A program made the translations under genes and the position numbers. DNA of 64,000 bases from Ramlibacter alkalitolerans (lineage in GTDB: Bacteria; Pseudomonadota; Gammaproteobacteria; Burkholderiales; Burkholderiaceae_C), in NCBI RefSeq assembly GCF_016722765.1, contig NZ_JAEQND010000014.1, positions 62,001-126,000 on the forward strand. The letters are read 5' to 3'. Of the stretch, positions 1 through 64,000 are shown in pieces (positions within the stretch are counted from its first letter, which is position 1; every line of letters begins with the position of its first letter). The notes under the pieces are model-generated. The model searched no databases. It saw only the letters and a list, made by a program, of their open reading frames with translations, and had not been told where the DNA came from.

Positions 1-1282
1 GCCGCGCGAGAAGGTGGTGTCGGCGGTGGAATCGATCAAGCTGGAACTGGACGAGCGCCTGAAGTACTTCGTCTCCGAGGGCAAGCTGGTGGAAGCCCAG
101 CGGCTGGAGCAGCGCACCCGCTTCGACCTCGAGATGCTCGCCGAGCTCGGGCACTGCAAGGGCATCGAGAACTACACGCGCCATCTCTCCGGTGCGCCTC
201 CGGGAGCGCCGCCGTCCACGCTGACGGACTACCTGCCCAAGGACGCCCTGATGTTCCTGGACGAGAGCCACCAGATGATCGGCCAGCTCAACGGGATGTA
301 CGCGGGCGACCGGGCGCGCAAGGAGACCCTGGTGGCCTACGGCTTCCGGCTGCCCTCGGCGATGGACAACCGGCCGCTGAAGTTCGCCGAGTTCGAGACC
401 CGCATGCGCCAGGTGGTCTTCGTGTCGGCGACGCCCGCGGACTACGAGAAGACGCATGCCGGCCAGGTGGTGGAGCAGCTGGTGCGCCCGACCGGCCTGA
501 TCGACCCGGAAGTCGAAGTGCGGCCGGCGACCCACCAGGTCGACGACGTGCTGCAGGAAATCCGCATCCGCGTCGAGAAGAACGAGCGCGTGCTGATCAC
601 CACGCTGACCAAGCGCATGGCCGAACAGCTGACGGACTACCTCAGCGACAACGGCGTAAAGGTGCGCTACCTGCACAGCGACATCGACACGGTGGAGCGG
701 GTGGAGATCCTGCGCGACCTGCGGCTGGGCCAGTTCGACGTGCTGGTGGGCATCAACCTGCTGCGCGAGGGCCTGGACATCCCGGAGGTGTCGCTGGTGG
801 CGATCCTCGATGCCGACAAGGAAGGCTTCCTGCGCGCCGAGCGCTCGCTGATCCAGACGATCGGCCGCGCCGCCCGCAACCTGAACGGCAAGGCGATCCT
901 CTACGCCGACAACATGACCGACTCGATGAAGCGGGCGATCGACGAGACGGAGCGCCGACGCGCCAAGCAGATCGCTCACAACGAGGCGCATGGCATCACG
1001 CCGCGCAGCATCCAGAAGCAGATCCGCGACCTGATCGACGGCGTCTACAGCGAGAAGGCCAGCAAGGAGCAGGAAAAGCAGGAGCTGCAGCGGGCCATGG
1101 TGGAGGACATGTCCGAGAAGGACATCTCCAAGCGCATCAAGCAGCTGGAAAAGCAGATGCTCGAGCACGCGCGCAACCTCGAGTTCGAGAAGGCGGCGCG
1201 CCTGCGCGACCAGCTGGCCGTGCTCAAGGAGCAGGCCTTCGGGGCGGTGGTGCACGACAACGTGGTGCCGATCCGGAGCTAG
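1..1282 (+). CDS. uvrB: UvrABC excinuclease subunit B, 3' part of gene
   Basis: UvrB is the damage-verifying helicase of nucleotide excision repair; it is loaded by UvrA and recruits UvrC. The reading frame is open at base 1, so only about the last 427 residues are here (the family is usually about 670-700 residues) and the start and Walker A motif lie outside. Visible parts are the helicase C half with motif V ([14 protein letters not shown]), motif VI ([12 protein letters not shown]) and a C-terminal UVR domain (about residues 380-415 of the fragment) that contacts UvrC. The next gene follows on the same strand after 34 bases. Identity is secure; only the 5' end is unseen. Confidence 0.97.
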
Positions 1283-1316
1283 GATTCACCCTTCGTCCGC
1301 GCGCGACAATCCCGGC

Positions 1317-1811
1317 ATGCGCCAGACATTCCACGTTCTCTTCGTCTGCATGGGCAACATCTGCCGCAGCCCGACGGCCGAAGGCGTGTTCCGCCACCTC
1401 GTGCGTGACGCCGGGCTGCAGGACCGCATCCGCACCGACTCGGCCGGCACGCACGATTACCACGTCGGGGCGCCGCCGGACGAGCGCAGCTGCCACCACG
1501 CCTCCATGCGCGGCTACGACTTGGCGGACCTGCGGGCGCGGCAGGTCCAGCCCCTGGATTTCGAGCGCTTCGACCTGATCTGCGCCATGGACTGGGACAA
1601 CCTGGCGCTGCTGGAGGAAGACTGCCCGCCGCAGCACCGCCACAAGCTCAAGCGCCTGATGGAGTTCGCGCCGGAGGGCATTGGCGACGTGGTGCCGGAT
1701 CCCTACTACGGCGGAGATCGCGGCTTCGAAACCGTGCTCGACCATGTCGAGTCCGCCTGCGTAGGACTGCTCCAACACATCCGCGGCAAGCTCAATCTGC
1801 GAAACGTTTGA
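1317..1811 (+). CDS. Low-molecular-weight protein-tyrosine phosphatase
   Basis: A 164-residue cytoplasmic phosphatase of the LMW-PTP/arsenate reductase fold. The phosphate-binding loop C11-M-G-N-I-C-R17-S is at the N-terminus as in the family, and the general-acid aspartate is in the VPDPYYGG motif near residue 134. Length is normal (150-165). In family members this active site removes phosphate from protein tyrosine or arginine. The gene is followed by the regulatory region of the isc operon, so it is probably not part of that operon. The stand-alone position near uvrB gives no hint of its substrate. Confidence 0.92.
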   Translation: MRQTFHVLFVCMGNICRSPTAEGVFRHLVRDAGLQDRIRTDSAGTHDYHVGAPPDERSCHHASMRGYDLADLRARQVQPLDFERFDLICAMDWDNLALLEEDCPPQHRHKLKRLMEFAPEGIGDVVPDPYYGGDRGFETVLDHVESACVGLLQHIRGKLNLRNV

Positions 1812-1861
1812 TGCAGCGCAAAAAGACCGGATTACCCGAGCTCGCCGACGGGTTTTCTGGT

Positions 1862-1896
1862 ATACTTGACGGAAACAGTCAGGAACCCAGGATATT
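1862..1896 (+). promoter_or_regulatory. isc operon promoter with IscR type 1 binding site
   Basis: Bases 1862-1886 match the enterobacterial IscR type 1 consensus (ATASYYGACTRWWWYAGTCRRSTAT) at 22 of 25 positions, including both half-sites (TTGAC and AGTC). The half-site TTGACG at 1866-1871 can itself serve as the -35 hexamer, with a possible -10 (GATATT) at 1891-1896 at a long 19-bp spacing. An IscR site over the -35 implies repression of the operon by [2Fe-2S]-IscR when clusters are plentiful, as known in Escherichia coli. The leader to iscR is about 130 bases. Confidence 0.75.
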
Positions 1897-2029
1897 CAGA
1901 AAACAGCCGGCGCACGGATGCCGGCCGAGGGCCGGCATGCACTACAAAGCCGGAACGATGGGTGGAGACGGCCTTGCCAGCGGGCGCTGAGCGAGGTACG
2001 GCAAGCAAGCCAGCAGGAAGGAGCTAGCG

Positions 2030-2566
2030 ATGCGTCTCACTACCAAAGGCCGCTTTGCGGTCACCGCAATGATCGATCTGGCGCTGCGCCAGAACAACGG
2101 TCCCGTCACCCTGGCGGCGATCAGCCAGCGGCAGCAGATCTCGCTGTCCTATCTCGAGCAACTGTTCGGCAAGCTGCGCCGGCATGAGCTGGTGGAATCC
2201 ACCCGCGGGCCGGGTGGCGGCTACACGCTCGGCCGCAAGGCGTCCGAGATCACCGTCGCGGACATCATCGTCTCGGTGGACGAGCCGATCGACGCCACCC
2301 AGTGCGGCGGCAAGGAAAACTGCCACGGCGATGGCGGCCGCTGCATGACGCACGAGCTGTGGTCGGCGCTGAACCAGCGCATGGTGGAATTCCTCGATTC
2401 GGTCACGCTGCAGAAGCTGGTCGACGACCAGCTCGCCAAGGGCATGCAGATCGAGGACAAGCCGGCGACCAAGCGCGCGATTTCCAGCGCCCCGGTGGTC
2501 AAGCCGATCCGCGTGAACGCGCCCAACTCGGTGTTCGCGCTCGGCAATTCCTTCGCCAAGCAATAA
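2030..2566 (+). CDS. iscR: Fe-S cluster-responsive regulator IscR (Rrf2 family)
   Basis: A 178-residue Rrf2-family winged-helix repressor that senses [2Fe-2S] status and controls iron-sulfur assembly genes. The N-terminal helix-turn-helix (residues 1-65) contains the family signature [13 protein letters not shown]. The cluster ligands are C92, C98 and C105, with H108 as the probable fourth ligand, spaced almost as in E. coli IscR (C92, C98, C104, H107). The start at 2030 is set by AAGGAG at 2018-2023. It is the first gene of the isc operon and sits under a type 1 IscR site, so it is probably autoregulated. The C-terminus is slightly longer than in E. coli. Confidence 0.96.
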
Positions 2567-2593
2567 GAACGGCACGAACGGATCCAGACGAAC

Positions 2594-3814
2594 ATGGACA
2601 TGACTCCGCATTTCCCGATCTACATGGACTACGGCGCCACGACGCCGGTCGATCCCCGGGTGGTCGACGCCATGATCCCCTGGTTGCGCGAGCACTTCGG
2701 CAACCCCGCTTCGCGCAGCCATGCGTGGGGCTGGGAGGCTGAGGAGGCCGTGGAGAAGGCGCGCCAGCAGGTGGCCGACCTGATCGGGGCGGATCCGCGC
2801 GAGATCGTCTGGACGTCGGGTGCAACCGAGTCCAACAACCTGGCGCTCAAGGGCGCCGCGAACTTCTACAAGACGCGCGGCAAGCACCTGATCACCGTGA
2901 AGACCGAGCACAAGGCCGTGCTCGACACGATGCGCGAACTGGAACGCCAGGGCTTCGAGGTCACCTACCTCGAGGTGCAGGAAGACGGCATGCTGGACCT
3001 GGAGAAGTTCAGGGCCGCGATCCGTCCGGACACGATCCTCGCCTCGGTGATGTTCGTGAACAACGAGATCGGCGTGATCCAGGATATCCCCACCCTGGGC
3101 GCCATCTGCCGGGAAAAGGGCGTGCTGTTCCACGTCGACGCGGCGCAGGCCACCGGCAAGACGGAGATCGACCTGGCCAGGCTGCCCGTCGACCTCATGA
3201 GCCTGGCTTCGCACAAGACCTACGGGCCCAAGGGCATAGGCGCCCTGTACGTGCGCCGCAAGCCGCGGGTGCGCCTGGAAGCGCAGATGCACGGTGGCGG
3301 CCACGAGCGCGGCATGCGTTCCGGCACGCTGCCCACGCACCAGATCGTGGGTATGGGTGAGGCCTTCCGCATCGCAAGGCAGGACATGCACAAGGACCTG
3401 GAGCACGTGCGCCGGCTGCAGAAGCGCCTGCTCGACGGCCTGAGCGACGTGGAGCAGGTCTTCATCAACGGCAACCTGGAGCACCGGGTGCCGCACAACC
3501 TGAACATGAGCTTCAACTTCGTCGAAGGCGAATCGCTCATCATGGGCATCAAGGGCCTCGCGGTGTCTTCGGGCTCCGCCTGCACCTCCGCCTCGCTGGA
3601 GCCGAGCTACGTGCTGCGCGCCCTGGGCCGCAGCGACGAGCTGGCGCACAGCAGCCTGCGCATGACCATCGGCCGTTTCACGACCGAAGAGGAAATCGAT
3701 TACGCGGTGACGACGATCCGGCAGAACGTCGCCAAGCTGCGCGAGCTGAGCCCGCTGTGGGAGATGTACCAGGACGGCATCGACATCAGCACCATCCAGT
3801 GGACAGCTCATTGA
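2594..3814 (+). CDS. iscS: Cysteine desulfurase IscS
   Basis: A 406-residue class V aminotransferase-fold enzyme that takes sulfur from L-cysteine as a persulfide and passes it to IscU and other acceptors. The PLP lysine is K208 ([12 protein letters not shown]) and the catalytic cysteine is C330 in the mobile loop [17 protein letters not shown]-contacting residues include the TSGATESNN stretch (74-82) and H105. Length fits the family (about 404). It is the second gene of the operon, 27 bases after iscR. An internal Met3 is an alternative start because no strong ribosome-binding site distinguishes the two. Confidence 0.97.
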
Positions 3815-3821
3815 ACGTTCA

Positions 3822-3884
3822 GCGTTGAGCGTTCGGCGTCCGGCGTGGACGGTGAACCCACGCTCAACGCCCGACGCTCAACGC
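3822..3884. repeat. Imperfect inverted repeat between iscS and iscU
   Basis: The 18-base arm at 3822-3839 (GCGTTGAGCGTTCGGCGT) is complementary to 3867-3884 at 16 of 18 positions, with a 27-base loop. The core unit GCGTTGAGCG also recurs in the right arm, giving a small nested repeat. It lies in the 87-base spacer before iscU, which is otherwise the only long gap in the first half of the operon. There is no T-run, so it is more likely an mRNA stability or processing hairpin, or a mobile intergenic repeat, than a terminator. Confidence 0.6.
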
Positions 3885-3901
3885 CCAACCAGGAGTAGAA
3901 C

Positions 3902-4288
3902 ATGGCCTATTCAGAAAAAGTCGTCGAACATTACGAGAACCCCCGCAACGTCGGCTCCTTCGCCAAGGGCGACGAGGACGTCGGTACCGGCATGGTGGGC
4001 GCGCCCGCCTGCGGCGACGTGATGAAGCTGCAGATCAAGGTCAACCCGGCGACGGGCGTGATCGAGGACGCGCGCTTCAAGACCTACGGCTGCGGCTCGG
4101 CGATCGCCTCCAGCTCGCTCGTGACCGAATGGGTCAAGGGCAAGACGCTGGACGAGGCCGCGTCGATCAAGAACGCGCAGATCGCCGAGGAACTGGCCCT
4201 GCCGCCGGTGAAGATCCACTGCTCGATCCTCGCCGAAGACGCGATCAAGGCCGCCGTCCAGGACTACAAGAAGAAGCACGCAAATTGA
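3902..4288 (+). CDS. iscU: Fe-S cluster scaffold protein IscU
   Basis: A 128-residue scaffold on which [2Fe-2S] clusters are built from IscS-derived sulfur and then released through HscA/HscB. The ligands C37, C64 and C107 are all present, with D39 next to the first cysteine and H106 beside the last. The HscA recognition motif LPPVK is at residues 100-104. Length equals that of E. coli IscU. The start is supported by AGGAG about 8 bases upstream. iscA begins only 2 bases after the stop, so the two are probably translationally coupled. Confidence 0.97.
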
Positions 4289-4290
4289 AC

Positions 4291-4614
4291 ATGGCCGTCA
4301 CGCTCACTGAAGCCGCGGCACGGCACGTCACTCGTTACCTTGCCAAGCGCGGCAGGGGCGTGGGCGTCCGCCTCGGCGTCAAGACCACCGGTTGCTCGGG
4401 GCTGGCGTACAAGCTCGAGTACGTCGATGAGGTGGCGCCGGAAGACATCGTCTTCGAGAACCACGGCGTGAAGCTGCTGGTGGACCCGAAGAGCCTGGCG
4501 TACATCGACGGCACCCAGCTCGATTTCGTGCGCGAGGGCCTCAACGAGGGCTTCCGGTTCAACAACCCCAACGAGCGCGATCGCTGCGGCTGCGGGGAAT
4601 CCTTCCGGGTATGA
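4291..4614 (+). CDS. iscA: A-type Fe-S carrier protein IscA
   Basis: A 107-residue A-type carrier that accepts iron or clusters from IscU and delivers them to apo-proteins. The three conserved cysteines are C35 ([10 protein letters not shown]) and C99/C101 (the CGCGESF end), exactly as in the family. The start at 4291 follows the iscU stop by 2 bases and gives the standard length; an upstream extension in the same frame overlaps iscU and is not needed. A hairpin followed by seven T residues lies between this gene and hscB. Confidence 0.96.
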
Positions 4615-4704
4615 CGCCCCCCCGCAGCGCCTGCGGCGCCGGCCCCGCCAGGGGGCGCCACCAGCGGCCCGGCGACGCCCGGCCCCGCGGTGGCCCGGGA
4701 ATGA

Positions 4705-4729
4705 GCCGCCGGACAGGCGGCCTTTTTTT
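4705..4729 (+). terminator. Intrinsic terminator-like hairpin between iscA and hscB
   Basis: GCCGCC (4705-4710), loop GGACA, GGCGGC (4716-4721), then one C and seven T residues (4723-4729). Stem and T-run have the form of a Rho-independent terminator. It lies only 4 bases before the hscB start, inside what is otherwise one operon, so it may partly uncouple iscRSUA from hscBA-fdx. Confidence 0.65.
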
Positions 4730-4732
4730 GCC

Positions 4733-5254
4733 ATGATGGACCTGAGCTACAGCGACTTCGAACTCTTCGGCCTGCCGCAGCGCTTCACCCAGGAGCGCGC
4801 GGAGATCGACGCGCGCTGGAAGGAACTGCAGCGCGAAGCCCATCCCGACCGGTTCGCCGCCCAGGGCGGCGCGGCCCAGCGCGTGGCGCTGCAGTGGTCC
4901 GTGCGCATCAACGAGGCCTACCAGCGGCTCAAGGATCCGCTGCGGCGCGCCGCCTACCTGTGCGAGCTGCTGGGCGCGCCCATCGACGCCCACAGCAACA
5001 CCGCCATGCCCGGCGCCTTCCTGATGGAGCAGATGGACTGGCGCGAGGCCCTGGACGAGGCGGACAGCGAAGACGAGCTCGACGCCTTGTCCGAGCGCGT
5101 GCTGACGCGCCGGCGCGAGATGCTGGCCCGCATCGGGCAGCTGCTGGATGCCGAGAACGACCCCAAGGCTGCCGCGCAGCAGGTCAGAGCCCTCATGTTC
5201 ATCGAGCGCTTTGCCGAGGACGTCGAGGGCCGGCTCGCGCAACTGGGACAATAG
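4733..5254 (+). CDS. hscB: Co-chaperone HscB (J-type)
   Basis: A 173-residue J-protein that delivers holo-IscU to HscA and stimulates its ATPase. The N-terminal J domain (about residues 4-75) keeps the HPD motif at 37-39 in the form AHPDRF. The C-terminal three-helix part (about 90-170) is acidic and leucine-rich, as expected for IscU binding. Length is normal (about 171). Two adjacent ATG codons (4733, 4736) are possible starts and there is no clear ribosome-binding site because a terminator-like T-run occupies that position. hscA follows after 19 bases. Confidence 0.94.
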
Positions 5255-5273
5255 CGGGTTCACCGCACAAGCC

Positions 5274-7133
<1,860 letters not shown>

Positions 7134-7154
7134 GGCGGACCAGCGACACCATCT

Positions 7155-7493
7155 ATGCCCACCATCAAGATCCTGCCCCATCCCGAGTACTGTCCCGAGG
7201 GCGCCGAAGTGAAGGCGCCGGCCGGCACCTCGATCTGCGAGGCGCTCCTGGACAACGGGATCGAGATCGAGCATGCCTGCGACATGAGCTGCGCCTGCAC
7301 CACCTGCCATTGCATCGTGCGCGAAGGCTTCGCCTCGCTCAACGAGATGGACGAGAACGAGGAAGACATGCTGGACCGGGCCTGGGGCCTGGAAGCCAAC
7401 TCGCGCCTGTCGTGCCAGGCGATCCTGGCGCAGAAGGACGTGGTGGTGGAGATCCCGAAGTACTCGATCAACCACGCCAAGGAAAAGCACTGA
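7155..7493 (+). CDS. fdx: ISC-type [2Fe-2S] ferredoxin
   Basis: A 112-residue adrenodoxin-type ferredoxin that supplies electrons during cluster assembly. The ligand cysteines are C42, C48, C51 (pattern C-x5-C-x2-C in ACDMSCACTTCHC) and C87 (RLSCQAI). The acidic stretch around residues 66-76 (DENEEDM) resembles the partner-docking region of the family. It is the last gene of the operon, 21 bases after hscA, and is followed by a stable hairpin at 7505-7525. Confidence 0.96.
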   Translation: MPTIKILPHPEYCPEGAEVKAPAGTSICEALLDNGIEIEHACDMSCACTTCHCIVREGFASLNEMDENEEDMLDRAWGLEANSRLSCQAILAQKDVVVEIPKYSINHAKEKH

Positions 7494-7504
7494 GCTGCCT
7501 TCCT

Positions 7505-7525
7505 CCCTCTCCCCCTGGGAGAGGG
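7505..7525. repeat. Perfect hairpin after fdx (REP-like or terminator)
   Basis: CCCTCTCCC, loop CCT, GGGAGAGGG: nine perfect base pairs 12 bases after the fdx stop. It is followed by G-rich rather than T-rich sequence, so it is not a standard intrinsic terminator. Sequences of this form are common intergenic palindromes in related genomes; here it probably marks the 3' end of the isc mRNA. Confidence 0.6.
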
Positions 7526-7549
7526 GGCGGGGTGAGGGCACGCCCCGGA

Positions 7550-7644
7550 AGCGCTGGGGTTCGCGGCCTTCGGCGCTCACCACGAGCCTACAAGGCGCGG
7601 CGGTCACGTAGGCTGGCGGTGGAGCGCAGCGAAACCCCAGCGCT
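7550..7644. repeat. Long-loop inverted repeat between convergent operons
   Basis: AGCGCTGGGGTTCGC (7550-7564) is complementary to 7629-7644 with one extra A in the right arm; the loop is 64 bases. It lies between the 3' ends of fdx and the minus-strand FAD oxidoreductase gene and could act as a bidirectional transcript end or be a degraded mobile intergenic repeat. Confidence 0.5.
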
Positions 7645-7662
7645 GCGCGAAGCGCCCAGCCC

Positions 7663-8997
7663 CTAGCTACGCCCCGCCGCCGTCTGCCCCGCAATCCACC
7701 CGCCCGCCACCGCGCTCAGCAGCCCGTTCCCCGACAGATACCCCCACACCGCATTCCCGCTGACCCCGCGCGCCGCGCCGCCGGCGGCCAGCAGGTTCGG
7801 GAACAGCGATCCATCCGCACGCCGCACCCGGCACTGCGCGTCGATGTCCAGCCCGCCCTGCGTATGGAACAGGGCACCCGTCACGCGCACGGCATGGAAG
7901 GGCGGCCCGAAGCGCGCGATCTCCGCCGGCAGTGCCGCGGCCTCGCAGCCGATGATGCGCGCCAGCGTCGCAGTATCGGCAGCCGTGCGCAGCGCACCGG
8001 CGGCCTCGGCGGCGACGAAATCGGGGAACTCGCGTGCCAGCGCCAACTGCGCTTCCCCGAACACGTTCCACGCGATCCCGCCGGGCTGCGCCAGCACGTC
8101 CACCGCCGCCTCCGAGTAGCCCTGCGTCTCGTCGTGGAAGCGCTGGCCGCGCGCATTGAGCTGCACGCCGCCTTCCATCATCACCGCCCAGGTCATGAGC
8201 GCGCCCTGCGGCACGACCCAGGAACCATGGCCCTGGTAGCCGCCCAGGTCCGCCAGGGCCGCCCCCAGCTGCCGGCCCCAGAGGATCGCGCTGCCGTCGT
8301 TGCCCGTGTGGCCGGCGAAGATCGCCTCGCCCATCTCCGGCAGCAGCTCGCGCCGCAACGGCTCGTTGCCGCCGAAGCCGTTGCAGGCGAGCAGGAGCAC
8401 GTCGCAGGCGATGCGCTCCACGGCGCCGCCGGGCCGGTGCACGCCGATGCCGAGGATGCGGTCCCGCGGCCCGACCCAGAGCTCGGTGGCGTGCGCAGAG
8501 GTCAGGAGATCGACGCCGGCGCGGCCCGCCGCGTCCAGCAGTGCCGCCACCAGCGCCGCGCCGGTGCGCTGCGCCAGGGTGTGCATGCGGTGCACGCCGT
8601 GCCCCGGATAGAGGAAGTTCGTGAGCACCTCGAAGCGCAGCCCGTGTGCCGCGAGCGCATCGAGCGCCGGCGCCGCCGCTTGCGTGTACGCCTGCACCAG
8701 GTGGGCGGCCGCCGTGCCGCGCGACTTGTGCAGGATGTCCTGCGCGAAGCTTTCCGCGTCGTCGGCGATCCCCAGCGCGCGCTGCACCTGCGTGCCGGCC
8801 GCGGGGATGAAGCCCGAAGACAGCGCCGTCGACCCGCTGGCCACGGCATCGCGCTCCAGCACCACGCAATCCACACCGGCCGCGCGCAGCGCGATCGCGG
8901 CGGTCAGGCCGCAGGCGCCTGCGCCGACGATCGCCACCGGCACCCGCACCGGCGCATCGATCGCCTGGGCGCGCACGACCCGCGGACCGGCGTCCAC
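7663..8997 (-). CDS. FAD-dependent oxidoreductase (fumarate reductase flavoprotein-like)
   Basis: A 444-residue soluble flavoprotein of the FAD_binding_2 type. The dinucleotide-binding motif GAGACG is at about residues 25-30 (VAIVGAGACGLTAA), followed by an E-R-D end to the second strand (VVLERD). The C-terminal FAD signature includes LLAAGGAARGVSG and GYLSGNGLLSA. Family members reduce or dehydrogenate activated C-C bonds, but no close substrate can be read from sequence. The GTG start at 8997 is chosen because it lies 5 bases after the amidohydrolase stop; an open extension upstream only shadows that gene. It is the last gene of the liv-amidohydrolase block, suggesting it acts on the same imported compound. 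Confidence 0.8.
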   Translation of the reverse strand: MDAGPRVVRAQAIDAPVRVPVAIVGAGACGLTAAIALRAAGVDCVVLERDAVASGSTALSSGFIPAAGTQVQRALGIADDAESFAQDILHKSRGTAAAHLVQAYTQAAAPALDALAAHGLRFEVLTNFLYPGHGVHRMHTLAQRTGAALVAALLDAAGRAGVDLLTSAHATELWVGPRDRILGIGVHRPGGAVERIACDVLLLACNGFGGNEPLRRELLPEMGEAIFAGHTGNDGSAILWGRQLGAALADLGGYQGHGSWVVPQGALMTWAVMMEGGVQLNARGQRFHDETQGYSEAAVDVLAQPGGIAWNVFGEAQLALAREFPDFVAAEAAGALRTAADTATLARIIGCEAAALPAEIARFGPPFHAVRVTGALFHTQGGLDIDAQCRVRRADGSLFPNLLAAGGAARGVSGNAVWGYLSGNGLLSAVAGGWIAGQTAAGRS

Positions 8998-9002
8998 CGC
9001 GC

Positions 9003-10478
9003 TCAATCCGTGGGCCGGAACAGGTACTTGCCGCGCGGCGCGCCGATCACGCCGCGCTCGCTGGCGTAGATCTGCTCGCCGCGCAGCCAGGTCGCTTCGA
9101 CGCGTGCCGACAGCTCGAGGCCCTCGAAGGGCGTGTAGCCCTGCGTCGACGGCGAATCGGCGGCGTGGATGGTCCACGTCCGGGCGGGGTCGACCAGCGC
9201 CAGGTCGGCGTCGTAGCCCTCGGCGATGTCGCCCTTGCGGTTCAGGCCGAAGCGCTGCGCCGGGGCCCAGCTCGTGACGCGCGCCATGTGGTTGTAGCCC
9301 ATGCCGCGGCGCGTGCCTTCGCTCACCAGCGCCGGCAGCAGGTATTCGGTGCCGCCGAAGCCGCTCTTGGCCATCCAGATGTTGCCGAAGTAGTGCCTGG
9401 GGATCTTGCTTTCGTGGCGGCAGCAGGCGTGGTCGGACACGACCCAGTCCAGTTCGCCGGCGAGCAGCGCATCCCAGAGGAACTCGACGTCCTCGCGCGG
9501 TCGGATCGGCGGGTTCACCTTCGCCAGTTCTGCTGCCGGGGAGTCGATATCGAGCATCAGGTGGCCGATCGTCACCTCGCGGCGGAAGTCGATGTGCGGG
9601 AACACCTCGGCCATCATCAGCGCCGCCTGCACCGCCTTGCGCGAGCTCAGGTGCAGCAGGTTGACGGTCGGCAGCGCCGTCTCGTGCGCGAGGTAGCTGG
9701 CGATGAACACGGCCAGCCCCTCCGAGTGTTGCGGCCGCGCGGCGCTGTAGGCCGCCAAGCCCTTGAGCGAGGCGTCCCTTTCCACCAGCCGGGTGTAGGC
9801 CGTCATGATCTCCGCCGTCTCGCAATGCAGCGACAGCGAGATCTGGTGCGCCCGCGCGGGGAATCGTTCCCGCGCCGCCTGCACGCCGCGCATGATGAAC
9901 TCGAAGTGCGCGTAGTCGTAGCGCTGGTCCTCGCCGATCATCAGGAACTGCCGCTGCGAGTCGCTGGCGCCATGCAGGCCGTGCGAGCCGTAGAACATGA
10001 AGATCTTGAAGCTGGCGACGCCGAACTTCTCCACCAGCATCGGGATCTCCGCGATGTGGGTGCTGTCCATCGGCGCCAGGTGGTAGCCGTAGTCCACGTG
10101 GAAGCGATTCTCCGAGGTCGCCAGCACCTCGGGGAAGAAGTCCGCGTACGGGCCGCCCTTGTTCAGGTAGTACTGGCCGGTGCGGAAGTAGTTGAGGCTC
10201 GAGGTCACGCCCCCCATGGCGGCCGCCTTCGACTCGCTCACCGCGTCTTCCGCCAGCGGCGAGTAGATGCCGCTGTGCATGTGCGCATCGACGACGCCGG
10301 GGAAGGCGAGCAGCCCGCGGCCGTCCAGCACCTCCCGCGCCTGCAGGGGATCGATGCCGGGTGCGACGCGCGCGAACTTGCCGTCGCGCACCGCGATATC
10401 GGATGCATGCACCACGTTGCCGTGCGGGCGCACCACGCGCACGTTGCGGATCAGAAGGTCGTATTGCGGGCCGGTCAT
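9003..10478 (-). CDS. Cyclic amidohydrolase (dihydropyrimidinase/dihydroorotase family)
   Basis: A 491-residue TIM-barrel metal-dependent amidohydrolase. The first metal ligands are H66 and H68 (VVDAHMHSG), the probable bridging carboxylated lysine is K158 (ASFKIFMFYG), further histidines are H218 (SLHCETAEI) and H276 (NLLHLSS), and the catalytic aspartate is in WVVSDHACC. This set is typical of hydantoinase-like enzymes that open cyclic amides or imides. It sits between livF and the FAD oxidoreductase gene, all on the minus strand with small gaps, so the natural substrate is probably what the LIV-type importer brings in. The exact substrate (hydantoin, dihydropyrimidine, allantoin-like) cannot be decided here. 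Confidence 0.85.
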   Translation of the reverse strand: MTGPQYDLLIRNVRVVRPHGNVVHASDIAVRDGKFARVAPGIDPLQAREVLDGRGLLAFPGVVDAHMHSGIYSPLAEDAVSESKAAAMGGVTSSLNYFRTGQYYLNKGGPYADFFPEVLATSENRFHVDYGYHLAPMDSTHIAEIPMLVEKFGVASFKIFMFYGSHGLHGASDSQRQFLMIGEDQRYDYAHFEFIMRGVQAARERFPARAHQISLSLHCETAEIMTAYTRLVERDASLKGLAAYSAARPQHSEGLAVFIASYLAHETALPTVNLLHLSSRKAVQAALMMAEVFPHIDFRREVTIGHLMLDIDSPAAELAKVNPPIRPREDVEFLWDALLAGELDWVVSDHACCRHESKIPRHYFGNIWMAKSGFGGTEYLLPALVSEGTRRGMGYNHMARVTSWAPAQRFGLNRKGDIAEGYDADLALVDPARTWTIHAADSPSTQGYTPFEGLELSARVEATWLRGEQIYASERGVIGAPRGKYLFRPTD

Positions 10479-10526
10479 GCGGAAGTCCTCCTCTCGAGTG
10501 AGCGGGAGCGCATGGTCCTCACGGGA

Positions 10527-11240
10527 TCACGCTCCCAGGTACGCCTGGCGCAGGCGGTCGGTCGCGAGCAGTTCGGCGCTGCTGCCGGAAAACTGGATCG
10601 CGCCATTTTCCAGCACGTAGGCGCGCTGGGCGATCTCCAGCGTCTGCGCCACGTTCTGTTCCACCAGCAGGATCGCGAGCCCCTGCGCATGCAGTCGCGC
10701 GACGAGGCCGAACAGCTCCTCGACCAGCAGGGGCGACAGCCCGAGCGAAGGCTCGTCGAGAATGAGCAGGCGCGGCTCGCCCATGAGCCCGCGGCCGATC
10801 GCAAGCATCTGCTGCTCGCCGCCACTCATGGTGCCGGCGACCTGCGCCGTGCGCTCCTTCAGGCGCGGAAAGATCTCGAACACCCGCTGCAGGTTGCTCG
10901 CCCGATGCGCCCGCGCCCGCGCGAACGACCCCAGCTCCAGGTTCTCCAGCACCGACAGGTTGGGGAAGATGCGGCGCCCCTCGGGCACGTGGATCAGCCC
11001 TTGCGCGACGACATCGCGGTAGTGCGCCCGCGTGATGTCGTGGCCGGCGAAGCGGATGCTGCCGCCGCGCGCGGCCAGCAGGGCGCTCACCGTCTGGTTG
11101 AAGGTCGTCTTGCCGGCACCGTTGCTTCCGAGCAGGGCGACGATCTCGCCGGGCGCGACATCGACGTCGATGCCGCGCAGCACTTCCACCGCGCCGTAGC
11201 CGCTGCGCAGTCCGCGGACGGAGAGCAGGGCCTCGCTCAT
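10527..11240 (-). CDS. livF: LIV-type ABC transporter ATP-binding protein LivF
   Basis: A 237-residue ATPase subunit of a branched-chain-amino-acid-type (HAAT) importer. Walker A is LLGSNGAGKTT (about residues 36-46), the signature loop is MSGGEQQMLAIGR, and Walker B is LLILDEPSLGLSP. The start at 11240 overlaps the end of livG by 4 bases (ATGA type) and gives the family length (233-238); a longer open frame upstream lies inside livG and is discarded. With LivG it energises uptake through LivH and LivM. Confidence 0.93.
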   Translation of the reverse strand: MSEALLSVRGLRSGYGAVEVLRGIDVDVAPGEIVALLGSNGAGKTTFNQTVSALLAARGGSIRFAGHDITRAHYRDVVAQGLIHVPEGRRIFPNLSVLENLELGSFARARAHRASNLQRVFEIFPRLKERTAQVAGTMSGGEQQMLAIGRGLMGEPRLLILDEPSLGLSPLLVEELFGLVARLHAQGLAILLVEQNVAQTLEIAQRAYVLENGAIQFSGSSAELLATDRLRQAYLGA

Positions 11241-11977
11241 GCGGCGAGCCTGCGCGCTGTGCCGTGACCGAGATACGCCTCGATCACCTGCGGATCGCGC
11301 GTGACCTCGCCGGGCGTGCCGGAGGCGATGAGGCGGCCCTGGGCCAGCACCCAGACGTGCTGCGCGAGGTGCATCACCGCCTGCATCACGTGCTCGATCA
11401 TCAGCACCGTCACGCCGCCGGCGGCGATGTCGCGGAGCACCGGCACCATCTCGCCGACTTCCTGCGGGTTCAGGCCCGCCAGCACTTCGTCCAGCAGCAG
11501 CAGCCGCGGCCGCGTGGCGAGGGCGCGCGCCAGCTCCAGCCGCTTGCGGCCGGCGACGGTGAGCTCGCCGGCGGGCTGGTCCAGCTGCGGCGCCAGGCCG
11601 ACCCGGCGGGCGACCGCATCGGCTTGCGCCAGCGCCTCGCGCCGCGCGGCGCAATGCAGGTGCGCGCCGACGGCGATGTTCTCGCGCACCGTCTGGGCGG
11701 CGAAGGGCTGCACGATCTGGAAGGTGCGTGTCATGCCCCGCCGGGCGTTCAGGTGCGGCGGCACGCCGGCGATGTCGGCGCCGTCGAAGGCGATCGCGCC
11801 GGCATCCGGCCGCAGGAAGCCGGAGACGAGCGCGAAGAGGGTGGTCTTGCCCGCGCCATTGGGGCCGATCAGCGCGCCCAGGGTGCCTGCCGGCAGTTCG
11901 AAGGAGACATCCCGCACGGCGGCCAGCCCGCCGAAGGATTTCGACACGCCACGCACGCTCAGCAGGGCACTAGCCAT
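11237..11977 (-). CDS. livG: LIV-type ABC transporter ATP-binding protein LivG
   Basis: A 246-residue partner ATPase. Walker A is LIGPNGAGKTTLF, the signature region reads LTVAGRKRLELARAL (the usual S-G-G-Q is degenerate, as common in LivG), and Walker B is LLLLDEVLAGLNP. The start at 11977 (MASALLSVRGVSK) overlaps the livM stop by 8 bases; an earlier ATG at 12013 would add an arginine-rich, family-unlike leader. Membrane-associated on the cytoplasmic side. Confidence 0.92.
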   Translation of the reverse strand: MASALLSVRGVSKSFGGLAAVRDVSFELPAGTLGALIGPNGAGKTTLFALVSGFLRPDAGAIAFDGADIAGVPPHLNARRGMTRTFQIVQPFAAQTVRENIAVGAHLHCAARREALAQADAVARRVGLAPQLDQPAGELTVAGRKRLELARALATRPRLLLLDEVLAGLNPQEVGEMVPVLRDIAAGGVTVLMIEHVMQAVMHLAQHVWVLAQGRLIASGTPGEVTRDPQVIEAYLGHGTARRLAA

Positions 11978-12968
11978 GGGGCTGCTCCCGCGGCGCAGGG
12001 GCGGGCGCCGCACCGGCCCACAGGCTGCGCACCGAGCGGCCCAGCCCCAGCAGCCCGCGCGGCGCGAACATCACGATCAGGATCAGGACCGCGCCGTAGA
12101 CGATCATGTTGATCCCGGGCAGCGCGCCGAACAGGTTGCGGGTGAGGTCGGCCAGCAGGTGCAGCACGATGGCACCCACCACCGGGCCCCACAAGGTGCC
12201 CAGCCCGCCGACGATCGCCGCCACCAGCGCCTCCACCGAGGTGTGCGGCCCGTAGGCGATGCCGGGGTCGATGTACTGGAAGACCTGCACGTAGAAGGCG
12301 CCGGCGGCGCCCATCAGCGCACCCGACAAGCTGATGGCGCCCAGCTTCACGCGGAAGGGATCGACGCCGATGGCGCGGGCCGCGTCCTCGTTGTCGCGCA
12401 AGGCCTGCAGCCAGGCGCCGAAGCGCGAATGCCGCAGCCAGGTGGTGAGGAGCAGGCCCGCGAGCACCAGGGCCAGCGCGAGCACGACGTAGCCGCGTCG
12501 GTCGGCGAACTGCATGTTCGCGGCGGCTTGCCTGAGCGGCACCATGAGGCCCACGCCGGCACCGGTGAAGGGCACGGAAAGGGCGAGGATGCGGAACACC
12601 TCGGCGAAGGCCAGCGTGACCAGCGCGAAGTACGAGCCCTTGAGCCCGTAGCGGAAGGACAGGGCGCCGACGAACAGTCCGACGCCCGCCGCCGCCGCTG
12701 CGGCGAGCGGCAGTGCGAGCCACGGATTGAGCCCTGCCTGAACCTGGGCGATCGCCTGCGCGTAGGCGCCGGTGCCGAAGAACAGTGCATGGCCGAAGGA
12801 GAACTGGCCCCCGTAGCCGCCCAGCAGGTTCCACGCGATGGCCATCAGCGCGCCGTACAGCGCCATCATGGCCAGGTTCAGCACGACGCCGGAGCGCGCA
12901 CCGAAGGCGAGCAGCAGCACCGCCACGGCGAACACCGCGATCTGCAGCAGGTCGCGCCGTGCGCTCAT
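11970..12968 (-). CDS. livM: LIV-type ABC transporter permease LivM
   Basis: A 332-residue integral membrane permease with about ten hydrophobic segments. The family-typical stretch NLLGGYGGQFSFGHALFFG is near residues 50-70, and the cytoplasmic coupling region (ALRDNEDAARAIGVDP) is at about 190-205. The start at 12968 overlaps livH by 4 bases. A proline/alanine-rich tail (PAPAPRE) is a minor peculiarity. It pairs with LivH to form the translocation path. Confidence 0.92.
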   Translation of the reverse strand: MSARRDLLQIAVFAVAVLLLAFGARSGVVLNLAMMALYGALMAIAWNLLGGYGGQFSFGHALFFGTGAYAQAIAQVQAGLNPWLALPLAAAAAAGVGLFVGALSFRYGLKGSYFALVTLAFAEVFRILALSVPFTGAGVGLMVPLRQAAANMQFADRRGYVVLALALVLAGLLLTTWLRHSRFGAWLQALRDNEDAARAIGVDPFRVKLGAISLSGALMGAAGAFYVQVFQYIDPGIAYGPHTSVEALVAAIVGGLGTLWGPVVGAIVLHLLADLTRNLFGALPGINMIVYGAVLILIVMFAPRGLLGLGRSVRSLWAGAAPAPAPREQPHG

Positions 12969-13837
12969 GCCTTCGCCCCGAACAGCCCCTGCGGCCGGAA
13001 CAGCAGCACGCCGATGAACAGCAGGAAAATACCGATCTGTCCCAGCGACTCGCCGAACCAGAGGCCGCCCAGCGATTCGACCACGCCCACCAGCAGGCCA
13101 CCCGCAAGCGCGCCGGCGAAGCTGCCCATGCCGCCCAGCACCACGATCGTGAAGGCCACCAGCACGAAGCCGTTGCCCACCTGCGGGTTGACGTAGTAGG
13201 CCGGCAGCAGGAAGCAGGCCGCCGCGCCGAGGCACGCGAGGCCGATGCCGAAGCTCATGGCATAGACGTGGTCGACGTCGATGCCCACCAGCCGCGCGCC
13301 GTGCTTTTCCCTCGCCACCGCGCGGATCGCGCGCCCGAGGTCGGTGCGTCGCACGATCCACAGCAGCAGGGCGGAGACCACCAGCGCACCGAAGAACGCC
13401 ACCACCTTGGGAACGGCGATGGCCGCCGGCCCGATGGCGACCGTCGCCAGCGTGTACGGCGTCTCGATGGTGCGTGTGTCCGACTTGAAGGCGAGCAGGG
13501 CGACGTTCTCCAGCACGATGGCCAGCCCCAGCGTGACCAGCAGGATGTTCTCGTCCCGGCCGTGGCTTGCGCGGTTGACGATGCCGCGCTGGATCGCATA
13601 GCCCGCAAGGAACATCACCGCCGCCATGGGGACGAGCGCCAGGTAGGGGTCGATGCCGAGGGCCTGCTTGAGGAAGTAGACGCCATACAGCGCCATCATC
13701 AGCGCCGCGCCGTGCGCGAAGTTGATGATGTGCAGCACCCCGTAGATCAGCGTGAGCCCCAGCGCCACGAGCGCGTACACCGCGCCCGTGGTGAGGCCGT
13801 TGAGGAAGGCCGGGAACAGGATGGCGAAGTCGAACAC
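12965..13837 (-). CDS. livH: LIV-type ABC transporter permease LivH
   Basis: A 290-residue permease with eight or so membrane segments. Typical LivH features are GLTTGAVYALVALGLTLIYG near residue 15-35 and INFAHGAALMMALYG just after. The coupling helix region reads AIRAVAREKHGARLVGIDVD. It follows livK by 21 bases on the minus strand and overlaps livM, so livHMGF is translationally chained. Confidence 0.93.
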   Translation of the reverse strand: MFDFAILFPAFLNGLTTGAVYALVALGLTLIYGVLHIINFAHGAALMMALYGVYFLKQALGIDPYLALVPMAAVMFLAGYAIQRGIVNRASHGRDENILLVTLGLAIVLENVALLAFKSDTRTIETPYTLATVAIGPAAIAVPKVVAFFGALVVSALLLWIVRRTDLGRAIRAVAREKHGARLVGIDVDHVYAMSFGIGLACLGAAACFLLPAYYVNPQVGNGFVLVAFTIVVLGGMGSFAGALAGGLLVGVVESLGGLWFGESLGQIGIFLLFIGVLLFRPQGLFGAKA

Positions 13838-13858
13838 GCCGCCTCCGCGCGCGCCGCT

Positions 13859-15076
13859 TCAGGCCGCCTTCAGCGGGAACACCGGCTCGGCCTGGCGGTA
13901 CTCGCGCGGCACGATCACCTTGATGTCGTTGGCCAGTACCTGCGTCATGAGCGGCTGTGCGCCCGTGTTCTGGCCGTTCACGAACTTCGTCGGGCCATAA
14001 GGCAGGAAGTGGTCGGAGAAGGTGCTGGTTTCCAGCGCGTTGACGATGGCAGCGCGGTCGGTGGACTTCGCTCGCTCCAGCGCGTCCGCGAGCAGGCGCA
14101 TGGCCGTGTAGGTGAGGAACACCTCGTAGCTGTAGAACAGGTTCTTGGCCTCGGTGCGCTTCTTCAGTTCGAAGCTGCGCTTGTCCTTGGGATTGAACCA
14201 GTGGTTGCAGTCGATGATGCCGTTGGCCGCCTGCGGGAATTCCTTGACGAACTTGTAGCTCGAGGCGGCGCCGCCCAGCACCGAGTAGATGGCCTTGGGC
14301 CGGACGTTCTGCTGCTGCATGGTGCGCACCAGCAGCGCGTATTCGTTGTAGTAGTTGGCCGGGATGACGATGTCGGGGTTGACGGCCTTCATCCGCAGCA
14401 CGATGTTGCTGAAGTCGCGGGTCGGGTTCGCGTGCTTGATCACTTCCTTCACTTCGTAGCCGAAGCCGGGCAACTCGCGCGCCAGCAGGTTCGCCGTGCC
14501 GGTGCCGAAGAGGGACTCCTCGTGGATGATCATCACCGTCCGGGCGGGCTTGCCGGCGGCGGTATTGAGCACGTGCAGGTTGGCCAGCGCGATGTCCGCG
14601 CACTTCTTGTAGCCGGGAGCGAAGCGGAAGGTGTTCTTCAGGCCCCGTTCGACGATCTGGTCGGCCACGCCGACGTCCACCACGTGCGGCAGGCCGTAGC
14701 GGGCGGCGGCCTGCGTGGTCGCGAGGCAGATCGCCGAGGCATAGGCGCCGACGACGGCGCTCACGCCGGCCTCGTTCATCTTCTCGATCTCCGCCGTGCC
14801 GGCCGCGGGCGTGGACTGCGCGTCGCCCAGCAGCGGCTCGATCTTCGCGCCGCCCAGGGACTTGATGCCGCCGGCGCGGTTGATGTCGTCGATCGCCATC
14901 AATGCGCCTTCGCGGCACTGCTGGCCGGAGTAGGCCAGCGCCCCCGTCACGGGATGGAGCACGCCGATGCGCACGGAGCGTGCCTGCGCGCCGCCGACCA
15001 GCGGGAAGGCGAGGGCGGAGGCCGCGGCGCCCGCTTGCGCGACGAAGCGGCGGCGGCCGGGGGATGCTGCAGACAT
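13859..15076 (-). CDS. livK: LIV-type ABC transporter periplasmic substrate-binding protein
   Basis: A 405-residue type I periplasmic binding protein that defines the substrate range of the importer. The N-terminus has two adjacent arginines followed by a hydrophobic core and an A-x-A site (GRRRFVAQAG ... GGAQA), which looks like a Tat-type signal. The mature part begins with RIGVLHPVTGALAYSGQQ, the usual first strand and ligand loop. The start at 15076 has a good GAGGAG ribosome-binding site 6 bases upstream. In-frame codons further upstream read through REP-like repeats and are rejected. Sequence resembles amide/urea/aromatic-binding members more than strict leucine binders, but this is an impression only. 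Confidence 0.88.
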   Translation of the reverse strand: MSAASPGRRRFVAQAGAAASALAFPLVGGAQARSVRIGVLHPVTGALAYSGQQCREGALMAIDDINRAGGIKSLGGAKIEPLLGDAQSTPAAGTAEIEKMNEAGVSAVVGAYASAICLATTQAAARYGLPHVVDVGVADQIVERGLKNTFRFAPGYKKCADIALANLHVLNTAAGKPARTVMIIHEESLFGTGTANLLARELPGFGYEVKEVIKHANPTRDFSNIVLRMKAVNPDIVIPANYYNEYALLVRTMQQQNVRPKAIYSVLGGAASSYKFVKEFPQAANGIIDCNHWFNPKDKRSFELKKRTEAKNLFYSYEVFLTYTAMRLLADALERAKSTDRAAIVNALETSTFSDHFLPYGPTKFVNGQNTGAQPLMTQVLANDIKVIVPREYRQAEPVFPLKAA

Positions 15077-15163
15077 GTCGTTCTCCTCGTTGTTGAACAC
15101 CGTCATCGGTTCGCAGCCTGGCACTGCGGCGGGTACTTCTCTCGTTCGCGCGCACGCGAGCAA

Positions 15164-15217
15164 TTGCGTCATTCCCGCGCAGGCGAGCACTTGCGTCATT
15201 CCCGCGCAGGCGGGAAT
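15164..15217. repeat. Two tandem copies of a REP-like palindromic unit
   Basis: A 22-base unit (TTGCGTCATTCCCGCGCAGG plus CG) occurs at 15164-15185 and again at 15191-15212, a 27-base period. The second copy continues into a palindrome, ATTCCCG-CGCAGG-CGGGAAT (15198-15217). It is located in the intergenic region between the SDR gene and livK. Such units are widespread extragenic palindromes in proteobacteria. Confidence 0.75.
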
Positions 15218-15232
15218 CCATGCTTCCTTACC

Positions 15233-15997
15233 TCAGGACACCGAATACCCGCCATCGACCGGTATCGCGGCCCCTGTCACGAAATCGCTGGCGGCGCTGG
15301 CCAGGAACACCGCGATGCCGGCCAGGTCCTGCGGCGTGCCCCAGCGCCCGGCCGGGGTGCGCGCCAGCACGCGTTCGTTCAGGCCGGCAACCTGCGCCCG
15401 CGCGCCGACCGTCAGCTCGGTGTCTATCCATCCCGGCAGCACCGCATTCACCTGGATGCGGTCCTTCGCCCACGCGATCGCCAGCGACTTGGTGAACTGC
15501 ACGATGCCCCCCTTGCTGGCGCAATACGCCGGCGCATAGGGCGCCCCGAAGATCGAGAGGATGGACGCGATGTTGATGATCTTGCCGGCGCCGGCCTGCA
15601 CCATCAGCGGGTGCGCGGCGCGCGCGCACAGGAAGACGCTGGTCAGGTTGACGTCCATCACGCCGTTCCATTCGTCGAGCGTGAAGTCCTGGGGCGCCTT
15701 GCGCACCGTGGCGCCGGCGTTGTTCACGAGGATGTCCAGCCGCCCGTGGCGCTCGCGGACCTGCGCGAACAGGCGCTGCACCGCCGCTTCGTCCGTGACG
15801 TCGCACGGCAGCGACTCGGCGCGCACGCCGGCCGACTGCAGTTCGCGCAACGCCGCCGCGGATTTCTCCTCGTTCCGGCCCGCGATGATGATCGTGGCGC
15901 CGGCTTCGCCCAGCCCCCGCGCCATTCCGAGCCCGATGCCGCCGTTGCCGCCGGTGACGAGGGCGATCCTGTCGGTCAGGTTGAAGGTGTCGGCCAT
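15233..15997 (-). CDS. SDR-family oxidoreductase
   Basis: A 254-residue classical short-chain dehydrogenase. The cofactor loop is TGGNGGIGLGMA (about residues 15-26), followed by NNAG (88-91), the catalytic serine in IINIASI, and the YxxxK pair in APAYCASKGG. The PGWID stretch and C-terminal PVDGGYSVS are typical. Family members reduce or oxidise carbonyl/alcohol groups with NAD(P)H. It lies upstream of the liv block on the same strand but is separated from livK by 156 bases of repeats, so co-transcription is possible, not certain. Start ATG 15997 is preferred to ATG 16009, which adds four residues. Confidence 0.88.
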   Translation of the reverse strand: MADTFNLTDRIALVTGGNGGIGLGMARGLGEAGATIIIAGRNEEKSAAALRELQSAGVRAESLPCDVTDEAAVQRLFAQVRERHGRLDILVNNAGATVRKAPQDFTLDEWNGVMDVNLTSVFLCARAAHPLMVQAGAGKIINIASILSIFGAPYAPAYCASKGGIVQFTKSLAIAWAKDRIQVNAVLPGWIDTELTVGARAQVAGLNERVLARTPAGRWGTPQDLAGIAVFLASAASDFVTGAAIPVDGGYSVS

Positions 15998-16021
15998 GCG
16001 CTCAAGCATAATTCCGACACC

Positions 16022-16738
16022 ATGCGCCAGATCGTCCTCGATACCGAAACCACGGGTTTGTCCGCAGAAGCCGGCGACCGCATCATCGAGATCGGCTGCG
16101 TCGAGCTGTTCGCCCGCAAGCTGACGGGCAACAACAAGCACTGGTACCTGAACCCCGAGCGCGACTCGCATGAGGACGCCCTGAAGGTCCACGGCATCAG
16201 CAACGAATTCCTGCGGGACAAGCCCAAGTTCGCCGCCATCGTCGACGAACTGATGGAATACGTGGCGGACGCCGAGATCATCATCCACAACGCCGCCTTC
16301 GACATCGGCTTCCTGAACAAGGAGCTGGAACTGCTCGGGCGGCCGTCCTTCACCGGCCGCGTGGCGCGGGTGATCGACAGCCTGGCGATGGCCAAGGAGC
16401 TGTTCCCCGGCAAGCGCAACAGCCTCGATGCGCTGTGCGACCGGCTGGAGGTGGACAACTCCGGCCGCACGCTGCACGGCGCGCTGCTGGATGCGGAACT
16501 GCTGGCCGACGTCTACATCAACATGACGCGCGGCCAGGACGCCCTCCTGATCGACGAGGCCGATGCCGGCGTGCCGGGCGCGATCGTCACGCGGGTGGAC
16601 CTGCGCCAGTTCACGCTGCCGGTGCTGACCGCCAGCGAGCAGGAGGCCGCGGCGCACGAAGAAGTCCTGAAGCAGTTGGACAAGGCCAGCGGCGGCAAGA
16701 CAGTGTGGCGTCAGCTAGCCATCTCACCTGTGGCATAA
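16022..16738 (+). CDS. dnaQ: DNA polymerase III epsilon subunit (3'-5' exonuclease)
   Basis: A 238-residue proofreading exonuclease of the replicative polymerase. The DEDDh motifs are all present: Exo I VLDTETTGL (residues 5-13), Exo II HNAAFDIGF (about 100), and Exo III HGALLDAELLADVY (about 149-162). The C-terminal tail after residue 180 is where the family binds the polymerase alpha subunit. The start at 16022 gives the usual length; the long open frame before it overlaps the divergent SDR gene. tRNA-Val follows 25 bases after the stop. Confidence 0.95.
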   Translation: MRQIVLDTETTGLSAEAGDRIIEIGCVELFARKLTGNNKHWYLNPERDSHEDALKVHGISNEFLRDKPKFAAIVDELMEYVADAEIIIHNAAFDIGFLNKELELLGRPSFTGRVARVIDSLAMAKELFPGKRNSLDALCDRLEVDNSGRTLHGALLDAELLADVYINMTRGQDALLIDEADAGVPGAIVTRVDLRQFTLPVLTASEQEAAAHEEVLKQLDKASGGKTVWRQLAISPVA

Positions 16739-16763
16739 TGGCGGTCTTGCCGCAATGGCAACC

Positions 16764-16838
16764 GGGTGATTAGCTCAGCGGTAGAGCACTGCCTTCACAC
16801 GGCAGGGGTCACATGTTCGATCCATGTATCACCCACCA
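16764..16838 (+). tRNA. tRNA-Val (anticodon CAC)
   Basis: A complete 75-base cloverleaf: acceptor GGGTGAT pairs with ATCACCC, the D arm is GCTC/GAGC, the anticodon stem CTGCC/GGCAG encloses TTCACAC (anticodon CAC, valine codon GUG), and the T stem is ACATG/CATGT around TTCGATC. Discriminator A and an encoded CCA follow. The 3' 48 bases also form the left end of an integrated element, whose left copy keeps the tRNA intact. Confidence 0.96.
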
Positions 16839-16840
16839 GA
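16791..16840 (+). repeat. Left attachment site (attL), 3' half of tRNA-Val
   Basis: Fifty bases identical to 29802-29851, starting in the anticodon stem and ending two bases past the CCA. The left copy is part of the functional tRNA. Confidence 0.93.
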
Positions 16841-16892
16841 TTCGTTTTAGAATCAGTGACTTAGGCGCACGCTTGCGGCGTTTTTCTAACTC

Positions 16893-16908
16893 GATCACGG
16901 CAGTGATC
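16893..16908. promoter_or_regulatory. Inverted repeat upstream of the integrase start
   Basis: GATCAC-GGCA-GTGATC, six perfect pairs, 13 bases before the GTG start of the integrase and just upstream of its ribosome-binding site (GGAG at 16912-16915). A candidate operator or recombinase arm site; function is inferred from position only. Confidence 0.4.
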
Positions 16909-16921
16909 TACGGAGAAACGA

Positions 16922-17836
16922 GTGCGCAATATCACTGGTCAGAAAGGCCGCGGGTTCGACCTCGCCGCCGCCCTCGAAACGGTCGCGGAACAACCGTCCG
17001 TTAACCTCACCCTCGCCGAACTCGTGTCCGCGTACAGCGCCGCGCGCTGCGACGGCGCCGACACGCGCCTGCGCAAATGGGTCGCCGCCTTCGGCACCAT
17101 CTCTGCGTGGGAACTCACCCCCGACAAGCTGCAGGTGGCGGCGCAGGCCATGCGCGAGCACGGCTACACACCATCCGCCGTCAACCGGGACCTCTCCGCC
17201 CTCGGCAGCGCCTATCGCTGGGCTCGGGAGAAGCGCTTCGCGCCGCGGGGCTTCAGAAGCCCCACGCTGGACGTTCCGCGCTACGAAGAGGCGATCCGAA
17301 GGGTGGAGGTGCCCAGCGAGCGAATCGAGCGCCTGCGGGCGATTTCGCTGGCGTATCCCGATCGCCGCTTCGGGGTGTTCGTGTCGCTGCTCATTGACAC
17401 GGGCGCGCGCAAGTCGGAACTGCTGGACCGCTACGGCCGGGAATTCAATGTCGACCGCTGCGAGGTGCTCGCACCCACCACCAAGACCGACAAGCCGCGC
17501 GTGCTGTTCTTCACCAGCGCCACGGCGGACCTGATGCGCCGTGTCATGCCGAACATGCGCGCCGAAGCCCTCGTGTTCGAGGGCAGGGTGCCAGGGCAGC
17601 CGATCTCATTCCGCAAGGCGTGGGCGACGTGCACCGTGGCCGCAGGACTGCCCGACCTGCACATGCACGACGTGCGCCACGTCGCAGCCGCTTCGCTGTT
17701 GCGTGCGGGCGTTACCCTGCCAGTTGCCGCACAAGTGCTAGGCCACGATCCTGCGGTCCTGGCGCGCCGCTATGGGCACCTGGAGACCACTGCACTGCGG
17801 CGGGCGCAGGAGCAGGCGTGGAACGGCAGAGCCTGA
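16922..17836 (+). CDS. int: Tyrosine-type site-specific integrase
   Basis: A 304-residue tyrosine recombinase that would insert and excise the element at tRNA-Val. The catalytic residues are visible: R163 (DTGARKSELL), H249-D-V-R252 (MHDVRH), H275 (LGHD) and nucleophile Y284 (RRYGHLE). An N-terminal core-binding domain occupies about residues 28-110; the protein is short, lacking an extra arm-binding domain. It uses a GTG start with GGAG 6 bases upstream and begins 82 bases after the attL repeat, the usual position for a tRNA-targeting integrase. Confidence 0.95.
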   Translation: MRNITGQKGRGFDLAAALETVAEQPSVNLTLAELVSAYSAARCDGADTRLRKWVAAFGTISAWELTPDKLQVAAQAMREHGYTPSAVNRDLSALGSAYRWAREKRFAPRGFRSPTLDVPRYEEAIRRVEVPSERIERLRAISLAYPDRRFGVFVSLLIDTGARKSELLDRYGREFNVDRCEVLAPTTKTDKPRVLFFTSATADLMRRVMPNMRAEALVFEGRVPGQPISFRKAWATCTVAAGLPDLHMHDVRHVAAASLLRAGVTLPVAAQVLGHDPAVLARRYGHLETTALRRAQEQAWNGRA

Positions 17837-17970
17837 CACGCACCTACAGTCGCGGCTGAACCGAAGGTGAGACGAGCACGGATGCGAAATCCAGCCCTCC
17901 AAAGTTGCCTCGCCTGAAGCAAGGGTCAATGATTCGCAAGCGAACGCCGCTCCCAATTCAGTAGCAAAGA

Positions 17971-18000
17971 AACGGCCCCTAGTGGGCCGTTGCGCATTTT
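17971..18000. terminator. Hairpin downstream of the integrase gene
   Basis: AACGGCCC (17971-17978), loop CTAGT, GGGCCGTT (17984-17991), followed by GCGCATTTT. Eight perfect pairs with a weak T-run, 135 bases after the integrase stop. The rest of the 318-base gap (17837-18154) shows no gene. Confidence 0.6.
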
Positions 18001-18154
18001 CGGCTCAAGGTTCATGGGAATGACAGTAGAGCCTGACGCGGCTAAACCCGACTTGCCAGCCCTGCGAAATTGCGCCGCCCGCTCAAACCTGGCTCACACG
18101 GAATTATTCGAATCACGCCGCAAGCGTGCACCTTCAATCAACCCTGAGTGTCAG

Positions 18155-18394
18155 ATGCAACCCGCAACCGCAAACTCTGAATGGACAACAGCCGCCGACG
18201 CGTGGGCCGCGTTCGTCAATCAGCATCCCGAGCTGGGCTACCGCCCCGGCCACTGGCAGTTCCACAACTTCCTTCGCAATTTCCGCGACCGGTTGCGCGA
18301 CCAGGACGCCATCCGGCTCGCGAAAGGCCGGCATTGGATCGCGCACGGCGTGCGCTTCACCGAAGTCGCGTTTGCCTGCGCCACGGGCAAATGA
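18155..18394 (+). CDS. Small element protein of unknown function, 79 residues
   Basis: I do not recognise a family. The product is compact and basic, with tryptophans and an aromatic-rich middle (ELGYRPGHWQFHNFLRNF) followed by a charged helix (RDRLRDQDAIR). Its stop overlaps the next start (ATGA at 18391), and the third gene overlaps likewise, so the three small genes form one translationally coupled unit. The start is the first ATG that excludes a low-complexity leader. Position between integrase and replication genes suggests an early regulatory or DNA-binding role, by inference only. Confidence 0.6.
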   Translation: MQPATANSEWTTAADAWAAFVNQHPELGYRPGHWQFHNFLRNFRDRLRDQDAIRLAKGRHWIAHGVRFTEVAFACATGK

Positions 18395-18768
18395 GACCGC
18401 ACCTGATGCCGCGCACCATCACAGCCCACCGCCCGCACCTGCCGCTCCACCCTGAAAAGCGGCGCGAATGGGAGTTACTTGCCGCGACCGTCGGGGCCGT
18501 TCTGCAGCGCATGATCTACCAGACCGGCCAAGAGGTTCTCAGACTGACGTTCGACGGTGGAAAGGTGTGCACCGTGCCTATCGCCACCCTGCACGGCGCC
18601 GGCTGGATGACGTGCAGGCGTGCGCCGCATCGGGAGTGTGCCTGCCAGCCCGAATTGCACGGAACGCGTGCCGTGTGCAGGCCATGCGGGGCTATGTCGG
18701 GCCGGCTGCCGCAAGAAGTACAGCGCTGGGTCTCAGCGCAGCCGCCGCACAAGGTGGGCGACGAATGA
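18391..18768 (+). CDS. Small cysteine-containing element protein, 125 residues
   Basis: Unknown family. The C-terminal part has paired cysteines and histidines (CRRAPHRECACQPELHG, then CRPCG), which could bind zinc. The central part (about 30-75) looks like a small mixed alpha/beta fold with a hydrophobic core (QEVLRLTFDGGKVCTVPI). It overlaps both neighbours by 4 bases (ATGA), which supports it as a real gene rather than a chance frame. Confidence 0.6.
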   Translation: MRPHLMPRTITAHRPHLPLHPEKRREWELLAATVGAVLQRMIYQTGQEVLRLTFDGGKVCTVPIATLHGAGWMTCRRAPHRECACQPELHGTRAVCRPCGAMSGRLPQEVQRWVSAQPPHKVGDE

Positions 18769-18938
18769 CACCCGCTGCACACGTTTTCGCCGCGATGGTG
18801 CAATGGCTGACAGTGCGCGACAGCGGCACACGAGACATCGCGCTGCCGGCGTCGCGGAGTTGCGCAGTCCCGATGCATCGCATCGTGCACTGGCGCCCGA
18901 AGAGCAAAAAGCCCGCCGAAGCGGGCTCGCGCAAATGA
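18765..18938 (+). CDS. Small protein of unknown function, 57 residues
   Basis: Very short and unrecognised; begins with a hydrophobic helix (AAHVFAAMVQWLTV) and ends basic (RPKSKKPAEAGSRK). It is supported mainly by the 4-base overlap with the preceding stop. Its 3' end runs across the hairpin that terminates the opposing excisionase transcripts, which weakens the case. Confidence 0.4.
   Translation: MTPAAHVFAAMVQWLTVRDSGTRDIALPASRSCAVPMHRIVHWRPKSKKPAEAGSRK
18906..18927 (-). terminator. Intrinsic terminator of the excisionase transcript
   Basis: On the minus strand the stem AGCCCGC/GCGGGCT (18910-18916 with 18921-18927, loop CGAA) is followed by five T residues (18906-18910 read in reverse). 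It lies 22 bases after the stop of the minus-strand excisionase gene. Confidence 0.8.
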
Positions 18939-18949
18939 ATTGGCCAACT

Positions 18950-19171
18950 TCAGCGGCGCTCGCCTTCAGCCCAGCGCGCATAGCCGTGCAGGTCAACCAA
19001 GATGCGACCGTCGGGCGCGCGACGGTACTCGGAATCCTGGAGCCAGACGCCCTCCTCAATTTTGCGCCGCAACGCTTTCTCGGTGTAGCCAGTCACGATT
19101 GCAGCGAGACCGAGGGTGACGAAGCGGGCAGGTGCGACCACCTGCCGCAGGTCGCTCGATTGCGCCCCCAT
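18950..19171 (-). CDS. Excisionase-like DNA-binding protein
   Basis: A 73-residue protein resembling phage excisionases with a winged-helix core: ALRRKIEEGVWLQDSEYR is the recognition-helix region followed by the wing RAPDGRILVDLHGY. Such proteins bend attachment-site DNA and direct the integrase toward excision. It is transcribed opposite to the integrase and replication genes, starts right after the stop of the upstream small gene, and ends at a good terminator. Confidence 0.8.
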   Translation of the reverse strand: MGAQSSDLRQVVAPARFVTLGLAAIVTGYTEKALRRKIEEGVWLQDSEYRRAPDGRILVDLHGYARWAEGERR

Positions 19172-19432
19172 TCACCGACGCGGCATCTGCCGCTGACGAC
19201 GGCGAGGGCACGGCAACGCCGGTCCGGAGCCCCAGCGCCAGGCGCGAGCCTCGCGGACGTAGTGCGCGAACAGTTCCGCGGCCGCGTGGCGCTGTGCCTG
19301 CATGCGCTGCAGTTCATCGCTCAGACGCCGATCGCTGATGCAGGCCAGGTCCACGATCAGCCCCTTGTGGGCTCCGAGTTGTGCGACGCGGGATGCAAGG
19401 CGGGCGCGCTGGCGGGCGATGCGAGTAGTCAT
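19172..19432 (-). CDS. Small basic protein upstream of excisionase, 86 residues
   Basis: Unknown function. Arginine- and alanine-rich with a long amphipathic helix (about residues 1-60), ending in an arginine-rich tail. A strong ribosome-binding site (AGGAGGG) sits 6 bases before the ATG. It directly precedes the excisionase (stop and start abut), so the two are co-transcribed leftward from the divergent promoter region 19433-19643. Confidence 0.65.
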   Translation of the reverse strand: MTTRIARQRARLASRVAQLGAHKGLIVDLACISDRRLSDELQRMQAQRHAAAELFAHYVREARAWRWGSGPALPCPRRRQRQMPRR

Positions 19433-19526
19433 TGTGTTTCCCTCCTAGTTTTGCTCGGCACCTCACCGAGTAGCAGCACTGTCGCATGCATCAAAGCACG
19501 GAGGGGAATGGCCGAGCGCGGTGTGC

Positions 19527-19542
19527 GCGAAATGCATTTCGC
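19527..19542. promoter_or_regulatory. Perfect 16-bp palindrome in the divergent promoter region
   Basis: GCGAAATGCATTTCGC reads the same on both strands. It lies in the 211-base gap between the leftward excisionase pair and the rightward replication gene, where an immunity or early-gene repressor would be expected to bind. No repressor gene was identified in the element. Confidence 0.5.
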
Positions 19543-19643
19543 ACGTCTTGCTAAACCGCACTCGGCATTCGCGAGGGAGAACGGCTGCAGCCGCACGCTA
19601 AATCGCCCCACGCACGCGTGGCAACAAAACAACTTCTGACGCG

Positions 19644-22064
19644 ATGCCCAATCCGACCATTACCTACAGCCTGTTCCCCGACGAGAGCGCACGCACGCGC
19701 ACGCAGCGTTCGCTCCCCTGGTCAGAGTTCGTGCAACTCGTGCGCGAGCCGATCGAATACCAAACGAAGGCATCGCAACCTCTCGTGAAGCTCGCCACGT
19801 TCGGCGAGAGCCGCACCCCAAAGGGTTGCGTTCGGCATGACGCGAACGTCCTGCGCGTGCACGGGGTGGAAGCCGACTACGATGCCGAACGCGTTCCGAT
19901 GGCCGACACGGCACGGCGCCTGCAGGATGCGGGGATTGAAGCCCTGCTCGTCACATCTGCCAGCCACAAGCCCGAGGCGCCGCGCTATCGAATCTTCGCG
20001 CCGCTATCCAAGCCCTGCCGGCCGGAGGCGCGCCGCGAGCTCCTGGGCGTGCTGAACACGCTTTGCGGCGGAGAACTTGCGGCGGAGAGCTTTACCCTTT
20101 CCCAGAGCTACTATTTCGGGCGAGTGCGCGGAGTTCCCTACGAAACACTGCACGTCGACGGCGCGCAATGCCTTGACGACGTCGCACTGTTTCACGAGCC
20201 GACCTATCCGGCGAGTGACCACGAAGAGCACAGCGAAGAGCCCATGCTCAGCGATGAGGATCGTTCCCTACTGTTCGCCGACGTCACCGACGAGACGATG
20301 GCCGAAGTGCGGTCAGCCGTCGCCTCCCTGAAGCCGCATCGGTATGAGAAGGGAAGCTACCTGGCGTGGCGGGAGATCATCTGGGGATTGAAGTCTCTGG
20401 GGTTTGCAGGGCGAGACGCGGAGGCGAAGGCGATCGCACTGGAGTTCAGCCAGCGCGGAGGCGATGCCTTTGATGCGGAGGGCTTCGAGCGTTGCTGGCG
20501 CGAACTGCCGAAGCGGACCACCTACAAAACGGTTATCCACCGCGCACAGCAAGACGGATGGGGGAATCCGCGCAGCGGGCGACCCGCGCCCGATCGCGCC
20601 GACGGTGGGCGCGTAGACATGACGGACAGCGGCAACGTGAACGCGCTTTTCGAGGAGACGCGCGGCGACTTGCGATACATCGTCGAGCGCAAGTGCTTCA
20701 TGCAATGGGACGGGCTCGCTTGGAACGTCGACGAGTCAGGCAGTGCCGCGGCAAGCGCGACAAAGCTCGTCGCAGAGCGCTACCTGCGTAGCGCGAAGAA
20801 GTTGGAGGCAGACGCCGACGCAGCGGCCGGAGAGGACCGCAAGCGCCTGCTGAAGCTCGCCGAGTCGCATCGGTCATGGGCAAACTACTGCCGCAACCGA
20901 CGCGGCATGGACAACATGCTGGCACTGGCCGCCCGCGACGATCGATTTGCGATCGGCCTGGCCAACCTGGACACCGACAGGTGGGCTTTTGGAGCTGCCA
21001 ACGGTGTGATTGACCTTCGAAGCGGAGAGCTTCGCCCGAGTGCACGCGGCGACTTCATCACGCGCCGCAGCCCCTACCGGTTCAACATAGATGCTCGTGC
21101 CCCGCGCTTCGAACAGTTTGTCGGCCAGATCACCGCGCGCCCTGCACCAGGTGGCGGCTTCACGCCCCGTCCGGGTCTAGCGAAATACCTCCATCGCGCG
21201 GTTGGATATTGGGCTACTGGCAGCGTGGAAGAACACAAGATGTTTGTTGCCGTCGGCGAAGGTAGCAACGGCAAGAGCGTGCTTGTTGATGTACTAGCGG
21301 AAGTGCTCGGGCCGTACGCAGTTGCGATCCCGCCGGACGTGATGATGTCAACCAGTCGAGAGAATGACGGCGAGCGCCCGACCCCCTTCGCTCGCCGGCT
21401 CGCAGGGGCGCGGCTGGCGTACGGCTCTGAGGCCAGGGAAGGGCAGAAGTTGAGCTCCGCATGGGTGAAGAAGCAAACCGGCGACGCGCGACTGACGGCG
21501 CGGGGACTTCAGGAGAATGCCTTCACGTTTGACACGACTCACAAGCTGGTGCTGCTGACGAATCACGAGCCGCACCTCGACCACCTGGACGCCGCGACAA
21601 GGGGACGACTCCATACGATCCCGTTCGATGCACGGTGGAACAGGCCAGGCGTTCCCGACCGAGACCCCAACCTGCCAGACGGTGACAAACACCTGATGCA
21701 GCGGCTCATTGCGGAGGCTGAAGGAATCCTGTTATGGGTAGTGCAAGGCGCCGTTGCGTACGCCCGGGAAGGGCTCGAACCTCCGGCCGACGTAGCAGCG
21801 CGGACGCGCGAATACTTCGCAGAGCAGGACTGTTTTGCGCAATGGGTCGCGACGATGCAGCGATGCGCCGCGAAGGTCGGGACGGCAGCGGCTGCGCTGT
21901 TTACGGACTTCCAAGCCTTTTGCGCAGGTGAAGGTATCAGCAGCGCATCACCGGGCACACAACGCGCCTTCGCTAAGGCTCTGCAGTTGCAGGGTATCCC
22001 CAGCGAGCGAGTGAGTACGGGCACGGTGTGGGGGCTTCGCGCGCCGGATGCCGACATCTTCTGA
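19644..22064 (+). CDS. P4/D5-type primase-helicase
   Basis: An 806-residue replication protein. The N-terminal 220 residues look like a primase-polymerase domain, residues about 225-310 match PriCT-2 (WREIIWGLKSLGF ... YKTVIHRAQQDGW), a D5_N-like region lies at about 340-520, and a superfamily 3 helicase follows with Walker A GEGSNGKS at about 538-545 and a conserved TNHEP stretch. Proteins of this type prime and unwind origin DNA in P4-like satellites and plasmid-phages, so the element probably replicates after excision. The ATG at 19644 has no strong ribosome-binding site. Confidence 0.92.
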   Translation: MPNPTITYSLFPDESARTRTQRSLPWSEFVQLVREPIEYQTKASQPLVKLATFGESRTPKGCVRHDANVLRVHGVEADYDAERVPMADTARRLQDAGIEALLVTSASHKPEAPRYRIFAPLSKPCRPEARRELLGVLNTLCGGELAAESFTLSQSYYFGRVRGVPYETLHVDGAQCLDDVALFHEPTYPASDHEEHSEEPMLSDEDRSLLFADVTDETMAEVRSAVASLKPHRYEKGSYLAWREIIWGLKSLGFAGRDAEAKAIALEFSQRGGDAFDAEGFERCWRELPKRTTYKTVIHRAQQDGWGNPRSGRPAPDRADGGRVDMTDSGNVNALFEETRGDLRYIVERKCFMQWDGLAWNVDESGSAAASATKLVAERYLRSAKKLEADADAAAGEDRKRLLKLAESHRSWANYCRNRRGMDNMLALAARDDRFAIGLANLDTDRWAFGAANGVIDLRSGELRPSARGDFITRRSPYRFNIDARAPRFEQFVGQITARPAPGGGFTPRPGLAKYLHRAVGYWATGSVEEHKMFVAVGEGSNGKSVLVDVLAEVLGPYAVAIPPDVMMSTSRENDGERPTPFARRLAGARLAYGSEAREGQKLSSAWVKKQTGDARLTARGLQENAFTFDTTHKLVLLTNHEPHLDHLDAATRGRLHTIPFDARWNRPGVPDRDPNLPDGDKHLMQRLIAEAEGILLWVVQGAVAYAREGLEPPADVAARTREYFAEQDCFAQWVATMQRCAAKVGTAAAALFTDFQAFCAGEGISSASPGTQRAFAKALQLQGIPSERVSTGTVWGLRAPDADIF

Positions 22065-22198
22065 ATGGCAGATTGCAGATCGTGTAGGTACTTTCCGGTT
22101 TTCTCTCTATGCCATCAAAAGATGACACATATAGAAAGAATGGGGAAGTACCGCCAGAACTGCAATCTGCCATTGCCCGACCAATCGAAAGGAAACCC

Positions 22199-22513
22199 AT
22201 GATGGAAATCTCTGAATCGGCAAAGCCCTTCGCTGCTGCCATCCTTGCGCTGGACGACCGTGCTAGGCCCGACATGATTGCGCAGTTCAGGCCGGAGGAA
22301 GTCGGCGACGTTCACCGCGCCTTCGCCCTGCACCTTTTCGCGCTCACGTTGATGGACCGGTTTCCCGACGCGGAACAGGAGGCAGAGAAGCACAGAGCGG
22401 TGGTCGAAGCCGCGGGCGCCTTGTCGCTCGGCTGGGAGGCGCATGCGTACCTGCGCGCCCGATTCCTCGCCGCCAAGGCCATCGGCGAGGCCATGCGCCC
22501 GACACAGCACTAG
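22199..22513 (+). CDS. Small element protein of unknown function, 104 residues
   Basis: Unrecognised, predicted mostly helical, with an acidic first half and an alanine-rich end. The start at 22199 (MMEISESAKPF) is preferred because AAGGA lies 5 bases upstream; an in-frame ATG at 22109 would add 30 residues. The next gene starts 9 bases after the stop. Codon use and spacing support a real gene. Confidence 0.6.
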   Translation: MMEISESAKPFAAAILALDDRARPDMIAQFRPEEVGDVHRAFALHLFALTLMDRFPDAEQEAEKHRAVVEAAGALSLGWEAHAYLRARFLAAKAIGEAMRPTQH

Positions 22514-22522
22514 GAGCACGGC

Positions 22523-22897
22523 ATGTGGACCACTGAATCTGCATGGCAACTGGCGCAAGCGTTCGCCCTCCTGCCGAAGAGCGTCGTAGGGCTCGCTGCA
22601 TACCTGGTCTCGGCGGGTGACGCCCTGGCCGACCAGGATGCACAACTGCGTATCCTGGACCTGCTCTCCCAGATGGGAGAGGTTGGCCCCTCCGACGACA
22701 TCGTCCGCACCGCCTGCGTGCGTCACACCGCAGGAACGGAAGCGTCAGAGTATGCGGCTCTGCCCCCTGCAGCCAAGCGAGAGCTTGCGGCAGCTATGGG
22801 TTTCGTGAGCGCGCTCGCTGGGCTGTTCGCTCGCCTGCAGGTCGCGACGGCGCTGAACGCGCTTCCCGCGGCCGGCGATCCGTCCCGGCCAAACTGA
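22523..22897 (+). CDS. Small element protein of unknown function, 124 residues
   Basis: No family recognised. Predicted helical with a hydrophobic central helix (SVVGLAAYLVSAG) and an alanine/leucine-rich second half. AGGAG lies 6 bases before the ATG. It follows the previous gene by 9 bases and is separated from the capsid block by 211 bases (22898-23108) in which I see no gene; that gap probably carries the promoter for the structural genes. Confidence 0.6.
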   Translation: MWTTESAWQLAQAFALLPKSVVGLAAYLVSAGDALADQDAQLRILDLLSQMGEVGPSDDIVRTACVRHTAGTEASEYAALPPAAKRELAAAMGFVSALAGLFARLQVATALNALPAAGDPSRPN

Positions 22898-23108
22898 ACC
22901 GGTCGGGGACCCTGCAGCAACTTTTCGGCGTGCGGGGACGATGAGGCCCGGCGAACACGCGTTCCAGATGCTACAAACTTGATAGCGGTTCAAGGCGACG
23001 TTCTCTTTGCCTGACGTTCCAGGCGAACTCGCCATTGCATGCGCTGGATACGGTAGAGGCGAAATTTAGCCGCACGACAGCTCGTGTCGCTGCGGCCACT
23101 ATCGCCCT

Positions 23109-23345
23109 ATGAACCTTACCGACGATCAGCATCCGGCGAACACCCAAGGGCTCTGGCGCCTCGGCGCCGCCGCCTCTTCGGTGGGACTCACCGGCAAGCA
23201 ACTCGCGTCCGCGTGTCTGAACCGGCGGATTCCCGTGTCCCTTGTGGTGCTCGGGGAGCGCTCGCGTTACGTCAACGCAGCCGAGTTCAACGCATGGCGC
23301 GCCAGTCTCACCGCCCCGCGCGCCGAGGAAAACCTTTTCAACTAG
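23109..23345 (+). CDS. Small putative DNA-binding protein before the capsid gene
   Basis: A 78-residue protein with an excisionase/MerR-like wing helix pattern: WRLGAAASSVGLTGKQLASA followed by RRIPVSLVVLGERSRYVNAA. It is the first gene after a 211-base gap and lies 13 bases before the capsid gene, so a role as activator of the structural operon is plausible; this is inference from fold impression and position. Confidence 0.6.
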   Translation: MNLTDDQHPANTQGLWRLGAAASSVGLTGKQLASACLNRRIPVSLVVLGERSRYVNAAEFNAWRASLTAPRAEENLFN

Positions 23346-23358
23346 GAGCACGTTCCCA

Positions 23359-24345
23359 ATGCCCAACTTCCTGATGGACAGCGGCGCCTTCGACGCCGAC
23401 ACCCTGACGCAAGCGTTCGTCGCCGCGCCGTACCAACCCGGCATGGTAGGCAATCGCAACCTGTACGAGCCGCGCGGCATCCCCACCACGAAGGCGCGCG
23501 TCGAGTACCGCGAAGATGGCCTGGTGCTCGTGCCGAGCTCGCCGCGCGGCGCGCCCGGCGAGACGCACACCACGGCAAAGCGCAAGATGGTCGAATTCGA
23601 CTGCGCGCACCTCCTGACCCGCAGCACCATCCTCGCTGAAAGCCTGCAGAACGTGCGCGCGATGGGCACCGATGCGCTCAAGACCGTGGAACAGGAGCGC
23701 GACCAGCACCTGAGCGAAATGCGCGGCCGCCTCGGGGCCACGATCGAATATCACTGGGCCCGCGCCCTCGCCGGCCAGGTGCTCGACGCGGACGGGTCCG
23801 TGCTCGTGGACCTGCTGGCCGAATTCGGCGTTGCACAGCAGTCCCATCCGATGGCGCTGAACATCGCCGGCACCAACGTGCGCCGCCAGATCGTGACTGC
23901 TAAGCGCATGTCGGAGCAAGTTCTCGGCGCCTCCGTGCCGAAAAGCTGGGTTTGCTTCGCATCGGCGGGCTTCATGGATGCCCTGACGGACCATCCCAGC
24001 GTGGAAGCTGCGCTGGCCGGGTGGAGCGCGGCCCGCGAGATGCGTGACGACGTCCGCCCCGACTTCGACTACGCCAACGTGCAGTTCGTCGAGGCGCGCA
24101 ACTACGCGGGTGTGGTGCCGGTGGAAGACGGCGCCGCCTACCTGGTGCCCGAGGGCATCCCGGGCCTGTTCATCACGCGTTTCGCGCCGGCCGACTACGC
24201 CGACACGATCAACCAGGAGGGACAGCAGACTTACGTCCGCGCCGAACCCCTGCCGTTCAATCGTGGCGTGCAGATGGAGGCACAGATGAACCCCGTTTCC
24301 ATCGTGACTCGCCCGCGTGCGGTCATCAAGCTGCTGGCGGAGTGA
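23359..24345 (+). CDS. Phage major capsid protein, lambda gpE-like
   Basis: A 328-residue protein with the character of the Phage_cap_E family: an N-terminal arm, a region NRNLYEPRGIPTTKARVEY with LVPSSPRGAPGE, a central domain with RMSEQVLGASVPKSWVCFAS, and a C-terminal part (YVRAEPLPFNRGV) typical of shell subunits. Lambda gpE is 341 residues. The start is fixed by AGGAG 11 bases upstream. There is no protease, portal or terminase gene beside it, which is unusual for a capsid gene in a complete phage. Confidence 0.85.
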   Translation: MPNFLMDSGAFDADTLTQAFVAAPYQPGMVGNRNLYEPRGIPTTKARVEYREDGLVLVPSSPRGAPGETHTTAKRKMVEFDCAHLLTRSTILAESLQNVRAMGTDALKTVEQERDQHLSEMRGRLGATIEYHWARALAGQVLDADGSVLVDLLAEFGVAQQSHPMALNIAGTNVRRQIVTAKRMSEQVLGASVPKSWVCFASAGFMDALTDHPSVEAALAGWSAAREMRDDVRPDFDYANVQFVEARNYAGVVPVEDGAAYLVPEGIPGLFITRFAPADYADTINQEGQQTYVRAEPLPFNRGVQMEAQMNPVSIVTRPRAVIKLLAE

Positions 24346-24353
24346 GACGAGCC

Positions 24354-24728
24354 ATGCGAGCCTTCGACCATTCGAAGCTCGCCGATTTGCGAGAGCGCCA
24401 CGCCCGGTTGCATGACAGCTACCGCGGCGCGGCTTCCCGCGGACGGGAGCTTAAGCGGGAAGCCGCCATCCTGGTTGCGTCCTGCGTGGCAGAGACCAAG
24501 GAAGAGGCGGCGGCTGCCGTTCTGCAACTGCCAGCGGACAAGCTGCGTGATGTTGCCGAGGGCGAACTCGAAGCGCACGGCATCCACTCGCGGACCGTGC
24601 GCCGCATCCTGACCGCGCACCATGCAGCCGCGGCACAACAACAGGTGGCGGAGGCGCTTGCGTCCGAAGTTCACCGCAGCAACGCGCTGATGGCGCGCAT
24701 GAACGAATACGCCTGCCGATTCGAGTAA
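24354..24728 (+). CDS. Small helical protein after the capsid gene, 124 residues
   Basis: Unrecognised, almost entirely helical, with a coiled-coil-like first half (KLADLRERHARLHDSY) and alanine-rich second half. In phages such a position often holds a decoration, connector or scaffold protein, but nothing in the sequence decides it. An upstream GTG (24342) overlapping the capsid stop is an alternative start. Confidence 0.55.
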   Translation: MRAFDHSKLADLRERHARLHDSYRGAASRGRELKREAAILVASCVAETKEEAAAAVLQLPADKLRDVAEGELEAHGIHSRTVRRILTAHHAAAAQQQVAEALASEVHRSNALMARMNEYACRFE

Positions 24729-24736
24729 CAGCCCCC

Positions 24737-25339
24737 ATGTCGAAAATCTCAAGCCAAGTAGCCGCCCTGCGTACGCAGATCGCCGAACTGCAACGGGAAC
24801 GCGATGCGTTGCAGCGCCAGCGGCGCAGCCGGGCCGAAGTGGCGGCAGCCGTCGACCAGCAGATCAAGGAATGGGCAGAGCGCGGCCGCGGCGCGTTCGC
24901 CCGCGCCGTCGTGCAACTGTCGGAAGGGCTCGCAGCCAGTCCGGTTGTCCTGCGGACGACGGGCGGCGCTGACGGTGTGGCGCATGCCGACCTCGGCCCG
25001 TTCCTGGTCGCATGCGTCGGGGAGGTAAAGGTACGCGAAGCGTACCTCGCCAGCCTGGCGGACATGCCGGAGGGCTTGCCGCGGGCAGCCCGTGACACGC
25101 GCCTGCGGGAGATCGCCTCCCGGCTGGATGATCTGGAACTGCAGGAAGAGGAGCTTGTCGAGCGGAGCGAGACGTCCGGCGATCCGATCGCCCGGCGCCC
25201 CGATGCTCGCCCGGAAGTGGTGCTCGGTGCACCGCCTGCAAACGGCCCGTCCCGGCGCGGCCCGGTGCGCGAAGAGCGCGAGCCGCAGCGCATCGAATCG
25301 CCCTACCTGGCGGAGATGGCGCGCCGCCGCTACGAGTAA
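24737..25339 (+). CDS. Coiled-coil protein, possible scaffold or tape-measure chaperone
   Basis: A 200-residue protein beginning with a strong coiled coil (ISSQVAALRTQIAELQRER, residues 3-50), a middle part with several hydrophobic stretches, another charged helix (about 110-145) and a disordered proline/arginine-rich tail. It lies 6 bases before the tape-measure gene, where tail-assembly chaperones normally occur, but it has no visible frameshift site and no chaperone signature. Confidence 0.6.
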   Translation: MSKISSQVAALRTQIAELQRERDALQRQRRSRAEVAAAVDQQIKEWAERGRGAFARAVVQLSEGLAASPVVLRTTGGADGVAHADLGPFLVACVGEVKVREAYLASLADMPEGLPRAARDTRLREIASRLDDLELQEEELVERSETSGDPIARRPDARPEVVLGAPPANGPSRRGPVREEREPQRIESPYLAEMARRRYE

Positions 25340-25345
25340 CAGCAC

Positions 25346-28300
25346 ATGGCAACTGCACGCAAAGACGTTGAGCTCGCATTCCGAGTCTCGACACCTGGTG
25401 CCGAGAGCATCGGCGATCTCGGGAGCGATCTCCACAGCCTCGGCGGCGAGGGCGGCAAGCTCGCTGCTGAATTCGAGCGCAGCGCCGCCGCGCTGGACAC
25501 CCTGCGCAAGGCGGAGCGTGCAGCGCGTGACGAGCTCCGGTCCGCACAGCAGGCGCTGCAGGCGAACAAGGACGCGATTCGCGCACTCCGCCTGGAAACG
25601 GACGGCGCCGGAAAGGACTCCGACGAATACCGGTCGCATCTCCTGCAACTGAAGCGCGCGCAGTTCGAGTCGGAACAGCAGGTGCGTTCCCTGCGCGCCG
25701 CCTACGATTCTTCCAAGACAGCCACACGCGAGGCCGCAGCAGCCCATCGCGCGCTCGCCGACCAGGTCAAGAGCAGCGCTGGCGCGCAGGCCGAGTCAGC
25801 AAAGACCCTGCGCGACGAGCTCAAAGGGGTTGCAGGACAACTCACCCAAATACGCAGTGCAGCGGCTGCCTTGGTGGGTGGGCAGATGCTGGGCGGGATG
25901 CTCGGGGACGTTGCCCGCACCGCCGACGAATTCGCGAACCTCGCTGCGCGCGTCAAGCTCGCGACCAGCGAAGGCACCGGCTTCAATCAGGCTTTCTCAG
26001 GCGTGTTTGAGGTTGCCCAGCGCACGAATACCGCCGTCGAAGCGACCGGCATGCTCTTCACCCGCATCCTGCAGGCCGGCAAAGCCATGGGGATGGGTGT
26101 GTCCGACGCCCTGGCGCTGACGGAGACCGTCAACCAGGCAGTGCAACTGAGCGGAGCGAGTGCGGAGGCGTCTACGGCCGCTGTCACACAGTTGCTGCAG
26201 GCGCTGCAATCGGGCGTGCTGCGCGGCGACGAGTTCAACAGCGTAATGGAGCAGGCGCCGCGCCTCGCGCAAGCCCTCGCCGCAGGTCTGGGCGTAACGA
26301 CGGGTGAACTGCGGAAGATGGCCGAAGCCGGCCGCCTTACGAGCACCACGGTGGTCGCTGCCCTGCAGGGGCAAGCCACCGCCCTGCAGGCGGAGTTCGA
26401 TCAACTGCCCGCCACGTTAGGCCGCGCGATCACGAATCTTTCGACCGCCTGGACGCAATATGTCGGGGAGGTGGACAAGGCGCACGGCATCAGCACGGCC
26501 GCCGCAAATGCAATCAACGTGCTTGCCAGGAACCTGGACACGGTCGCAGGCATCCTCCTCAGCGCCGGCAAAGCCGCTGCAGCCTACAAGGCGATCCAGC
26601 TCGCGCAAACCCTGCTCGGGCAGGCGCAGGCCACGACAGCAGCGACCGCCGCAACCGCGGCGAACACTGCTGCAACGGTTGCGAACACCGCAGCCAAGCG
26701 GGACAACGCCGCGGCAACGGGTGCCGCGGGAGATGCCGCCGCGGGTGGCGCTGGCAAGTTCGCTGCCGCGATCGGAACCCTCAAACTTGCAGCGCTCGCT
26801 ACTGTCGTCACGAACTTCCGGGAGATCGGAACGGCGATCGGCGAAACCGCTGCACGGTGGGTGGGCTACGGCAAGATAATGGATCGAGCCGAAGCCGCAA
26901 TGAAGGCAGGGGAGGAAGCAACCCGCGCGAACGCCGCGGCGAAAGCCGCATTGGCGCAGAAGCTTCAGCTTGCCGCCGACAAGGCGCTGGGACTGAGCAT
27001 GGAAAGCCGGAAGCTCGTCGACGAGTTCGAAGGCGTACGCCTGAAGGGCGAGAGCACCGCCGAAGCGCTGGAAAAGCTAACAAAGAGCCTGCGCATTGGC
27101 GACATCAAAGGCATTGCTGACGCAGGCGCCGCGCTGGATGCCCTCGGTCTCAAGGGGGAACTGTCCGCGGCGCAAATTCGCGACTCGTGGACGAAGGCGC
27201 TGAAGGATGTTGACCTAGGCATCTTCGCGACCGAAGCGCGCGCCGCTTTCGATTCGTCCGAACAGGGCGCGCGCAGGCTCGCTGCTGCCCTGGACGGTGC
27301 CACGCGTGAGGCGATCCGGCGCGCAGGGCTCGACTTCCAACTGATCTCCGGCGGGATGGGTGCAGCGGCACAGAGCGCCCTGAACGACCTTGACCTGATC
27401 GTGTCGCGGTTCGACTCGCTGCAGGCTTCCGGCGCCGATACCGGGCGCGTGCTCGCCGCTTCGATCGGAAAGGCAATCGACAGCGCGGATTCAAAGGCGG
27501 CAATCGAGTCCGTGAAGGTGCAGATTGAGGGGGTCCGCAACGTGCTCGGGGACAAAGTTGCAGATGGCTTCATGGATCAAGCGAAGACGAAGGCGCTGGA
27601 ACTCGCTGACGCACTCGACAAGGCGCTTCCAGGCGTGCAATCGCTGCGGGAAGCCTACCGACAACTCGGTATGCAGGTGCCGGAAGACCTGGCGCGCGTC
27701 GCGGACAAAAACAAAGAAGCATGGGACGCGATCCAGCGCGACGGCCGCGCGAGTGCTGAGGTGCTAAGAACCGCGTTCGCTCGCTACGCACAATCCGTGC
27801 TCGACGCGAGCGGCGCCGTCGGCACCGGCAGTCGCGCAGCGACTCAGGAACTCCTGAAGTCCGAAGCCGCCGCGCGCGGACTCGCGGTGGAGTTCGACAA
27901 CGCCGGCCGGATCATCGTTCGCGGCGCGTTCGACAGCGCCGCGGCAGTGGGCAAGATGGGCGAAGCCTTCGACAAGACAACGCGCTCCATCGAGCGGCAG
28001 AGCGCCGCACTGCAAGAGCTCTACGACCGCAACAAAATCGCGCGGCCGGCCGGAACCGCGGACGGCTTCACGAAGAACGCGGACGGCAGCGCCGCCGGCA
28101 CCTTCACGAACACGCTTCCCGTGGACCTGGCCGACCGCCTGATGCGCACGGGCGGAAAGGGCATGACCCCGGAGGAGATCAACGCGGCGATCCAGCAGGC
28201 CGACGCGGCATTCCGCGACATGCAGGCGTTCACGCGCCAGAACCCGGGTGCGTCGTCGACCGAGTACCAGCAAAGCACCACAGCGCTGGAGAACGCCGCC

Positions 28301-28462
28301 AACGTCGCACGCCAGAAGCAGACCGGCGGCGCGATCCGCACCGTGAAGGTCCAGATCGGCGGCAGCCCCGCGTCGAACATCAACGTCGCATCCCAGCAGG
28401 ACTCGGACGCCCTGGTCGGGATGCTGCGGCAGCTTGAAACGCAATCCAGGAGCGCCGCGTGA
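25346..28462 (+). CDS. Phage tail tape-measure protein
   Basis: A 1038-residue protein with the tape-measure N-terminal domain (about residues 165-370: GMLGDVARTADEFANLAARV, QSGVLRGDEFNSVMEQAPRL and GVTTGELRKMAEAGRLTS are typical), a very alanine-rich helical midsection with hydrophobic patches (about 400-500), and long amphipathic helices to the end. Tape-measure proteins set tail length and are ejected with DNA. It is the largest gene of the element yet no tube, sheath or baseplate gene accompanies it. Confidence 0.9.
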   Translation: MATARKDVELAFRVSTPGAESIGDLGSDLHSLGGEGGKLAAEFERSAAALDTLRKAERAARDELRSAQQALQANKDAIRALRLETDGAGKDSDEYRSHLLQLKRAQFESEQQVRSLRAAYDSSKTATREAAAAHRALADQVKSSAGAQAESAKTLRDELKGVAGQLTQIRSAAAALVGGQMLGGMLGDVARTADEFANLAARVKLATSEGTGFNQAFSGVFEVAQRTNTAVEATGMLFTRILQAGKAMGMGVSDALALTETVNQAVQLSGASAEASTAAVTQLLQALQSGVLRGDEFNSVMEQAPRLAQALAAGLGVTTGELRKMAEAGRLTSTTVVAALQGQATALQAEFDQLPATLGRAITNLSTAWTQYVGEVDKAHGISTAAANAINVLARNLDTVAGILLSAGKAAAAYKAIQLAQTLLGQAQATTAATAATAANTAATVANTAAKRDNAAATGAAGDAAAGGAGKFAAAIGTLKLAALATVVTNFREIGTAIGETAARWVGYGKIMDRAEAAMKAGEEATRANAAAKAALAQKLQLAADKALGLSMESRKLVDEFEGVRLKGESTAEALEKLTKSLRIGDIKGIADAGAALDALGLKGELSAAQIRDSWTKALKDVDLGIFATEARAAFDSSEQGARRLAAALDGATREAIRRAGLDFQLISGGMGAAAQSALNDLDLIVSRFDSLQASGADTGRVLAASIGKAIDSADSKAAIESVKVQIEGVRNVLGDKVADGFMDQAKTKALELADALDKALPGVQSLREAYRQLGMQVPEDLARVADKNKEAWDAIQRDGRASAEVLRTAFARYAQSVLDASGAVGTGSRAATQELLKSEAAARGLAVEFDNAGRIIVRGAFDSAAAVGKMGEAFDKTTRSIERQSAALQELYDRNKIARPAGTADGFTKNADGSAAGTFTNTLPVDLADRLMRTGGKGMTPEEINAAIQQADAAFRDMQAFTRQNPGASSTEYQQSTTALENAANVARQKQTGGAIRTVKVQIGGSPASNINVASQQDSDALVGMLRQLETQSRSAA

Positions 28463-28555
28463 GCTGTCGGTGACCTATTCACATTGAGGCGCGCGCCGAT
28501 GCGTGGCGCATCCTGCAGGCGCAGGCATCCTCAACCCCCCGCCTGCACTTTCTCA

Positions 28556-28581
28556 GGGTCGCCTTGTGCGGCCCCTTTTTT
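28556..28581 (+). terminator. Intrinsic terminator of the structural operon
   Basis: GGGTCGC (28556-28562), loop CTTGT, GCGGCCC (28568-28574; one G-T pair), one C and six T residues (28576-28581). It follows the tape-measure stop by 93 bases and touches the stop codon of the opposing cargo gene. Confidence 0.82.
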
Positions 28582-29117
28582 CATGTGGCACCCGGTGACC
28601 GCTCGCTACCCACGTTGCTGGCCTGGCGGATTCGCACTGGCATGCAAAGCAAAGTGGCCTGTCGCTCAACGTGGCGCACTAAGCGGTATACCGACTTCAG
28701 GTCCTGTCTGGCGGATTCCGGGGTGTTACTCATCGTGATCCAGCCCGCGCTTCCGAACCGATGCGTGCGGTGGTGAACCCAATCAGCATGGGCGACGCCC
28801 TTGTCGCGCAGGGAAAGGAGGCGATCGTGCAATTGCTGCAACGCTGGGCGCCCTTCGAACAGCTTCAACGCGGAGGCATCCAGCTTTGGCGCCGCTCGAC
28901 CTTCTGTGCGCGACTTGATGAACGGCCGTGCGTAGACGACGATGATCGCGAGCATCGTCGCATCGGCAACCCCGCGCGTCTGCCAGCCCTCTTTGATTAC
29001 CAGTGCGTGAAGGGCGCGCAGGTACCGACCCGCTTCGCGCATGTCTGACATTGCTTGAGCGAGTCGGCGGGCTAGTTTTGGGTCAATCGCCTGCGTGGGG
29101 AGTTCTTTGCCGGACAT
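28581..29117 (-). CDS. Cargo protein with a HEPN-like R-x5-H motif, 178 residues
   Basis: A helical protein with no firm family match. The stretch LLSLRDKGVAHAD carries R104-x5-H110, the pattern and local context (hydrophobic-R-D/N-K-x-x-A-H-x-D) typical of HEPN ribonuclease-type domains found in abortive infection and toxin systems. It is transcribed against the structural operon and lies next to the right end of the element, the usual place for satellite cargo. The ATG at 29117 lacks a strong ribosome-binding site. It could instead be a non-catalytic HEPN relative. Confidence 0.6.
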   Translation of the reverse strand: MSGKELPTQAIDPKLARRLAQAMSDMREAGRYLRALHALVIKEGWQTRGVADATMLAIIVVYARPFIKSRTEGRAAPKLDASALKLFEGRPALQQLHDRLLSLRDKGVAHADWVHHRTHRFGSAGWITMSNTPESARQDLKSVYRLVRHVERQATLLCMPVRIRQASNVGSERSPGAT

Positions 29118-29219
29118 GCGCGCAGGGTACAGCAGCACCGTGCTGGCTCGCCCGAATGAAGTTGCCCGCCGTGCTGCCGAGTGCCACACTTCGGGCCAGA
29201 TGAGCAGAGGAGGACGGAT

Positions 29220-29747
29220 ATGCGCGCGTTTGGCAGAACGATCGTCGTGGCCGCGGCAATTTGCTTGAGTCCTGGCGGCGCGTGGGCGGTTTACAAGTGC
29301 GCTGACGGGAATGGGCGCATTGCTTTTCAAGACACCCCCTGCCCGGGCGCTGGAACACAGTTCGACGTGAAACCCGCGGGCGGGATAGCGCCGGCACGTG
29401 AGCACACATCTTCGTCCAACGTCCCGCAGTCGGAGGCCGATCGGCTGGAGCGCATTGTTTCGGACAGCCAGAAGCAGCGCCGCAAGTTGGAGATAGAAGC
29501 ACGCCTGCTGCCGGACGCCGAGGCTGCCATGCGCACCCTGCGCAACCAGTGCGATGGGCAGATGGCTGCCCTACGCGCCCAGAAAGGTGCCGCGAACAAC
29601 AACCTGGCGGGAGCGACATGGGAGGTTTCCCTCTCAGGTGAAATGTCCGCCGTTGCGACGCGCTGTGACACCCGTCAGCGTGAGTTGCGCCAGGACTACG
29701 ATGCTCTCGCGAGGGAGTGCGCCGCGCTGGCCGGCTGCAAGCGGTAG
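29220..29747 (+). CDS. Secreted DUF4124-like protein
   Basis: A 175-residue protein with a clear Sec signal peptide (basic MRAFGR, hydrophobic core IVVAAAICLS, cleavage near AWA). The mature part opens with a DUF4124-like domain (VYKCADGNGRIAFQDTPCPG, slightly over-written by cysteines C28 and C43), then a charged coiled coil (about 75-105) and a second cysteine-containing helical part. GAGGAGGA lies 7 bases before the ATG. It is the last gene before the right attachment site, so it is probable cargo acting in the periplasm. Confidence 0.7.
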   Translation: MRAFGRTIVVAAAICLSPGGAWAVYKCADGNGRIAFQDTPCPGAGTQFDVKPAGGIAPAREHTSSSNVPQSEADRLERIVSDSQKQRRKLEIEARLLPDAEAAMRTLRNQCDGQMAALRAQKGAANNNLAGATWEVSLSGEMSAVATRCDTRQRELRQDYDALARECAALAGCKR

Positions 29748-29801
29748 GGCGACGTTGTAGGGGCGTTGTGCTATCTTTGCGGCTCGTCCGTCGCAGGCGA
29801 A

Positions 29802-29851
29802 GCCTTCACACGGCAGGGGTCACATGTTCGATCCATGTATCACCCACCAGA
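29802..29851 (+). repeat. Right attachment site (attR), duplicated tRNA-Val 3' end
   Basis: Fifty bases identical to 16791-16840. It lacks the acceptor 5' strand and D arm and is therefore only a tRNA fragment. Confidence 0.93.
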
Positions 29852-29867
29852 ATTTTCCAATGAAATC

Positions 29868-29899
29868 AGGCACTTAGCGGAAACGCCAAGTGCCTTTTT
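29868..29899 (+). terminator. Original tRNA-Val terminator, displaced by the insertion
   Basis: AGGCACTT (29868-29875) pairs with AAGTGCCT (29888-29895), enclosing an inner GCG-GAAA-CGC hairpin, followed by T residues (29895-29899) and TTTTC further on. It lies 17 bases beyond attR, the place where the tRNA terminator would have been before integration. Confidence 0.75.
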
Positions 29900-29902
29900 C
29901 TT

Positions 29903-30102
29903 TTCGGTACGGAGAAAGTACGGAAAAGGGGGCTGATCACAGCGGTCCACATCGCCCAAGGCGCTCGGCGCCGGTGTTGAGTCCCTGGAACATCGGCGGA
30001 GCTCCGCGGCAGTTCAGAGCGGCCGCTGGTGCGTTGATCAAGGCGGTGCATACAGCGTTGCCCGGCACCGGCGGACCTCCGCGCTCATCGTGACGCGGGT
30101 CG
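29903..30102. other. Non-coding stretch to the right of the element
   Basis: No gene with plausible codon use, ribosome-binding site or family similarity was found between the displaced terminator and the hairpin at 30103. The bases CTGATCACAG and TTGATCAAGG form only minor palindromes. Confidence 0.5.
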
Positions 30103-30138
30103 CTCTTAGCAGGACGATCTGCATCGTCCTGCTAAGAG
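30103..30138. repeat. Perfect 16-bp stem hairpin
   Basis: CTCTTAGCAGGACGAT (30103-30118), loop CTGC, and the exact complement at 30123-30138. It is 64 bases downstream of the 3' end of the minus-strand gene 30203-30931. No T-run follows in either direction, so a terminator role is uncertain; a folded mobile-element end or protein-binding site is possible. Confidence 0.7.
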
Positions 30139-30202
30139 GCCACTATCCATGCGCTTCCAGCGCGTTGACGCGGGCGACCCCGCAACTGAACGCACGGGAA
30201 AG

Positions 30203-30931
30203 TCAGCGGTGGGGATGAGAGGCCAGAACGGCCCGCGCTTGCCAACGCTTGCTAGGGCTCATCGGACCGTAGGCGGGCGCGGCGTGGTGTATGACAAGGC
30301 CTCTTCCGCGAGCAATGGAAGCAAGCCCCACTCCAGCGGCCTCAAAGCGTGCCACCTGGGCGACTGCCGGCCGAACGAACGCGTTGTCGAGCACGACCCA
30401 CGATTCGTCCGCGAATTGAAGATTTCGGTATGCCTGGACCAGCACGCGCTGCCAGTTGCTGATCTTCGCTTCGACGGCAATCAGGCGATCGTACGGGGGC
30501 GACTTGACCGTTGCGATGTTCAAAGAACTACCCGCCTGCTTGGCAAGGCCCGCCATCGACAACTGCGATATGACTCGTTGGGCAGCACGCTCCGAGGCTC
30601 CCAAGGCAGCTGCCAGCTCCCTGCGGCTCCTGATCTCGTCGCCCACGCCGCGCTGCAACAGCACCGCGAGCCGGGGCGAGACATTGGCAAGCGCACGCAG
30701 GCTGTCGGTGCTGCGCGGTGCCCGCTTGGTGAGAACCAAGTCCGCGATTCCGACTCCGGCATCCACCTCCAACTCGACACGGTAGTCGCGTCGGCGTGCA
30801 CGTCTTGTGCACGCCACAATCGTCCTGACCAACTGCTCCTCTGAGTCAAAACCAACGCTCTTCACACTTCGCCTTTTGCCGTCCGACTGTCCGTCTTGAT
30901 TGACCTGCCCCCTTCCTCCATACCAGTCCAA
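30203..30931 (-). CDS. PD-(D/E)XK-like protein with an internal helix-turn-helix
   Basis: A 242-residue protein without a family name known to me. The segment ELEVDAGVGIADLVLTK (D64) and the later IAVEAKISNW (E154-x-K156) followed by Q166/Y168 fit the D...ExK plus motif IV pattern of restriction-endonuclease-like folds. Between the two halves (about residues 85-142) lies a winged helix-turn-helix (RSRRELAAALGASERAAQRV). This would be a nuclease or nuclease-like regulator with a DNA-reading insert. The true start may be downstream of the first ATG, because GGAGG sits just inside the frame. It lies between the element and IS remnants. Confidence 0.6.
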   Translation of the reverse strand: MDWYGGRGQVNQDGQSDGKRRSVKSVGFDSEEQLVRTIVACTRRARRRDYRVELEVDAGVGIADLVLTKRAPRSTDSLRALANVSPRLAVLLQRGVGDEIRSRRELAAALGASERAAQRVISQLSMAGLAKQAGSSLNIATVKSPPYDRLIAVEAKISNWQRVLVQAYRNLQFADESWVVLDNAFVRPAVAQVARFEAAGVGLASIARGRGLVIHHAAPAYGPMSPSKRWQARAVLASHPHR

Positions 30932-31019
30932 GGTAGGAAGTCCGGGGTTGAGAGGTTAATGGATTCGGTCGGTGGCAAATTGGTCTTCTTTCAGCGTCGC
31001 ACTGCGCTGGCGATGCTGC

Positions 31020-31455
31020 TCCGTGAACCGTGCTGGTGGAATGCGCCGAAGCCTGCTGTGCGGCCTGACGTCTTCGAAACACTGCGCCAAGTGGCGATGG
31101 CAGCACAAGTCTGGGTGAGCGTTTGCAACGAGTGCTCATTCAAGCACTCGTCGCGGAACTTGCCACTGAAGCTCTCGATGTAGCCGTTCTGCATCGGCCG
31201 GCCGGGCTCGATCGGGATGTGCCGAGTCCGATCCTTGCGCCCAGCCCATGAACGCTCGGCTGGTGAACTCTGCTCCGTTCTCAGTGCGGACGGCCGCGGA
31301 TAGCCGCAGAAGCGCGCCACCTCGTCCAAGAGGCGCGAGACGCATCTCACCCGAGATGTCGAAGGCGGCGTCGACCTGGAAGCACTCGTTGCAGGAGCGT
31401 CGGCGACCGTGAGGCACTTGATCCGTCGGCCGTTGGCCAAGCTGACTTTGAGCCG
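31020..31455 (-). pseudogene. Decayed IS3-family transposase (orfB)
   Basis: Pieces of a typical IS3 transposase occur in order but in two or three different frames: LANGRRIKCLTVAD, CNECFQVDAAFDISGE, AVRTENGAEFTSRAFMGWAQ, HIPIEPGRPMQNGYIES, KFRDECLNEHSLQTLTQ and finally EDVRPHSRLRRIPPARF. At least four frameshifts separate them, so no functional enzyme is made. Terminal inverted repeats were not found. Confidence 0.85.
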
Positions 31456-31486
31456 TTTCCGCGAACAGGTACTCGCTTGATTCTCA

Positions 31487-31640
31487 AGCGTCTGAATTGC
31501 TCGGGCGCAGGGTTGTCCACGACGGCGGTCTTGACCGGCGACGTCTGCCCGAGACCGAGTGCCGGCGGCGCGGGTTGTACCAGTCCTCGACCCAGGTGCA
31601 AAGGGGAGAGCGGTGGAGGTTCCCAAGGCAGCATCTGACA
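31487..31640 (-). pseudogene. Second IS3-type transposase fragment
   Basis: The minus strand encodes LCTWVEDWYNPRRRHSVSG and, after a frame change, LGQTSPVKTAV, which corresponds to the C-terminal end (W-Y-N-x-R-R-R-H-S) of an IS3-group integrase domain. It is a different transposase from the neighbouring remnant because both include the same C-terminal region. Confidence 0.65.
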
Positions 31641-31780
31641 CGTGAACGAGTGGATCCAGCGCGCAATCGAGCGGCGCTCTCTTCCGCTGCCATCGGCTTT
31701 CGGCCCGGATGCAGACCTCGGCTCCAGGGCAGATCAATCGAGCTAGCCGCCCGACCTACACTTGGGTCCGGAGGGGAACG

Positions 31781-33025
31781 ATGAAAAAAGAGATCGGAGT
31801 TCGGGTTGATCCGAGTTTCGGAGTCGCGCAGTTGCTGCCGGGATTGCAAGCGGCCGTAGCTGCCAATGGTACTTGGCAAGCTGACATGCAGGCAGCACTC
31901 ATCGCTACGGCGATTCTCACCTCGCCGCCGCTTTACCGGCCATTCCACCTGAACACGTTTTGGGCTTGGCTACGATACGGCCCGGCGATTTCACGGGCAC
32001 ACAGGGAGTTGCGCCTTCGATGGCTTTGGCGCCATATCGATCCACATCAGAAGACGATCCTGTCAGACGACTTCGGGATGGGACTTCCTGCCCTTTACCT
32101 CGTGCAGAACTTTGCGTTCGAGGACTTCGCGGACACACAGCATCTGCTGGAGCGGCTTCTCCTCGGCGTCGTGTCGCCTGCCGCCATTCAGAAGAATGGC
32201 GCCGCAAAACTGCCGGATTTCATTGCGATCGATTCACTGGACCGATTGCACATCCTCGAGTGCAAAGGGACGCAAGCAAAGCCCGACTTCGGACAAGCGC
32301 TTCGGCGAGGAGTTCAACAGAAGAATAACTTGTCCAATCCCGGCATCTTCACTTCGATCATGGTTTCTGCCTTGTTCATTCCCCAGTTTCGGAGCAAGAG
32401 CGCGCCCGAGTTGCTTTTCGTCGATCCCGATCCGGACATTCGTTTCAAGCTTCTTGCCGATCGAGTTGACGCAAAGCGAATACGCCTTGAAGTGAGATTG
32501 CAGGCCTTGGCCAAGGCGTTGAGCGCTGCTGGGGTGTGGCAGATGGCTACTGGCATCGGAACTGGTGCCGTCAGTCCCGACAGTGCGGCATACGTTCGCA
32601 ACCTCGGGGGTGGAGAGTTGCATTCTGCCGGGTTTGAACTCTCGGCGGGACGTTGGATTCGGCGAGTGCACGTCAGAACCTTGGAGCCTCTGGACAAGGA
32701 AAGTCCGACAAAAGATGAAGAGAAACTCGAGCCGGTCGACACCTACCTGACGATTTCGATACCCGACCTTCTGATGCGCGCAGTCAGAGACGCAGTACGA
32801 GACGACGGCATCGTTGCAACAGATCCGCTCAAGGACTGGGTCACCGCGTCGTTAAACGAGAAACGCTCTGTCGCTGCCTCAAAGAGCCTAAAGACTCGTC
32901 GAGGCAATCGCGAGGTTTCCGTTGCAGCGAAAGCGAGTTCCTGGAGCACGAGCGAGGAGGAGGACCTGGCAACGTTGACAACCACCGCCGATATTGCGTT
33001 TGAGATAACCCGTAAGCGTGGCTAA
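31781..33025 (+). CDS. PD-(D/E)XK nuclease-like protein, 414 residues
   Basis: Contains a clean restriction-endonuclease-fold core: P145-D146 in KLPDFIAIDSLDRLHILECK with E160-C-K162, then a helix with DFGQALRRGVQQKNN. The N-terminal 130 residues are hydrophobic/helical with aromatic clusters; the C-terminal 200 residues are unassigned and end in a charged, serine-rich tail. A strong ribosome-binding site (GGAGGGG) lies 5-9 bases before the ATG at 31781. The neighbouring patatin fusion is convergent, so they are not one operon. A DNA- or RNA-cleaving defence role is likely by fold and context but unproven. Confidence 0.7.
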   Translation: MKKEIGVRVDPSFGVAQLLPGLQAAVAANGTWQADMQAALIATAILTSPPLYRPFHLNTFWAWLRYGPAISRAHRELRLRWLWRHIDPHQKTILSDDFGMGLPALYLVQNFAFEDFADTQHLLERLLLGVVSPAAIQKNGAAKLPDFIAIDSLDRLHILECKGTQAKPDFGQALRRGVQQKNNLSNPGIFTSIMVSALFIPQFRSKSAPELLFVDPDPDIRFKLLADRVDAKRIRLEVRLQALAKALSAAGVWQMATGIGTGAVSPDSAAYVRNLGGGELHSAGFELSAGRWIRRVHVRTLEPLDKESPTKDEEKLEPVDTYLTISIPDLLMRAVRDAVRDDGIVATDPLKDWVTASLNEKRSVAASKSLKTRRGNREVSVAAKASSWSTSEEEDLATLTTTADIAFEITRKRG

Positions 33026-33262
33026 CGCGAGGAGGCAAGCAGTGGAGTCGAGACTGTTCGCCGTCGCACAAAGTTGCGGACGATTCCGCGACGCTGCCTA
33101 AGGGCGGCGGTGTTCAGCCGTGATGTCTGCTATGGGGTCGAAAGCGGCCGTCACTGCTTAGAGCAGCGCCCGACAACGGCTGGCTACGCGGCACTCACAA
33201 GGAACATGGCTGCCCCACCGCATGCATTCTCAGCCAAGATGTGCCCAACATGGTTCTCTGCA

Positions 33263-36016
33263 TCAATCGTAGTTTTCGTGCACGGCACGCTCAATGTGTC
33301 GATATTCGGACGGTCTGAGGTTCTGGTAATTTTGCGCCATGGAGACGGTTGACGATACCAGCCGAAGATTACCAAGTGAGAGCAGGCCATCGCTTGGGAG
33401 TCGATCAGTGACGCCCTCAACTACCACGCCCTCTATTTCATCAATTCCGTTTGTGAAACAGTGGTGTAGACGCGCGTTGCCTTCGATCACAACTAGCGAT
33501 CCGGCGTGCTGCTCGAAAACCGGCGGAGTGACGATGGAGCTCTTTCCTCCTTGAAGCTGTACCTGCACGGAGGCAAAGAAGCTGTACCCGTGTTCAGCCA
33601 GATCTGACATGAATGAACGCACCTGCAAGGCCTTGAATTCCTTGATGCGCCTCTGCATCACGAAGATCGCACGGGTCACCGGTATCCTTCGCGTTTCGAT
33701 CGAGGCTCTCTGGTACGTTGGGACGCTGAGGAGGCGATCGATCAGCTTCTGCGCTGCGCAAGGGGCATATGCAAGCTGTAGCGGCGAAGGCACCGCCCCT
33801 TGAATGTGGCGCGACACCAATTCAGTAACGATGTCCACGACAACCGGATCGCTGTCGCTAGTGTACAGGCGCACCTTTTCGTCCTCATAAATCGAGCCAG
33901 CCTGTGAGCCGTCAGGTAGGTACGTGAGGATTGTGCTCGCGCGATTTGTTCCGAGATCAAACGCGAATCCAGTGAACGGGAACCCGTCGGTGGTCAGTGT
34001 CACCGTCCCGCCCAGCAATGTGAGCAACTTTCGTCGTCGCTCTTCCTGTTCGCGAACCTTTGCCTCTAACTGGTCTAGCGGCGATACCAGCGCAATGACG
34101 GCCACACCGCGTCGCGCAAGAAGCAGCAGGCTTGGAAATACATGGTCCAGCCAGTAAGTGTCGCGGCCGCTGGCCAAGAAGGTTCGCCTGCATGCGTGGG
34201 TCTGACGCACCAGGAGAAGCATTTTCTCATCGAAGCCTTGAAACTCTTGTGCCGTCGCATCCGCCCGCAGTGCCGTTAGGCGCTCCCTCCTGAAGAACTC
34301 TCTCGCGCCCTTCACGCCGCGTCCGTAGAGAAACAGCTTGCTCTTAGGGCCGATCCGATCAAAATCTGTGGAGCGTATGGACCCTGTGCTAATTTGAACG
34401 GGATAGACGTTCGGCTGGAGTTTCAGCTGGATTTCGGACGCACTATCGATGACAGCCGCGCTCAGGCGCCTGCCGAATTCAACAACGTCGCGAACTGGTT
34501 TGCTCCCCGTGTCGTCCTCGACGAGCCGGAACGCCAAAATGCGCGAGAGTACATCGCGTTCGCCAGAGGTTCTACTTTGCTGGTTCAGCACATACGCCGG
34601 AAGGTTTGATACCGCACCTCCATCGAGAAGGATGGAGGAGCCTGCGCGAATCGGCTGAAAAAAGAAAGGAATGGTGCAGGAATGCCTCACGGCAAGGGCC
34701 ACACTCTCCTCACCAGCCGACTCGGATGACCACACTTTGGGTTGGCCGGTCGAGAAGTCTGTGGCAACGACGTAGAGAGGAATCGGTAGTTCCGAAAAAA
34801 GAACCGGTTTCTTGGTTGTGGAACTTCCCGGGCGCACAAGTTCGACCAGCCGCTGCTCCACCCAATCCCCCAATCGGTTCGAACCATGCAGGCCTCCGTA
34901 GGTGGCGACATCAGCAGCTTTTCGGAGCCTTCCCCATGTCACCGGGCGCAGAAGACGCGCCCAAAGCGGCAGCTTCTCCTCAAAGAACTTTTCTTTCTTG
35001 TTCGGCGTGTCGAGCAAGGGTAAGAAGTCTAGTGTCTGGAGGTGGTGCTTAAGATACGAAGGGGACGCACCGGCTGCGACTAACGCAGCGACGATGGAGC
35101 CGCCGGACGTTCCTGCGACACGGCCAAACGTTACGCCGGCTCTCCTCGCAGCGGTGTACGCGCCCGCATGCGCAGCTGCTCGAACGCCGCCACCTTCGAA
35201 CACCCCCCAGCAATGGAAGAAGAACTCAGTCTTCGGTCTCCCGCCCATGTTGCCTTGCCGGATTTGAGCGAGCAACCGCTGCGCCTCTCCCTGAAATTCA
35301 CGAGGGCAGTAGGTGCCGATGGCCCTCTGGACTTCTTGTGCGGTAACGCCGTCCTCACATACGTCCTGGACAAAGTCACACACGGTCTCGGAAGGCGCCA
35401 GCTGAAGCTTCGTCGCAAGAATCACGGCACGCGCTGCTTGTATCTTGGGCTGTGCAACCACATCAGCCATGAAGTCAAGGCGGCGCGACTTGAGAGCCAT
35501 TCCGGCTCCCCTGTCCAGCAAAGCTGGCACACCATGACATTGCGCCGGGAAAAAAAGCAGAGCGTTGACGTCGTAGTCAGCCGTCGCGGGTAGCGCGTCG
35601 AACGTCGCCGCCTGACGTTCTCGTTGGAAAAGAAAAGTGTTTTGAAGATTCCAGGCTTCGAGAGGCCCACTGTCACTTTGGATTCCGACGCCCCCGAATG
35701 GATTCTCGCGAGCACCTCTAGGGAAAAACTCGGCGATAGGGCGCGTGCTATCTACGACGAAGTCGAGGTCGCGGGACGGAAGAGGCGTTCGGTGGAGGAA
35801 CTCAAACAACCTGTCGCGCGCCCACCCTCCGAATACAACCATCTTCACCCGGTCCGAACAGACCTTCTTCAGGATTTCGGCCAGCTTGGGATCATTCGAT
35901 ACCAAGAGGTCGAATGCTTGCTGCATCTGGTGCGCAGCCGCATTGAGCGTGCTCGTGTCGAGAGGCTGAGAGCTTGGGTGTTCGCGGTCTGGCGGGAGGT
36001 CGACGGTTTCAATCAT
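33263..36016 (-). CDS. CCA/poly(A)-polymerase-type nucleotidyltransferase fused to patatin phospholipase
   Basis: A 917-residue multi-domain protein. Residues about 55-235 follow the class II nucleotidyltransferase head and neck: VVFGGWARDRL (G63-G64), RDLDFVVD (D83, D85), DYDVNALLFF and IQAARAVILATKLQL. Residues about 268-500 form a patatin: oxyanion loop GGGVR (275-279), nucleophile elbow GTSGG with S304, and DGG with D465. The last 400 residues hold an unassigned alpha/beta domain (LARRGVAVIALVSPLDQL) resembling a phospholipase D fold without its HKD residues. The ATG at 36016 starts just before the recognisable domains; the frame is open to 36367. The patatin would degrade membrane lipids, possibly gated by the nucleotidyltransferase part. 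Confidence 0.75.
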   Translation of the reverse strand: MIETVDLPPDREHPSSQPLDTSTLNAAAHQMQQAFDLLVSNDPKLAEILKKVCSDRVKMVVFGGWARDRLFEFLHRTPLPSRDLDFVVDSTRPIAEFFPRGARENPFGGVGIQSDSGPLEAWNLQNTFLFQRERQAATFDALPATADYDVNALLFFPAQCHGVPALLDRGAGMALKSRRLDFMADVVAQPKIQAARAVILATKLQLAPSETVCDFVQDVCEDGVTAQEVQRAIGTYCPREFQGEAQRLLAQIRQGNMGGRPKTEFFFHCWGVFEGGGVRAAAHAGAYTAARRAGVTFGRVAGTSGGSIVAALVAAGASPSYLKHHLQTLDFLPLLDTPNKKEKFFEEKLPLWARLLRPVTWGRLRKAADVATYGGLHGSNRLGDWVEQRLVELVRPGSSTTKKPVLFSELPIPLYVVATDFSTGQPKVWSSESAGEESVALAVRHSCTIPFFFQPIRAGSSILLDGGAVSNLPAYVLNQQSRTSGERDVLSRILAFRLVEDDTGSKPVRDVVEFGRRLSAAVIDSASEIQLKLQPNVYPVQISTGSIRSTDFDRIGPKSKLFLYGRGVKGAREFFRRERLTALRADATAQEFQGFDEKMLLLVRQTHACRRTFLASGRDTYWLDHVFPSLLLLARRGVAVIALVSPLDQLEAKVREQEERRRKLLTLLGGTVTLTTDGFPFTGFAFDLGTNRASTILTYLPDGSQAGSIYEDEKVRLYTSDSDPVVVDIVTELVSRHIQGAVPSPLQLAYAPCAAQKLIDRLLSVPTYQRASIETRRIPVTRAIFVMQRRIKEFKALQVRSFMSDLAEHGYSFFASVQVQLQGGKSSIVTPPVFEQHAGSLVVIEGNARLHHCFTNGIDEIEGVVVEGVTDRLPSDGLLSLGNLRLVSSTVSMAQNYQNLRPSEYRHIERAVHENYD

Positions 36017-36753
36017 CTGGTGTTCGATCGGTTCCCTGTGCACGACAGCTCTGGGAGTGGAGGGTACCAGACGGGCTGCTGCCAGATCTTGGATCCAGGC
36101 GAGTTGCGGTCTCGGTCGTCGGCACGTGCGAGCAAGGTTGACTTCAACCTTCGAGCGATGGCCGCTTCCGGGCCAGGAGCGGCCGTGTGTGGTTATGGAG
36201 CGGGTACTCGGCCAAACTGCGGCTTGGAAGCCCGAGAGGGGAATCTGGCGGATGACTATTCTTCCGGATCGCGCTCTTTCGGAACGGATCAACTTGACCG
36301 CCTCGACCGTAAATTCCAGCTGCGAACAGCGCCTACCGAACCCGCCGACGGTGCGATCCCCAACCAAGTACGAACCCTAGCGGGCGTCCGTGAAGGCTTC
36401 CAGGCTCGGGGGGAGCTAACAAGTGTCGGAGGCGCGTGCTAGCTCAGCGCGGTTTTCAAAGAAGCTTCGCGGGTCGCCAGCGATGCACTTCAGGTGTGCA
36501 TGCGAGGCGGAGTTGACGCGTCGGCGAGGGCTTGGTAGCCTGTCGCCGTTCGATTACTCCCCTCGCTTTCCGATTCGGGTCCGGAGAGACGTTGGCGCAA
36601 GCCGACGGCGCGGAAGTACTCGGGCAACGGCACCGACCCAACCGCCACCTAAGACTCCATCTGCGCTCGCGCGCACGCACGCTCCATGCGACCTCCGAGA
36701 CCCACGGAGGGGATGACGGTCCGAGATGGCAAGTGAACCAGGAGCGAATCATC
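36017..36753. other. Intergenic stretch between divergent genes
   Basis: The first 350 bases can be read as an upstream extension of the patatin fusion but the peptide is arginine/proline-rich and unlike a folded domain. The remainder shows no gene with a ribosome-binding site or family similarity. It must contain the promoters of both divergent units, but no clear hexamers stand out. Confidence 0.4.
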
Positions 36754-36999
36754 TTGACGACCAACTCGAAGAGCGCGCGGGACAACCGCGCAAACCAGCT
36801 CAATCCCCTCCATCCCGCCTACTACCTGTCGAGGGGCAAAAGCCCTGCGGAGGCCCAGCGCCGAGCGCGTGAGAGCACGTTCGCCGTGACTAGCCAGGTT
36901 CCGCAGGTAGTTCCGGACGTCAGCGCCCATTCCGCCCCGTCGGGGAAGACGCGCAAGCAGTCCACTTCCTGCAACCGGCCACCGGCGTTCTTCGGCTGA
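36754..36999 (+). CDS. Small DNRANQLNP-motif protein, possible peptide substrate
   Basis: An 81-residue frame with a TTG start at 36754 and AGGAG 9 bases upstream. The motif DNRANQLNPLHPAYYLSRG followed by a charged helix (SPAEAQRRAREST) resembles a recurring family of short bacterial proteins (D-N-R-x-N-Q-L-N-P-x-x-x-A-Y). The C-terminal half is serine/proline-rich and ends with a single cysteine region. It is 216 bases upstream of the glycosyltransferase-radical SAM operon on the same strand. A GTG at 36733 is an alternative start. It may be a regulator, or a peptide acted on by the operon. Confidence 0.45.
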   Translation: MTTNSKSARDNRANQLNPLHPAYYLSRGKSPAEAQRRARESTFAVTSQVPQVVPDVSAHSAPSGKTRKQSTSCNRPPAFFG

Positions 37000-37215
37000 C
37001 TCGACCGACACCCGCCGCGGGTAGCAGCCGAGGGGCTGGGTGTTCCTGGACGAAATCCATGACCAGCGAACGCCGACCACGGGGGCATCCGGCCTCGTGC
37101 GAGAACTCACGGCCAAGTGCGTCAGCTCCGCTGCGTCGAAATGCGCCCAACGCGGCGTCGTTGGACAGGCGTCCCGCAACGCACACAGCGCAACTGCAAT
37201 CCAGGAGATCGCGCC

Positions 37216-39567
37216 ATGAAGATCCTCAAAGTCATCCACGGCTACCCCATGCGCTACAACGCCGGCTCCGAGGTTTACAGCCAGACGCTTTGCCACGCGC
37301 TCGCCGAGCGCCACGACGTGCACGTGTTCACGCGTGAGGAGGACGCATTCGCGCCCGACTTTCGGCTGCGGCTCGAGCGCGACCCAGACGATGCCCGCGT
37401 CACCGTGCATATCGTGAACAACCCACGCCTGAAGGATCGGTACCGTGCCACAGGCATCGATCAGCGCTTCGCAGAGGTCCTCGACAGAGTTAATCCGGAC
37501 GTCGTCCACGTCGGCCACCTCAATCACCTGTCGACGTCGATGCTGCGGGAAGCGGCGGTGCGCGAGATTCCTATCCTTTTCACCCTGCACGACTACTGGC
37601 TGATGTGCCCGCGTGGGCAATTCATGCAGATGTTTCCGGAGGATCCGAATGACCTCTGGGCTGTCTGCGATAGCCAAGCAGACCGCAAATGCGCCGAACG
37701 CTGTTACGCGCGCTACTTCAGCGGAGCGTCCGGCGAACTGGAGACGGATGTCACGTACTGGGCGGACTGGGTGGGCCGCCGAATGCGACACGTGCGCGAG
37801 GTGACCGAGTTTGTCGACCTGTTCATCGCGCCTTCCCGGTACCTCCACGACCGATTCCGAGATGAATTCAACATTCCAGAGAGCAAGCTCGTCCACCTCG
37901 ACTACGGCTTTGCACGAGAACGAATGGCGGGTAGGAGTCGAGTGCCGGGGGAGCGGTTCACGTTCGGGTACATCGGCACGCATATCCCGGCGAAGGGAAT
38001 CCACGATCTGATACAGGCTTTCGGCAAGACCAAAGGTGACGCGCGCCTGCGAATCTGGGGTCGGCCGCGCGGACAGGACACCGACGCGCTCAAGGAGATG
38101 GCCGCCTCGCTGCCTGCAGGCGTAGCGAGCCGCATCGAGTGGCTTCCCGAGTACAGGAACCAGGAGATCGTTCGGGACGTCTTCGATCGCTGTGACGCCA
38201 TCGTCGTCCCGTCGGTTTGGGTGGAGAACTCGCCCCTCGTAATTCATGAAGCGCAGCAGGCGCGCGTTCCCGTGATCACGGCCGCCGCCGGCGGAATGGC
38301 GGAATATGTGCATCACGAAATCAACGGGCTGCTTTACGAGCACCGCTGCGTCGCGTCCATGGCGGACCAGATGCAGCGCTTGGCCGACTCGCCGGAACTC
38401 ACCGTTCGCCTCGGCCAGCGGGGTTACTTGTACAGCACAACGGGCGAGATTCCGTCGATTCAAGACCATGTGATCGCTGTCGAGAGGCTCTATGCCGATG
38501 TCCTCAGCCGCCAAGCATCCGCTCGAGTTACGCGTTCGGCAGGCCCCTGGCGTATTACGTTCGACACCAATCCCGACACCTGCAACCTGCGCTGCGTCAT
38601 GTGCGAGGAGCATTCACCGCACAGCATCCTTCAGATCCGGCGAAAGGAGGAGGGCCGGCCCCGTCGGCTGATGCCCTTCGAGATGATCGAACGCGTGGTC
38701 GCTGACGCGGCGCCGCACGGCCTGCGGGAGATCATTCCGTCCACCATGGGCGAGCCGCTGCTGTACGAACACTTCGACGACATTCTTGAGCTCTGCCGGC
38801 GCTACAAGGTCAAGCTGAATCTGACCACCAACGGCACGTTCCCGCGGCGCGGTGCAACTGCCTGGGCCGAGCGCATCGTCCCCGTAACCTCGGACGTGAA
38901 GATCTCCTGGAATGGGGCGACGAAGGCCACCCACGAGGCCATCATGCTGGGCGCCAGGTGGGAGAAGGTGGTCAAGAACGTCCGTGACTTCATTGCGGTG
39001 AGGGATGCGCATGCGGCAACCGGCGGCAACCGCTGCCGCGTCACCTTCCAGTTGACATTCCTGGAGTCCAACGTCGACGAACTGGCCGATATCGTGCGAC
39101 TCGCCTTGCGCCTCGGCGTCGACCGAATAAAGGGCCACCACCTTTGGGCGCACTTCACAGAGATCCAGGATCAGTCGATGCGGCGAAGCCCTGAAGCCAT
39201 CGAACGATGGAATCGCGCAGTGCTCGCTGCCCGGGAGGCCGCCCGCGAGCAAACGCTCCCGAATGGCAAATACGTCCTGCTGGAAAACATCTTCCTGCTC
39301 GATGCCGCCGCGAAGGAGGATCTGGCCCCTGGCGGTCCATGCCCGTTCCTCGGACAGGAGGCGTGGGTCAGTGCCGTGGGTCGATTCGACCCCTGCTGCG
39401 CGCCAGACGCTCAACGTCGCACACTGGGTGAATTCGGTAATCTCGACAGTGCGAGCTTCATGGAGATCTGGAACGGCGATTCCTACCGCGAGCTCACGTC
39501 GACGTATCGCAATCGCCGGCTCTGCGTTGGCTGCAACATGAGGAAGCCGGAAGGGAGCAAGACATGA
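37216..39567 (+). CDS. Glycosyltransferase (GT4) fused to radical SAM/SPASM domain
   Basis: A 783-residue fusion. Residues 1-420 are a GT-B glycosyltransferase: an N-terminal acceptor domain (KVIHGYPMRYNAGSEVYSQT), FGYIGTHIPAKGIHDLI at the domain joint and the nucleotide-sugar E-x7-E-like segment VENSPLVIHEAQQARVPVI. Residues about 445-783 are a radical SAM enzyme with the [4Fe-4S] motif C456-N-L-R-C460-V-M-C463 and a SPASM-like end with cysteines in CPFLG, DPCCAPD and CVGCNMRK. It thus combines sugar transfer with radical chemistry. AGGAGA lies 8 bases before the ATG. Its stop overlaps the next start (ATGA). The substrate is unknown. Confidence 0.88.
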   Translation: MKILKVIHGYPMRYNAGSEVYSQTLCHALAERHDVHVFTREEDAFAPDFRLRLERDPDDARVTVHIVNNPRLKDRYRATGIDQRFAEVLDRVNPDVVHVGHLNHLSTSMLREAAVREIPILFTLHDYWLMCPRGQFMQMFPEDPNDLWAVCDSQADRKCAERCYARYFSGASGELETDVTYWADWVGRRMRHVREVTEFVDLFIAPSRYLHDRFRDEFNIPESKLVHLDYGFARERMAGRSRVPGERFTFGYIGTHIPAKGIHDLIQAFGKTKGDARLRIWGRPRGQDTDALKEMAASLPAGVASRIEWLPEYRNQEIVRDVFDRCDAIVVPSVWVENSPLVIHEAQQARVPVITAAAGGMAEYVHHEINGLLYEHRCVASMADQMQRLADSPELTVRLGQRGYLYSTTGEIPSIQDHVIAVERLYADVLSRQASARVTRSAGPWRITFDTNPDTCNLRCVMCEEHSPHSILQIRRKEEGRPRRLMPFEMIERVVADAAPHGLREIIPSTMGEPLLYEHFDDILELCRRYKVKLNLTTNGTFPRRGATAWAERIVPVTSDVKISWNGATKATHEAIMLGARWEKVVKNVRDFIAVRDAHAATGGNRCRVTFQLTFLESNVDELADIVRLALRLGVDRIKGHHLWAHFTEIQDQSMRRSPEAIERWNRAVLAAREAAREQTLPNGKYVLLENIFLLDAAAKEDLAPGGPCPFLGQEAWVSAVGRFDPCCAPDAQRRTLGEFGNLDSASFMEIWNGDSYRELTSTYRNRRLCVGCNMRKPEGSKT

Positions 39568-40589
39568 TTGCGCCCCGAAGAGGACCCAGTGCAGAGGCCG
39601 CCCATGCAGTCGTCCTCCCGTCGGGACTGTCACAGAGCGCGATCGAGGCCATGCGCGACCTGTTCGGCCGGTCGATGGCCGAAGTCGCCGCACAAGCCAA
39701 GATGCGCGAGGAAGACATTGAGCGCGTGACGTCCGCCTGGAGCATGAAGGCCAACTTCGTCGCTCGGATGCTCTCAATCGCTGCGCCACGAATCCGGTCG
39801 CTCCTGCTGGAGCAGGGCAAACCCTGGACGGACATCGGCGAGCACGTGGATGCCACATTGTTCGTAGCGTCGCACTTGCGAGCGGAACCCACCCATGCCC
39901 ACCAGGACATCGCGTACAAGTGGAACCGGCCGGTTGATGCGCGATACGCGTACACGACCTGGTTGGCTCTGGACGCGTGCGGCCCCGGCTCCGGTGCCTT
40001 GACGTTTGGCAGGGCCTTCCCGCCCCTGCCGATCGTCGAGCGTCAGGACTTCCTCTGCCAAGAATTCGTCGATCACTCGACGACGCCGACGTGGCGGGAC
40101 GCGCAATTCGTGGCAGCAGTGGAGCGAGCCGACATGGTCGTTTTCGACGCATGTGCGTGGCACGCATCAAGCGCCTTCCGGGAACCCGGCCGACGACTGG
40201 CGCTGTCAATTCGCTGGGCCTCCAAGAGCGGCTGGGAACGCGCCGTGTCTCTCCCGAATCCCACCATCCGGCCCGTTTCCTTCGGGATGGACACATCGGG
40301 TGCGTTGCTATGTGGCCTCGTCAGGGCTGCGTGCGGCCGGCTGGCAGTTGAATCCGCACGGGGCGGCACTTATGCAACCGTCACCGAGTTGTTCCAGCAC
40401 CACCACCACGTCGTGGAGAGACTCAGTGCGCCAGCGAAGCGAAGCCTTGAGGACCTGAGACTCGCGCTCTCGCTTGAGGAGCGGCACGGGGGGCGTTGCG
40501 CCCCCGGCGTGTGGCGCGCGGTCCGAGATCACGCGGTTCCTGAACTCGTTCGGCTTGGCGTAGTGGAGGGCAGCCGTGAACTGGCATGA
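39564..40589 (+). CDS. Phytanoyl-CoA dioxygenase (PhyH)-like Fe(II)/2-oxoglutarate oxygenase
   Basis: A 341-residue protein with a cupin-type oxygenase core. The facial triad appears as H113-Q-D115 (THAHQDIAYKW) and a distal H200 (CAWHASSAF), with arginines in GRRLALSIRW that could bind 2-oxoglutarate. Family members hydroxylate small molecules or attached groups. The N-terminal 90 residues are helical and the C-terminal 100 residues are an unassigned helical extension. Overlaps the previous gene by 4 bases and the next by 14, so it belongs to a coupled operon. Confidence 0.78.
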   Translation: MIAPRRGPSAEAAHAVVLPSGLSQSAIEAMRDLFGRSMAEVAAQAKMREEDIERVTSAWSMKANFVARMLSIAAPRIRSLLLEQGKPWTDIGEHVDATLFVASHLRAEPTHAHQDIAYKWNRPVDARYAYTTWLALDACGPGSGALTFGRAFPPLPIVERQDFLCQEFVDHSTTPTWRDAQFVAAVERADMVVFDACAWHASSAFREPGRRLALSIRWASKSGWERAVSLPNPTIRPVSFGMDTSGALLCGLVRAACGRLAVESARGGTYATVTELFQHHHHVVERLSAPAKRSLEDLRLALSLEERHGGRCAPGVWRAVRDHAVPELVRLGVVEGSRELA

Positions 40590-42240
40590 CCTGAGCATCA
40601 GCCCGGACGGCACCCACCATCTGACGGTGGAGGGGGTACCAGCCTTCGCCGAGCGCTTCGACGCGGTGCTGAAGTTCCACCCGCCAGGGCTCGCCGCCGT
40701 TCAACGGGGGGATAAAGCCTGGCACGTCCGGAGCGACGGCTTGGCCGCGTACGAGCGGCGCTTCGTCCGCACCTTTGGCTACTATCAGCACCTTGCTGCG
40801 GTTGTGGCGTCAGATGGCTGGCACCACATCACGGTCGCCGGAAACGACGCCTACCTCGAGCGATACGCGTGGTGCGGCAACTTCCAGGAAGGCCGCTGCA
40901 GCGTGCGCGCTCACAATGGGGCGTATCACCACATCTGCACCGACGGCAGCGCCGCGTATGCGGAGCGATGGCGCTACGTCGGCGACTACCGTGACGGCAT
41001 CGCCGTCGTGCAGGCGGCAGACGGGCGCTCGACACACATTGACCGTGACGGAAAGCTCATTCACGGGCGTTGGTTCGTCGACCTCGACGTGTTTCACAAG
41101 GGCTTCGCGAGAGCGCGGGACGAGGGCGGTTGGACTCACATCGACCTTCGTGGCCGACCGATCTACTCGCGTCGCTTCGCATCGCTCGAGCCTTTCTACA
41201 ACGGCCACGCTCGTGTCGAGCGCGCCGACGGGGCGCTCGAGGTCATCGACGAGGCAGGAGAGGCCGTGATCGAACTGTGCCCCCCCCGACGGTCGGAGTT
41301 TGCCGCTCTCTCGGCAGACATGGTGGGCTACTGGAAGACGCAGACAATCGGCGCTGCGGTCGGGCTTGGTGTAATCGAGGAGCTTCCGGCGACTGAGGAA
41401 GAGGTCGCGAATCGACGCGATCTTCATCACGACGGGGCTCGCCGCCTGCTGCGGGCACTCGGCGAATTGGGTTTGGCGCTCAATAAGGCCGGCCAGTGGA
41501 GGCTCACGCCCCGCGGCAGCTTCCTGCGCTGCGATCATCCCCTCAGTCTCGCGGATGCGGCGCTCGAGTACGCCGGCCCTTTGTCCAGCGCCTGGACGCG
41601 GCTGCCCGATGCCCTGCGTCGGAACTCCGCCTGGACGGCTCCAGATGTCTTCGGGGAAGTCGCGCGCGACGAGGGCCGCCACATCGGCCACCACCGCATG
41701 CTGCGCAGCTATGCACGCCACGATTACGCCGAAGTATGTCGTGCCTTCGACTTACGTGGTGACGAGCGGGTGATCGACGCCGGTGGCGGGCTTGGTGCCC
41801 TCGGAAGGTTCCTCCTCGATGCCTACCCACGGGCTCAGGTGACAGTCCTCGAACGCCCCGAAGTGGTGGCGCTGGCCGAGGCAACTTACCCAAGGCTGCA
41901 GTGGCGCAGTGCGGATCTCTTCGAGGCTTGGGGCATCAATGCGGACGTCGTATTGCTTTCCCGGGTGCTCCACGACTGGGACGATGCGGCAGCGTGCCGG
42001 ATCCTGGCTCGTGCCCGGGCCGCGTTGCCCCCCGGCGGGCGTGTCTACGTCATCGAAATGCTCATGTCCGAGGGCGGCGTCGCCGGTGCCCTGTGCGATC
42101 TCCATCTGTTGACCGTCACTGGAGGCCGGGAGCGATCGGAGGACGATTTCAGCCGCCTGCTGGCCGCGACTGGGTTCCGGCTTGACGGTGTGCGGACCGT
42201 CGCGGCTCTGCCGTCCGTGGTGGTGGGAGTGGCGTCATGA
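40576..42240 (+). CDS. WG-repeat domain fused to O-methyltransferase
   Basis: A 554-residue fusion. Residues about 1-230 consist of six or so repeats of 33-40 residues with the pattern G-x-A-x-V ... H-I-x-x-x-G-x-x-x-Y-x-x-R/W (for example DGIAVVQAADGRSTHIDRDG and KGFARARDEGGWTHIDLRG), a WG/KWG-type beta-repeat. Residues about 235-340 form a winged dimerisation domain and about 390-554 a SAM-dependent methyltransferase with motif I VIDAGGGLGALG and an H-D-W-D-D catalytic-loop motif (VLHDWDDAAACRIL) typical of plant/bacterial O-methyltransferases. GTG start with GGAGGG 5 bases upstream; overlaps both neighbours. Confidence 0.85.
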   Translation: MNWHDLSISPDGTHHLTVEGVPAFAERFDAVLKFHPPGLAAVQRGDKAWHVRSDGLAAYERRFVRTFGYYQHLAAVVASDGWHHITVAGNDAYLERYAWCGNFQEGRCSVRAHNGAYHHICTDGSAAYAERWRYVGDYRDGIAVVQAADGRSTHIDRDGKLIHGRWFVDLDVFHKGFARARDEGGWTHIDLRGRPIYSRRFASLEPFYNGHARVERADGALEVIDEAGEAVIELCPPRRSEFAALSADMVGYWKTQTIGAAVGLGVIEELPATEEEVANRRDLHHDGARRLLRALGELGLALNKAGQWRLTPRGSFLRCDHPLSLADAALEYAGPLSSAWTRLPDALRRNSAWTAPDVFGEVARDEGRHIGHHRMLRSYARHDYAEVCRAFDLRGDERVIDAGGGLGALGRFLLDAYPRAQVTVLERPEVVALAEATYPRLQWRSADLFEAWGINADVVLLSRVLHDWDDAAACRILARARAALPPGGRVYVIEMLMSEGGVAGALCDLHLLTVTGGRERSEDDFSRLLAATGFRLDGVRTVAALPSVVVGVAS

Positions 42241-43553
42241 ATGAAGTTCAATGGCGGATTCCTGACTCGCTGATCAATCATCTTGCATGCGTGCCAGCAG
42301 ACCGCGCTGTCGTCGTCCTCCTCCGGCATTCCGTCCGTGACTACCTGGCGCCAGGAGACGCGGGCTACCACCTTCCGATCAACGAAGCGGGCCGCCGACT
42401 TGCCATGGAGCTTGGCGAGCGCCTGCGGGGCCGACTCCAAACGTTGCACGCAAGTCCGCTCGTCCGCTGCGTTCAGACCGGGGAGGCCCTTGCCGAAGGC
42501 GCATGCGCAGACCTGGCTGTGGTCCCCGATCGGCACCTTGGCGATCCGGGCATCTTTGTCATCGATGGCAGGCGAGCTTGGTCTCAGTGGCACGGACTCG
42601 GTCACGAAGGCGTGATGCGTCACCTCGTCAGCGAAACGGAGGCCCTACCTGGAATGGCCAGGCCTGACGAAGCCGCGCGCCTCCTGGTCCAGCACATGTT
42701 TGCCGTCGCGGCCGACCGGCCAGGCATTCATGTCTTCGTCACCCATGATTCGCTTGTCACGGCCACTGCGGCGCGCCTTCTCGGGCACCCACTGGAACGC
42801 GGAGACTGGCCCTTGTACCTTGAGGGCGCGTTCTTCTGGAAAGACGACAGCGGCGTCAACGCCGCCTATCGCGAGCGCCAGAGGCGGCGCAGCCTCCCCC
42901 TTTGCGGTCTCGACCACTGGGAGGTTGTCGAATTCGCCCGTCGAGAGATTGCGTCGACCGTCGGGCTGGATTCGGGTGCTCGGTTCTTCCTTGCAGGAGG
43001 CGCGTTCAAGACGCTGCTCACAGGGGCTGCGCCTCGAGACCTCGACTTCTGGGCCGCGTCCCAGCGCGATCGAGGGCTTCTCATCGACGCACTGCTAGCT
43101 CGAGGAGCTCGCCCATCGAGCTTTCGACCGTTCGCGGACGCCTTCGAGCTCGCCGGACGGCTGATCGAGGTGCCGCACAAAGTCGAGGCGACAACTCTGA
43201 CCGAACGGATCGAGAGGTTTGATTTGGGGCTCTCGGCCATCGGGGTCGAGCATCATCCTGACGGCGAATGGTCTGCTTGCATCCATCCGCTGGCAATTGA
43301 GTCGCTGCGTAGGAGAGAGGTGCTGCTGTTGAAGCCCCTGGTGAATTGGAAGTATGCGCTCGTGACACTTGAGCGCATGCGTCGCTATGCGCGCGAATTG
43401 GGATTTTCTGTGCGGCCCGAGGAGGAAGCCGAAGTCTGGCGAGTGTTTGAGGCGCAGCCAAACGAGATGCGGGCCGGAATGGCGGAGCGCTTTGGGCGCT
43501 GCACCGCCGGAGGCTTCGGCGTCGCCGAGGAGGTTGCCTCTCGATTCCCGTGA
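42237..43553 (+). CDS. Histidine phosphatase fused to nucleotidyltransferase-like domain
   Basis: A 438-residue fusion. The N-terminal half (about 20-215) is a histidine phosphatase (phosphoglycerate mutase-like) with R30-H31 in VLLRHSVRD and the second histidine in VTHDSLVT. The middle (about 245-330) resembles the head of class II nucleotidyltransferases: LAGGAFKTLLTG (G254-G255), RDLDFWA (D268, D270). The C-terminal part is helical. The pair of activities could remove and add phosphate or nucleotidyl groups on the same substrate. It is the fourth gene of the coupled operon (4-base overlap with the methyltransferase). Confidence 0.78.
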   Translation: MNEVQWRIPDSLINHLACVPADRAVVVLLRHSVRDYLAPGDAGYHLPINEAGRRLAMELGERLRGRLQTLHASPLVRCVQTGEALAEGACADLAVVPDRHLGDPGIFVIDGRRAWSQWHGLGHEGVMRHLVSETEALPGMARPDEAARLLVQHMFAVAADRPGIHVFVTHDSLVTATAARLLGHPLERGDWPLYLEGAFFWKDDSGVNAAYRERQRRRSLPLCGLDHWEVVEFARREIASTVGLDSGARFFLAGGAFKTLLTGAAPRDLDFWAASQRDRGLLIDALLARGARPSSFRPFADAFELAGRLIEVPHKVEATTLTERIERFDLGLSAIGVEHHPDGEWSACIHPLAIESLRRREVLLLKPLVNWKYALVTLERMRRYARELGFSVRPEEEAEVWRVFEAQPNEMRAGMAERFGRCTAGGFGVAEEVASRFP

Positions 43554-43583
43554 GTGGCTACCATCTCCGCAGGAGTGCGCATC

Positions 43584-44474
43584 ATGTTCAACGTCGACGC
43601 GGCTGAAGGCCGCACTGTTGCCCTGTACTGGGATTTCGAAAATATCCATGCAGGTCTTTGCGAAGAGAGGGAGCCGGGTTCATATCGCAATCCGGACGCC
43701 CGCTTTCGGCCCCAGGATCCGCTTGTGAACGTGCAAGCCGTGGTTGATCTCGCGGCGTCCTTCGGGCCTATCGCCATTAACCGCGCGTACTGCAACTGGC
43801 AGTTCTATGGCCGGTACCGGGACGCGTTGTTGCAGAACGCCGTCGAACTCGTTCAACTGTTCCCGCCTGGCGGTGCCGCAAAGAATGGCGCCGACATCAA
43901 GCTGTGCCTCGACGCGACGGAGGACATTGGCAGATTCGCCCACATTGGCACGGTCATCATCGTCGGCGGCGACAGCGACTTCATGCCCGTCTCGCAGAAG
44001 ATCAAGGCGGCCGGACGAACACTAATCGGCGTCGGAACGCGGAAGGCGACGAACCGGCACTGGGCCAAGAGCTGCCATGAGTTTCGGTATTACGAGAATC
44101 TGGTGGAAGTCAGGGCAGAGGCGGCGCCACCGGCATTGCCGGCGGAACAGCCGGCGATCGATTCCGCGGTCGCGGACGTGCCTGTATTGGGAAATCCCGA
44201 GTTACCGGCCGCCGAGGGGGAGGCCGTCGAATCGTCGTCACCGACGCCTGAGGGGCATGTGGACCTGATCCGCCGCGCGCTCCGCCTGCTTTCGGAGAAG
44301 CACGGGGATCCCTGGATCAATAAGGCGACGATCTTGCCGATGGTCAAGCGTCTCGACCCGACGTTTGACGTCACCGATCACGGGTACACAAGCTTCTCCG
44401 GGATGCTGAAGGAACTGGACGAGCTTGTTGAGGTGCGCAAGGGCGAGTACGACCAGCAAGTCCGCCTGCGGTGA
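43584..44474 (+). CDS. NYN-domain nuclease with C-terminal LOTUS/OST-HTH domain
   Basis: A 296-residue protein. Residues about 10-165 are a NYN (PIN-like) domain with acidic residues in ALYWDFENIHAG (D17), KNGADIKLCLDATED and VGGDSDFMPVSQ, the expected metal-binding set. After an alanine/proline-rich linker, residues about 225-290 form an OST-HTH/LOTUS domain (VDLIRRALRLLSEKHGDPWI ... HGYTSFSGMLKEL) thought to bind RNA. AGGAG lies 8 bases before the ATG at 43584. It follows the operon by 30 bases and is probably its last gene, suggesting an RNA-linked step or regulation. Confidence 0.88.
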   Translation: MFNVDAAEGRTVALYWDFENIHAGLCEEREPGSYRNPDARFRPQDPLVNVQAVVDLAASFGPIAINRAYCNWQFYGRYRDALLQNAVELVQLFPPGGAAKNGADIKLCLDATEDIGRFAHIGTVIIVGGDSDFMPVSQKIKAAGRTLIGVGTRKATNRHWAKSCHEFRYYENLVEVRAEAAPPALPAEQPAIDSAVADVPVLGNPELPAAEGEAVESSSPTPEGHVDLIRRALRLLSEKHGDPWINKATILPMVKRLDPTFDVTDHGYTSFSGMLKELDELVEVRKGEYDQQVRLR

Positions 44475-44623
44475 CCCGCGTCTTATCTGACGCGAGGCTC
44501 ACGGCGTAAGCCCGCCGGCAGCAGCTTGTGCCGCAGCTCGCCTGTACAAAAGACCAGAACCACGGGCTCAGGGGGTGAGCCTCGGGTTTATCACAGTACG
44601 TCTCCTGACGAAAGGAGACTACC

Positions 44624-44932
44624 ATGCCCGCCCTTGCTTCCGCCGCCCGCCCGACCGTACTGTCCGTCACCCGTCATGCCACCGCGCGAATGCAGCAGCG
44701 TGGCATCCCCGCCTGGTTCCTGGAACTGCTTGTGCAACACGGTCGGGCGCGCCACGATGGTCACGGCGCGCTGGTCCTGAGCGTCTGCAAGGACACCCGG
44801 CGCAAGCTGCAGGGCGTGCTCTCGCGCAAGGAGTACGCTGACGCCGAACGCTACTTCAGGGTGTATGCGGTCCTCTCGATCGACGACGCCATCGTCACCA
44901 CCGCACACCGTACGCACCGCCGCTTCCATTAA
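44624..44932 (+). CDS. DUF4258-like small protein
   Basis: A 102-residue basic protein with the pattern T-R-H-A-x-x-R-M-x-Q-R-G-I (residues 16-28) followed by short strands and a final ITTAHRTHRR-like histidine/arginine end, reminiscent of DUF4258 proteins, some of which are toxin-like. A good GGAGA ribosome-binding site precedes the ATG. No antitoxin-sized partner is adjacent. It lies between the modification operon and the WYL regulator, on the same strand but with gaps of 149 and 290 bases. Confidence 0.6.
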   Translation: MPALASAARPTVLSVTRHATARMQQRGIPAWFLELLVQHGRARHDGHGALVLSVCKDTRRKLQGVLSRKEYADAERYFRVYAVLSIDDAIVTTAHRTHRRFH

Positions 44933-45222
44933 CCGGTTTGCTGGTTAAGGAAGCGCGCTACGCGAGCTCGCGCATGCAGCGCCGTACGAAGTCTCCGAAG
45001 CTGAGAACCGGGAAATCCCGCGGTGGCTGCGGCGCACGCCGGCGGAAGGACAGGGTCGAAACGGAATCCCTGATCGCCGCGTTCTCTGTGCGCCGCATCG
45101 CGCTCGCTCTCCTCCAAATGAAGGAGACCCGTTTCCCAGCGGCCACAGACCGGCCCTGGCTTGTAAGAAGTTGTGGCGCTCGCCCCAATTCCGTGCAACC
45201 ATTTACCCCGGAGGGATGGGCC

Positions 45223-46206
45223 ATGAGCGAAGTACTCAGGCTGTATCGGTACAAAGCTCTGCTTGGCGGCCGCCGCGCGTTATCCACCGAAGATCTCATG
45301 GCGAAACTGGAGATCTCGCGCGCGACGCTTAAACGCGATATCGCGAAGTTGCGGGACCAGTTCCGTCTGCCGGTCGTCTTCGACCGCGACCGCGGCGGCT
45401 ACTTCCTGGATGGCGGCCATACCGACAGCGAACTCCCCGGGCTGTGGTTCAGCGACCACGAAATCCTGGCGCTGGTCACGATCCAGCAACTTCTCACGCG
45501 CTTGGCGCCCGGCCTGCTTGGCCCAAAGCTTCGTCCATTACAGGACCGCCTGACGGACATCATGGCGAAGCATGGTCTGGAGGGCGCCCAAGTCGCCAAG
45601 CGAATCCGGCTTGTTCATGCGGGCAAGCGCAGTCTGAAGATCGAAGCCTTCGAAGCCGTTGCCGCGGCCACCATGGCGCGCAAGCGACTATTGGTCACGC
45701 ACTTTAACCGCCAGACGGGCGAACGCGTGCGCCGCGAGATCTCGCCCCAGCGGCTGGTGCACTATCGGGACAACTGGTACGTGGACGCATGGTGTCACCT
45801 GCGCGAGGACCTCCGTGCCTTCGCAATCGATGCACTCACTGAGGCCGACGTGCTCAACACGCAGGCGAAGGAGGTGAGCGAGAAGACGCTGGACCAAACC
45901 TTTGGCGGGGGCTACGGCATTTTCAATGGTGCCCCGAAGCAAATAGCCGTCTTGAAGTTTACCCCTGAGCGGGCGCGGTGGGTGCGAAGGGAGCAGTGGC
46001 ATCCGGAGCAGGAAGGCCGCGATGAACCCGATGGTAGCTATGTGCTGTCCATTCCCTATTCGGACGATCGGGAGTTGCTCGGGGACATCCTCCGGTTTGG
46101 CTCCGATGTTCAGGCGTTGTCTCCGCCCGAACTGCGAGCCAAGACACAGCTCGCCCTGCTGGCGGCGGCGGGTCGCTACGTCAACGCGGAAAAAGGAAGA
46201 GTTTGA
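45223..46206 (+). CDS. WYL-domain transcriptional regulator
   Basis: A 327-residue regulator: an N-terminal DeoR-type winged helix (residues 1-60, STEDLMAKLEISRATLKRDI), a central WYL domain (about 130-215) with PQRLVHYRDNWYVDAWCHL, and a C-terminal WCX-like extension (about 235-320). WYL proteins sense nucleic acids or nucleotides and often control phage defence systems. GGAGGGATGG precedes the ATG at 45223; an open extension upstream is not supported. It sits directly before the eight-gene Dpd-like operon and is the obvious candidate to control it. Confidence 0.9.
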   Translation: MSEVLRLYRYKALLGGRRALSTEDLMAKLEISRATLKRDIAKLRDQFRLPVVFDRDRGGYFLDGGHTDSELPGLWFSDHEILALVTIQQLLTRLAPGLLGPKLRPLQDRLTDIMAKHGLEGAQVAKRIRLVHAGKRSLKIEAFEAVAAATMARKRLLVTHFNRQTGERVRREISPQRLVHYRDNWYVDAWCHLREDLRAFAIDALTEADVLNTQAKEVSEKTLDQTFGGGYGIFNGAPKQIAVLKFTPERARWVRREQWHPEQEGRDEPDGSYVLSIPYSDDRELLGDILRFGSDVQALSPPELRAKTQLALLAAAGRYVNAEKGRV

Positions 46207-46363
46207 TGTTGTTCAACCTGGGTCTGGCCGTCGTCAGAGAAATCCCAGTCTCGGTGCTTTGCAGGGCTGGTCAACGGAGCGTAGCGTTCGGAAATAAGGC
46301 CGCTCTTGGCTTGTTCTCGGTCATTTGCTGCAACGCCGATCGGCACGGTAGGAGGAGGTGAGC

Positions 46364-49300
46364 TTGGATCTTGATGGGCTGGTGCTGGTCAACCGCGACT
46401 TTGGCTACTGCAAGATCACCGCGCACACGGGAAATAGCGTCCGTGTGAAGTTCATTGGAACGAATCGGGACGCTTGGTATGGTGTCCAGGTTGTCGCGGC
46501 GCAGAAAGACTTTAGATGGACGCCAATGCCTGCAGGGTTGAAATGCCGTGTACCTGATCGGGGCCTCTGCACGATCATTGAGGTTCCGTTCCAGCCTTCC
46601 AGCGCTCATGGGGTGCACGAGTACCTCGTGCTCTTTGACGGCGATGCGGGCGAGACGGCCAGGCTGACCGAGCGAGAGCTGTGGCCGATTCCCGGTAGCC
46701 TCGCCGAGACTCCGCTGACCCGCCTCACCAGCCTCCAAGGCGACTCGCTGCCGAACTTCCGCGCAAGGGAGGGCCTGTTGGCGGCTTTTCAACAGGTTGA
46801 TCGGGAGTCGGCAAACATTAGCGCGCTCGCTGCCAGCCGTGTCGCGCTGCTACCGCACCAAGCCTTTGTGATCGGCACCGTCATAGACGATCCGCTCTGG
46901 CGCTACATACTCGCGGACGAAGTCGGTCTGGGCAAAACCATCGAAGCCGGCGCCATCGCGCACCAACTGCTCAGCGAGAATCCCGATGCGCGGGTTCTCG
47001 TCCTATGCCCTGGCCCGCTGTCGCGCCAGTGGTTGTGCGAAATGCATTTGTCCTTCGGCGGGCGCGCCTTCCGCCTACTTGATCTGCACGACTCGTCGAA
47101 GGTCTCCCTCAAAGCCTGGCCACTGGTGATCTCTTCATTGAAGGTGGCCGCTCGGGATTACCGTGCCCGGATACTTGGCACGCAGTGGGACATGGTGATT
47201 GTGGATGAGGCCCACCAATTGCTGTGGAACGATGGCCATTACGGGTTGGTCGAGCAATTAGCCAGCGCTGCCCCGCGTCTGCTGTTGCTAAGTGCCGTTC
47301 CGGCACGCGAGCGCGATACAGAACTGATGCGGTTGCTACGGATGATCGAACCGGAACGCTACTGCGAGGGCAGTCCAGTAGTGGACCAATTCTCGACACT
47401 GTATGCAGCACAGTCCACGATTGGTCGGAGGCTTCGGATAGTCTCTCGTCAGCTTGACGACTCTGAGGATGTTGATCACGAACAACTCCAGAACGACGTG
47501 CATCGACTGTTGTCCATTGACGTGCTTCGGGAGGATGCGGATCTGCGCAACTTGGAGCGATTAGCGCAGGCGACTCAAGAAACCGCGGGCAGACTGCTTT
47601 GCTATCGACAGCTGGTCGACGAGGTGGTCTCGCGCTACCGCATAAGCCGACGGATTCTCAAGAATCGCCGTGCTCGCCTGGTCGACGCTGAATTGCTGCA
47701 CGGAGTCCCCCGCGCACTCATCACCGAGATCTACGAGCCGTCCGCGCTCGAGGCCCGGATCGCAGCCGAGGCGCTCGACCTGTTGTCCTCCCTGGCCAGC
47801 AGTTCAAGTTTAGATGCGCTTCAAGTCCTGTTCCGGAAGGTCGCACAGTCACTGTGCGATCCGGTCGGTCTCTACGAGATCGCGAACGCTTTGGTTGCGG
47901 GTGACGGCGGGACCAAGGTGGACATGCGGATCTTCGATGCCAATGCAGCCTTCGACTACGACGAACAGGATGCGGTGCTTGGAGGCTGCGCCGATGTCTT
48001 CGCGCCCGAACTCGACCCGTCCCGGCTGACTCGCTGGGTGAGCCTGCTGCGTGCCGCCATCGAAGTGCCGGAGCAGGCCCGAATCATGGCCTTGAAGGCC
48101 TGCCTGAGGCGACTCTTAGCCGAGGGATCCCGCAAGCTGCTCGTATTCGCTGGAACATTTGGCGCCGCCGAGTACGTGGCCGAGTCGTTGACTGCGGACT
48201 TCGGCAACGAGGCCGTTGCGTCATTCCGGCATGACCTGCATGACGACGAGAAGGAAAAGCAGGTCGCCCGCTTTAAGCGCGACGCGCAGTGCTGCATTCT
48301 AGTGTCCGATGAGTCCGGCGGCGAAGGTCGGAACTTCCAGTTCGCGGACGTGCTTGTGCACTTCGATCTTCCTTGGTCGGTTTCGGCGATGGAGCAGCGC
48401 ATCGGAAGATTGGACCGGATCGGGCGCGATCGGCCCGTCCGCTCGTTCGTGATCTGCCCCGCCGGGGGCCTCGAAGAGGCATGGCTGCACTGCCTAGACC
48501 AGGGCTTCGGCGTGTTCACACGCTCGATCAGCGGGCTGGAATTCATGCTTCATGCCACGGAACGACTTGCCGTGAAGACCGCGGTCGAGGGAGGGCCTGC
48601 GGCACTGGCCGACATGATCCCGGGTATCAGAGAGGCGAGTGAACGGGAACGTGCCACCGACGACGCCGAAGCCTTGACCGATGCGGCTTCGTTCCGCCGC
48701 ACGAGTCTCTACCTGCGGGCCACCGAGAGTCGGGCTGACGAGATGCTCGAGAAGTCGGTTCCCTCATACCTGCGTGCAATCGGCCGTGGAGATGCGGCCA
48801 GGCGGGTGACGGATGACAAGGACCCAAACCTCAGGATCTGGCGTCTGAGGCCGGAGGAGGTTACGGACTACAAGCTGGTCGGACTGGAACGACAGGGCGA
48901 GATTCCCCTAAAAGATTGCCATGGCACGTTCTCGCGTTCAGTCGCGCGAGACAGGCCCGATTTGGACTTCTTCGGAATCGGCCACCCTGTGGTTGACGCG
49001 TTAGCTGTAGCGATCAGGCAGCACATTCGAGGACGCTCGCTGATGGTCCGCATCGAAACCGACACGGTGACACCTGGATTGATCCTGCTTTCAGCATGGA
49101 GGGTGGTGCGGTTCACGTCAGAGGGAACTGAGAGCCTCACCGAACGGGCCTTGCGCTTAGTGCGTGGTCGGGTCGTCTGGGGGGCGGTAGATTTGGAGAC
49201 CGGGGAAGAGTTTGATGCTGCGATTGCCAGCAGGCTTGCGGCGGAACTAAGCAGTGAGGAGGCTGTTACCCATGACATGGCGCGCGACCAAGTGATTGAA

Positions 49301-49582
49301 CTGGTAAGCCCTGTGCAACGTTCATGGTCTGCCACCTTAAACGCCTTGATGGCGCGTGCAGCAGCGAAGGCCTTGGAGGCCTACAAGGCGAGGTACGGGG
49401 AAGCGGATGCGTCCTTCTGCGAGCAATTGTTGACAGAGGCCAAGGCCGTGGCCCGGACGCGATTGGACGAAGGGGACGAATATGCACAAGCTGTATCCGC
49501 GACACTGGACGCGATTCAGCGCGCGGTACTTGAATCGGATGTGCTCTGCCTATTAAAGGTCGATCCACTGCCGCAGCCATGA
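46364..49582 (+). CDS. dpdE: DpdE-like SNF2-family helicase
   Basis: A 1072-residue SWI2/SNF2 ATPase. Walker A is ADEVGLGKTIEAG (about residues 184-196), the DEAH box is VDEAHQLL (about 280), motif III LLLSAVPAR, and the helicase C half ends with QRIGRLDRIGR (about 678-688). The N-terminal 120 residues carry a small beta-rich domain as in RapA/HepA-type proteins, and a long C-terminal extension is unassigned. A TTG start at 46364 with GGAGG 5 bases upstream is favoured; GTG at 46358 lies too close to the ribosome-binding site. First gene of the Dpd-like operon; role inferred as DNA translocation during restriction. Confidence 0.75.
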   Translation: MDLDGLVLVNRDFGYCKITAHTGNSVRVKFIGTNRDAWYGVQVVAAQKDFRWTPMPAGLKCRVPDRGLCTIIEVPFQPSSAHGVHEYLVLFDGDAGETARLTERELWPIPGSLAETPLTRLTSLQGDSLPNFRAREGLLAAFQQVDRESANISALAASRVALLPHQAFVIGTVIDDPLWRYILADEVGLGKTIEAGAIAHQLLSENPDARVLVLCPGPLSRQWLCEMHLSFGGRAFRLLDLHDSSKVSLKAWPLVISSLKVAARDYRARILGTQWDMVIVDEAHQLLWNDGHYGLVEQLASAAPRLLLLSAVPARERDTELMRLLRMIEPERYCEGSPVVDQFSTLYAAQSTIGRRLRIVSRQLDDSEDVDHEQLQNDVHRLLSIDVLREDADLRNLERLAQATQETAGRLLCYRQLVDEVVSRYRISRRILKNRRARLVDAELLHGVPRALITEIYEPSALEARIAAEALDLLSSLASSSSLDALQVLFRKVAQSLCDPVGLYEIANALVAGDGGTKVDMRIFDANAAFDYDEQDAVLGGCADVFAPELDPSRLTRWVSLLRAAIEVPEQARIMALKACLRRLLAEGSRKLLVFAGTFGAAEYVAESLTADFGNEAVASFRHDLHDDEKEKQVARFKRDAQCCILVSDESGGEGRNFQFADVLVHFDLPWSVSAMEQRIGRLDRIGRDRPVRSFVICPAGGLEEAWLHCLDQGFGVFTRSISGLEFMLHATERLAVKTAVEGGPAALADMIPGIREASERERATDDAEALTDAASFRRTSLYLRATESRADEMLEKSVPSYLRAIGRGDAARRVTDDKDPNLRIWRLRPEEVTDYKLVGLERQGEIPLKDCHGTFSRSVARDRPDLDFFGIGHPVVDALAVAIRQHIRGRSLMVRIETDTVTPGLILLSAWRVVRFTSEGTESLTERALRLVRGRVVWGAVDLETGEEFDAAIASRLAAELSSEEAVTHDMARDQVIELVSPVQRSWSATLNALMARAAAKALEAYKARYGEADASFCEQLLTEAKAVARTRLDEGDEYAQAVSATLDAIQRAVLESDVLCLLKVDPLPQP

Positions 49583-52023
49583 TCGTTTCTCATATCCTTG
49601 GACACCTTCTCCAGTTCGGTCAAGTACCGGCCTGGTACGCCGCAAGCGATTTCGCAGGTCCGGGGGGCCATGCCATCCGGCGGCTCGTTGCTGCCATGCG
49701 CGCCGGTGCCAGCGGCCCCGATTGGGCCGTGCTCGTGCGCCAGTGTCTGCGCCGATTGCCGGATAGCGAGCGGGTGTTGGTAAAGCGACTCAATGGAACG
49801 ACGGAGGCGCTTCTCCGTGACGTCGATGTGCGCCAGGAGTTCGATGGCACCTTAGTTGCCGAGCCTTACCGGCCCGACTGGGTAGCCGAATTGGGCGACC
49901 AGGCCCTGGATAGACCTCGTGCGGAGGCGGCCGATGCGGCTCCGCCTGTGGCGGGGGAGCCCTGGCTGCGCCATCTGCTCGGCAAAAGCGCTTGGAAGTC
50001 TCATGCGCAGCGGGAAGCTACGTGGCAGGCCTTGAACGCACCTGTGAACTCGACGCTTCTAGTTGGCTTGCCGACAGGCTCCGGCAAGAGCCTGGTCTAC
50101 CAATGCTGTGCGGCTTTCGAGACCGGCCTGACCGTGTTGGTGGTACCAACGATTGCGTTGGGCATCGACCAACTCGCTGCCGTTCGCGAACTTCCCTTCG
50201 CACAAGCCTATGAGCCGATGTTCTACACGTCGGACCAGGATGCGCAGGCCGTGCTCGAGGCCGTGCAGTCGAGACGCTGCCGGCTGCTTATAACCTCTCC
50301 GGAAGCCATCGTCGCCGGCCGGTTGGCAGGCCCTCTGCGAAGTCACGCGCAGGATGGTTTCCTGCGTCGTCTCGTGGTCGACGAGGCTCATCTTATCGAG
50401 TCATGGGGGGCCGACTTTCGAGTCGAGTTTCAGTTGCTCGGCGCTGTGTTGCGCGAATGGCGGGCCCTGGCCCCGTCGGGTGTCAGGGTGTTGCTATTGT
50501 CGGCTACCTTCTCGCCCTCGACCCCTCCGATGCTTCGGGACATGTTCGCCGGAGGCGACGTGGCCTGGGAAGCGCACATCGTCCAGCGCCTGCGGCCCGA
50601 GATTCACTACTTCGCCGTGCCAGACTGGGTCCACCCTGAAGAGCAGGTACAGCGGGTGAGCGAGGCGTTGCGCCGCCTTCCCCGGCCTGCCATCCTCTAC
50701 GTCACCGAAATCGATAGCGCGCGCGAGTGGGGTGAGCACTTCCGCAGCGCCGGCTTCGTCCGCTTCCGCGTTTTTCACGGTGACACACGTGGTCCCGAAC
50801 GCCAAGCCATTATGAAGGCTTGGCGGAACGACGAACTCGACCTCGTCGTGGCCACCTCCGCATTCGGCATGGGGGTGGACAAGCCCGACGTCAAAGCGGT
50901 GGTGCACGCATGCTTTCCTGAAGGCATCGACCGCTTCTATCAAGAGGTCGGACGGGGGGGGCGCGACGGAGAGCCCTGCGTCTCGTTATTAGTACCCAAG
51001 CGCCGCGACGAACGCATCGCACGCACAATGGGCCCAACGCTGCTCAAGGATGCCGAGAAGGTAAACGGCCGATGGCGCGCGATGTGGCATTCCCGTGAGA
51101 CCGTGGCCGATGCGGATGACAGGTCGACGGTCAAATTTCGAATCAGGACAGATGTCCAACCGGAACATCGATTCGGCAGACAAAGCTTCAGTGAGAACGA
51201 GCGCTGGAACAAGCGACTTCTGCTGATGATGGATCGTGCTGGCCTTATCCGCATCGAATCCCTCGGGTGGGAGCGCCGGCAGGAGGACGCTGATTCGGTC
51301 AAGTGGGCCGTGGTCCGTCCCTTTACCTCAACACTGCAGATGGAGAGTGGGCTGTCGGAGATGCTTACAGAAATGCGCGCACGTGAGATCTTGTCCATTC
51401 AGCGATCTGTGGACGCGCTGGTCCGATATTTCCACAGGGAACGGGCGGTATGCCGCGAACTCAGGACGCACTACGGGCCGGAAACTTCACGGAGTTGCGG
51501 ATCTTGTGCTTTGTGCCGAAGCCATCGTGAGCGTCCCGCGGGGATGGGATCGCTCGAACTCGATGAGGAACTCACTGTCACGAGCCCGGCAGTACAGGTG
51601 GTCCAGGCTCCTGCGCTAAGCGACCCTAATTCACGATCTGAACTGGTGCGAGCGCTCCGCCAGGTTCTACAGAGCCACCGGGTCGACCGTTTCTTGATGG
51701 GATCCGTAAATCGCCCAGCGCTCGAGGCGCTACTCGAGCATGCCGATGACGGCGCACGTCCGTATCGGATCGACGAATTGGGGCAGAAACCCACACCGCA
51801 TGTTCGGCCACACGAAGCAGTGGTCGTCCTTCACGTAGGCACCATCGATGAGGGTGCAGGCATCTACAACCGAAGAGGCCGCTGGGTTGCGCATTGGCTG
51901 TTGGGGGGCACAATTGAACACATTCCGGGGCGTTGGCCCTTCCTGCACGAGTACGGCGCGCTGGCGTATCCGGGTGTGGATGGACTGAGTCAGTGGCTTA
52001 ACCGTAGCGATGTTTGCACTTAG
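49579..52023 (+). CDS. dpdF: DpdF-like RecQ-type DEAD/DEAH helicase
   Basis: An 814-residue ATP-dependent DNA helicase. Walker A is LPTGSGKSLVYQ (about 163-174), motif II VDEAHLIESWG (about 267-277), motif III LLLSATFS, and motifs V-VI ATSAFGMGVDKPDVK and YQEVGRGGRDGEP (about 453-465). A four-cysteine cluster (CRELRTHYGPETSRSCG, then CALC, about 627-650) looks like the RecQ zinc site. About 180 residues before the helicase and 150 after it are specific to this family. Overlaps dpdE by 4 bases. Confidence 0.75.
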   Translation: MIVSHILGHLLQFGQVPAWYAASDFAGPGGHAIRRLVAAMRAGASGPDWAVLVRQCLRRLPDSERVLVKRLNGTTEALLRDVDVRQEFDGTLVAEPYRPDWVAELGDQALDRPRAEAADAAPPVAGEPWLRHLLGKSAWKSHAQREATWQALNAPVNSTLLVGLPTGSGKSLVYQCCAAFETGLTVLVVPTIALGIDQLAAVRELPFAQAYEPMFYTSDQDAQAVLEAVQSRRCRLLITSPEAIVAGRLAGPLRSHAQDGFLRRLVVDEAHLIESWGADFRVEFQLLGAVLREWRALAPSGVRVLLLSATFSPSTPPMLRDMFAGGDVAWEAHIVQRLRPEIHYFAVPDWVHPEEQVQRVSEALRRLPRPAILYVTEIDSAREWGEHFRSAGFVRFRVFHGDTRGPERQAIMKAWRNDELDLVVATSAFGMGVDKPDVKAVVHACFPEGIDRFYQEVGRGGRDGEPCVSLLVPKRRDERIARTMGPTLLKDAEKVNGRWRAMWHSRETVADADDRSTVKFRIRTDVQPEHRFGRQSFSENERWNKRLLLMMDRAGLIRIESLGWERRQEDADSVKWAVVRPFTSTLQMESGLSEMLTEMRAREILSIQRSVDALVRYFHRERAVCRELRTHYGPETSRSCGSCALCRSHRERPAGMGSLELDEELTVTSPAVQVVQAPALSDPNSRSELVRALRQVLQSHRVDRFLMGSVNRPALEALLEHADDGARPYRIDELGQKPTPHVRPHEAVVVLHVGTIDEGAGIYNRRGRWVAHWLLGGTIEHIPGRWPFLHEYGALAYPGVDGLSQWLNRSDVCT

Positions 52024-52041
52024 GCGTTCATCCGACAGACC

Positions 52042-52917
52042 ATGTTCACAGACAACCCAACGATCCCGGCTCAGCTTGAAGTATTGCTGGACGTGGTTCA
52101 TGCAATGCGTCAGCGCAAGTGCAGCGCCGAGGCCCTCCGCCACTTGATCCAACCTGAGGGGCTACCGGGCGTAAAGCCCAACAGTGCGCAAGTAGACAAC
52201 CACTTAGCCGCGGCAAGAGAACTCGAGTTGGTGAAGGCCGACGAGAACCAGGACATCCGTCTGACCTATTCATTTCGAGGTGAGCATAGGGCCAAGCCAG
52301 CCATTCTGGCCGCCTTTGATTGCATCGCACTCGCCAATGCCAACGTGGAGAAATGGGCGGGGCGTTTCTATGCTTACATGATCGCGCAGGAGGACGACTT
52401 CAACGGTGGCCAGGCCGCGGTTGAAGCGTTCGCCAACAAATTCATGGTGGACCTGCCCTCCAGCGTCGACAAAGGCAATCCGATGAACCTGGAAAAACAT
52501 CGGGCGTTGATGCGTTGGTATCCATATGTTGGCATGGGTTGGGTGGACCCTTCTGGTGCGTTCAATGCGGACCCTACCGAGCGGCTACGTCGCGCCCTTC
52601 CCGTAATCTGGGAAGACGAGCGAAAGCTCGATGCCCAGGAATTTATGGATCGTATGGGCCGTGCCTGCCCGGAGTTAGATGGAGGTGCGCTGTTCAACGA
52701 GGTGACCGAGGCATTGTTTTCTGCTTCGGCGCGACAGTGCACACAGGCCCTCGCCACCGCGCTTCGCAGGCTCCACGACGAGGGGGTATTGCGGCTGCAT
52801 TGCCCGTCCGACAGTAAAGGCTGGAGCCTTGATAGGGCGGGACAAAGCCAAGTGACCGGTGAAGCCTCGAACCGCTTCGACGCGGTCGAGCGGGTTGGAC
52901 GGAGGTCCAAGGCATGA
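52042..52917 (+). CDS. dpdG: DpdG-like protein
   Basis: A 291-residue soluble protein with no catalytic motif. The N-terminus (about 10-75) and the C-terminus (about 225-275) each look like winged-helix domains (QLEVLLDVVHAMRQRKCSAE; LATALRRLHDEGVLRLHC). It is assigned mainly by size and by its fixed place between the RecQ-like and ATPase genes. Its stop overlaps the next start (ATGA). It may act as a DNA-binding adaptor. Confidence 0.62.
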   Translation: MFTDNPTIPAQLEVLLDVVHAMRQRKCSAEALRHLIQPEGLPGVKPNSAQVDNHLAAARELELVKADENQDIRLTYSFRGEHRAKPAILAAFDCIALANANVEKWAGRFYAYMIAQEDDFNGGQAAVEAFANKFMVDLPSSVDKGNPMNLEKHRALMRWYPYVGMGWVDPSGAFNADPTERLRRALPVIWEDERKLDAQEFMDRMGRACPELDGGALFNEVTEALFSASARQCTQALATALRRLHDEGVLRLHCPSDSKGWSLDRAGQSQVTGEASNRFDAVERVGRRSKA

Positions 52918-55900
52918 GACTAGACAGACAGCCCGCGAAGCCAGGAGACATCTGTTGGGACTCCGCGTACGCGACGCGGATGCTCTCTCCCATCTCGCAG
53001 GTGGGCGTCGATGCGACTGACTGGTTCCTCGCGACGCATTCGCCTATCACTTGCGAGGACTCCGCTGGGCCAGTGGAGCAGCAGGATCTTTTCGAGGAAC
53101 TTTTCGCCGCTTCCAAGCCCGAGACACTGGTCATCGTCAAAGGCGAGCACGGCGCCGGCAAGTCGCAATTGATCAACTGGCTCAAGCTGCGCTTTGATGA
53201 TGCGCTCGCTCATGGCGAACATCCGGGGGTGGGGAAACGGCGCCTTAGGTCTGTCCTGATCCGCCGTCGGTCGGGTAGCCTCAAAGACGCGCTGGAGCAA
53301 CTCGTTGAGCAACTGCCTGAGTACGAACGCTACCTGGCCAAGATCCAAGCGGCGATCGCTGGCGTGTCCGGAGAGGCGGCAAAGCGTCGCCTCTATACCG
53401 AGATGCAACACTGCCTCCTTGCCACACGCGATGCAACGCACAAAAAATTGAAGGCCTTAGACGAGGTATTTAACGCCAACGCCACTGTGGCTTGGCTTTG
53501 TCGCAAAGGTGGGGCGATTGACCGCAACATTCGACGCTTGACCGAAGAGAGCGACGTGGCCGCGCGCGAGGCGCTGCCACCCTTTACTGACGAGGACTTC
53601 GACTTCCCCGCAAATGCGCGGTTCGGATTCGACGACGATCTCGCTGACCGGTTGTCGGACGATGAGGCATTGAGGCGCGATGCCGCGACAAGAGCGACCG
53701 AACATTTGCGCCAGGCTATCGCGGGGCTTACCGGACTTCGGGGCCACACGCTCAATGAGATCTTCCGACAAATTCGGGAGGAGATGCAGCGTCAAGGCGA
53801 AGCCTTGGCACTCTTCGTCGAGGATGTCTCTACGCTGTCTGTCCTTGATGAGGAATTGATCAACGCGCTGCAACCCCTTAACGATCCTGCGTTGTGTCCG
53901 CTCCTCAGTGTATTGGGCATGACTGTGCCGGCCTTCAATCGACTGCCGGACAACCTGCGAGGGCGCACCGACCGCGTGCTTGAGATCTTGCCGCAAGCTA
54001 GCCTCACGACATCCGAAGCCGGTGGCGACGCGACAGACCGCTTTGTTGCGCGCTACTTGAACGGACTTCGAGTAGGACCGCAACAGGTGCACGTCCTCGG
54101 TGACGACGTCCGACACTATGGTGACCAGCGCCACAGTGCGTGCGAGGAGTGCGCGTTGAAGTCGAAGTGTTTTGAGGCTTTCGGCGCCGTGCGTTTCGGC
54201 GAGGCCGAAGTCGGTCTCTACCCTTTGTCGCCAGGAGCTGCGAGGCGCCTGCTATCGGGTCTGACTGATACGAAGCTCTTGACACCCCGAACGCTACTGC
54301 AGTTCGTCGTGCTGCGACTGTTAGGCGGCATGGCCAAGGAATCCCGAAGCGTCAATCTGGGTATGTCCATAGAACCGCGATCTCCGCGGGATCTCCTCGT
54401 CGAGCAGGACCGGATGCTGATCGGATGGACTGCGGACCAAAAAGGTCGGATACCGTTTCTGCTGTATTACTGGACAGGTTCTGAGACCCTTGCGGGCGGC
54501 GCAACTTCCCTATCCCCGATGCTCCCATGGTTCGGGCATCCACCCTTCAGTCAGGGGACGGCCCCGAGACCTTCGCCTGTGAGGCCCCAAGCCCCCGAAC
54601 CGAAGCCCCGGGTCCCTCTGGTGCCTGAGGTGTCAAGTAAGTACACGGAGGCCATCAATCGATTGCAGGCCTGGTTTCGACTGGAGCGCCCTCTCGAGGG
54701 AGACTCAGACTTCCGCAAAATGTTGGCGGCGGTCATTACTCAATCTCTCCCTCTTGATGATGTACGCGAACCGTCCGATCGGATCAGGCGCGCTTCCGGG
54801 TCAATCGATGCCTCTAACATCGAGATTGAGGGCATGATCCGAAAGCCGAGTGTGGCGAGCAAGGCCCGCTTTAGCTTCAGCAGGTCTGAGGAGATCTTTC
54901 AGTTGCTCACGGACCTCTCCGCGTTCGAGCACCTTGGTCGGAAATCGTGGCGCTTCCCTGGTGGGGAGGACGCGCGACGGCGCTATGGAACATGGCTTGC
55001 GAACAATGCCGACAAACTCATCCGCAGCTTCGATTTCAGCTCGTCCAAACCGGCTGATGCTATCCGAGTCGGCATTCGCTTCCTGCACTTGGCGTACAGG
55101 TTCTCAAATCGTAAGGACCTCCCACCCGACAAGGCGGGGGCGGTCGAGGCAATCGTCTCCTTCAAGCCTACTCCGGCCCTAACTCTTACGGCGTCAACGC
55201 AAGAACTTGCCGCCAGCCTTCCGCAACGGGTGCAGGAAATCCGCGACTTTATCGTGGAAGAGCAGGCCGTCCGGCAGGGTACGGGCGGTATCAACTTCAT
55301 CGATCCGCGTCCATTCATCGAGCACCTATCGGCCCCGCCGGAAGACCTCTCGCTAGGAGAGATCGACGCGGCCAAGACAGTCACCGACTATCCAGCCATC
55401 GGTCGCCTAATTGCATCTAAGTGGGCAAAGCTGGATGAGGTGCTGGGAGAGGAGCAACGGGCGCTCTACCGTCTAACCTATTCGCTCGAACCGCTTCTGC
55501 GGGCATGGGGACTGTCGACTGGATCGATACCGGATGCGCTGCGCGAGTACCTCGAGGGCGCGCGAGCCGTCATCAAGGCCTGCGAGGCTGCCGGTCAGTC
55601 TTTGGGCGATTCGGGACTGCAAAACCAGATCCGCGACTTGGCGCCCGCAGTCGTCTCGCGATACGTGTTGGCCATCGAAGACGCCATCAAGGTGTTGGAA
55701 GCTGAACCCGTGTCCGTGTTGAACCTGGATATTGCGTCTGTCAAAGACACGGTCGACTTCGTTTCGCGCGCTGACAACGCAATTCAGCGCCTGCAACAGA
55801 CTCTCGCCGAACGCCTGTCTGAGGTGCTGACGGAGGAAGAGGTAGAGATGGATCGGAATAACGCATTGTCTGCTATAGATGAACTCGTGGCCCTAGGCAG

Positions 55901-55934
55901 CGAGGAGTCTGGCGCGGCCGGAGCCAAGGTATGA
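52914..55934 (+). CDS. dpdH: DpdH-like P-loop ATPase
   Basis: A 1006-residue ATPase. Walker A is KGEHGAGKSQLINWL (about 77-91) and a Walker B-like strand is LALFVEDVSTLS (about 300). A four-cysteine segment (CEECALKSKC, about 409-418) may bind zinc. The second half (from about 560) is predicted helical with long amphipathic helices and an acidic C-terminus. The architecture resembles large ATPases that organise defence complexes. Overlaps neighbours on both sides by 4 bases. Confidence 0.7.
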   Translation: MRLDRQPAKPGDICWDSAYATRMLSPISQVGVDATDWFLATHSPITCEDSAGPVEQQDLFEELFAASKPETLVIVKGEHGAGKSQLINWLKLRFDDALAHGEHPGVGKRRLRSVLIRRRSGSLKDALEQLVEQLPEYERYLAKIQAAIAGVSGEAAKRRLYTEMQHCLLATRDATHKKLKALDEVFNANATVAWLCRKGGAIDRNIRRLTEESDVAAREALPPFTDEDFDFPANARFGFDDDLADRLSDDEALRRDAATRATEHLRQAIAGLTGLRGHTLNEIFRQIREEMQRQGEALALFVEDVSTLSVLDEELINALQPLNDPALCPLLSVLGMTVPAFNRLPDNLRGRTDRVLEILPQASLTTSEAGGDATDRFVARYLNGLRVGPQQVHVLGDDVRHYGDQRHSACEECALKSKCFEAFGAVRFGEAEVGLYPLSPGAARRLLSGLTDTKLLTPRTLLQFVVLRLLGGMAKESRSVNLGMSIEPRSPRDLLVEQDRMLIGWTADQKGRIPFLLYYWTGSETLAGGATSLSPMLPWFGHPPFSQGTAPRPSPVRPQAPEPKPRVPLVPEVSSKYTEAINRLQAWFRLERPLEGDSDFRKMLAAVITQSLPLDDVREPSDRIRRASGSIDASNIEIEGMIRKPSVASKARFSFSRSEEIFQLLTDLSAFEHLGRKSWRFPGGEDARRRYGTWLANNADKLIRSFDFSSSKPADAIRVGIRFLHLAYRFSNRKDLPPDKAGAVEAIVSFKPTPALTLTASTQELAASLPQRVQEIRDFIVEEQAVRQGTGGINFIDPRPFIEHLSAPPEDLSLGEIDAAKTVTDYPAIGRLIASKWAKLDEVLGEEQRALYRLTYSLEPLLRAWGLSTGSIPDALREYLEGARAVIKACEAAGQSLGDSGLQNQIRDLAPAVVSRYVLAIEDAIKVLEAEPVSVLNLDIASVKDTVDFVSRADNAIQRLQQTLAERLSEVLTEEEVEMDRNNALSAIDELVALGSEESGAAGAKV

Positions 55935-56635
55935 CGCCCCTTTCACAAGCGAACCATCTTCGCCAACTGGAGGCCAAGATCAAGGGCCTACCAATTCAGG
56001 ACGCCTTATTGCGTCGGCGCCAGACCTACCTCAAATCGCAGGAAGAGGCGCAACGACATCGGGCCGGGCTCCAAGTTGTACTCGAACAGGTCGAGGCATT
56101 GCGCACCATTCAGGGTAGGCCGGATCTGCTGGCCGAGGCGCAGCATAAGCGCTTTGGCGCGGTACGAGCCAGGGCTCGCGAAATTAGCGCCCTACTCAAC
56201 GAGCCAGCGCCAGACAACCGTAAATTCAGCGAAAAGCTCGAGCAGATCAAGCGTGCGGGCACGTTGCTTTCTGACGAGGCTAAGGAGATCTGGAGGCAGT
56301 TGGGCGAGGACCACCGCAATCGTGCGAGTATCTTCCGGCCCTTGGCGCACCGCTTGAGTCCGAACCTGGGCCAGCGTATGCAGGAACTAGACCGCTTGTT
56401 GGCCCAGGGAAACGCTCCGCCAACCGATAGCAACGTGGTGCAAGCTATTGTCGAAGCACGTAGAGGCCTCGACGCGGAGATTGCGGCGCTTCGAATGGAC
56501 GGACCTATCGAGACCTTCCTGCAGGAAGCGCAAGCGGGTAGAGGCGATCCCAAGGCCTTGCTTGATCCGCAAGTGCGCGAGTACCTCGATGCTCACCCGC
56601 AATTGTGGAAATCTCTACGAGTAATGCTGGCGTGA
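55931..56635 (+). CDS. dpdI: DpdI-like coiled-coil protein
   Basis: A 234-residue, almost fully helical protein with heptad-like stretches (HLRQLEAKIKGLPI at the start, then ARAREISALLNEPAPDN and EAQAGRGDPKALLDPQ near the end). No enzyme motif is visible. It is named from its size and from its place between the ATPase and large helicase genes. It overlaps dpdH by 4 bases and lies 1 base before dpdJ, so it is probably a stoichiometric partner of one of them. Confidence 0.6.
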   Translation: MTPLSQANHLRQLEAKIKGLPIQDALLRRRQTYLKSQEEAQRHRAGLQVVLEQVEALRTIQGRPDLLAEAQHKRFGAVRARAREISALLNEPAPDNRKFSEKLEQIKRAGTLLSDEAKEIWRQLGEDHRNRASIFRPLAHRLSPNLGQRMQELDRLLAQGNAPPTDSNVVQAIVEARRGLDAEIAALRMDGPIETFLQEAQAGRGDPKALLDPQVREYLDAHPQLWKSLRVMLA

Positions 56636-56636
56636 C

Positions 56637-59600
56637 ATGGGACGTGACGAACTAATTGGTGAATTGCTGACACGCCTGGAGCAGGCCGAAGTCCGCCTAA
56701 TGGAATGGGGCTTCATCGACGTCTCGCACACCAGCGATGAATTGGTGAGCCTATTCGTCAGCCACCCCACCCTGGGTGGTGAGTTCCGCGAACTGGCCGG
56801 GCCGGTAGGCGAGGCATTATGGGTCGACGACTTGGTGTCGGCCGGGTTGCTCTACCGCATCTCCTTTGGACCGCCAGCGACGTATCGCTCGCGATTCGCA
56901 GAGTCTGCCCGCCTGTTGCTCAAACTGCGCCAGCGCTTCCGCGAGGATGACTGGGCGACGGCGCCGGAACTCGTTTCCGACGCGCGTTTTCATCTTGGGC
57001 CACGGCGATTCCCGGTCCGTAACATCGACTCCGCCGCCGCGTGGCTGTCGCTGTCGAACTTCTCGTGGCATCAAGATCTACAGCGTAAGGTTCTGGAGGC
57101 CCTGTGCGGCGGACCTGACGATAGCATCCGTCTCGCGGGATTCCAGCTTCGAGCAAGCCAACGCATCCTGGGCCATTACCGGGCCAAAGAGAGCTCAACC
57201 GCAACGGTCATCACGGCCGGCACTGGTGGTGGCAAGACTAAGGCTTTCTACATTCCGGCGCTGATGGGCATTGCGGCGGAGATAGCAGACGACGCGAAAG
57301 CCGCGACGCGGGTGCTGTCGATTTATCCCCGCAACGTGCTGTTGGCCGATCAGTTCGGCGAGGCAACGCAACTGGCCATGGTGGTCAATTCGGCGCTCAA
57401 GGGCAAGCTGGCACGCCAGATTCGCGTGGGGGCACTCATCGGCGATGTGCCCCTCACTTCGGATTTCGAGGGCGACCACCGCAACCGCTACCAGATGCGC
57501 GCGTGGCCGCGGCCCCGGGGTATCCTCGGCCATCGAGTGCCGCACCTGCGAGACCCTTCAACGGGCAAGCCGCTGGTTTGGCTCGATAAGGATCGAAAGG
57601 CTCGCCGGACGGTGCTGTGCCTTGAAGACGACATCACCGAGGTGGTGGTGCCTGACGGTGTCGTGATCCTGACGCGAACTGATTTGCTCACCAGTCCGCC
57701 GGACATTCTGTTGACGTCTATCGAGATGATCAATAAGGAGTTGTCTTCCGAGCTCGGGAGGGAGGTGCTTGGCTTTGCCTCTGGCACGTCCCACCTCAAG
57801 ATGATCCTGTTGGACGAGATCCACACCTACGAAGGACTTACTGGCGCCCAAGTGCCTTGGATCCTACGGCGACTGGCCTACTGGACGCGAGGACAGCGGC
57901 ATGCAAATTCGATCCACGTCGTAGGCCTGTCCGCAACCTTGCAGGATGCGCCCAACCACCTCGCCACTCTGTCTGGGATCCCGGAAGCCTCGATTGTCGA
58001 GATCGCGCCGGACGCCTCTGCCGGCGAACTGACCACGGAAGGCCAGGAGTACAACCTCGTGCTGAAGTCTCATCCGGGAGGCGGCGCCGGGGTACTTGCC
58101 ACATCTATCCAGACGGTGATGTTGGGGGCCCGCTTACTAACTTCTCGCACACGTAGCCGACGTGGCAACGTCATAACTGCGAACCACTTCTTCGGGCAGA
58201 AGGTCTTTGCCTTCACTGACAACCTTGACGTCGTAAACCGGTGGCTTCCTGACTTCTGCGACGCTGAACAGACCAAGCGCCTCGCTCGTCTGCGCGCACA
58301 TCACTCCGACGACGATGCCCAATGGCTTGCCGGGCAGGCCTGGCGATTGTGCGAGCAACTCCACCACGACCTTACGGTCGCTATGCACGTCGGGCGCACA
58401 AGTAGCCAAGATCCTGGCGTCGATGCGCGCGCGGACATCGTACTAGCCACCAGTGCTCTTGAGGTGGGCTTCGACGACGACGCCGTGGGAATGGTCGTCC
58501 AGCACAAGGCGCCTCGCAGCGCGGCGTCCTTCATACAGAGAAAGGGTCGTGCCGGACGCCGTAAGGGCATGCGTCCCTGGACCGTGGTAGTTCTGTCCGA
58601 GCATGGGCGCGACCGCTGGGCCTTTCGAGATAGCGAGCGGCTGTTCTCTCCGAGCCTTGACCGGCTATCGTTGCCCGTCTTCAATCCGTTCGTGCTGCGC
58701 ATCCAGGCTACCTGGTTCTTGGTGGATTGGATTGCTCGGCGGGTCGGCCGGGGTGTACCGAGTCTTTACCTGTCACGGCGCGACTACTTCGATGCCAAGG
58801 CGACGCAGGTCGTTCGCGAACTCGTCGACAAGCCGGAAGTGCGTGCTCAACTAACCCGTGACATGGGCGCGTGGATCCGCTTCGCTCAAGGCGGCGTGCG
58901 GGTGGCCGATGCCGACGCACTCGCAAATGATCTTTTGTGGAAGCCGCCCCGCGCAGTGCTCAGGCATGTCGTGCCGGTCTTGTGGAACTACCTGGAGGGC
59001 GACGCAGCCTCGCCACCAAATGCGACGAAGCGGTTGCTTCCGCAGTTTCTCCCGGAGCGGACCTGGGACGTGCTTGACACTCAGGACGTGGAACTGGCAA
59101 TGCCGAACGGAGAAGACCAGTCGATGGACGTACGCCGGGCCTTGCGCGAATGCGTCCCAGGACGGGTCTCGCGCCGCTTCGCGGTCGATCGACATGAAGC
59201 TTCGAAGTGGCTGGCCTGGTCGGCCCACCTACTGGACGACTCGGTGCCGGAGGCGGTTTCGGCCGATGCACTGCTCGACGAATTCGTGCGCAACGACGAT
59301 CTGGCCGATGTGCGGATTTTTCAGCCGACGCGACTGGTGGTGGCAGACGTGCCGTCGGGTGTCAAAAAGAGCAGCAATGCCGAGTGGTCGTGGACATGCA
59401 GGGTCCAACCCGAAGGAGAATCGGGCTATCTGACTCTGCACACTGGTCCGGTAGCGCGCGCGGTCTTCGACAGCGGGTCCTCGTGGCTGCATCGTGAGCG
59501 CTCCTGGTTACGGGTGTACCGCTACAGCTCCCGCGTGCGCTATGAATTGCTGCCGGAACGCGGCGAGACCAAACGGGGGGTGGTCAGCATAGACCATGAG

Positions 59601-61124
59601 GCGGGAAGCAAATCCGAGCGCCAAGCGGCCGTGGGCTTCGCGCGATCTGTCGACGGGGTGGAACTGCGCGTGCGCGAGGACGTGTTGAAGCGCCCACCAG
59701 CGCTTTCGGCCGATGTCGTCGCCGCGCTTCGGCCGGTGTACTTGCGCTACCGGGCCACGCATTCGGAGGTGCTTCGCGACACGACCTCGGTGTTCGGTAC
59801 CGGTCTGCTGGTGACCAGCGCCCTAGGTATGATTGTGGCGACCGCGCTGCGGCAGAACGTCACCCTTGCGGACGCCTGGGGCCTCATCGCCAACAAGCCG
59901 GCAGCCGCCAGGAAAGTGCTCGGATCTGTACTGGCGGGAAATGTCGGTGACGACTCGGACGGGCCAGGTAGTGCGGGTCGGGGTATACAGGAGGTGATCG
60001 GGCTTTGGGGCGATCCCAGAGTGGCCGGCGAAATGGACAAACTCGTGACCTGTCTGTGGGCGCCGCCGGACGAGGATTGGGATCGATGGTTGCGTGCCGT
60101 GCTGCTCGAGACGATCCGCTCGGCGATCGAGACTACGGTGCAGTCGGTTTTGCCGGAGGTACCTGAGAATGACTTCTCGGTCGACGTCATTGATCAGTCC
60201 GGGACTGCCTCCATCTGGATCCTAGAGGCGGAGGCTGGCGGAATAGGCGTCATCGATCGCCTGTTGGCCGAGACTGCAACTGATCCCGCATTGTTTGATA
60301 CGGCGCTGGAGTCCAGCATGACGGCATGCAGTGCGGAGCGCATCACTGAAAATGTGTCGAAGGCGGTCGGAGCTTCGCTCCGGCGATACTCCGCCTTGAG
60401 CATGGCCTTTCTGGAGGTGCGTGAAGCGAAGTCCTATGCCGAACTCGACGCGGCGCGAGCCGACTTGGTGACGGCCCTCGTTGCCGCAGGTAGCGATGCG
60501 GACAAGGAGGCCGTGACGGCGATCGCCGGCAAGGCCTTGATGCCTGGCTCAGATTCGGTCACCGATCGTTGGATTCGACGGCTGACGGCAGGCCGGCGCG
60601 CGGCTATTGAGCGTCTTGGCATCGTTATCGATCCTCGGCTTTGGGCGTACTGGACGACGACCTCGCGCAAGCGTCGCGAGTTGATGGCGCGCACGCTGGC
60701 GACGCAGCATGGCCAAGCACCGTCGGACGCGCAGATCACCTCTTCGGTGGTTCGGCTCACCCTCGATCCCTGTCGGGACACTTGTCCGCAGTGCCTCGGC
60801 ACCGCGCAGGAAATGCAGGGGCTATTGCCGTCTCGACGCTTGGCGCGTCAGTGGCTGAACCTGACCCAGGTCGACCAGGTGATTGAAGTGGAAAGCAACA
60901 CGGCGTGGATGCAAGAACTCGATCGCGCTCTGGCCAAAGTCAGCCGGCTGCGTTTGCGCTTCGGCGAGACTGCGCGCGGCGAGGTCGGGGCAGTCTTGGC
61001 GGAGCGGTTGGCTCACCGCTACGACAGGGGCTATGTATTGAGCGGATTTCGTGTTGCAGCTGTGACTCGACATGGCCGCGGATGGGAGATCCTGCTGCGC
61101 GTCGATGACATGGAGGTGCACTGA
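56637..61124 (+). CDS. dpdJ: DpdJ-like giant DEAD/DEAH helicase
   Basis: A 1495-residue helicase, the largest gene in the window. Walker A is TAGTGGGKTKAF (about 194-205), motif II LLDEIHTYEGL (about 391-401), motif III VVGLSATLQD, and motif VI QRKGRAGRRKG (about 634-644). A cysteine cluster CRDTCPQC (about 1379-1386) close to the C-terminus recalls the zinc/iron-sulfur region of MrfA/DUF1998-type helicases. The central 600 residues are unassigned. Its stop is followed after 1 base by the GTG of the next gene. Confidence 0.74.
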   Translation: MGRDELIGELLTRLEQAEVRLMEWGFIDVSHTSDELVSLFVSHPTLGGEFRELAGPVGEALWVDDLVSAGLLYRISFGPPATYRSRFAESARLLLKLRQRFREDDWATAPELVSDARFHLGPRRFPVRNIDSAAAWLSLSNFSWHQDLQRKVLEALCGGPDDSIRLAGFQLRASQRILGHYRAKESSTATVITAGTGGGKTKAFYIPALMGIAAEIADDAKAATRVLSIYPRNVLLADQFGEATQLAMVVNSALKGKLARQIRVGALIGDVPLTSDFEGDHRNRYQMRAWPRPRGILGHRVPHLRDPSTGKPLVWLDKDRKARRTVLCLEDDITEVVVPDGVVILTRTDLLTSPPDILLTSIEMINKELSSELGREVLGFASGTSHLKMILLDEIHTYEGLTGAQVPWILRRLAYWTRGQRHANSIHVVGLSATLQDAPNHLATLSGIPEASIVEIAPDASAGELTTEGQEYNLVLKSHPGGGAGVLATSIQTVMLGARLLTSRTRSRRGNVITANHFFGQKVFAFTDNLDVVNRWLPDFCDAEQTKRLARLRAHHSDDDAQWLAGQAWRLCEQLHHDLTVAMHVGRTSSQDPGVDARADIVLATSALEVGFDDDAVGMVVQHKAPRSAASFIQRKGRAGRRKGMRPWTVVVLSEHGRDRWAFRDSERLFSPSLDRLSLPVFNPFVLRIQATWFLVDWIARRVGRGVPSLYLSRRDYFDAKATQVVRELVDKPEVRAQLTRDMGAWIRFAQGGVRVADADALANDLLWKPPRAVLRHVVPVLWNYLEGDAASPPNATKRLLPQFLPERTWDVLDTQDVELAMPNGEDQSMDVRRALRECVPGRVSRRFAVDRHEASKWLAWSAHLLDDSVPEAVSADALLDEFVRNDDLADVRIFQPTRLVVADVPSGVKKSSNAEWSWTCRVQPEGESGYLTLHTGPVARAVFDSGSSWLHRERSWLRVYRYSSRVRYELLPERGETKRGVVSIDHEAGSKSERQAAVGFARSVDGVELRVREDVLKRPPALSADVVAALRPVYLRYRATHSEVLRDTTSVFGTGLLVTSALGMIVATALRQNVTLADAWGLIANKPAAARKVLGSVLAGNVGDDSDGPGSAGRGIQEVIGLWGDPRVAGEMDKLVTCLWAPPDEDWDRWLRAVLLETIRSAIETTVQSVLPEVPENDFSVDVIDQSGTASIWILEAEAGGIGVIDRLLAETATDPALFDTALESSMTACSAERITENVSKAVGASLRRYSALSMAFLEVREAKSYAELDAARADLVTALVAAGSDADKEAVTAIAGKALMPGSDSVTDRWIRRLTAGRRAAIERLGIVIDPRLWAYWTTTSRKRRELMARTLATQHGQAPSDAQITSSVVRLTLDPCRDTCPQCLGTAQEMQGLLPSRRLARQWLNLTQVDQVIEVESNTAWMQELDRALAKVSRLRLRFGETARGEVGAVLAERLAHRYDRGYVLSGFRVAAVTRHGRGWEILLRVDDMEVH

Positions 61125-61125
61125 A

Positions 61126-61671
61126 GTGCCGACCTTAGATGTGTGGTCAAACGCGGCCAGTTCTCAACTGCGCGACTTGGTTAGTTCCGCGCTCGCCTGC
61201 GTTCTGATGCGAACTGACTGGCCGTCAGACCAGGCTAGAGCTGTCTACGTGTGCAGTCCCTGGATCTCTGACTTCCCTGTATTTGACAACCGCTACGGTC
61301 AGTTCGATGCGCTCGTTACGCAATCTCGCGGATCAAGTCGTCTCCGACTGGGCGATGTGCTGATTGCGCTCGCGTCGGTGACCACGGTCCGCATCGTGTC
61401 CAAACAGACGGAGGCTACCCGACAGTTCTTGGCTGGACGCGATTTTGCGGGAAGCAACGTACATGTCCGGATCGCCGGAGACGAGTTGCACGAAAAGGGA
61501 TTGCTGACGCCAGACTTTTACCTTGAAGGCTCGATGAATTTGACGTATTCCGGTGTGCACCTCAACCAAGAAAAGGTGAGCTACCACGCCGGCAGCGATC
61601 GATCAGTCATTGAGCGGATTGCGGCGGCTTACGCCGAACTCGATCGCCGCTGGCGGCAACTCACGCCATGA
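61126..61671 (+). CDS. dpdK: DpdK-like phospholipase D-family nuclease
   Basis: A 181-residue single-motif PLD-fold protein. The active-site block is H122-E-K124 with D130 and GSMN (135-138) in DELHEKGLLTPDFYLEGSMN, followed by LTYSGVHLNQEK. One HKD motif means it should dimerise to form an active site, as in Nuc/BfiI-type endonucleases. The GTG at 61126 with GGAGG 9 bases upstream is chosen because it just clears the dpdJ stop. This is the most likely DNA-cleaving subunit of the set. Overlaps the next gene by 4 bases. Confidence 0.78.
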   Translation: MPTLDVWSNAASSQLRDLVSSALACVLMRTDWPSDQARAVYVCSPWISDFPVFDNRYGQFDALVTQSRGSSRLRLGDVLIALASVTTVRIVSKQTEATRQFLAGRDFAGSNVHVRIAGDELHEKGLLTPDFYLEGSMNLTYSGVHLNQEKVSYHAGSDRSVIERIAAAYAELDRRWRQLTP

Positions 61672-63737
61672 CGTCTGAGACTGAACGACTGATAGACGTT
61701 TTGCGGCCGCGGTGGCCGCAGCATTGGCATGACGATCCCTCGGCACGCAAGGCCTTGGACCGCCTAGTCGAGGATGCGCACCATGGTCGGCCGACATCGC
61801 TGCCAGTGGTTCAACCGGTGACGCAGAGGATTGCATGGCTGAGCATGGCCGCCTCATTGCGCGAACTACGCGAGTACATTGACGATACCAAGGTTTGGCT
61901 TGAGAAGGTCGATGCGGAGACGATTGAAGATCGTGTGACCTTGCCATCTGACGCGCCCGGACCGCTCACGCCCTCTCTACAGGTTTTGGCGCCTCAAGGC
62001 TACATGCGGTGGGAAACGTCGTTGGATAGTGGAATCTACACGCTGGTTCGCTTAGGTCGAATGCACGAATTCCTCGCGTCGCGCCCCGACCTGTCGCGAG
62101 ACAGTGCGCCTTCTGTGGCTGCTCTCAGGTTGGAATTCATCTCCGCCCTACGGGTGGGCGATTGGTCTCAAGCAGATGCGTGTATCGATGAGATAGACCG
62201 CTGGAACCTGGATCATGCGCCTGGTACTCTGCAGATGCGCATCCGCCTGTTCGAGGCCCGCGGCGCTACCGAAGAGTTATTCAGGTTTGTTTGCTCGAAC
62301 GAGGCTTGGAATTTCGCCACCCCGCGGCGCATCGCTGCGGCCATAGTCTGTGCAGTGGATGTGTGCGCGATCCAACCCGTCGAATTTCAAGATGGGCTTC
62401 CAGCGGCGTATGAACTGTTTCATCGAGTCTGGTATCCCAAGCTAGTTCAATGCATATATGACGCTCGGGGCGAGCCGAATGCAACCCGCATGCTCGCGTT
62501 TGCGGCGGCAATTGATGGAGATCACCGGTCCCTGGCGCCGCTTCTGACGCACCTTCCTACCGGTGTTGCTGAATTCCTGCAGGATGTTTTGCCACCACAA
62601 CAGGTTGTTGAAACTTCTCCTGCACCGGTCACCATTCCCGAGGCGCCTCACCCGGCTTCAGGCAAGAACTCTGAACCGGCTGTGCTGACTCCGGCGCCAG
62701 CCGTCTCGTCGCCCGCTGACGCCGGGGCGTACTGGGCAGCTTTGCTTGCAGCAGTGAAGGAATGCCGTGCAATACAGGCACGCACCCTGATAGCGTCGCT
62801 GGACTCAGACTTGTTCGATGATCCTAATTTCCTCAGCGCGGCGCCGGATGCCCTGCTGGAGTTGCTCTCCGACCCAGACGTCGAACAGCTAGCCGGGCCC
62901 CGAGCGCTGCGCTATGAAGTAGTGGCAGCTCTCGTAGACGCGTTCGTCATGGCTGAGGGCTTTCCCCGGTTGGAGCACCTTGAGATCTACCTCTCGCTGC
63001 TCGATGGGCTTGTTGCGTTGAAGGCTTCGGTGACAAGCGATGCGGACTCCCAACTTGTACTTGGCCTGGTGGGGGCAACATCGAACTTGTCTGCCGATGC
63101 GTGCCCTCGGTGTGAACAGATTGTTCGTTTGTGGTGGCGGACAAGACCAGTCATTCAGAGGCTTGACTGGCTTGGGGCGGCACTAGATAGCTTGGGACCG
63201 CTACATGCGGATCCACATCAACTTCTCGATCTCTATACCGATGGCTTGACACTGGCCGCACGCAAGGGACTTGCTTTCGCGCCGACGAAGGCCGCGGTGT
63301 GGTGGAACATCGGCAGGATGTTGGAACTGCCCGCGGCTGACATCGAGCAGTTGTTGAACCCTCTGGCGCCTGAGGGTTCGGGGCCGGTGCGCGATCCGCT
63401 CGCCGATGCTGGATTGCGTCAGATCGCCGTTGTTTCCTTGCGTGAAGCCAGCGCCTACGATGCTGCGCAACAGTTGGAGGCTCGCACAGGCGCGAAGGTG
63501 TCCGTCGTGTCTTCGCTAACCGCAGGTTCTGAGACCCGGAACGCCTTAACTGCAGACCTGATCTTGTACGTTTGGGCGGCCACCACGCATGCTACTTATC
63601 GGGCGTTCGACGACCATCGTCACAAGATCGAGTACGTTCAAGGGACTGGCTCGTCGAGCATAATCATGGCAGCGGAGCGATGGGCTGCGCGAGTCTCAGA
63701 TCAAGATCAAGTCCGTGGTGCTCTTCGAATCAGCTAA
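61668..63737 (+). CDS. dpdD: DpdD-like protein
   Basis: A 689-residue protein with no recognisable catalytic motif. It has helical repeats in the first 300 residues (ALRVGDWSQADACIDEID resembles a TPR-type pair), a proline/alanine-rich linker (about 325-360) and a second globular half ending in a beta-rich domain (DQDQVRGALRIS). It is identified as DpdD from length and genomic company only; family assignment is therefore tentative. It is the last complete gene of the window and of the overlapping chain. Confidence 0.55.
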   Translation: MTSETERLIDVLRPRWPQHWHDDPSARKALDRLVEDAHHGRPTSLPVVQPVTQRIAWLSMAASLRELREYIDDTKVWLEKVDAETIEDRVTLPSDAPGPLTPSLQVLAPQGYMRWETSLDSGIYTLVRLGRMHEFLASRPDLSRDSAPSVAALRLEFISALRVGDWSQADACIDEIDRWNLDHAPGTLQMRIRLFEARGATEELFRFVCSNEAWNFATPRRIAAAIVCAVDVCAIQPVEFQDGLPAAYELFHRVWYPKLVQCIYDARGEPNATRMLAFAAAIDGDHRSLAPLLTHLPTGVAEFLQDVLPPQQVVETSPAPVTIPEAPHPASGKNSEPAVLTPAPAVSSPADAGAYWAALLAAVKECRAIQARTLIASLDSDLFDDPNFLSAAPDALLELLSDPDVEQLAGPRALRYEVVAALVDAFVMAEGFPRLEHLEIYLSLLDGLVALKASVTSDADSQLVLGLVGATSNLSADACPRCEQIVRLWWRTRPVIQRLDWLGAALDSLGPLHADPHQLLDLYTDGLTLAARKGLAFAPTKAAVWWNIGRMLELPAADIEQLLNPLAPEGSGPVRDPLADAGLRQIAVVSLREASAYDAAQQLEARTGAKVSVVSSLTAGSETRNALTADLILYVWAATTHATYRAFDDHRHKIEYVQGTGSSSIIMAAERWAARVSDQDQVRGALRIS

Positions 63738-63787
63738 AGGGCAAGTCTGCGCACGTGGTAGCTCGACACAAGTCGTGTTCGCGGTGT

Positions 63788-63818
63788 AGAAGGTCAGAAG
63801 GTCAGAAGGTCAGAAGGT
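63788..63818. repeat. Tandem 8-bp repeat after dpdD
   Basis: AGAAGGTC is repeated three times and followed by a 7-base partial copy (AGAAGGT). It lies 50 bases after the dpdD stop. The remaining bases to 64000 contain only a 43-codon frame (63823-63954) that I cannot support as a gene. Confidence 0.85.
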
Positions 63819-64000
63819 TACGATGGAGTCCGCGACGACCAACATTGGCTCGGTGTGGCCGCGACGCGTAGCTACCTTCGTGTTCCGTGGTGACGTGAAG
63901 CGTGTGCGGCGCTTCAAACAAGAGTGCTGGGATAGTTCCCACGCTTTCGCTTGAGGTGAGCGAGGTGACGCAAAGCGGCAACTTGCCGCAGGCGAGGTCG

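Follow-up and report, generated by a model that had tools for sequence, protein, structure and literature searches.

A probably mobile GT4-radical SAM operon with a predicted leader RNA in Ramlibacter alkalitolerans and its relation to the Undecim Cluster

Which product might be made by a run of modification genes in Ramlibacter alkalitolerans, and do these genes belong to a known system? The analysed stretch of DNA (the window, 64,000 nucleotides) carries a compact series of fused genes, which an earlier note had described from the letters alone as an undescribed five-gene modification operon in a defence-rich region. Here, the operon was compared with its relatives, with the Undecim Cluster of Wolbachia, and with known regulatory RNAs.

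Gene content and conservation

The five open reading frames of the earlier note were found again on re-inspection, and the first four genes overlap by 4, 14, and 4 bases (Table 1). The proposed 30-base gap before the fifth gene requires translation from the ATG at position 43584, whereas a GTG directly after the preceding stop opens the longest frame. The GT4-radical SAM frame stays open from an upstream GTG at 37117. The proposed domain names agree with Pfam, except for the nucleotidyltransferase half, for which Pfam gave nothing at E<=0.1 and which was recognised by a fold match of its structure model. The defence-rich surroundings were borne out by a nearly complete Dpd system downstream, whose genes match a known defence set and which is a system separate from the operon. 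Two upstream elements had been overlooked, a predicted leader RNA and a small peptide gene.

Table 1. Features of the operon region (positions in the window)
Feature	Positions	Strand	Basis or remark
Predicted structured leader RNA, ~190 nt	36560-36747	+	E 8e-30 with Infernal model R1 (window among its building sequences)
GCTCC, 5' arm of PK2 (anti-Shine-Dalgarno)	36681-36685	+	Pairs with GGAGC 36741-36745
GGAGC, 3' arm of PK2 (Shine-Dalgarno of the peptide gene)	36741-36745	+	Pairing and covariation
Small peptide gene, TTG start, 81 aa, MTTNSKSARDNRANQLNPLHPAYYLSRG...	36754-36999	+	HMM motif
GT4 glycosyltransferase-radical SAM/SPASM fusion, 783 aa	37216-39567	+	Pfam Glycos_transf_1, Radical_SAM, SPASM
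PhyH-like Fe(II)/2-oxoglutarate oxygenase	39564-40589	+	Pfam PhyH 8e-8; accessory gene
WG-repeat domain and natural-product-type O-methyltransferase fusion	40576-42240	+	Pfam WG repeat, Methyltransf_2
Histidine phosphatase-nucleotidyltransferase fusion	42237-43553	+	Pfam His_Phos_1 8.6e-10
NYN-LOTUS protein	43554-44474	+	Pfam NYN, OST-HTH; neighbour, outside the conserved system

Among 329 candidate stretches, 303 were relatives, and the best 80 of these were retained. The final set of 86 loci consists of the window, these 80 relatives, two viral contigs, and three further loci: L003 (genome G121), L006 (the wMel phage record), and L007 (one of three Arsenophonus plasmids). The core genes encode an NAD-epimerase (EPI), the GT4-radical SAM/SPASM fusion, a WG-domain protein (mostly as a fusion with an O-methyltransferase), a histidine phosphatase (HP), and a CCA-type nucleotidyltransferase (NT), usually in the order EPI-GT4rSAM-WG-HP-NT. 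A WG domain lies downstream in 83/86 loci, and the remaining three loci end within the glycosyltransferase gene. The other genes were counted by tblastn (E<=1e-6, operon strand, anywhere in the locus). An adjoining epimerase is present in 48/86 loci and absent from the window; an 11-residue match in the gap at 37000-37215, considered as an epimerase remnant, is just chance (E 5.1), and the closest epimerases elsewhere in the genome have 28-31% identity. The phosphatase was found in 46/86 loci and the nucleotidyltransferase in 26/86. The window-type PhyH occurs in eight of the 86 loci, namely the window, the Wolbachia phage, the Arsenophonus plasmid, and five Rickettsiales loci. NYN-LOTUS occurs in the window alone (1/86), and a phmmer search of the open reading frames of the other loci gave nothing better than E 0.018.

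These counts do not support the five genes as a unit, and this reading was rejected on account of NYN-LOTUS. NYN-LOTUS looks like a chance neighbour, and the other four genes form the operon. The broader claim of a co-conserved modification operon was supported, with a methyltransferase fold of natural-product type. The carriers belong to the Proteobacteria, Myxococcota, Planctomycetota, Verrucomicrobia, Cyanobacteria, and Rickettsiales. Free-living carriers, some of them culturable, include Halomonas, Azospira, and Ectothiorhodospira. In the GT4-radical SAM tree (84/86 loci; L007 and L089 left out), the nearest row to the window is Myxococcus (SH-aLRT 88). The operon is probably a horizontally spread, mobile biosynthetic unit.

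The first protein of the operon is a radical SAM/SPASM enzyme, with a CxxxCxxC motif (C456/C460/C463) and SPASM cysteines (C709, C727, C728, C770, and C773). All of these are kept in 77/77 full-length copies; the count omitted nine of the 86 loci, two with an internal stop and seven with a match below 2290 bases. The GT4 EX7E motif (E337/E345) is invariant. The fusion shares 51-81% best-segment identity with the retained best 80 of the 303 relatives, and no NCBIfam family was over its cut-off among the 25 matches listed. The WG-methyltransferase fusion was predicted with a pLDDT of 93.7, and Foldseek matched its O-methyltransferase half to DtpM, LaPhzM, CalO1, and MmcR. In 27 aligned fusions of this type, 35 of the 50 invariant residues lie in the WG half. 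The partner of the WG domain varies, being a kinase, a P-loop kinase, or a class II aldolase in some relatives; 31 WG proteins were tallied without a methyltransferase, some of them cut by contig ends. The AlphaFold2 model of the phosphatase-nucleotidyltransferase fusion (pLDDT 92.9) matched RosC-type phosphatases and CCA-adding enzymes in Foldseek. The closest structural match of the phosphatase half is RosC, and RosA is also among the methyltransferase matches; this likeness to the roseoflavin enzymes is a fold similarity only, at 21-24% identity.

Relation to the Undecim Cluster

The closest described system is the Undecim Cluster (WD0611-WD0621, UC1-UC11) of the Wolbachia prophage WO and relatives. 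The window shares homologues of UC3, UC4, and UC5 with it: the GT4-radical SAM fusion UC3 has 52% identity to the window protein, the WG-methyltransferase UC4 has 32%, and UC5 is the PhyH homologue. A UC2 counterpart is present in relatives, but tblastn queries with UC1, UC2, and UC6-UC11 matched nothing at E<=1e-6 between positions 29001 and 54000 of the window. The eleven-gene set is therefore incomplete there, although a GT4-radical SAM fusion and a WG-methyltransferase do occur in one cluster. The two systems also differ in other respects. In wMel and Arsenophonus, PhyH comes after the WG gene; in the window, it comes before it. Two methyltransferase halves from symbionts were aligned, and both are without the GGG cofactor motif. 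The window in turn has a phosphatase-nucleotidyltransferase fusion, with the leader RNA and the small peptide gene upstream of the operon. The operon had been called undescribed; since three of its genes are homologues of UC3-UC5, this holds only in part.

The Undecim Cluster is reported to be highly expressed in Wolbachia (PMC9203015). A second paper (PMC12801941) describes its duplication in the wPau lineage and gives its functions as currently unknown. In the freely accessible literature (bioRxiv aside), no published account of the operon outside symbionts, of the leader RNA, or of the peptide was found; the leader RNA and the peptide gene are apparently not described before.

The leader RNA and the small peptide gene

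Covariance analysis predicted a leader with hairpin P1, a pseudoknot (PK1) between its loop and downstream sequence, hairpin P2, a long stem P3 that encloses hairpins P4 and P5, and a second pseudoknot, PK2. Model R1 was built from 18 sequences, the window among them. Over 46 pairs, 89.5% of alignment cells are paired, compared with 35-46% when the alignment is slid. Both sides change in 32 of the 46 pairs; the cells with such changes number 89, where shuffling gave 30 on average (0/500). When the window leader was folded alone, it was no better than its shuffles (z -0.54). In PK2 (columns 163-167 with 226-230 of alignment A5), 97.8% of cells are paired. PK2 is not part of model R1, and all 5/5 pairs hold in the four full-length copies outside model building, a check that was not blind, since all of these copies except L057 were inspected before the pairing was drawn. 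The outer pair of PK2 appears as A-U, U-A, and G-U in these four copies, and the covariation support lies mostly at this pair. The GCUCC arm can pair with a Shine-Dalgarno sequence in the 22 full-length copies with at most one mismatch, and in 20 of these 22 this Shine-Dalgarno sequence belongs to the small peptide gene.

At E<=1, R1 matched 26/86 loci (the window and 25/85 relatives), including eight not used in model building. All 26 matches end 256-1388 nt upstream of the GT4-radical SAM gene on its strand; four are fragments that cover part of the model, which excludes a judgement of PK2. No further match at E<=1 was found in 1.52 Mb. Of 21 genomes with the cluster, 10 had a single R1 match each, which lay at the operon, and in 299 phylum genomes R1 found nothing beyond its own locus. 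Model R2, read up to E 5, added a match in L040 (E 0.007) that lies ahead of the operon; six further matches in five loci (E 1-5) were treated as chance. A 16-base pattern in 15 phage contigs was considered as a possible leader, and the model disagrees (best E 0.072).

A known Rfam class was ruled out by the search of the leader against Rfam, which had no match at E<=1, and no riboswitch family reached its gathering score in seven loci. The predicted leader resembles translational riboswitches in being a conserved, structured 5' region ahead of a biosynthetic operon, with compensatory changes and a pseudoknot predicted to cover the Shine-Dalgarno sequence. Unlike described riboswitches, it is without an Rfam match, and the peptide gene comes next in most full-length copies. 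As in riboswitches, the putative structure is conserved and backed by compensatory changes. We regard the leader as a strong candidate for a new class of orphan riboswitches.

The peptide carries the motif DNRANQLNPxHPAYYxSRG and had no family of note in Pfam, NCBIfam, or the PDB. For the joint counts with the RNA, six of the 86 loci with less than 400 nt upstream were left out. Among 9 independent pairs on the tree, joint changes of the RNA and the peptide were seen in 5-7 (mean 6.6) and opposite changes in none (median p 0.016, range 0.016-0.063), which suggests that they tend to be co-inherited. Two loci (L066 and L070) have the peptide without the leader RNA. Since both elements are missing from 51 of the 80 eligible loci, the operon can manage without them.

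Proposed pathway and alternative explanations

We put the probability at about 0.6 that this is a mobile operon for a glycosylated, methylated natural product, with a riboswitch-like leader in some carriers. The enzyme path was derived from protein families. The epimerase, where present, would supply an activated sugar, which the GT4 half of the fusion would attach to a substrate; the radical SAM/SPASM half would modify this substrate by radical chemistry. The WG domain may present the intermediate to an exchangeable catalytic domain, which is the O-methyltransferase in the window. The phosphatase and the nucleotidyltransferase might remove or add phosphate or nucleotide groups, PhyH would hydroxylate, and the end product would be a glycosylated, methylated natural product. 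The leader would act as a translational on/off switch of the riboswitch type, probably sensing the product of the operon or a precursor. The peptide might be a substrate, a regulator, or an accessory.

The first of these roles for the peptide would mean a RiPP pathway, in which the motif peptide would be a precursor, glycosylated and radically modified by the fusion enzyme, with the WG domain as a recognition module. SPASM enzymes commonly act on peptides, and radical SAM/SPASM RiPP pathways likewise have such an enzyme and a small peptide gene heading the operon. The peptide motif was found by HMM in 24/86 loci, each time upstream of the GT4-radical SAM gene on its strand, and it is doubled in four loci (L009, L013, L015, and L021), which resembles a multi-core precursor. 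However, the radical SAM enzyme here is fused to GT4 and the peptide is not universal. No peptide match was found in any of the nine searched cluster genomes without the RNA and a local peptide (150 candidates were scored in each of four; the L066 and L070 genomes are not among the nine). Motif peptides also exist outside the cluster, as in genomes G465 and G529, and three loci (L018, L039, and L085) have no motif between a weak partial RNA match and the epimerase gene. The nine genomes and the peptides outside the cluster weaken the case for an obligatory precursor, and a RiPP pathway is possible, though we would not bet on it.

A cell-surface glycan would fit the GT4 domain, the NAD-epimerase, and the kinase (WaaP/Kdo-like score) and carbamoyltransferase genes of some loci, and PMC9203015 proposes an exopolysaccharide/LPS role for the Undecim Cluster. 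However, no polymerase, flippase, or polysaccharide export family is among the annotated genes (most accessory open reading frames being unannotated), the O-methyltransferase fold resembles small-molecule natural-product enzymes, and a structured leader with a peptide gene would be unexpected. We regard a glycan as unlikely. Very unlikely is a leader that serves as an RNA on which the encoded enzymes act or with which they work, such as a substrate of the CCA-type nucleotidyltransferase, rather than as a switch. The CCA-enzyme fold and the restriction of the leader to the operon in the searched genomes would suit this role, but on the tree the presence of the nucleotidyltransferase is not clearly linked to that of the RNA (median p 0.22, range 0.03-1), the two occur in 26/86 loci each with only 14 in common, and the Shine-Dalgarno pairing fits cis control. 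The nearby Dpd system might suggest a defence system with NYN-LOTUS as an RNA-cleaving effector. However, this protein is confined to one locus, and as the one gene of the operon region searched against PADLOC, it had no model match at E<=0.001; such a system is highly improbable.

A more far-reaching version of the natural-product reading is speculative and, taken whole, improbable. The GT-radical SAM fusion would build a new family of natural products on the DNRANQLNP peptide, and the leader would be a new, widespread pseudoknotted riboswitch class sensing the product. The WG domain would be an exchangeable substrate-presenting module, and the Undecim Cluster would have descended from the pathway by adaptation to symbionts.

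In summary, the comparison links the core of the Undecim Cluster to operons of free-living bacteria, some of them culturable, and Undecim function is therefore testable outside an obligate symbiont. Because the RNA was found only at the operon in the searched genomes, the ligand of the leader would point straight to the product of the pathway.

Composition and relatives of the operon

Inspection of the open reading frames and Pfam searches confirmed the five genes and their domain fusions as the earlier note gave them. All 77 full-length copies of the glycosyltransferase-radical SAM/SPASM fusion (GT4-rSAM) retain the CxxxCxxC cysteines C456, C460, and C463, the SPASM-region cysteines C709, C727, C728, C770, and C773, two further cysteines (C527, C607), and glutamates E337 and E345 of the GT4 part. 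The GT4 domain residues C131, C151, C159, and C163 are likewise kept in all 77, and might possibly form a metal site. The model of the third-gene product, the WG-methyltransferase (pLDDT 93.7; 27 sequences), resembles the natural-product O-methyltransferases DtpM, LaPhzM, CalO1, and MmcR in a structure search; its WG half is structurally unplaced, because the best 50 matches listed all fall on the methyltransferase half. The AlphaFold2 model of the whole fourth-gene product (pLDDT 92.9; 20 sequences) resembles RosC-type histidine phosphatases and CCA-adding enzymes; its C-terminal nucleotidyltransferase half (NT) has no Pfam match.

An alignment scan with GT4-rSAM identified 303 relatives in genome contigs and 2 in viral contigs. 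The 80 best of the 303, the 2 viral relatives, the window, genome G121, the wMel phage, and one Arsenophonus plasmid were compared. Because these 86 loci were picked by score, counts across them describe near relatives. Of the 86, 83 encode a WG domain downstream of GT4-rSAM, and the other three end inside the GT gene. The WG gene directly follows in most loci; the PhyH gene sits between the two in the window, and the WG domain lies 4.6 kb away in L050. By tblastn (E ≤ 1e-6), an NAD-epimerase gene was found in 50/86 loci (directly upstream in 48), the histidine phosphatase in 46, the NT in 26, window-type PhyH in eight (window, Wolbachia phage, Arsenophonus, and five Rickettsiales loci), and NYN-LOTUS in one. 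These counts do not support the five genes proposed earlier as one unit.

Among 398 genomes drawn from the phylum, the WG-methyltransferase (E ≤ 1e-40) was found in the source genome only; the phosphatase was found in 2/150 family genomes (source genome and G121). The WG-methyltransferase is also encoded in three Arsenophonus plasmids (34.5-37.1% identity, tblastn) and in the Wolbachia phage WO of wMel (31.4%), adjoining epimerase, GT4-rSAM, and PhyH genes. In the one Arsenophonus plasmid examined, GT4 and rSAM are encoded by two ORFs. The wMel locus is the Undecim Cluster (WD0611-WD0621). The earlier note called the operon undescribed, which holds only in part, as the wMel homologues of GT4-rSAM, the WG-methyltransferase, and PhyH belong to that named cluster. 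In the Arsenophonus plasmid L007, the next cluster gene encodes 425 aa, is annotated as hypothetical, and reads like a putative serine hydroxymethyltransferase; a threonine aldolase is encoded on the other strand. Together with PhyH, these may recall nucleoside-antibiotic chemistry.

A methyltransferase is attached to the WG domain in 52/83 loci; the remaining WG domains stand alone, are cut at a contig end, or are joined to another domain. The WG domain is fused to a protein-kinase/Kdo-kinase-like domain in L064, to a P-loop kinase in L048, and to a class II aldolase in L041; L044 also has a carbamoyltransferase as well as a stand-alone rSAM/SPASM gene. These variants would be an alternative pathway branch. 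Across 27 aligned methyltransferase fusions, 35 of the 50 invariant residues lie within the first 235 residues, and the invariant histidines 15, 50, 84, 119, 154, and 188 recur at 34-35-residue intervals. Two aligned symbiont methyltransferase halves lack the GGG motif, whereas the WG half is still conserved. We infer that the WG domain is a constant substrate-handling module with an exchangeable partner.

Genomic context

The operon lies outside the tRNA-Val element. A nearly complete set of Dpd (7-deazapurine-in-DNA modification/restriction) genes follows downstream and extends past the window; the searches gave no match to DpdI.

Coordinates of the operon, its neighbours, and related features (window unless stated)
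Feature	Position	Strand	Content
tRNA-Val element	16764-29849		Integrase adjacent to tRNA-Val; phage capsid, tape-measure, D5-type genes
40-base repeat	29810-29849		Copy of tRNA-Val 3' end; likely marks far end of integrated element
Patatin phospholipase	33263-36367	-	C-terminal inactive HKD domain (iHKD, Pfam); N-terminal stretch reads like a putative nucleotidyltransferase from its sequence
Leader RNA	36560-36747		Predicted
Small peptide gene	36754-36999		TTG start, preceded by AGGAG
GT4-rSAM gene	37216-39567	+
Operon	37216-43553	+	NYN-LOTUS gene after it
Dpd system	46358-61671, continuing beyond window in L004		DpdE, F, G, H, J, K in window
234-aa ORF	55931		Within Dpd region; no PADLOC match
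DpdD	61668-63737 (L004 1669-3738)
Further Dpd genes	After DpdD	Opposite	QueC-like gene, DpdB, DpdA, second DpdB, DpdC
425-aa protein gene	L007 13042-14319
Second peptide-like copy (L132)	G121:C1:3231824-3231991		E 8.9e-13; one internal TGA; far from operon

Leader RNA and small peptide gene

Alignment of 18 upstream stretches over ~190 nt gave a predicted leader structure of seven helices and 46 pairs, two helices being pseudoknots (PK1 and PK2). In this alignment 89.5% of cells are paired, against 34.6-45.8% with slid partners, and the weakest helix is P1 (61.1%). Both-side changes occur at 32 of the 46 pairs and in 89 cells, where shuffling gave 30 on average (0/500 shuffles). Counting against the structure, the window sequence taken singly shows no better folding than its shuffles (z -0.54). 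Since a structure drawn from a set of sequences is biased towards that set, copies left out of the model are the important ones. Covariance model R1, built with neither PK1 nor PK2, matches 26/86 loci, eight of them outside the building set, with no other match at E ≤ 1; each match ends 256-1388 nt ahead of GT4-rSAM on the same strand. The eight comprise four fragments and four full-length copies (L043, L033, L042, and L057). These four keep 6, 5, 5, and 5 of the 6 PK1 pairs and 5/5 PK2 pairs (outer pair A-U, U-A, U-A, and G-U, respectively), a test that is not blind because three of them were known before the pairing was drawn. A second model adds L040 (E 0.007); its other extra matches are all at E 1 or above.

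Six-frame searches identified an ORF with the motif DNRANQLNPxHPAYxxSRG upstream of the operon in 13 operon loci besides the window; L011 was rejected as a fourteenth, its match being a chance stretch of another gene. A peptide HMM found 24/86 loci (E ≤ 0.003), all upstream of the GT4-rSAM gene on the same strand; three more matches (E 0.3-1) look like chance. Within the motif, 46% of nucleotide differences fall at codon position three. The peptide has no convincing match in Pfam, NCBIfam, or PDB. Outside the cluster, G465 and G529 have the motif at the start of larger proteins, and elsewhere it occurs in tandem ~50-aa peptides. Among 398 genomes drawn from the phylum for this search, seven matched (E ≤ 0.001), and GT4-rSAM (E ≤ 1e-120) was present in the source genome only. 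Five stretches from genomes without the operon (L091, L092, L093, L095, and L096) carry the form DNRANQLNPNNDAYxxSRG, N-terminal in larger proteins or in tandem ~50-aa peptides, and apparently represent a broader sequence family without a name.

Under strict filters, R1 matched only the source locus in 299 phylum genomes. Ten of 21 cluster genomes match, once each and at the operon; the 11 that do not match are the ones whose locus has no RNA. Peptide and RNA occur together in 21 of the 80 eligible loci, the RNA alone in five (including L024, with a degenerate peptide), the peptide alone in three (L066, L070, and L076), and neither in 51. The RNA requires 14 changes on the GT4-rSAM tree against 22.4 when shuffled, at least nine being forced by well-supported branches. 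The peptide accompanies the RNA in 5-7 of nine independent pairs (mean 6.6) and never the opposite (median p 0.016, range 0.016-0.063); the epimerase, phosphatase, and NT show no clear link in such pairs (median p 0.63, 0.5, and 0.22). A genome-wide search found the peptide in 8/8 RNA-carrying genomes covered, and no match elsewhere in nine cluster genomes chosen as lacking RNA and local peptide (in four, among 150 candidates each).

The enzymes are consistent with a natural product that carries sugar, methyl, and radical modifications; the small peptide may be its backbone, though this is the less likely case. The first ORF after the leader is the peptide gene in 20 of the 22 full-length copies; in L024 it is a degenerate peptide and in L057 a different ORF. 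The conserved GCUCC of PK2 can pair with the Shine-Dalgarno sequence of this first ORF in all 22 (4 or 5 of 5 pairs). Such pairing would be expected of a translational riboswitch, and suggests that the leader is a candidate riboswitch.
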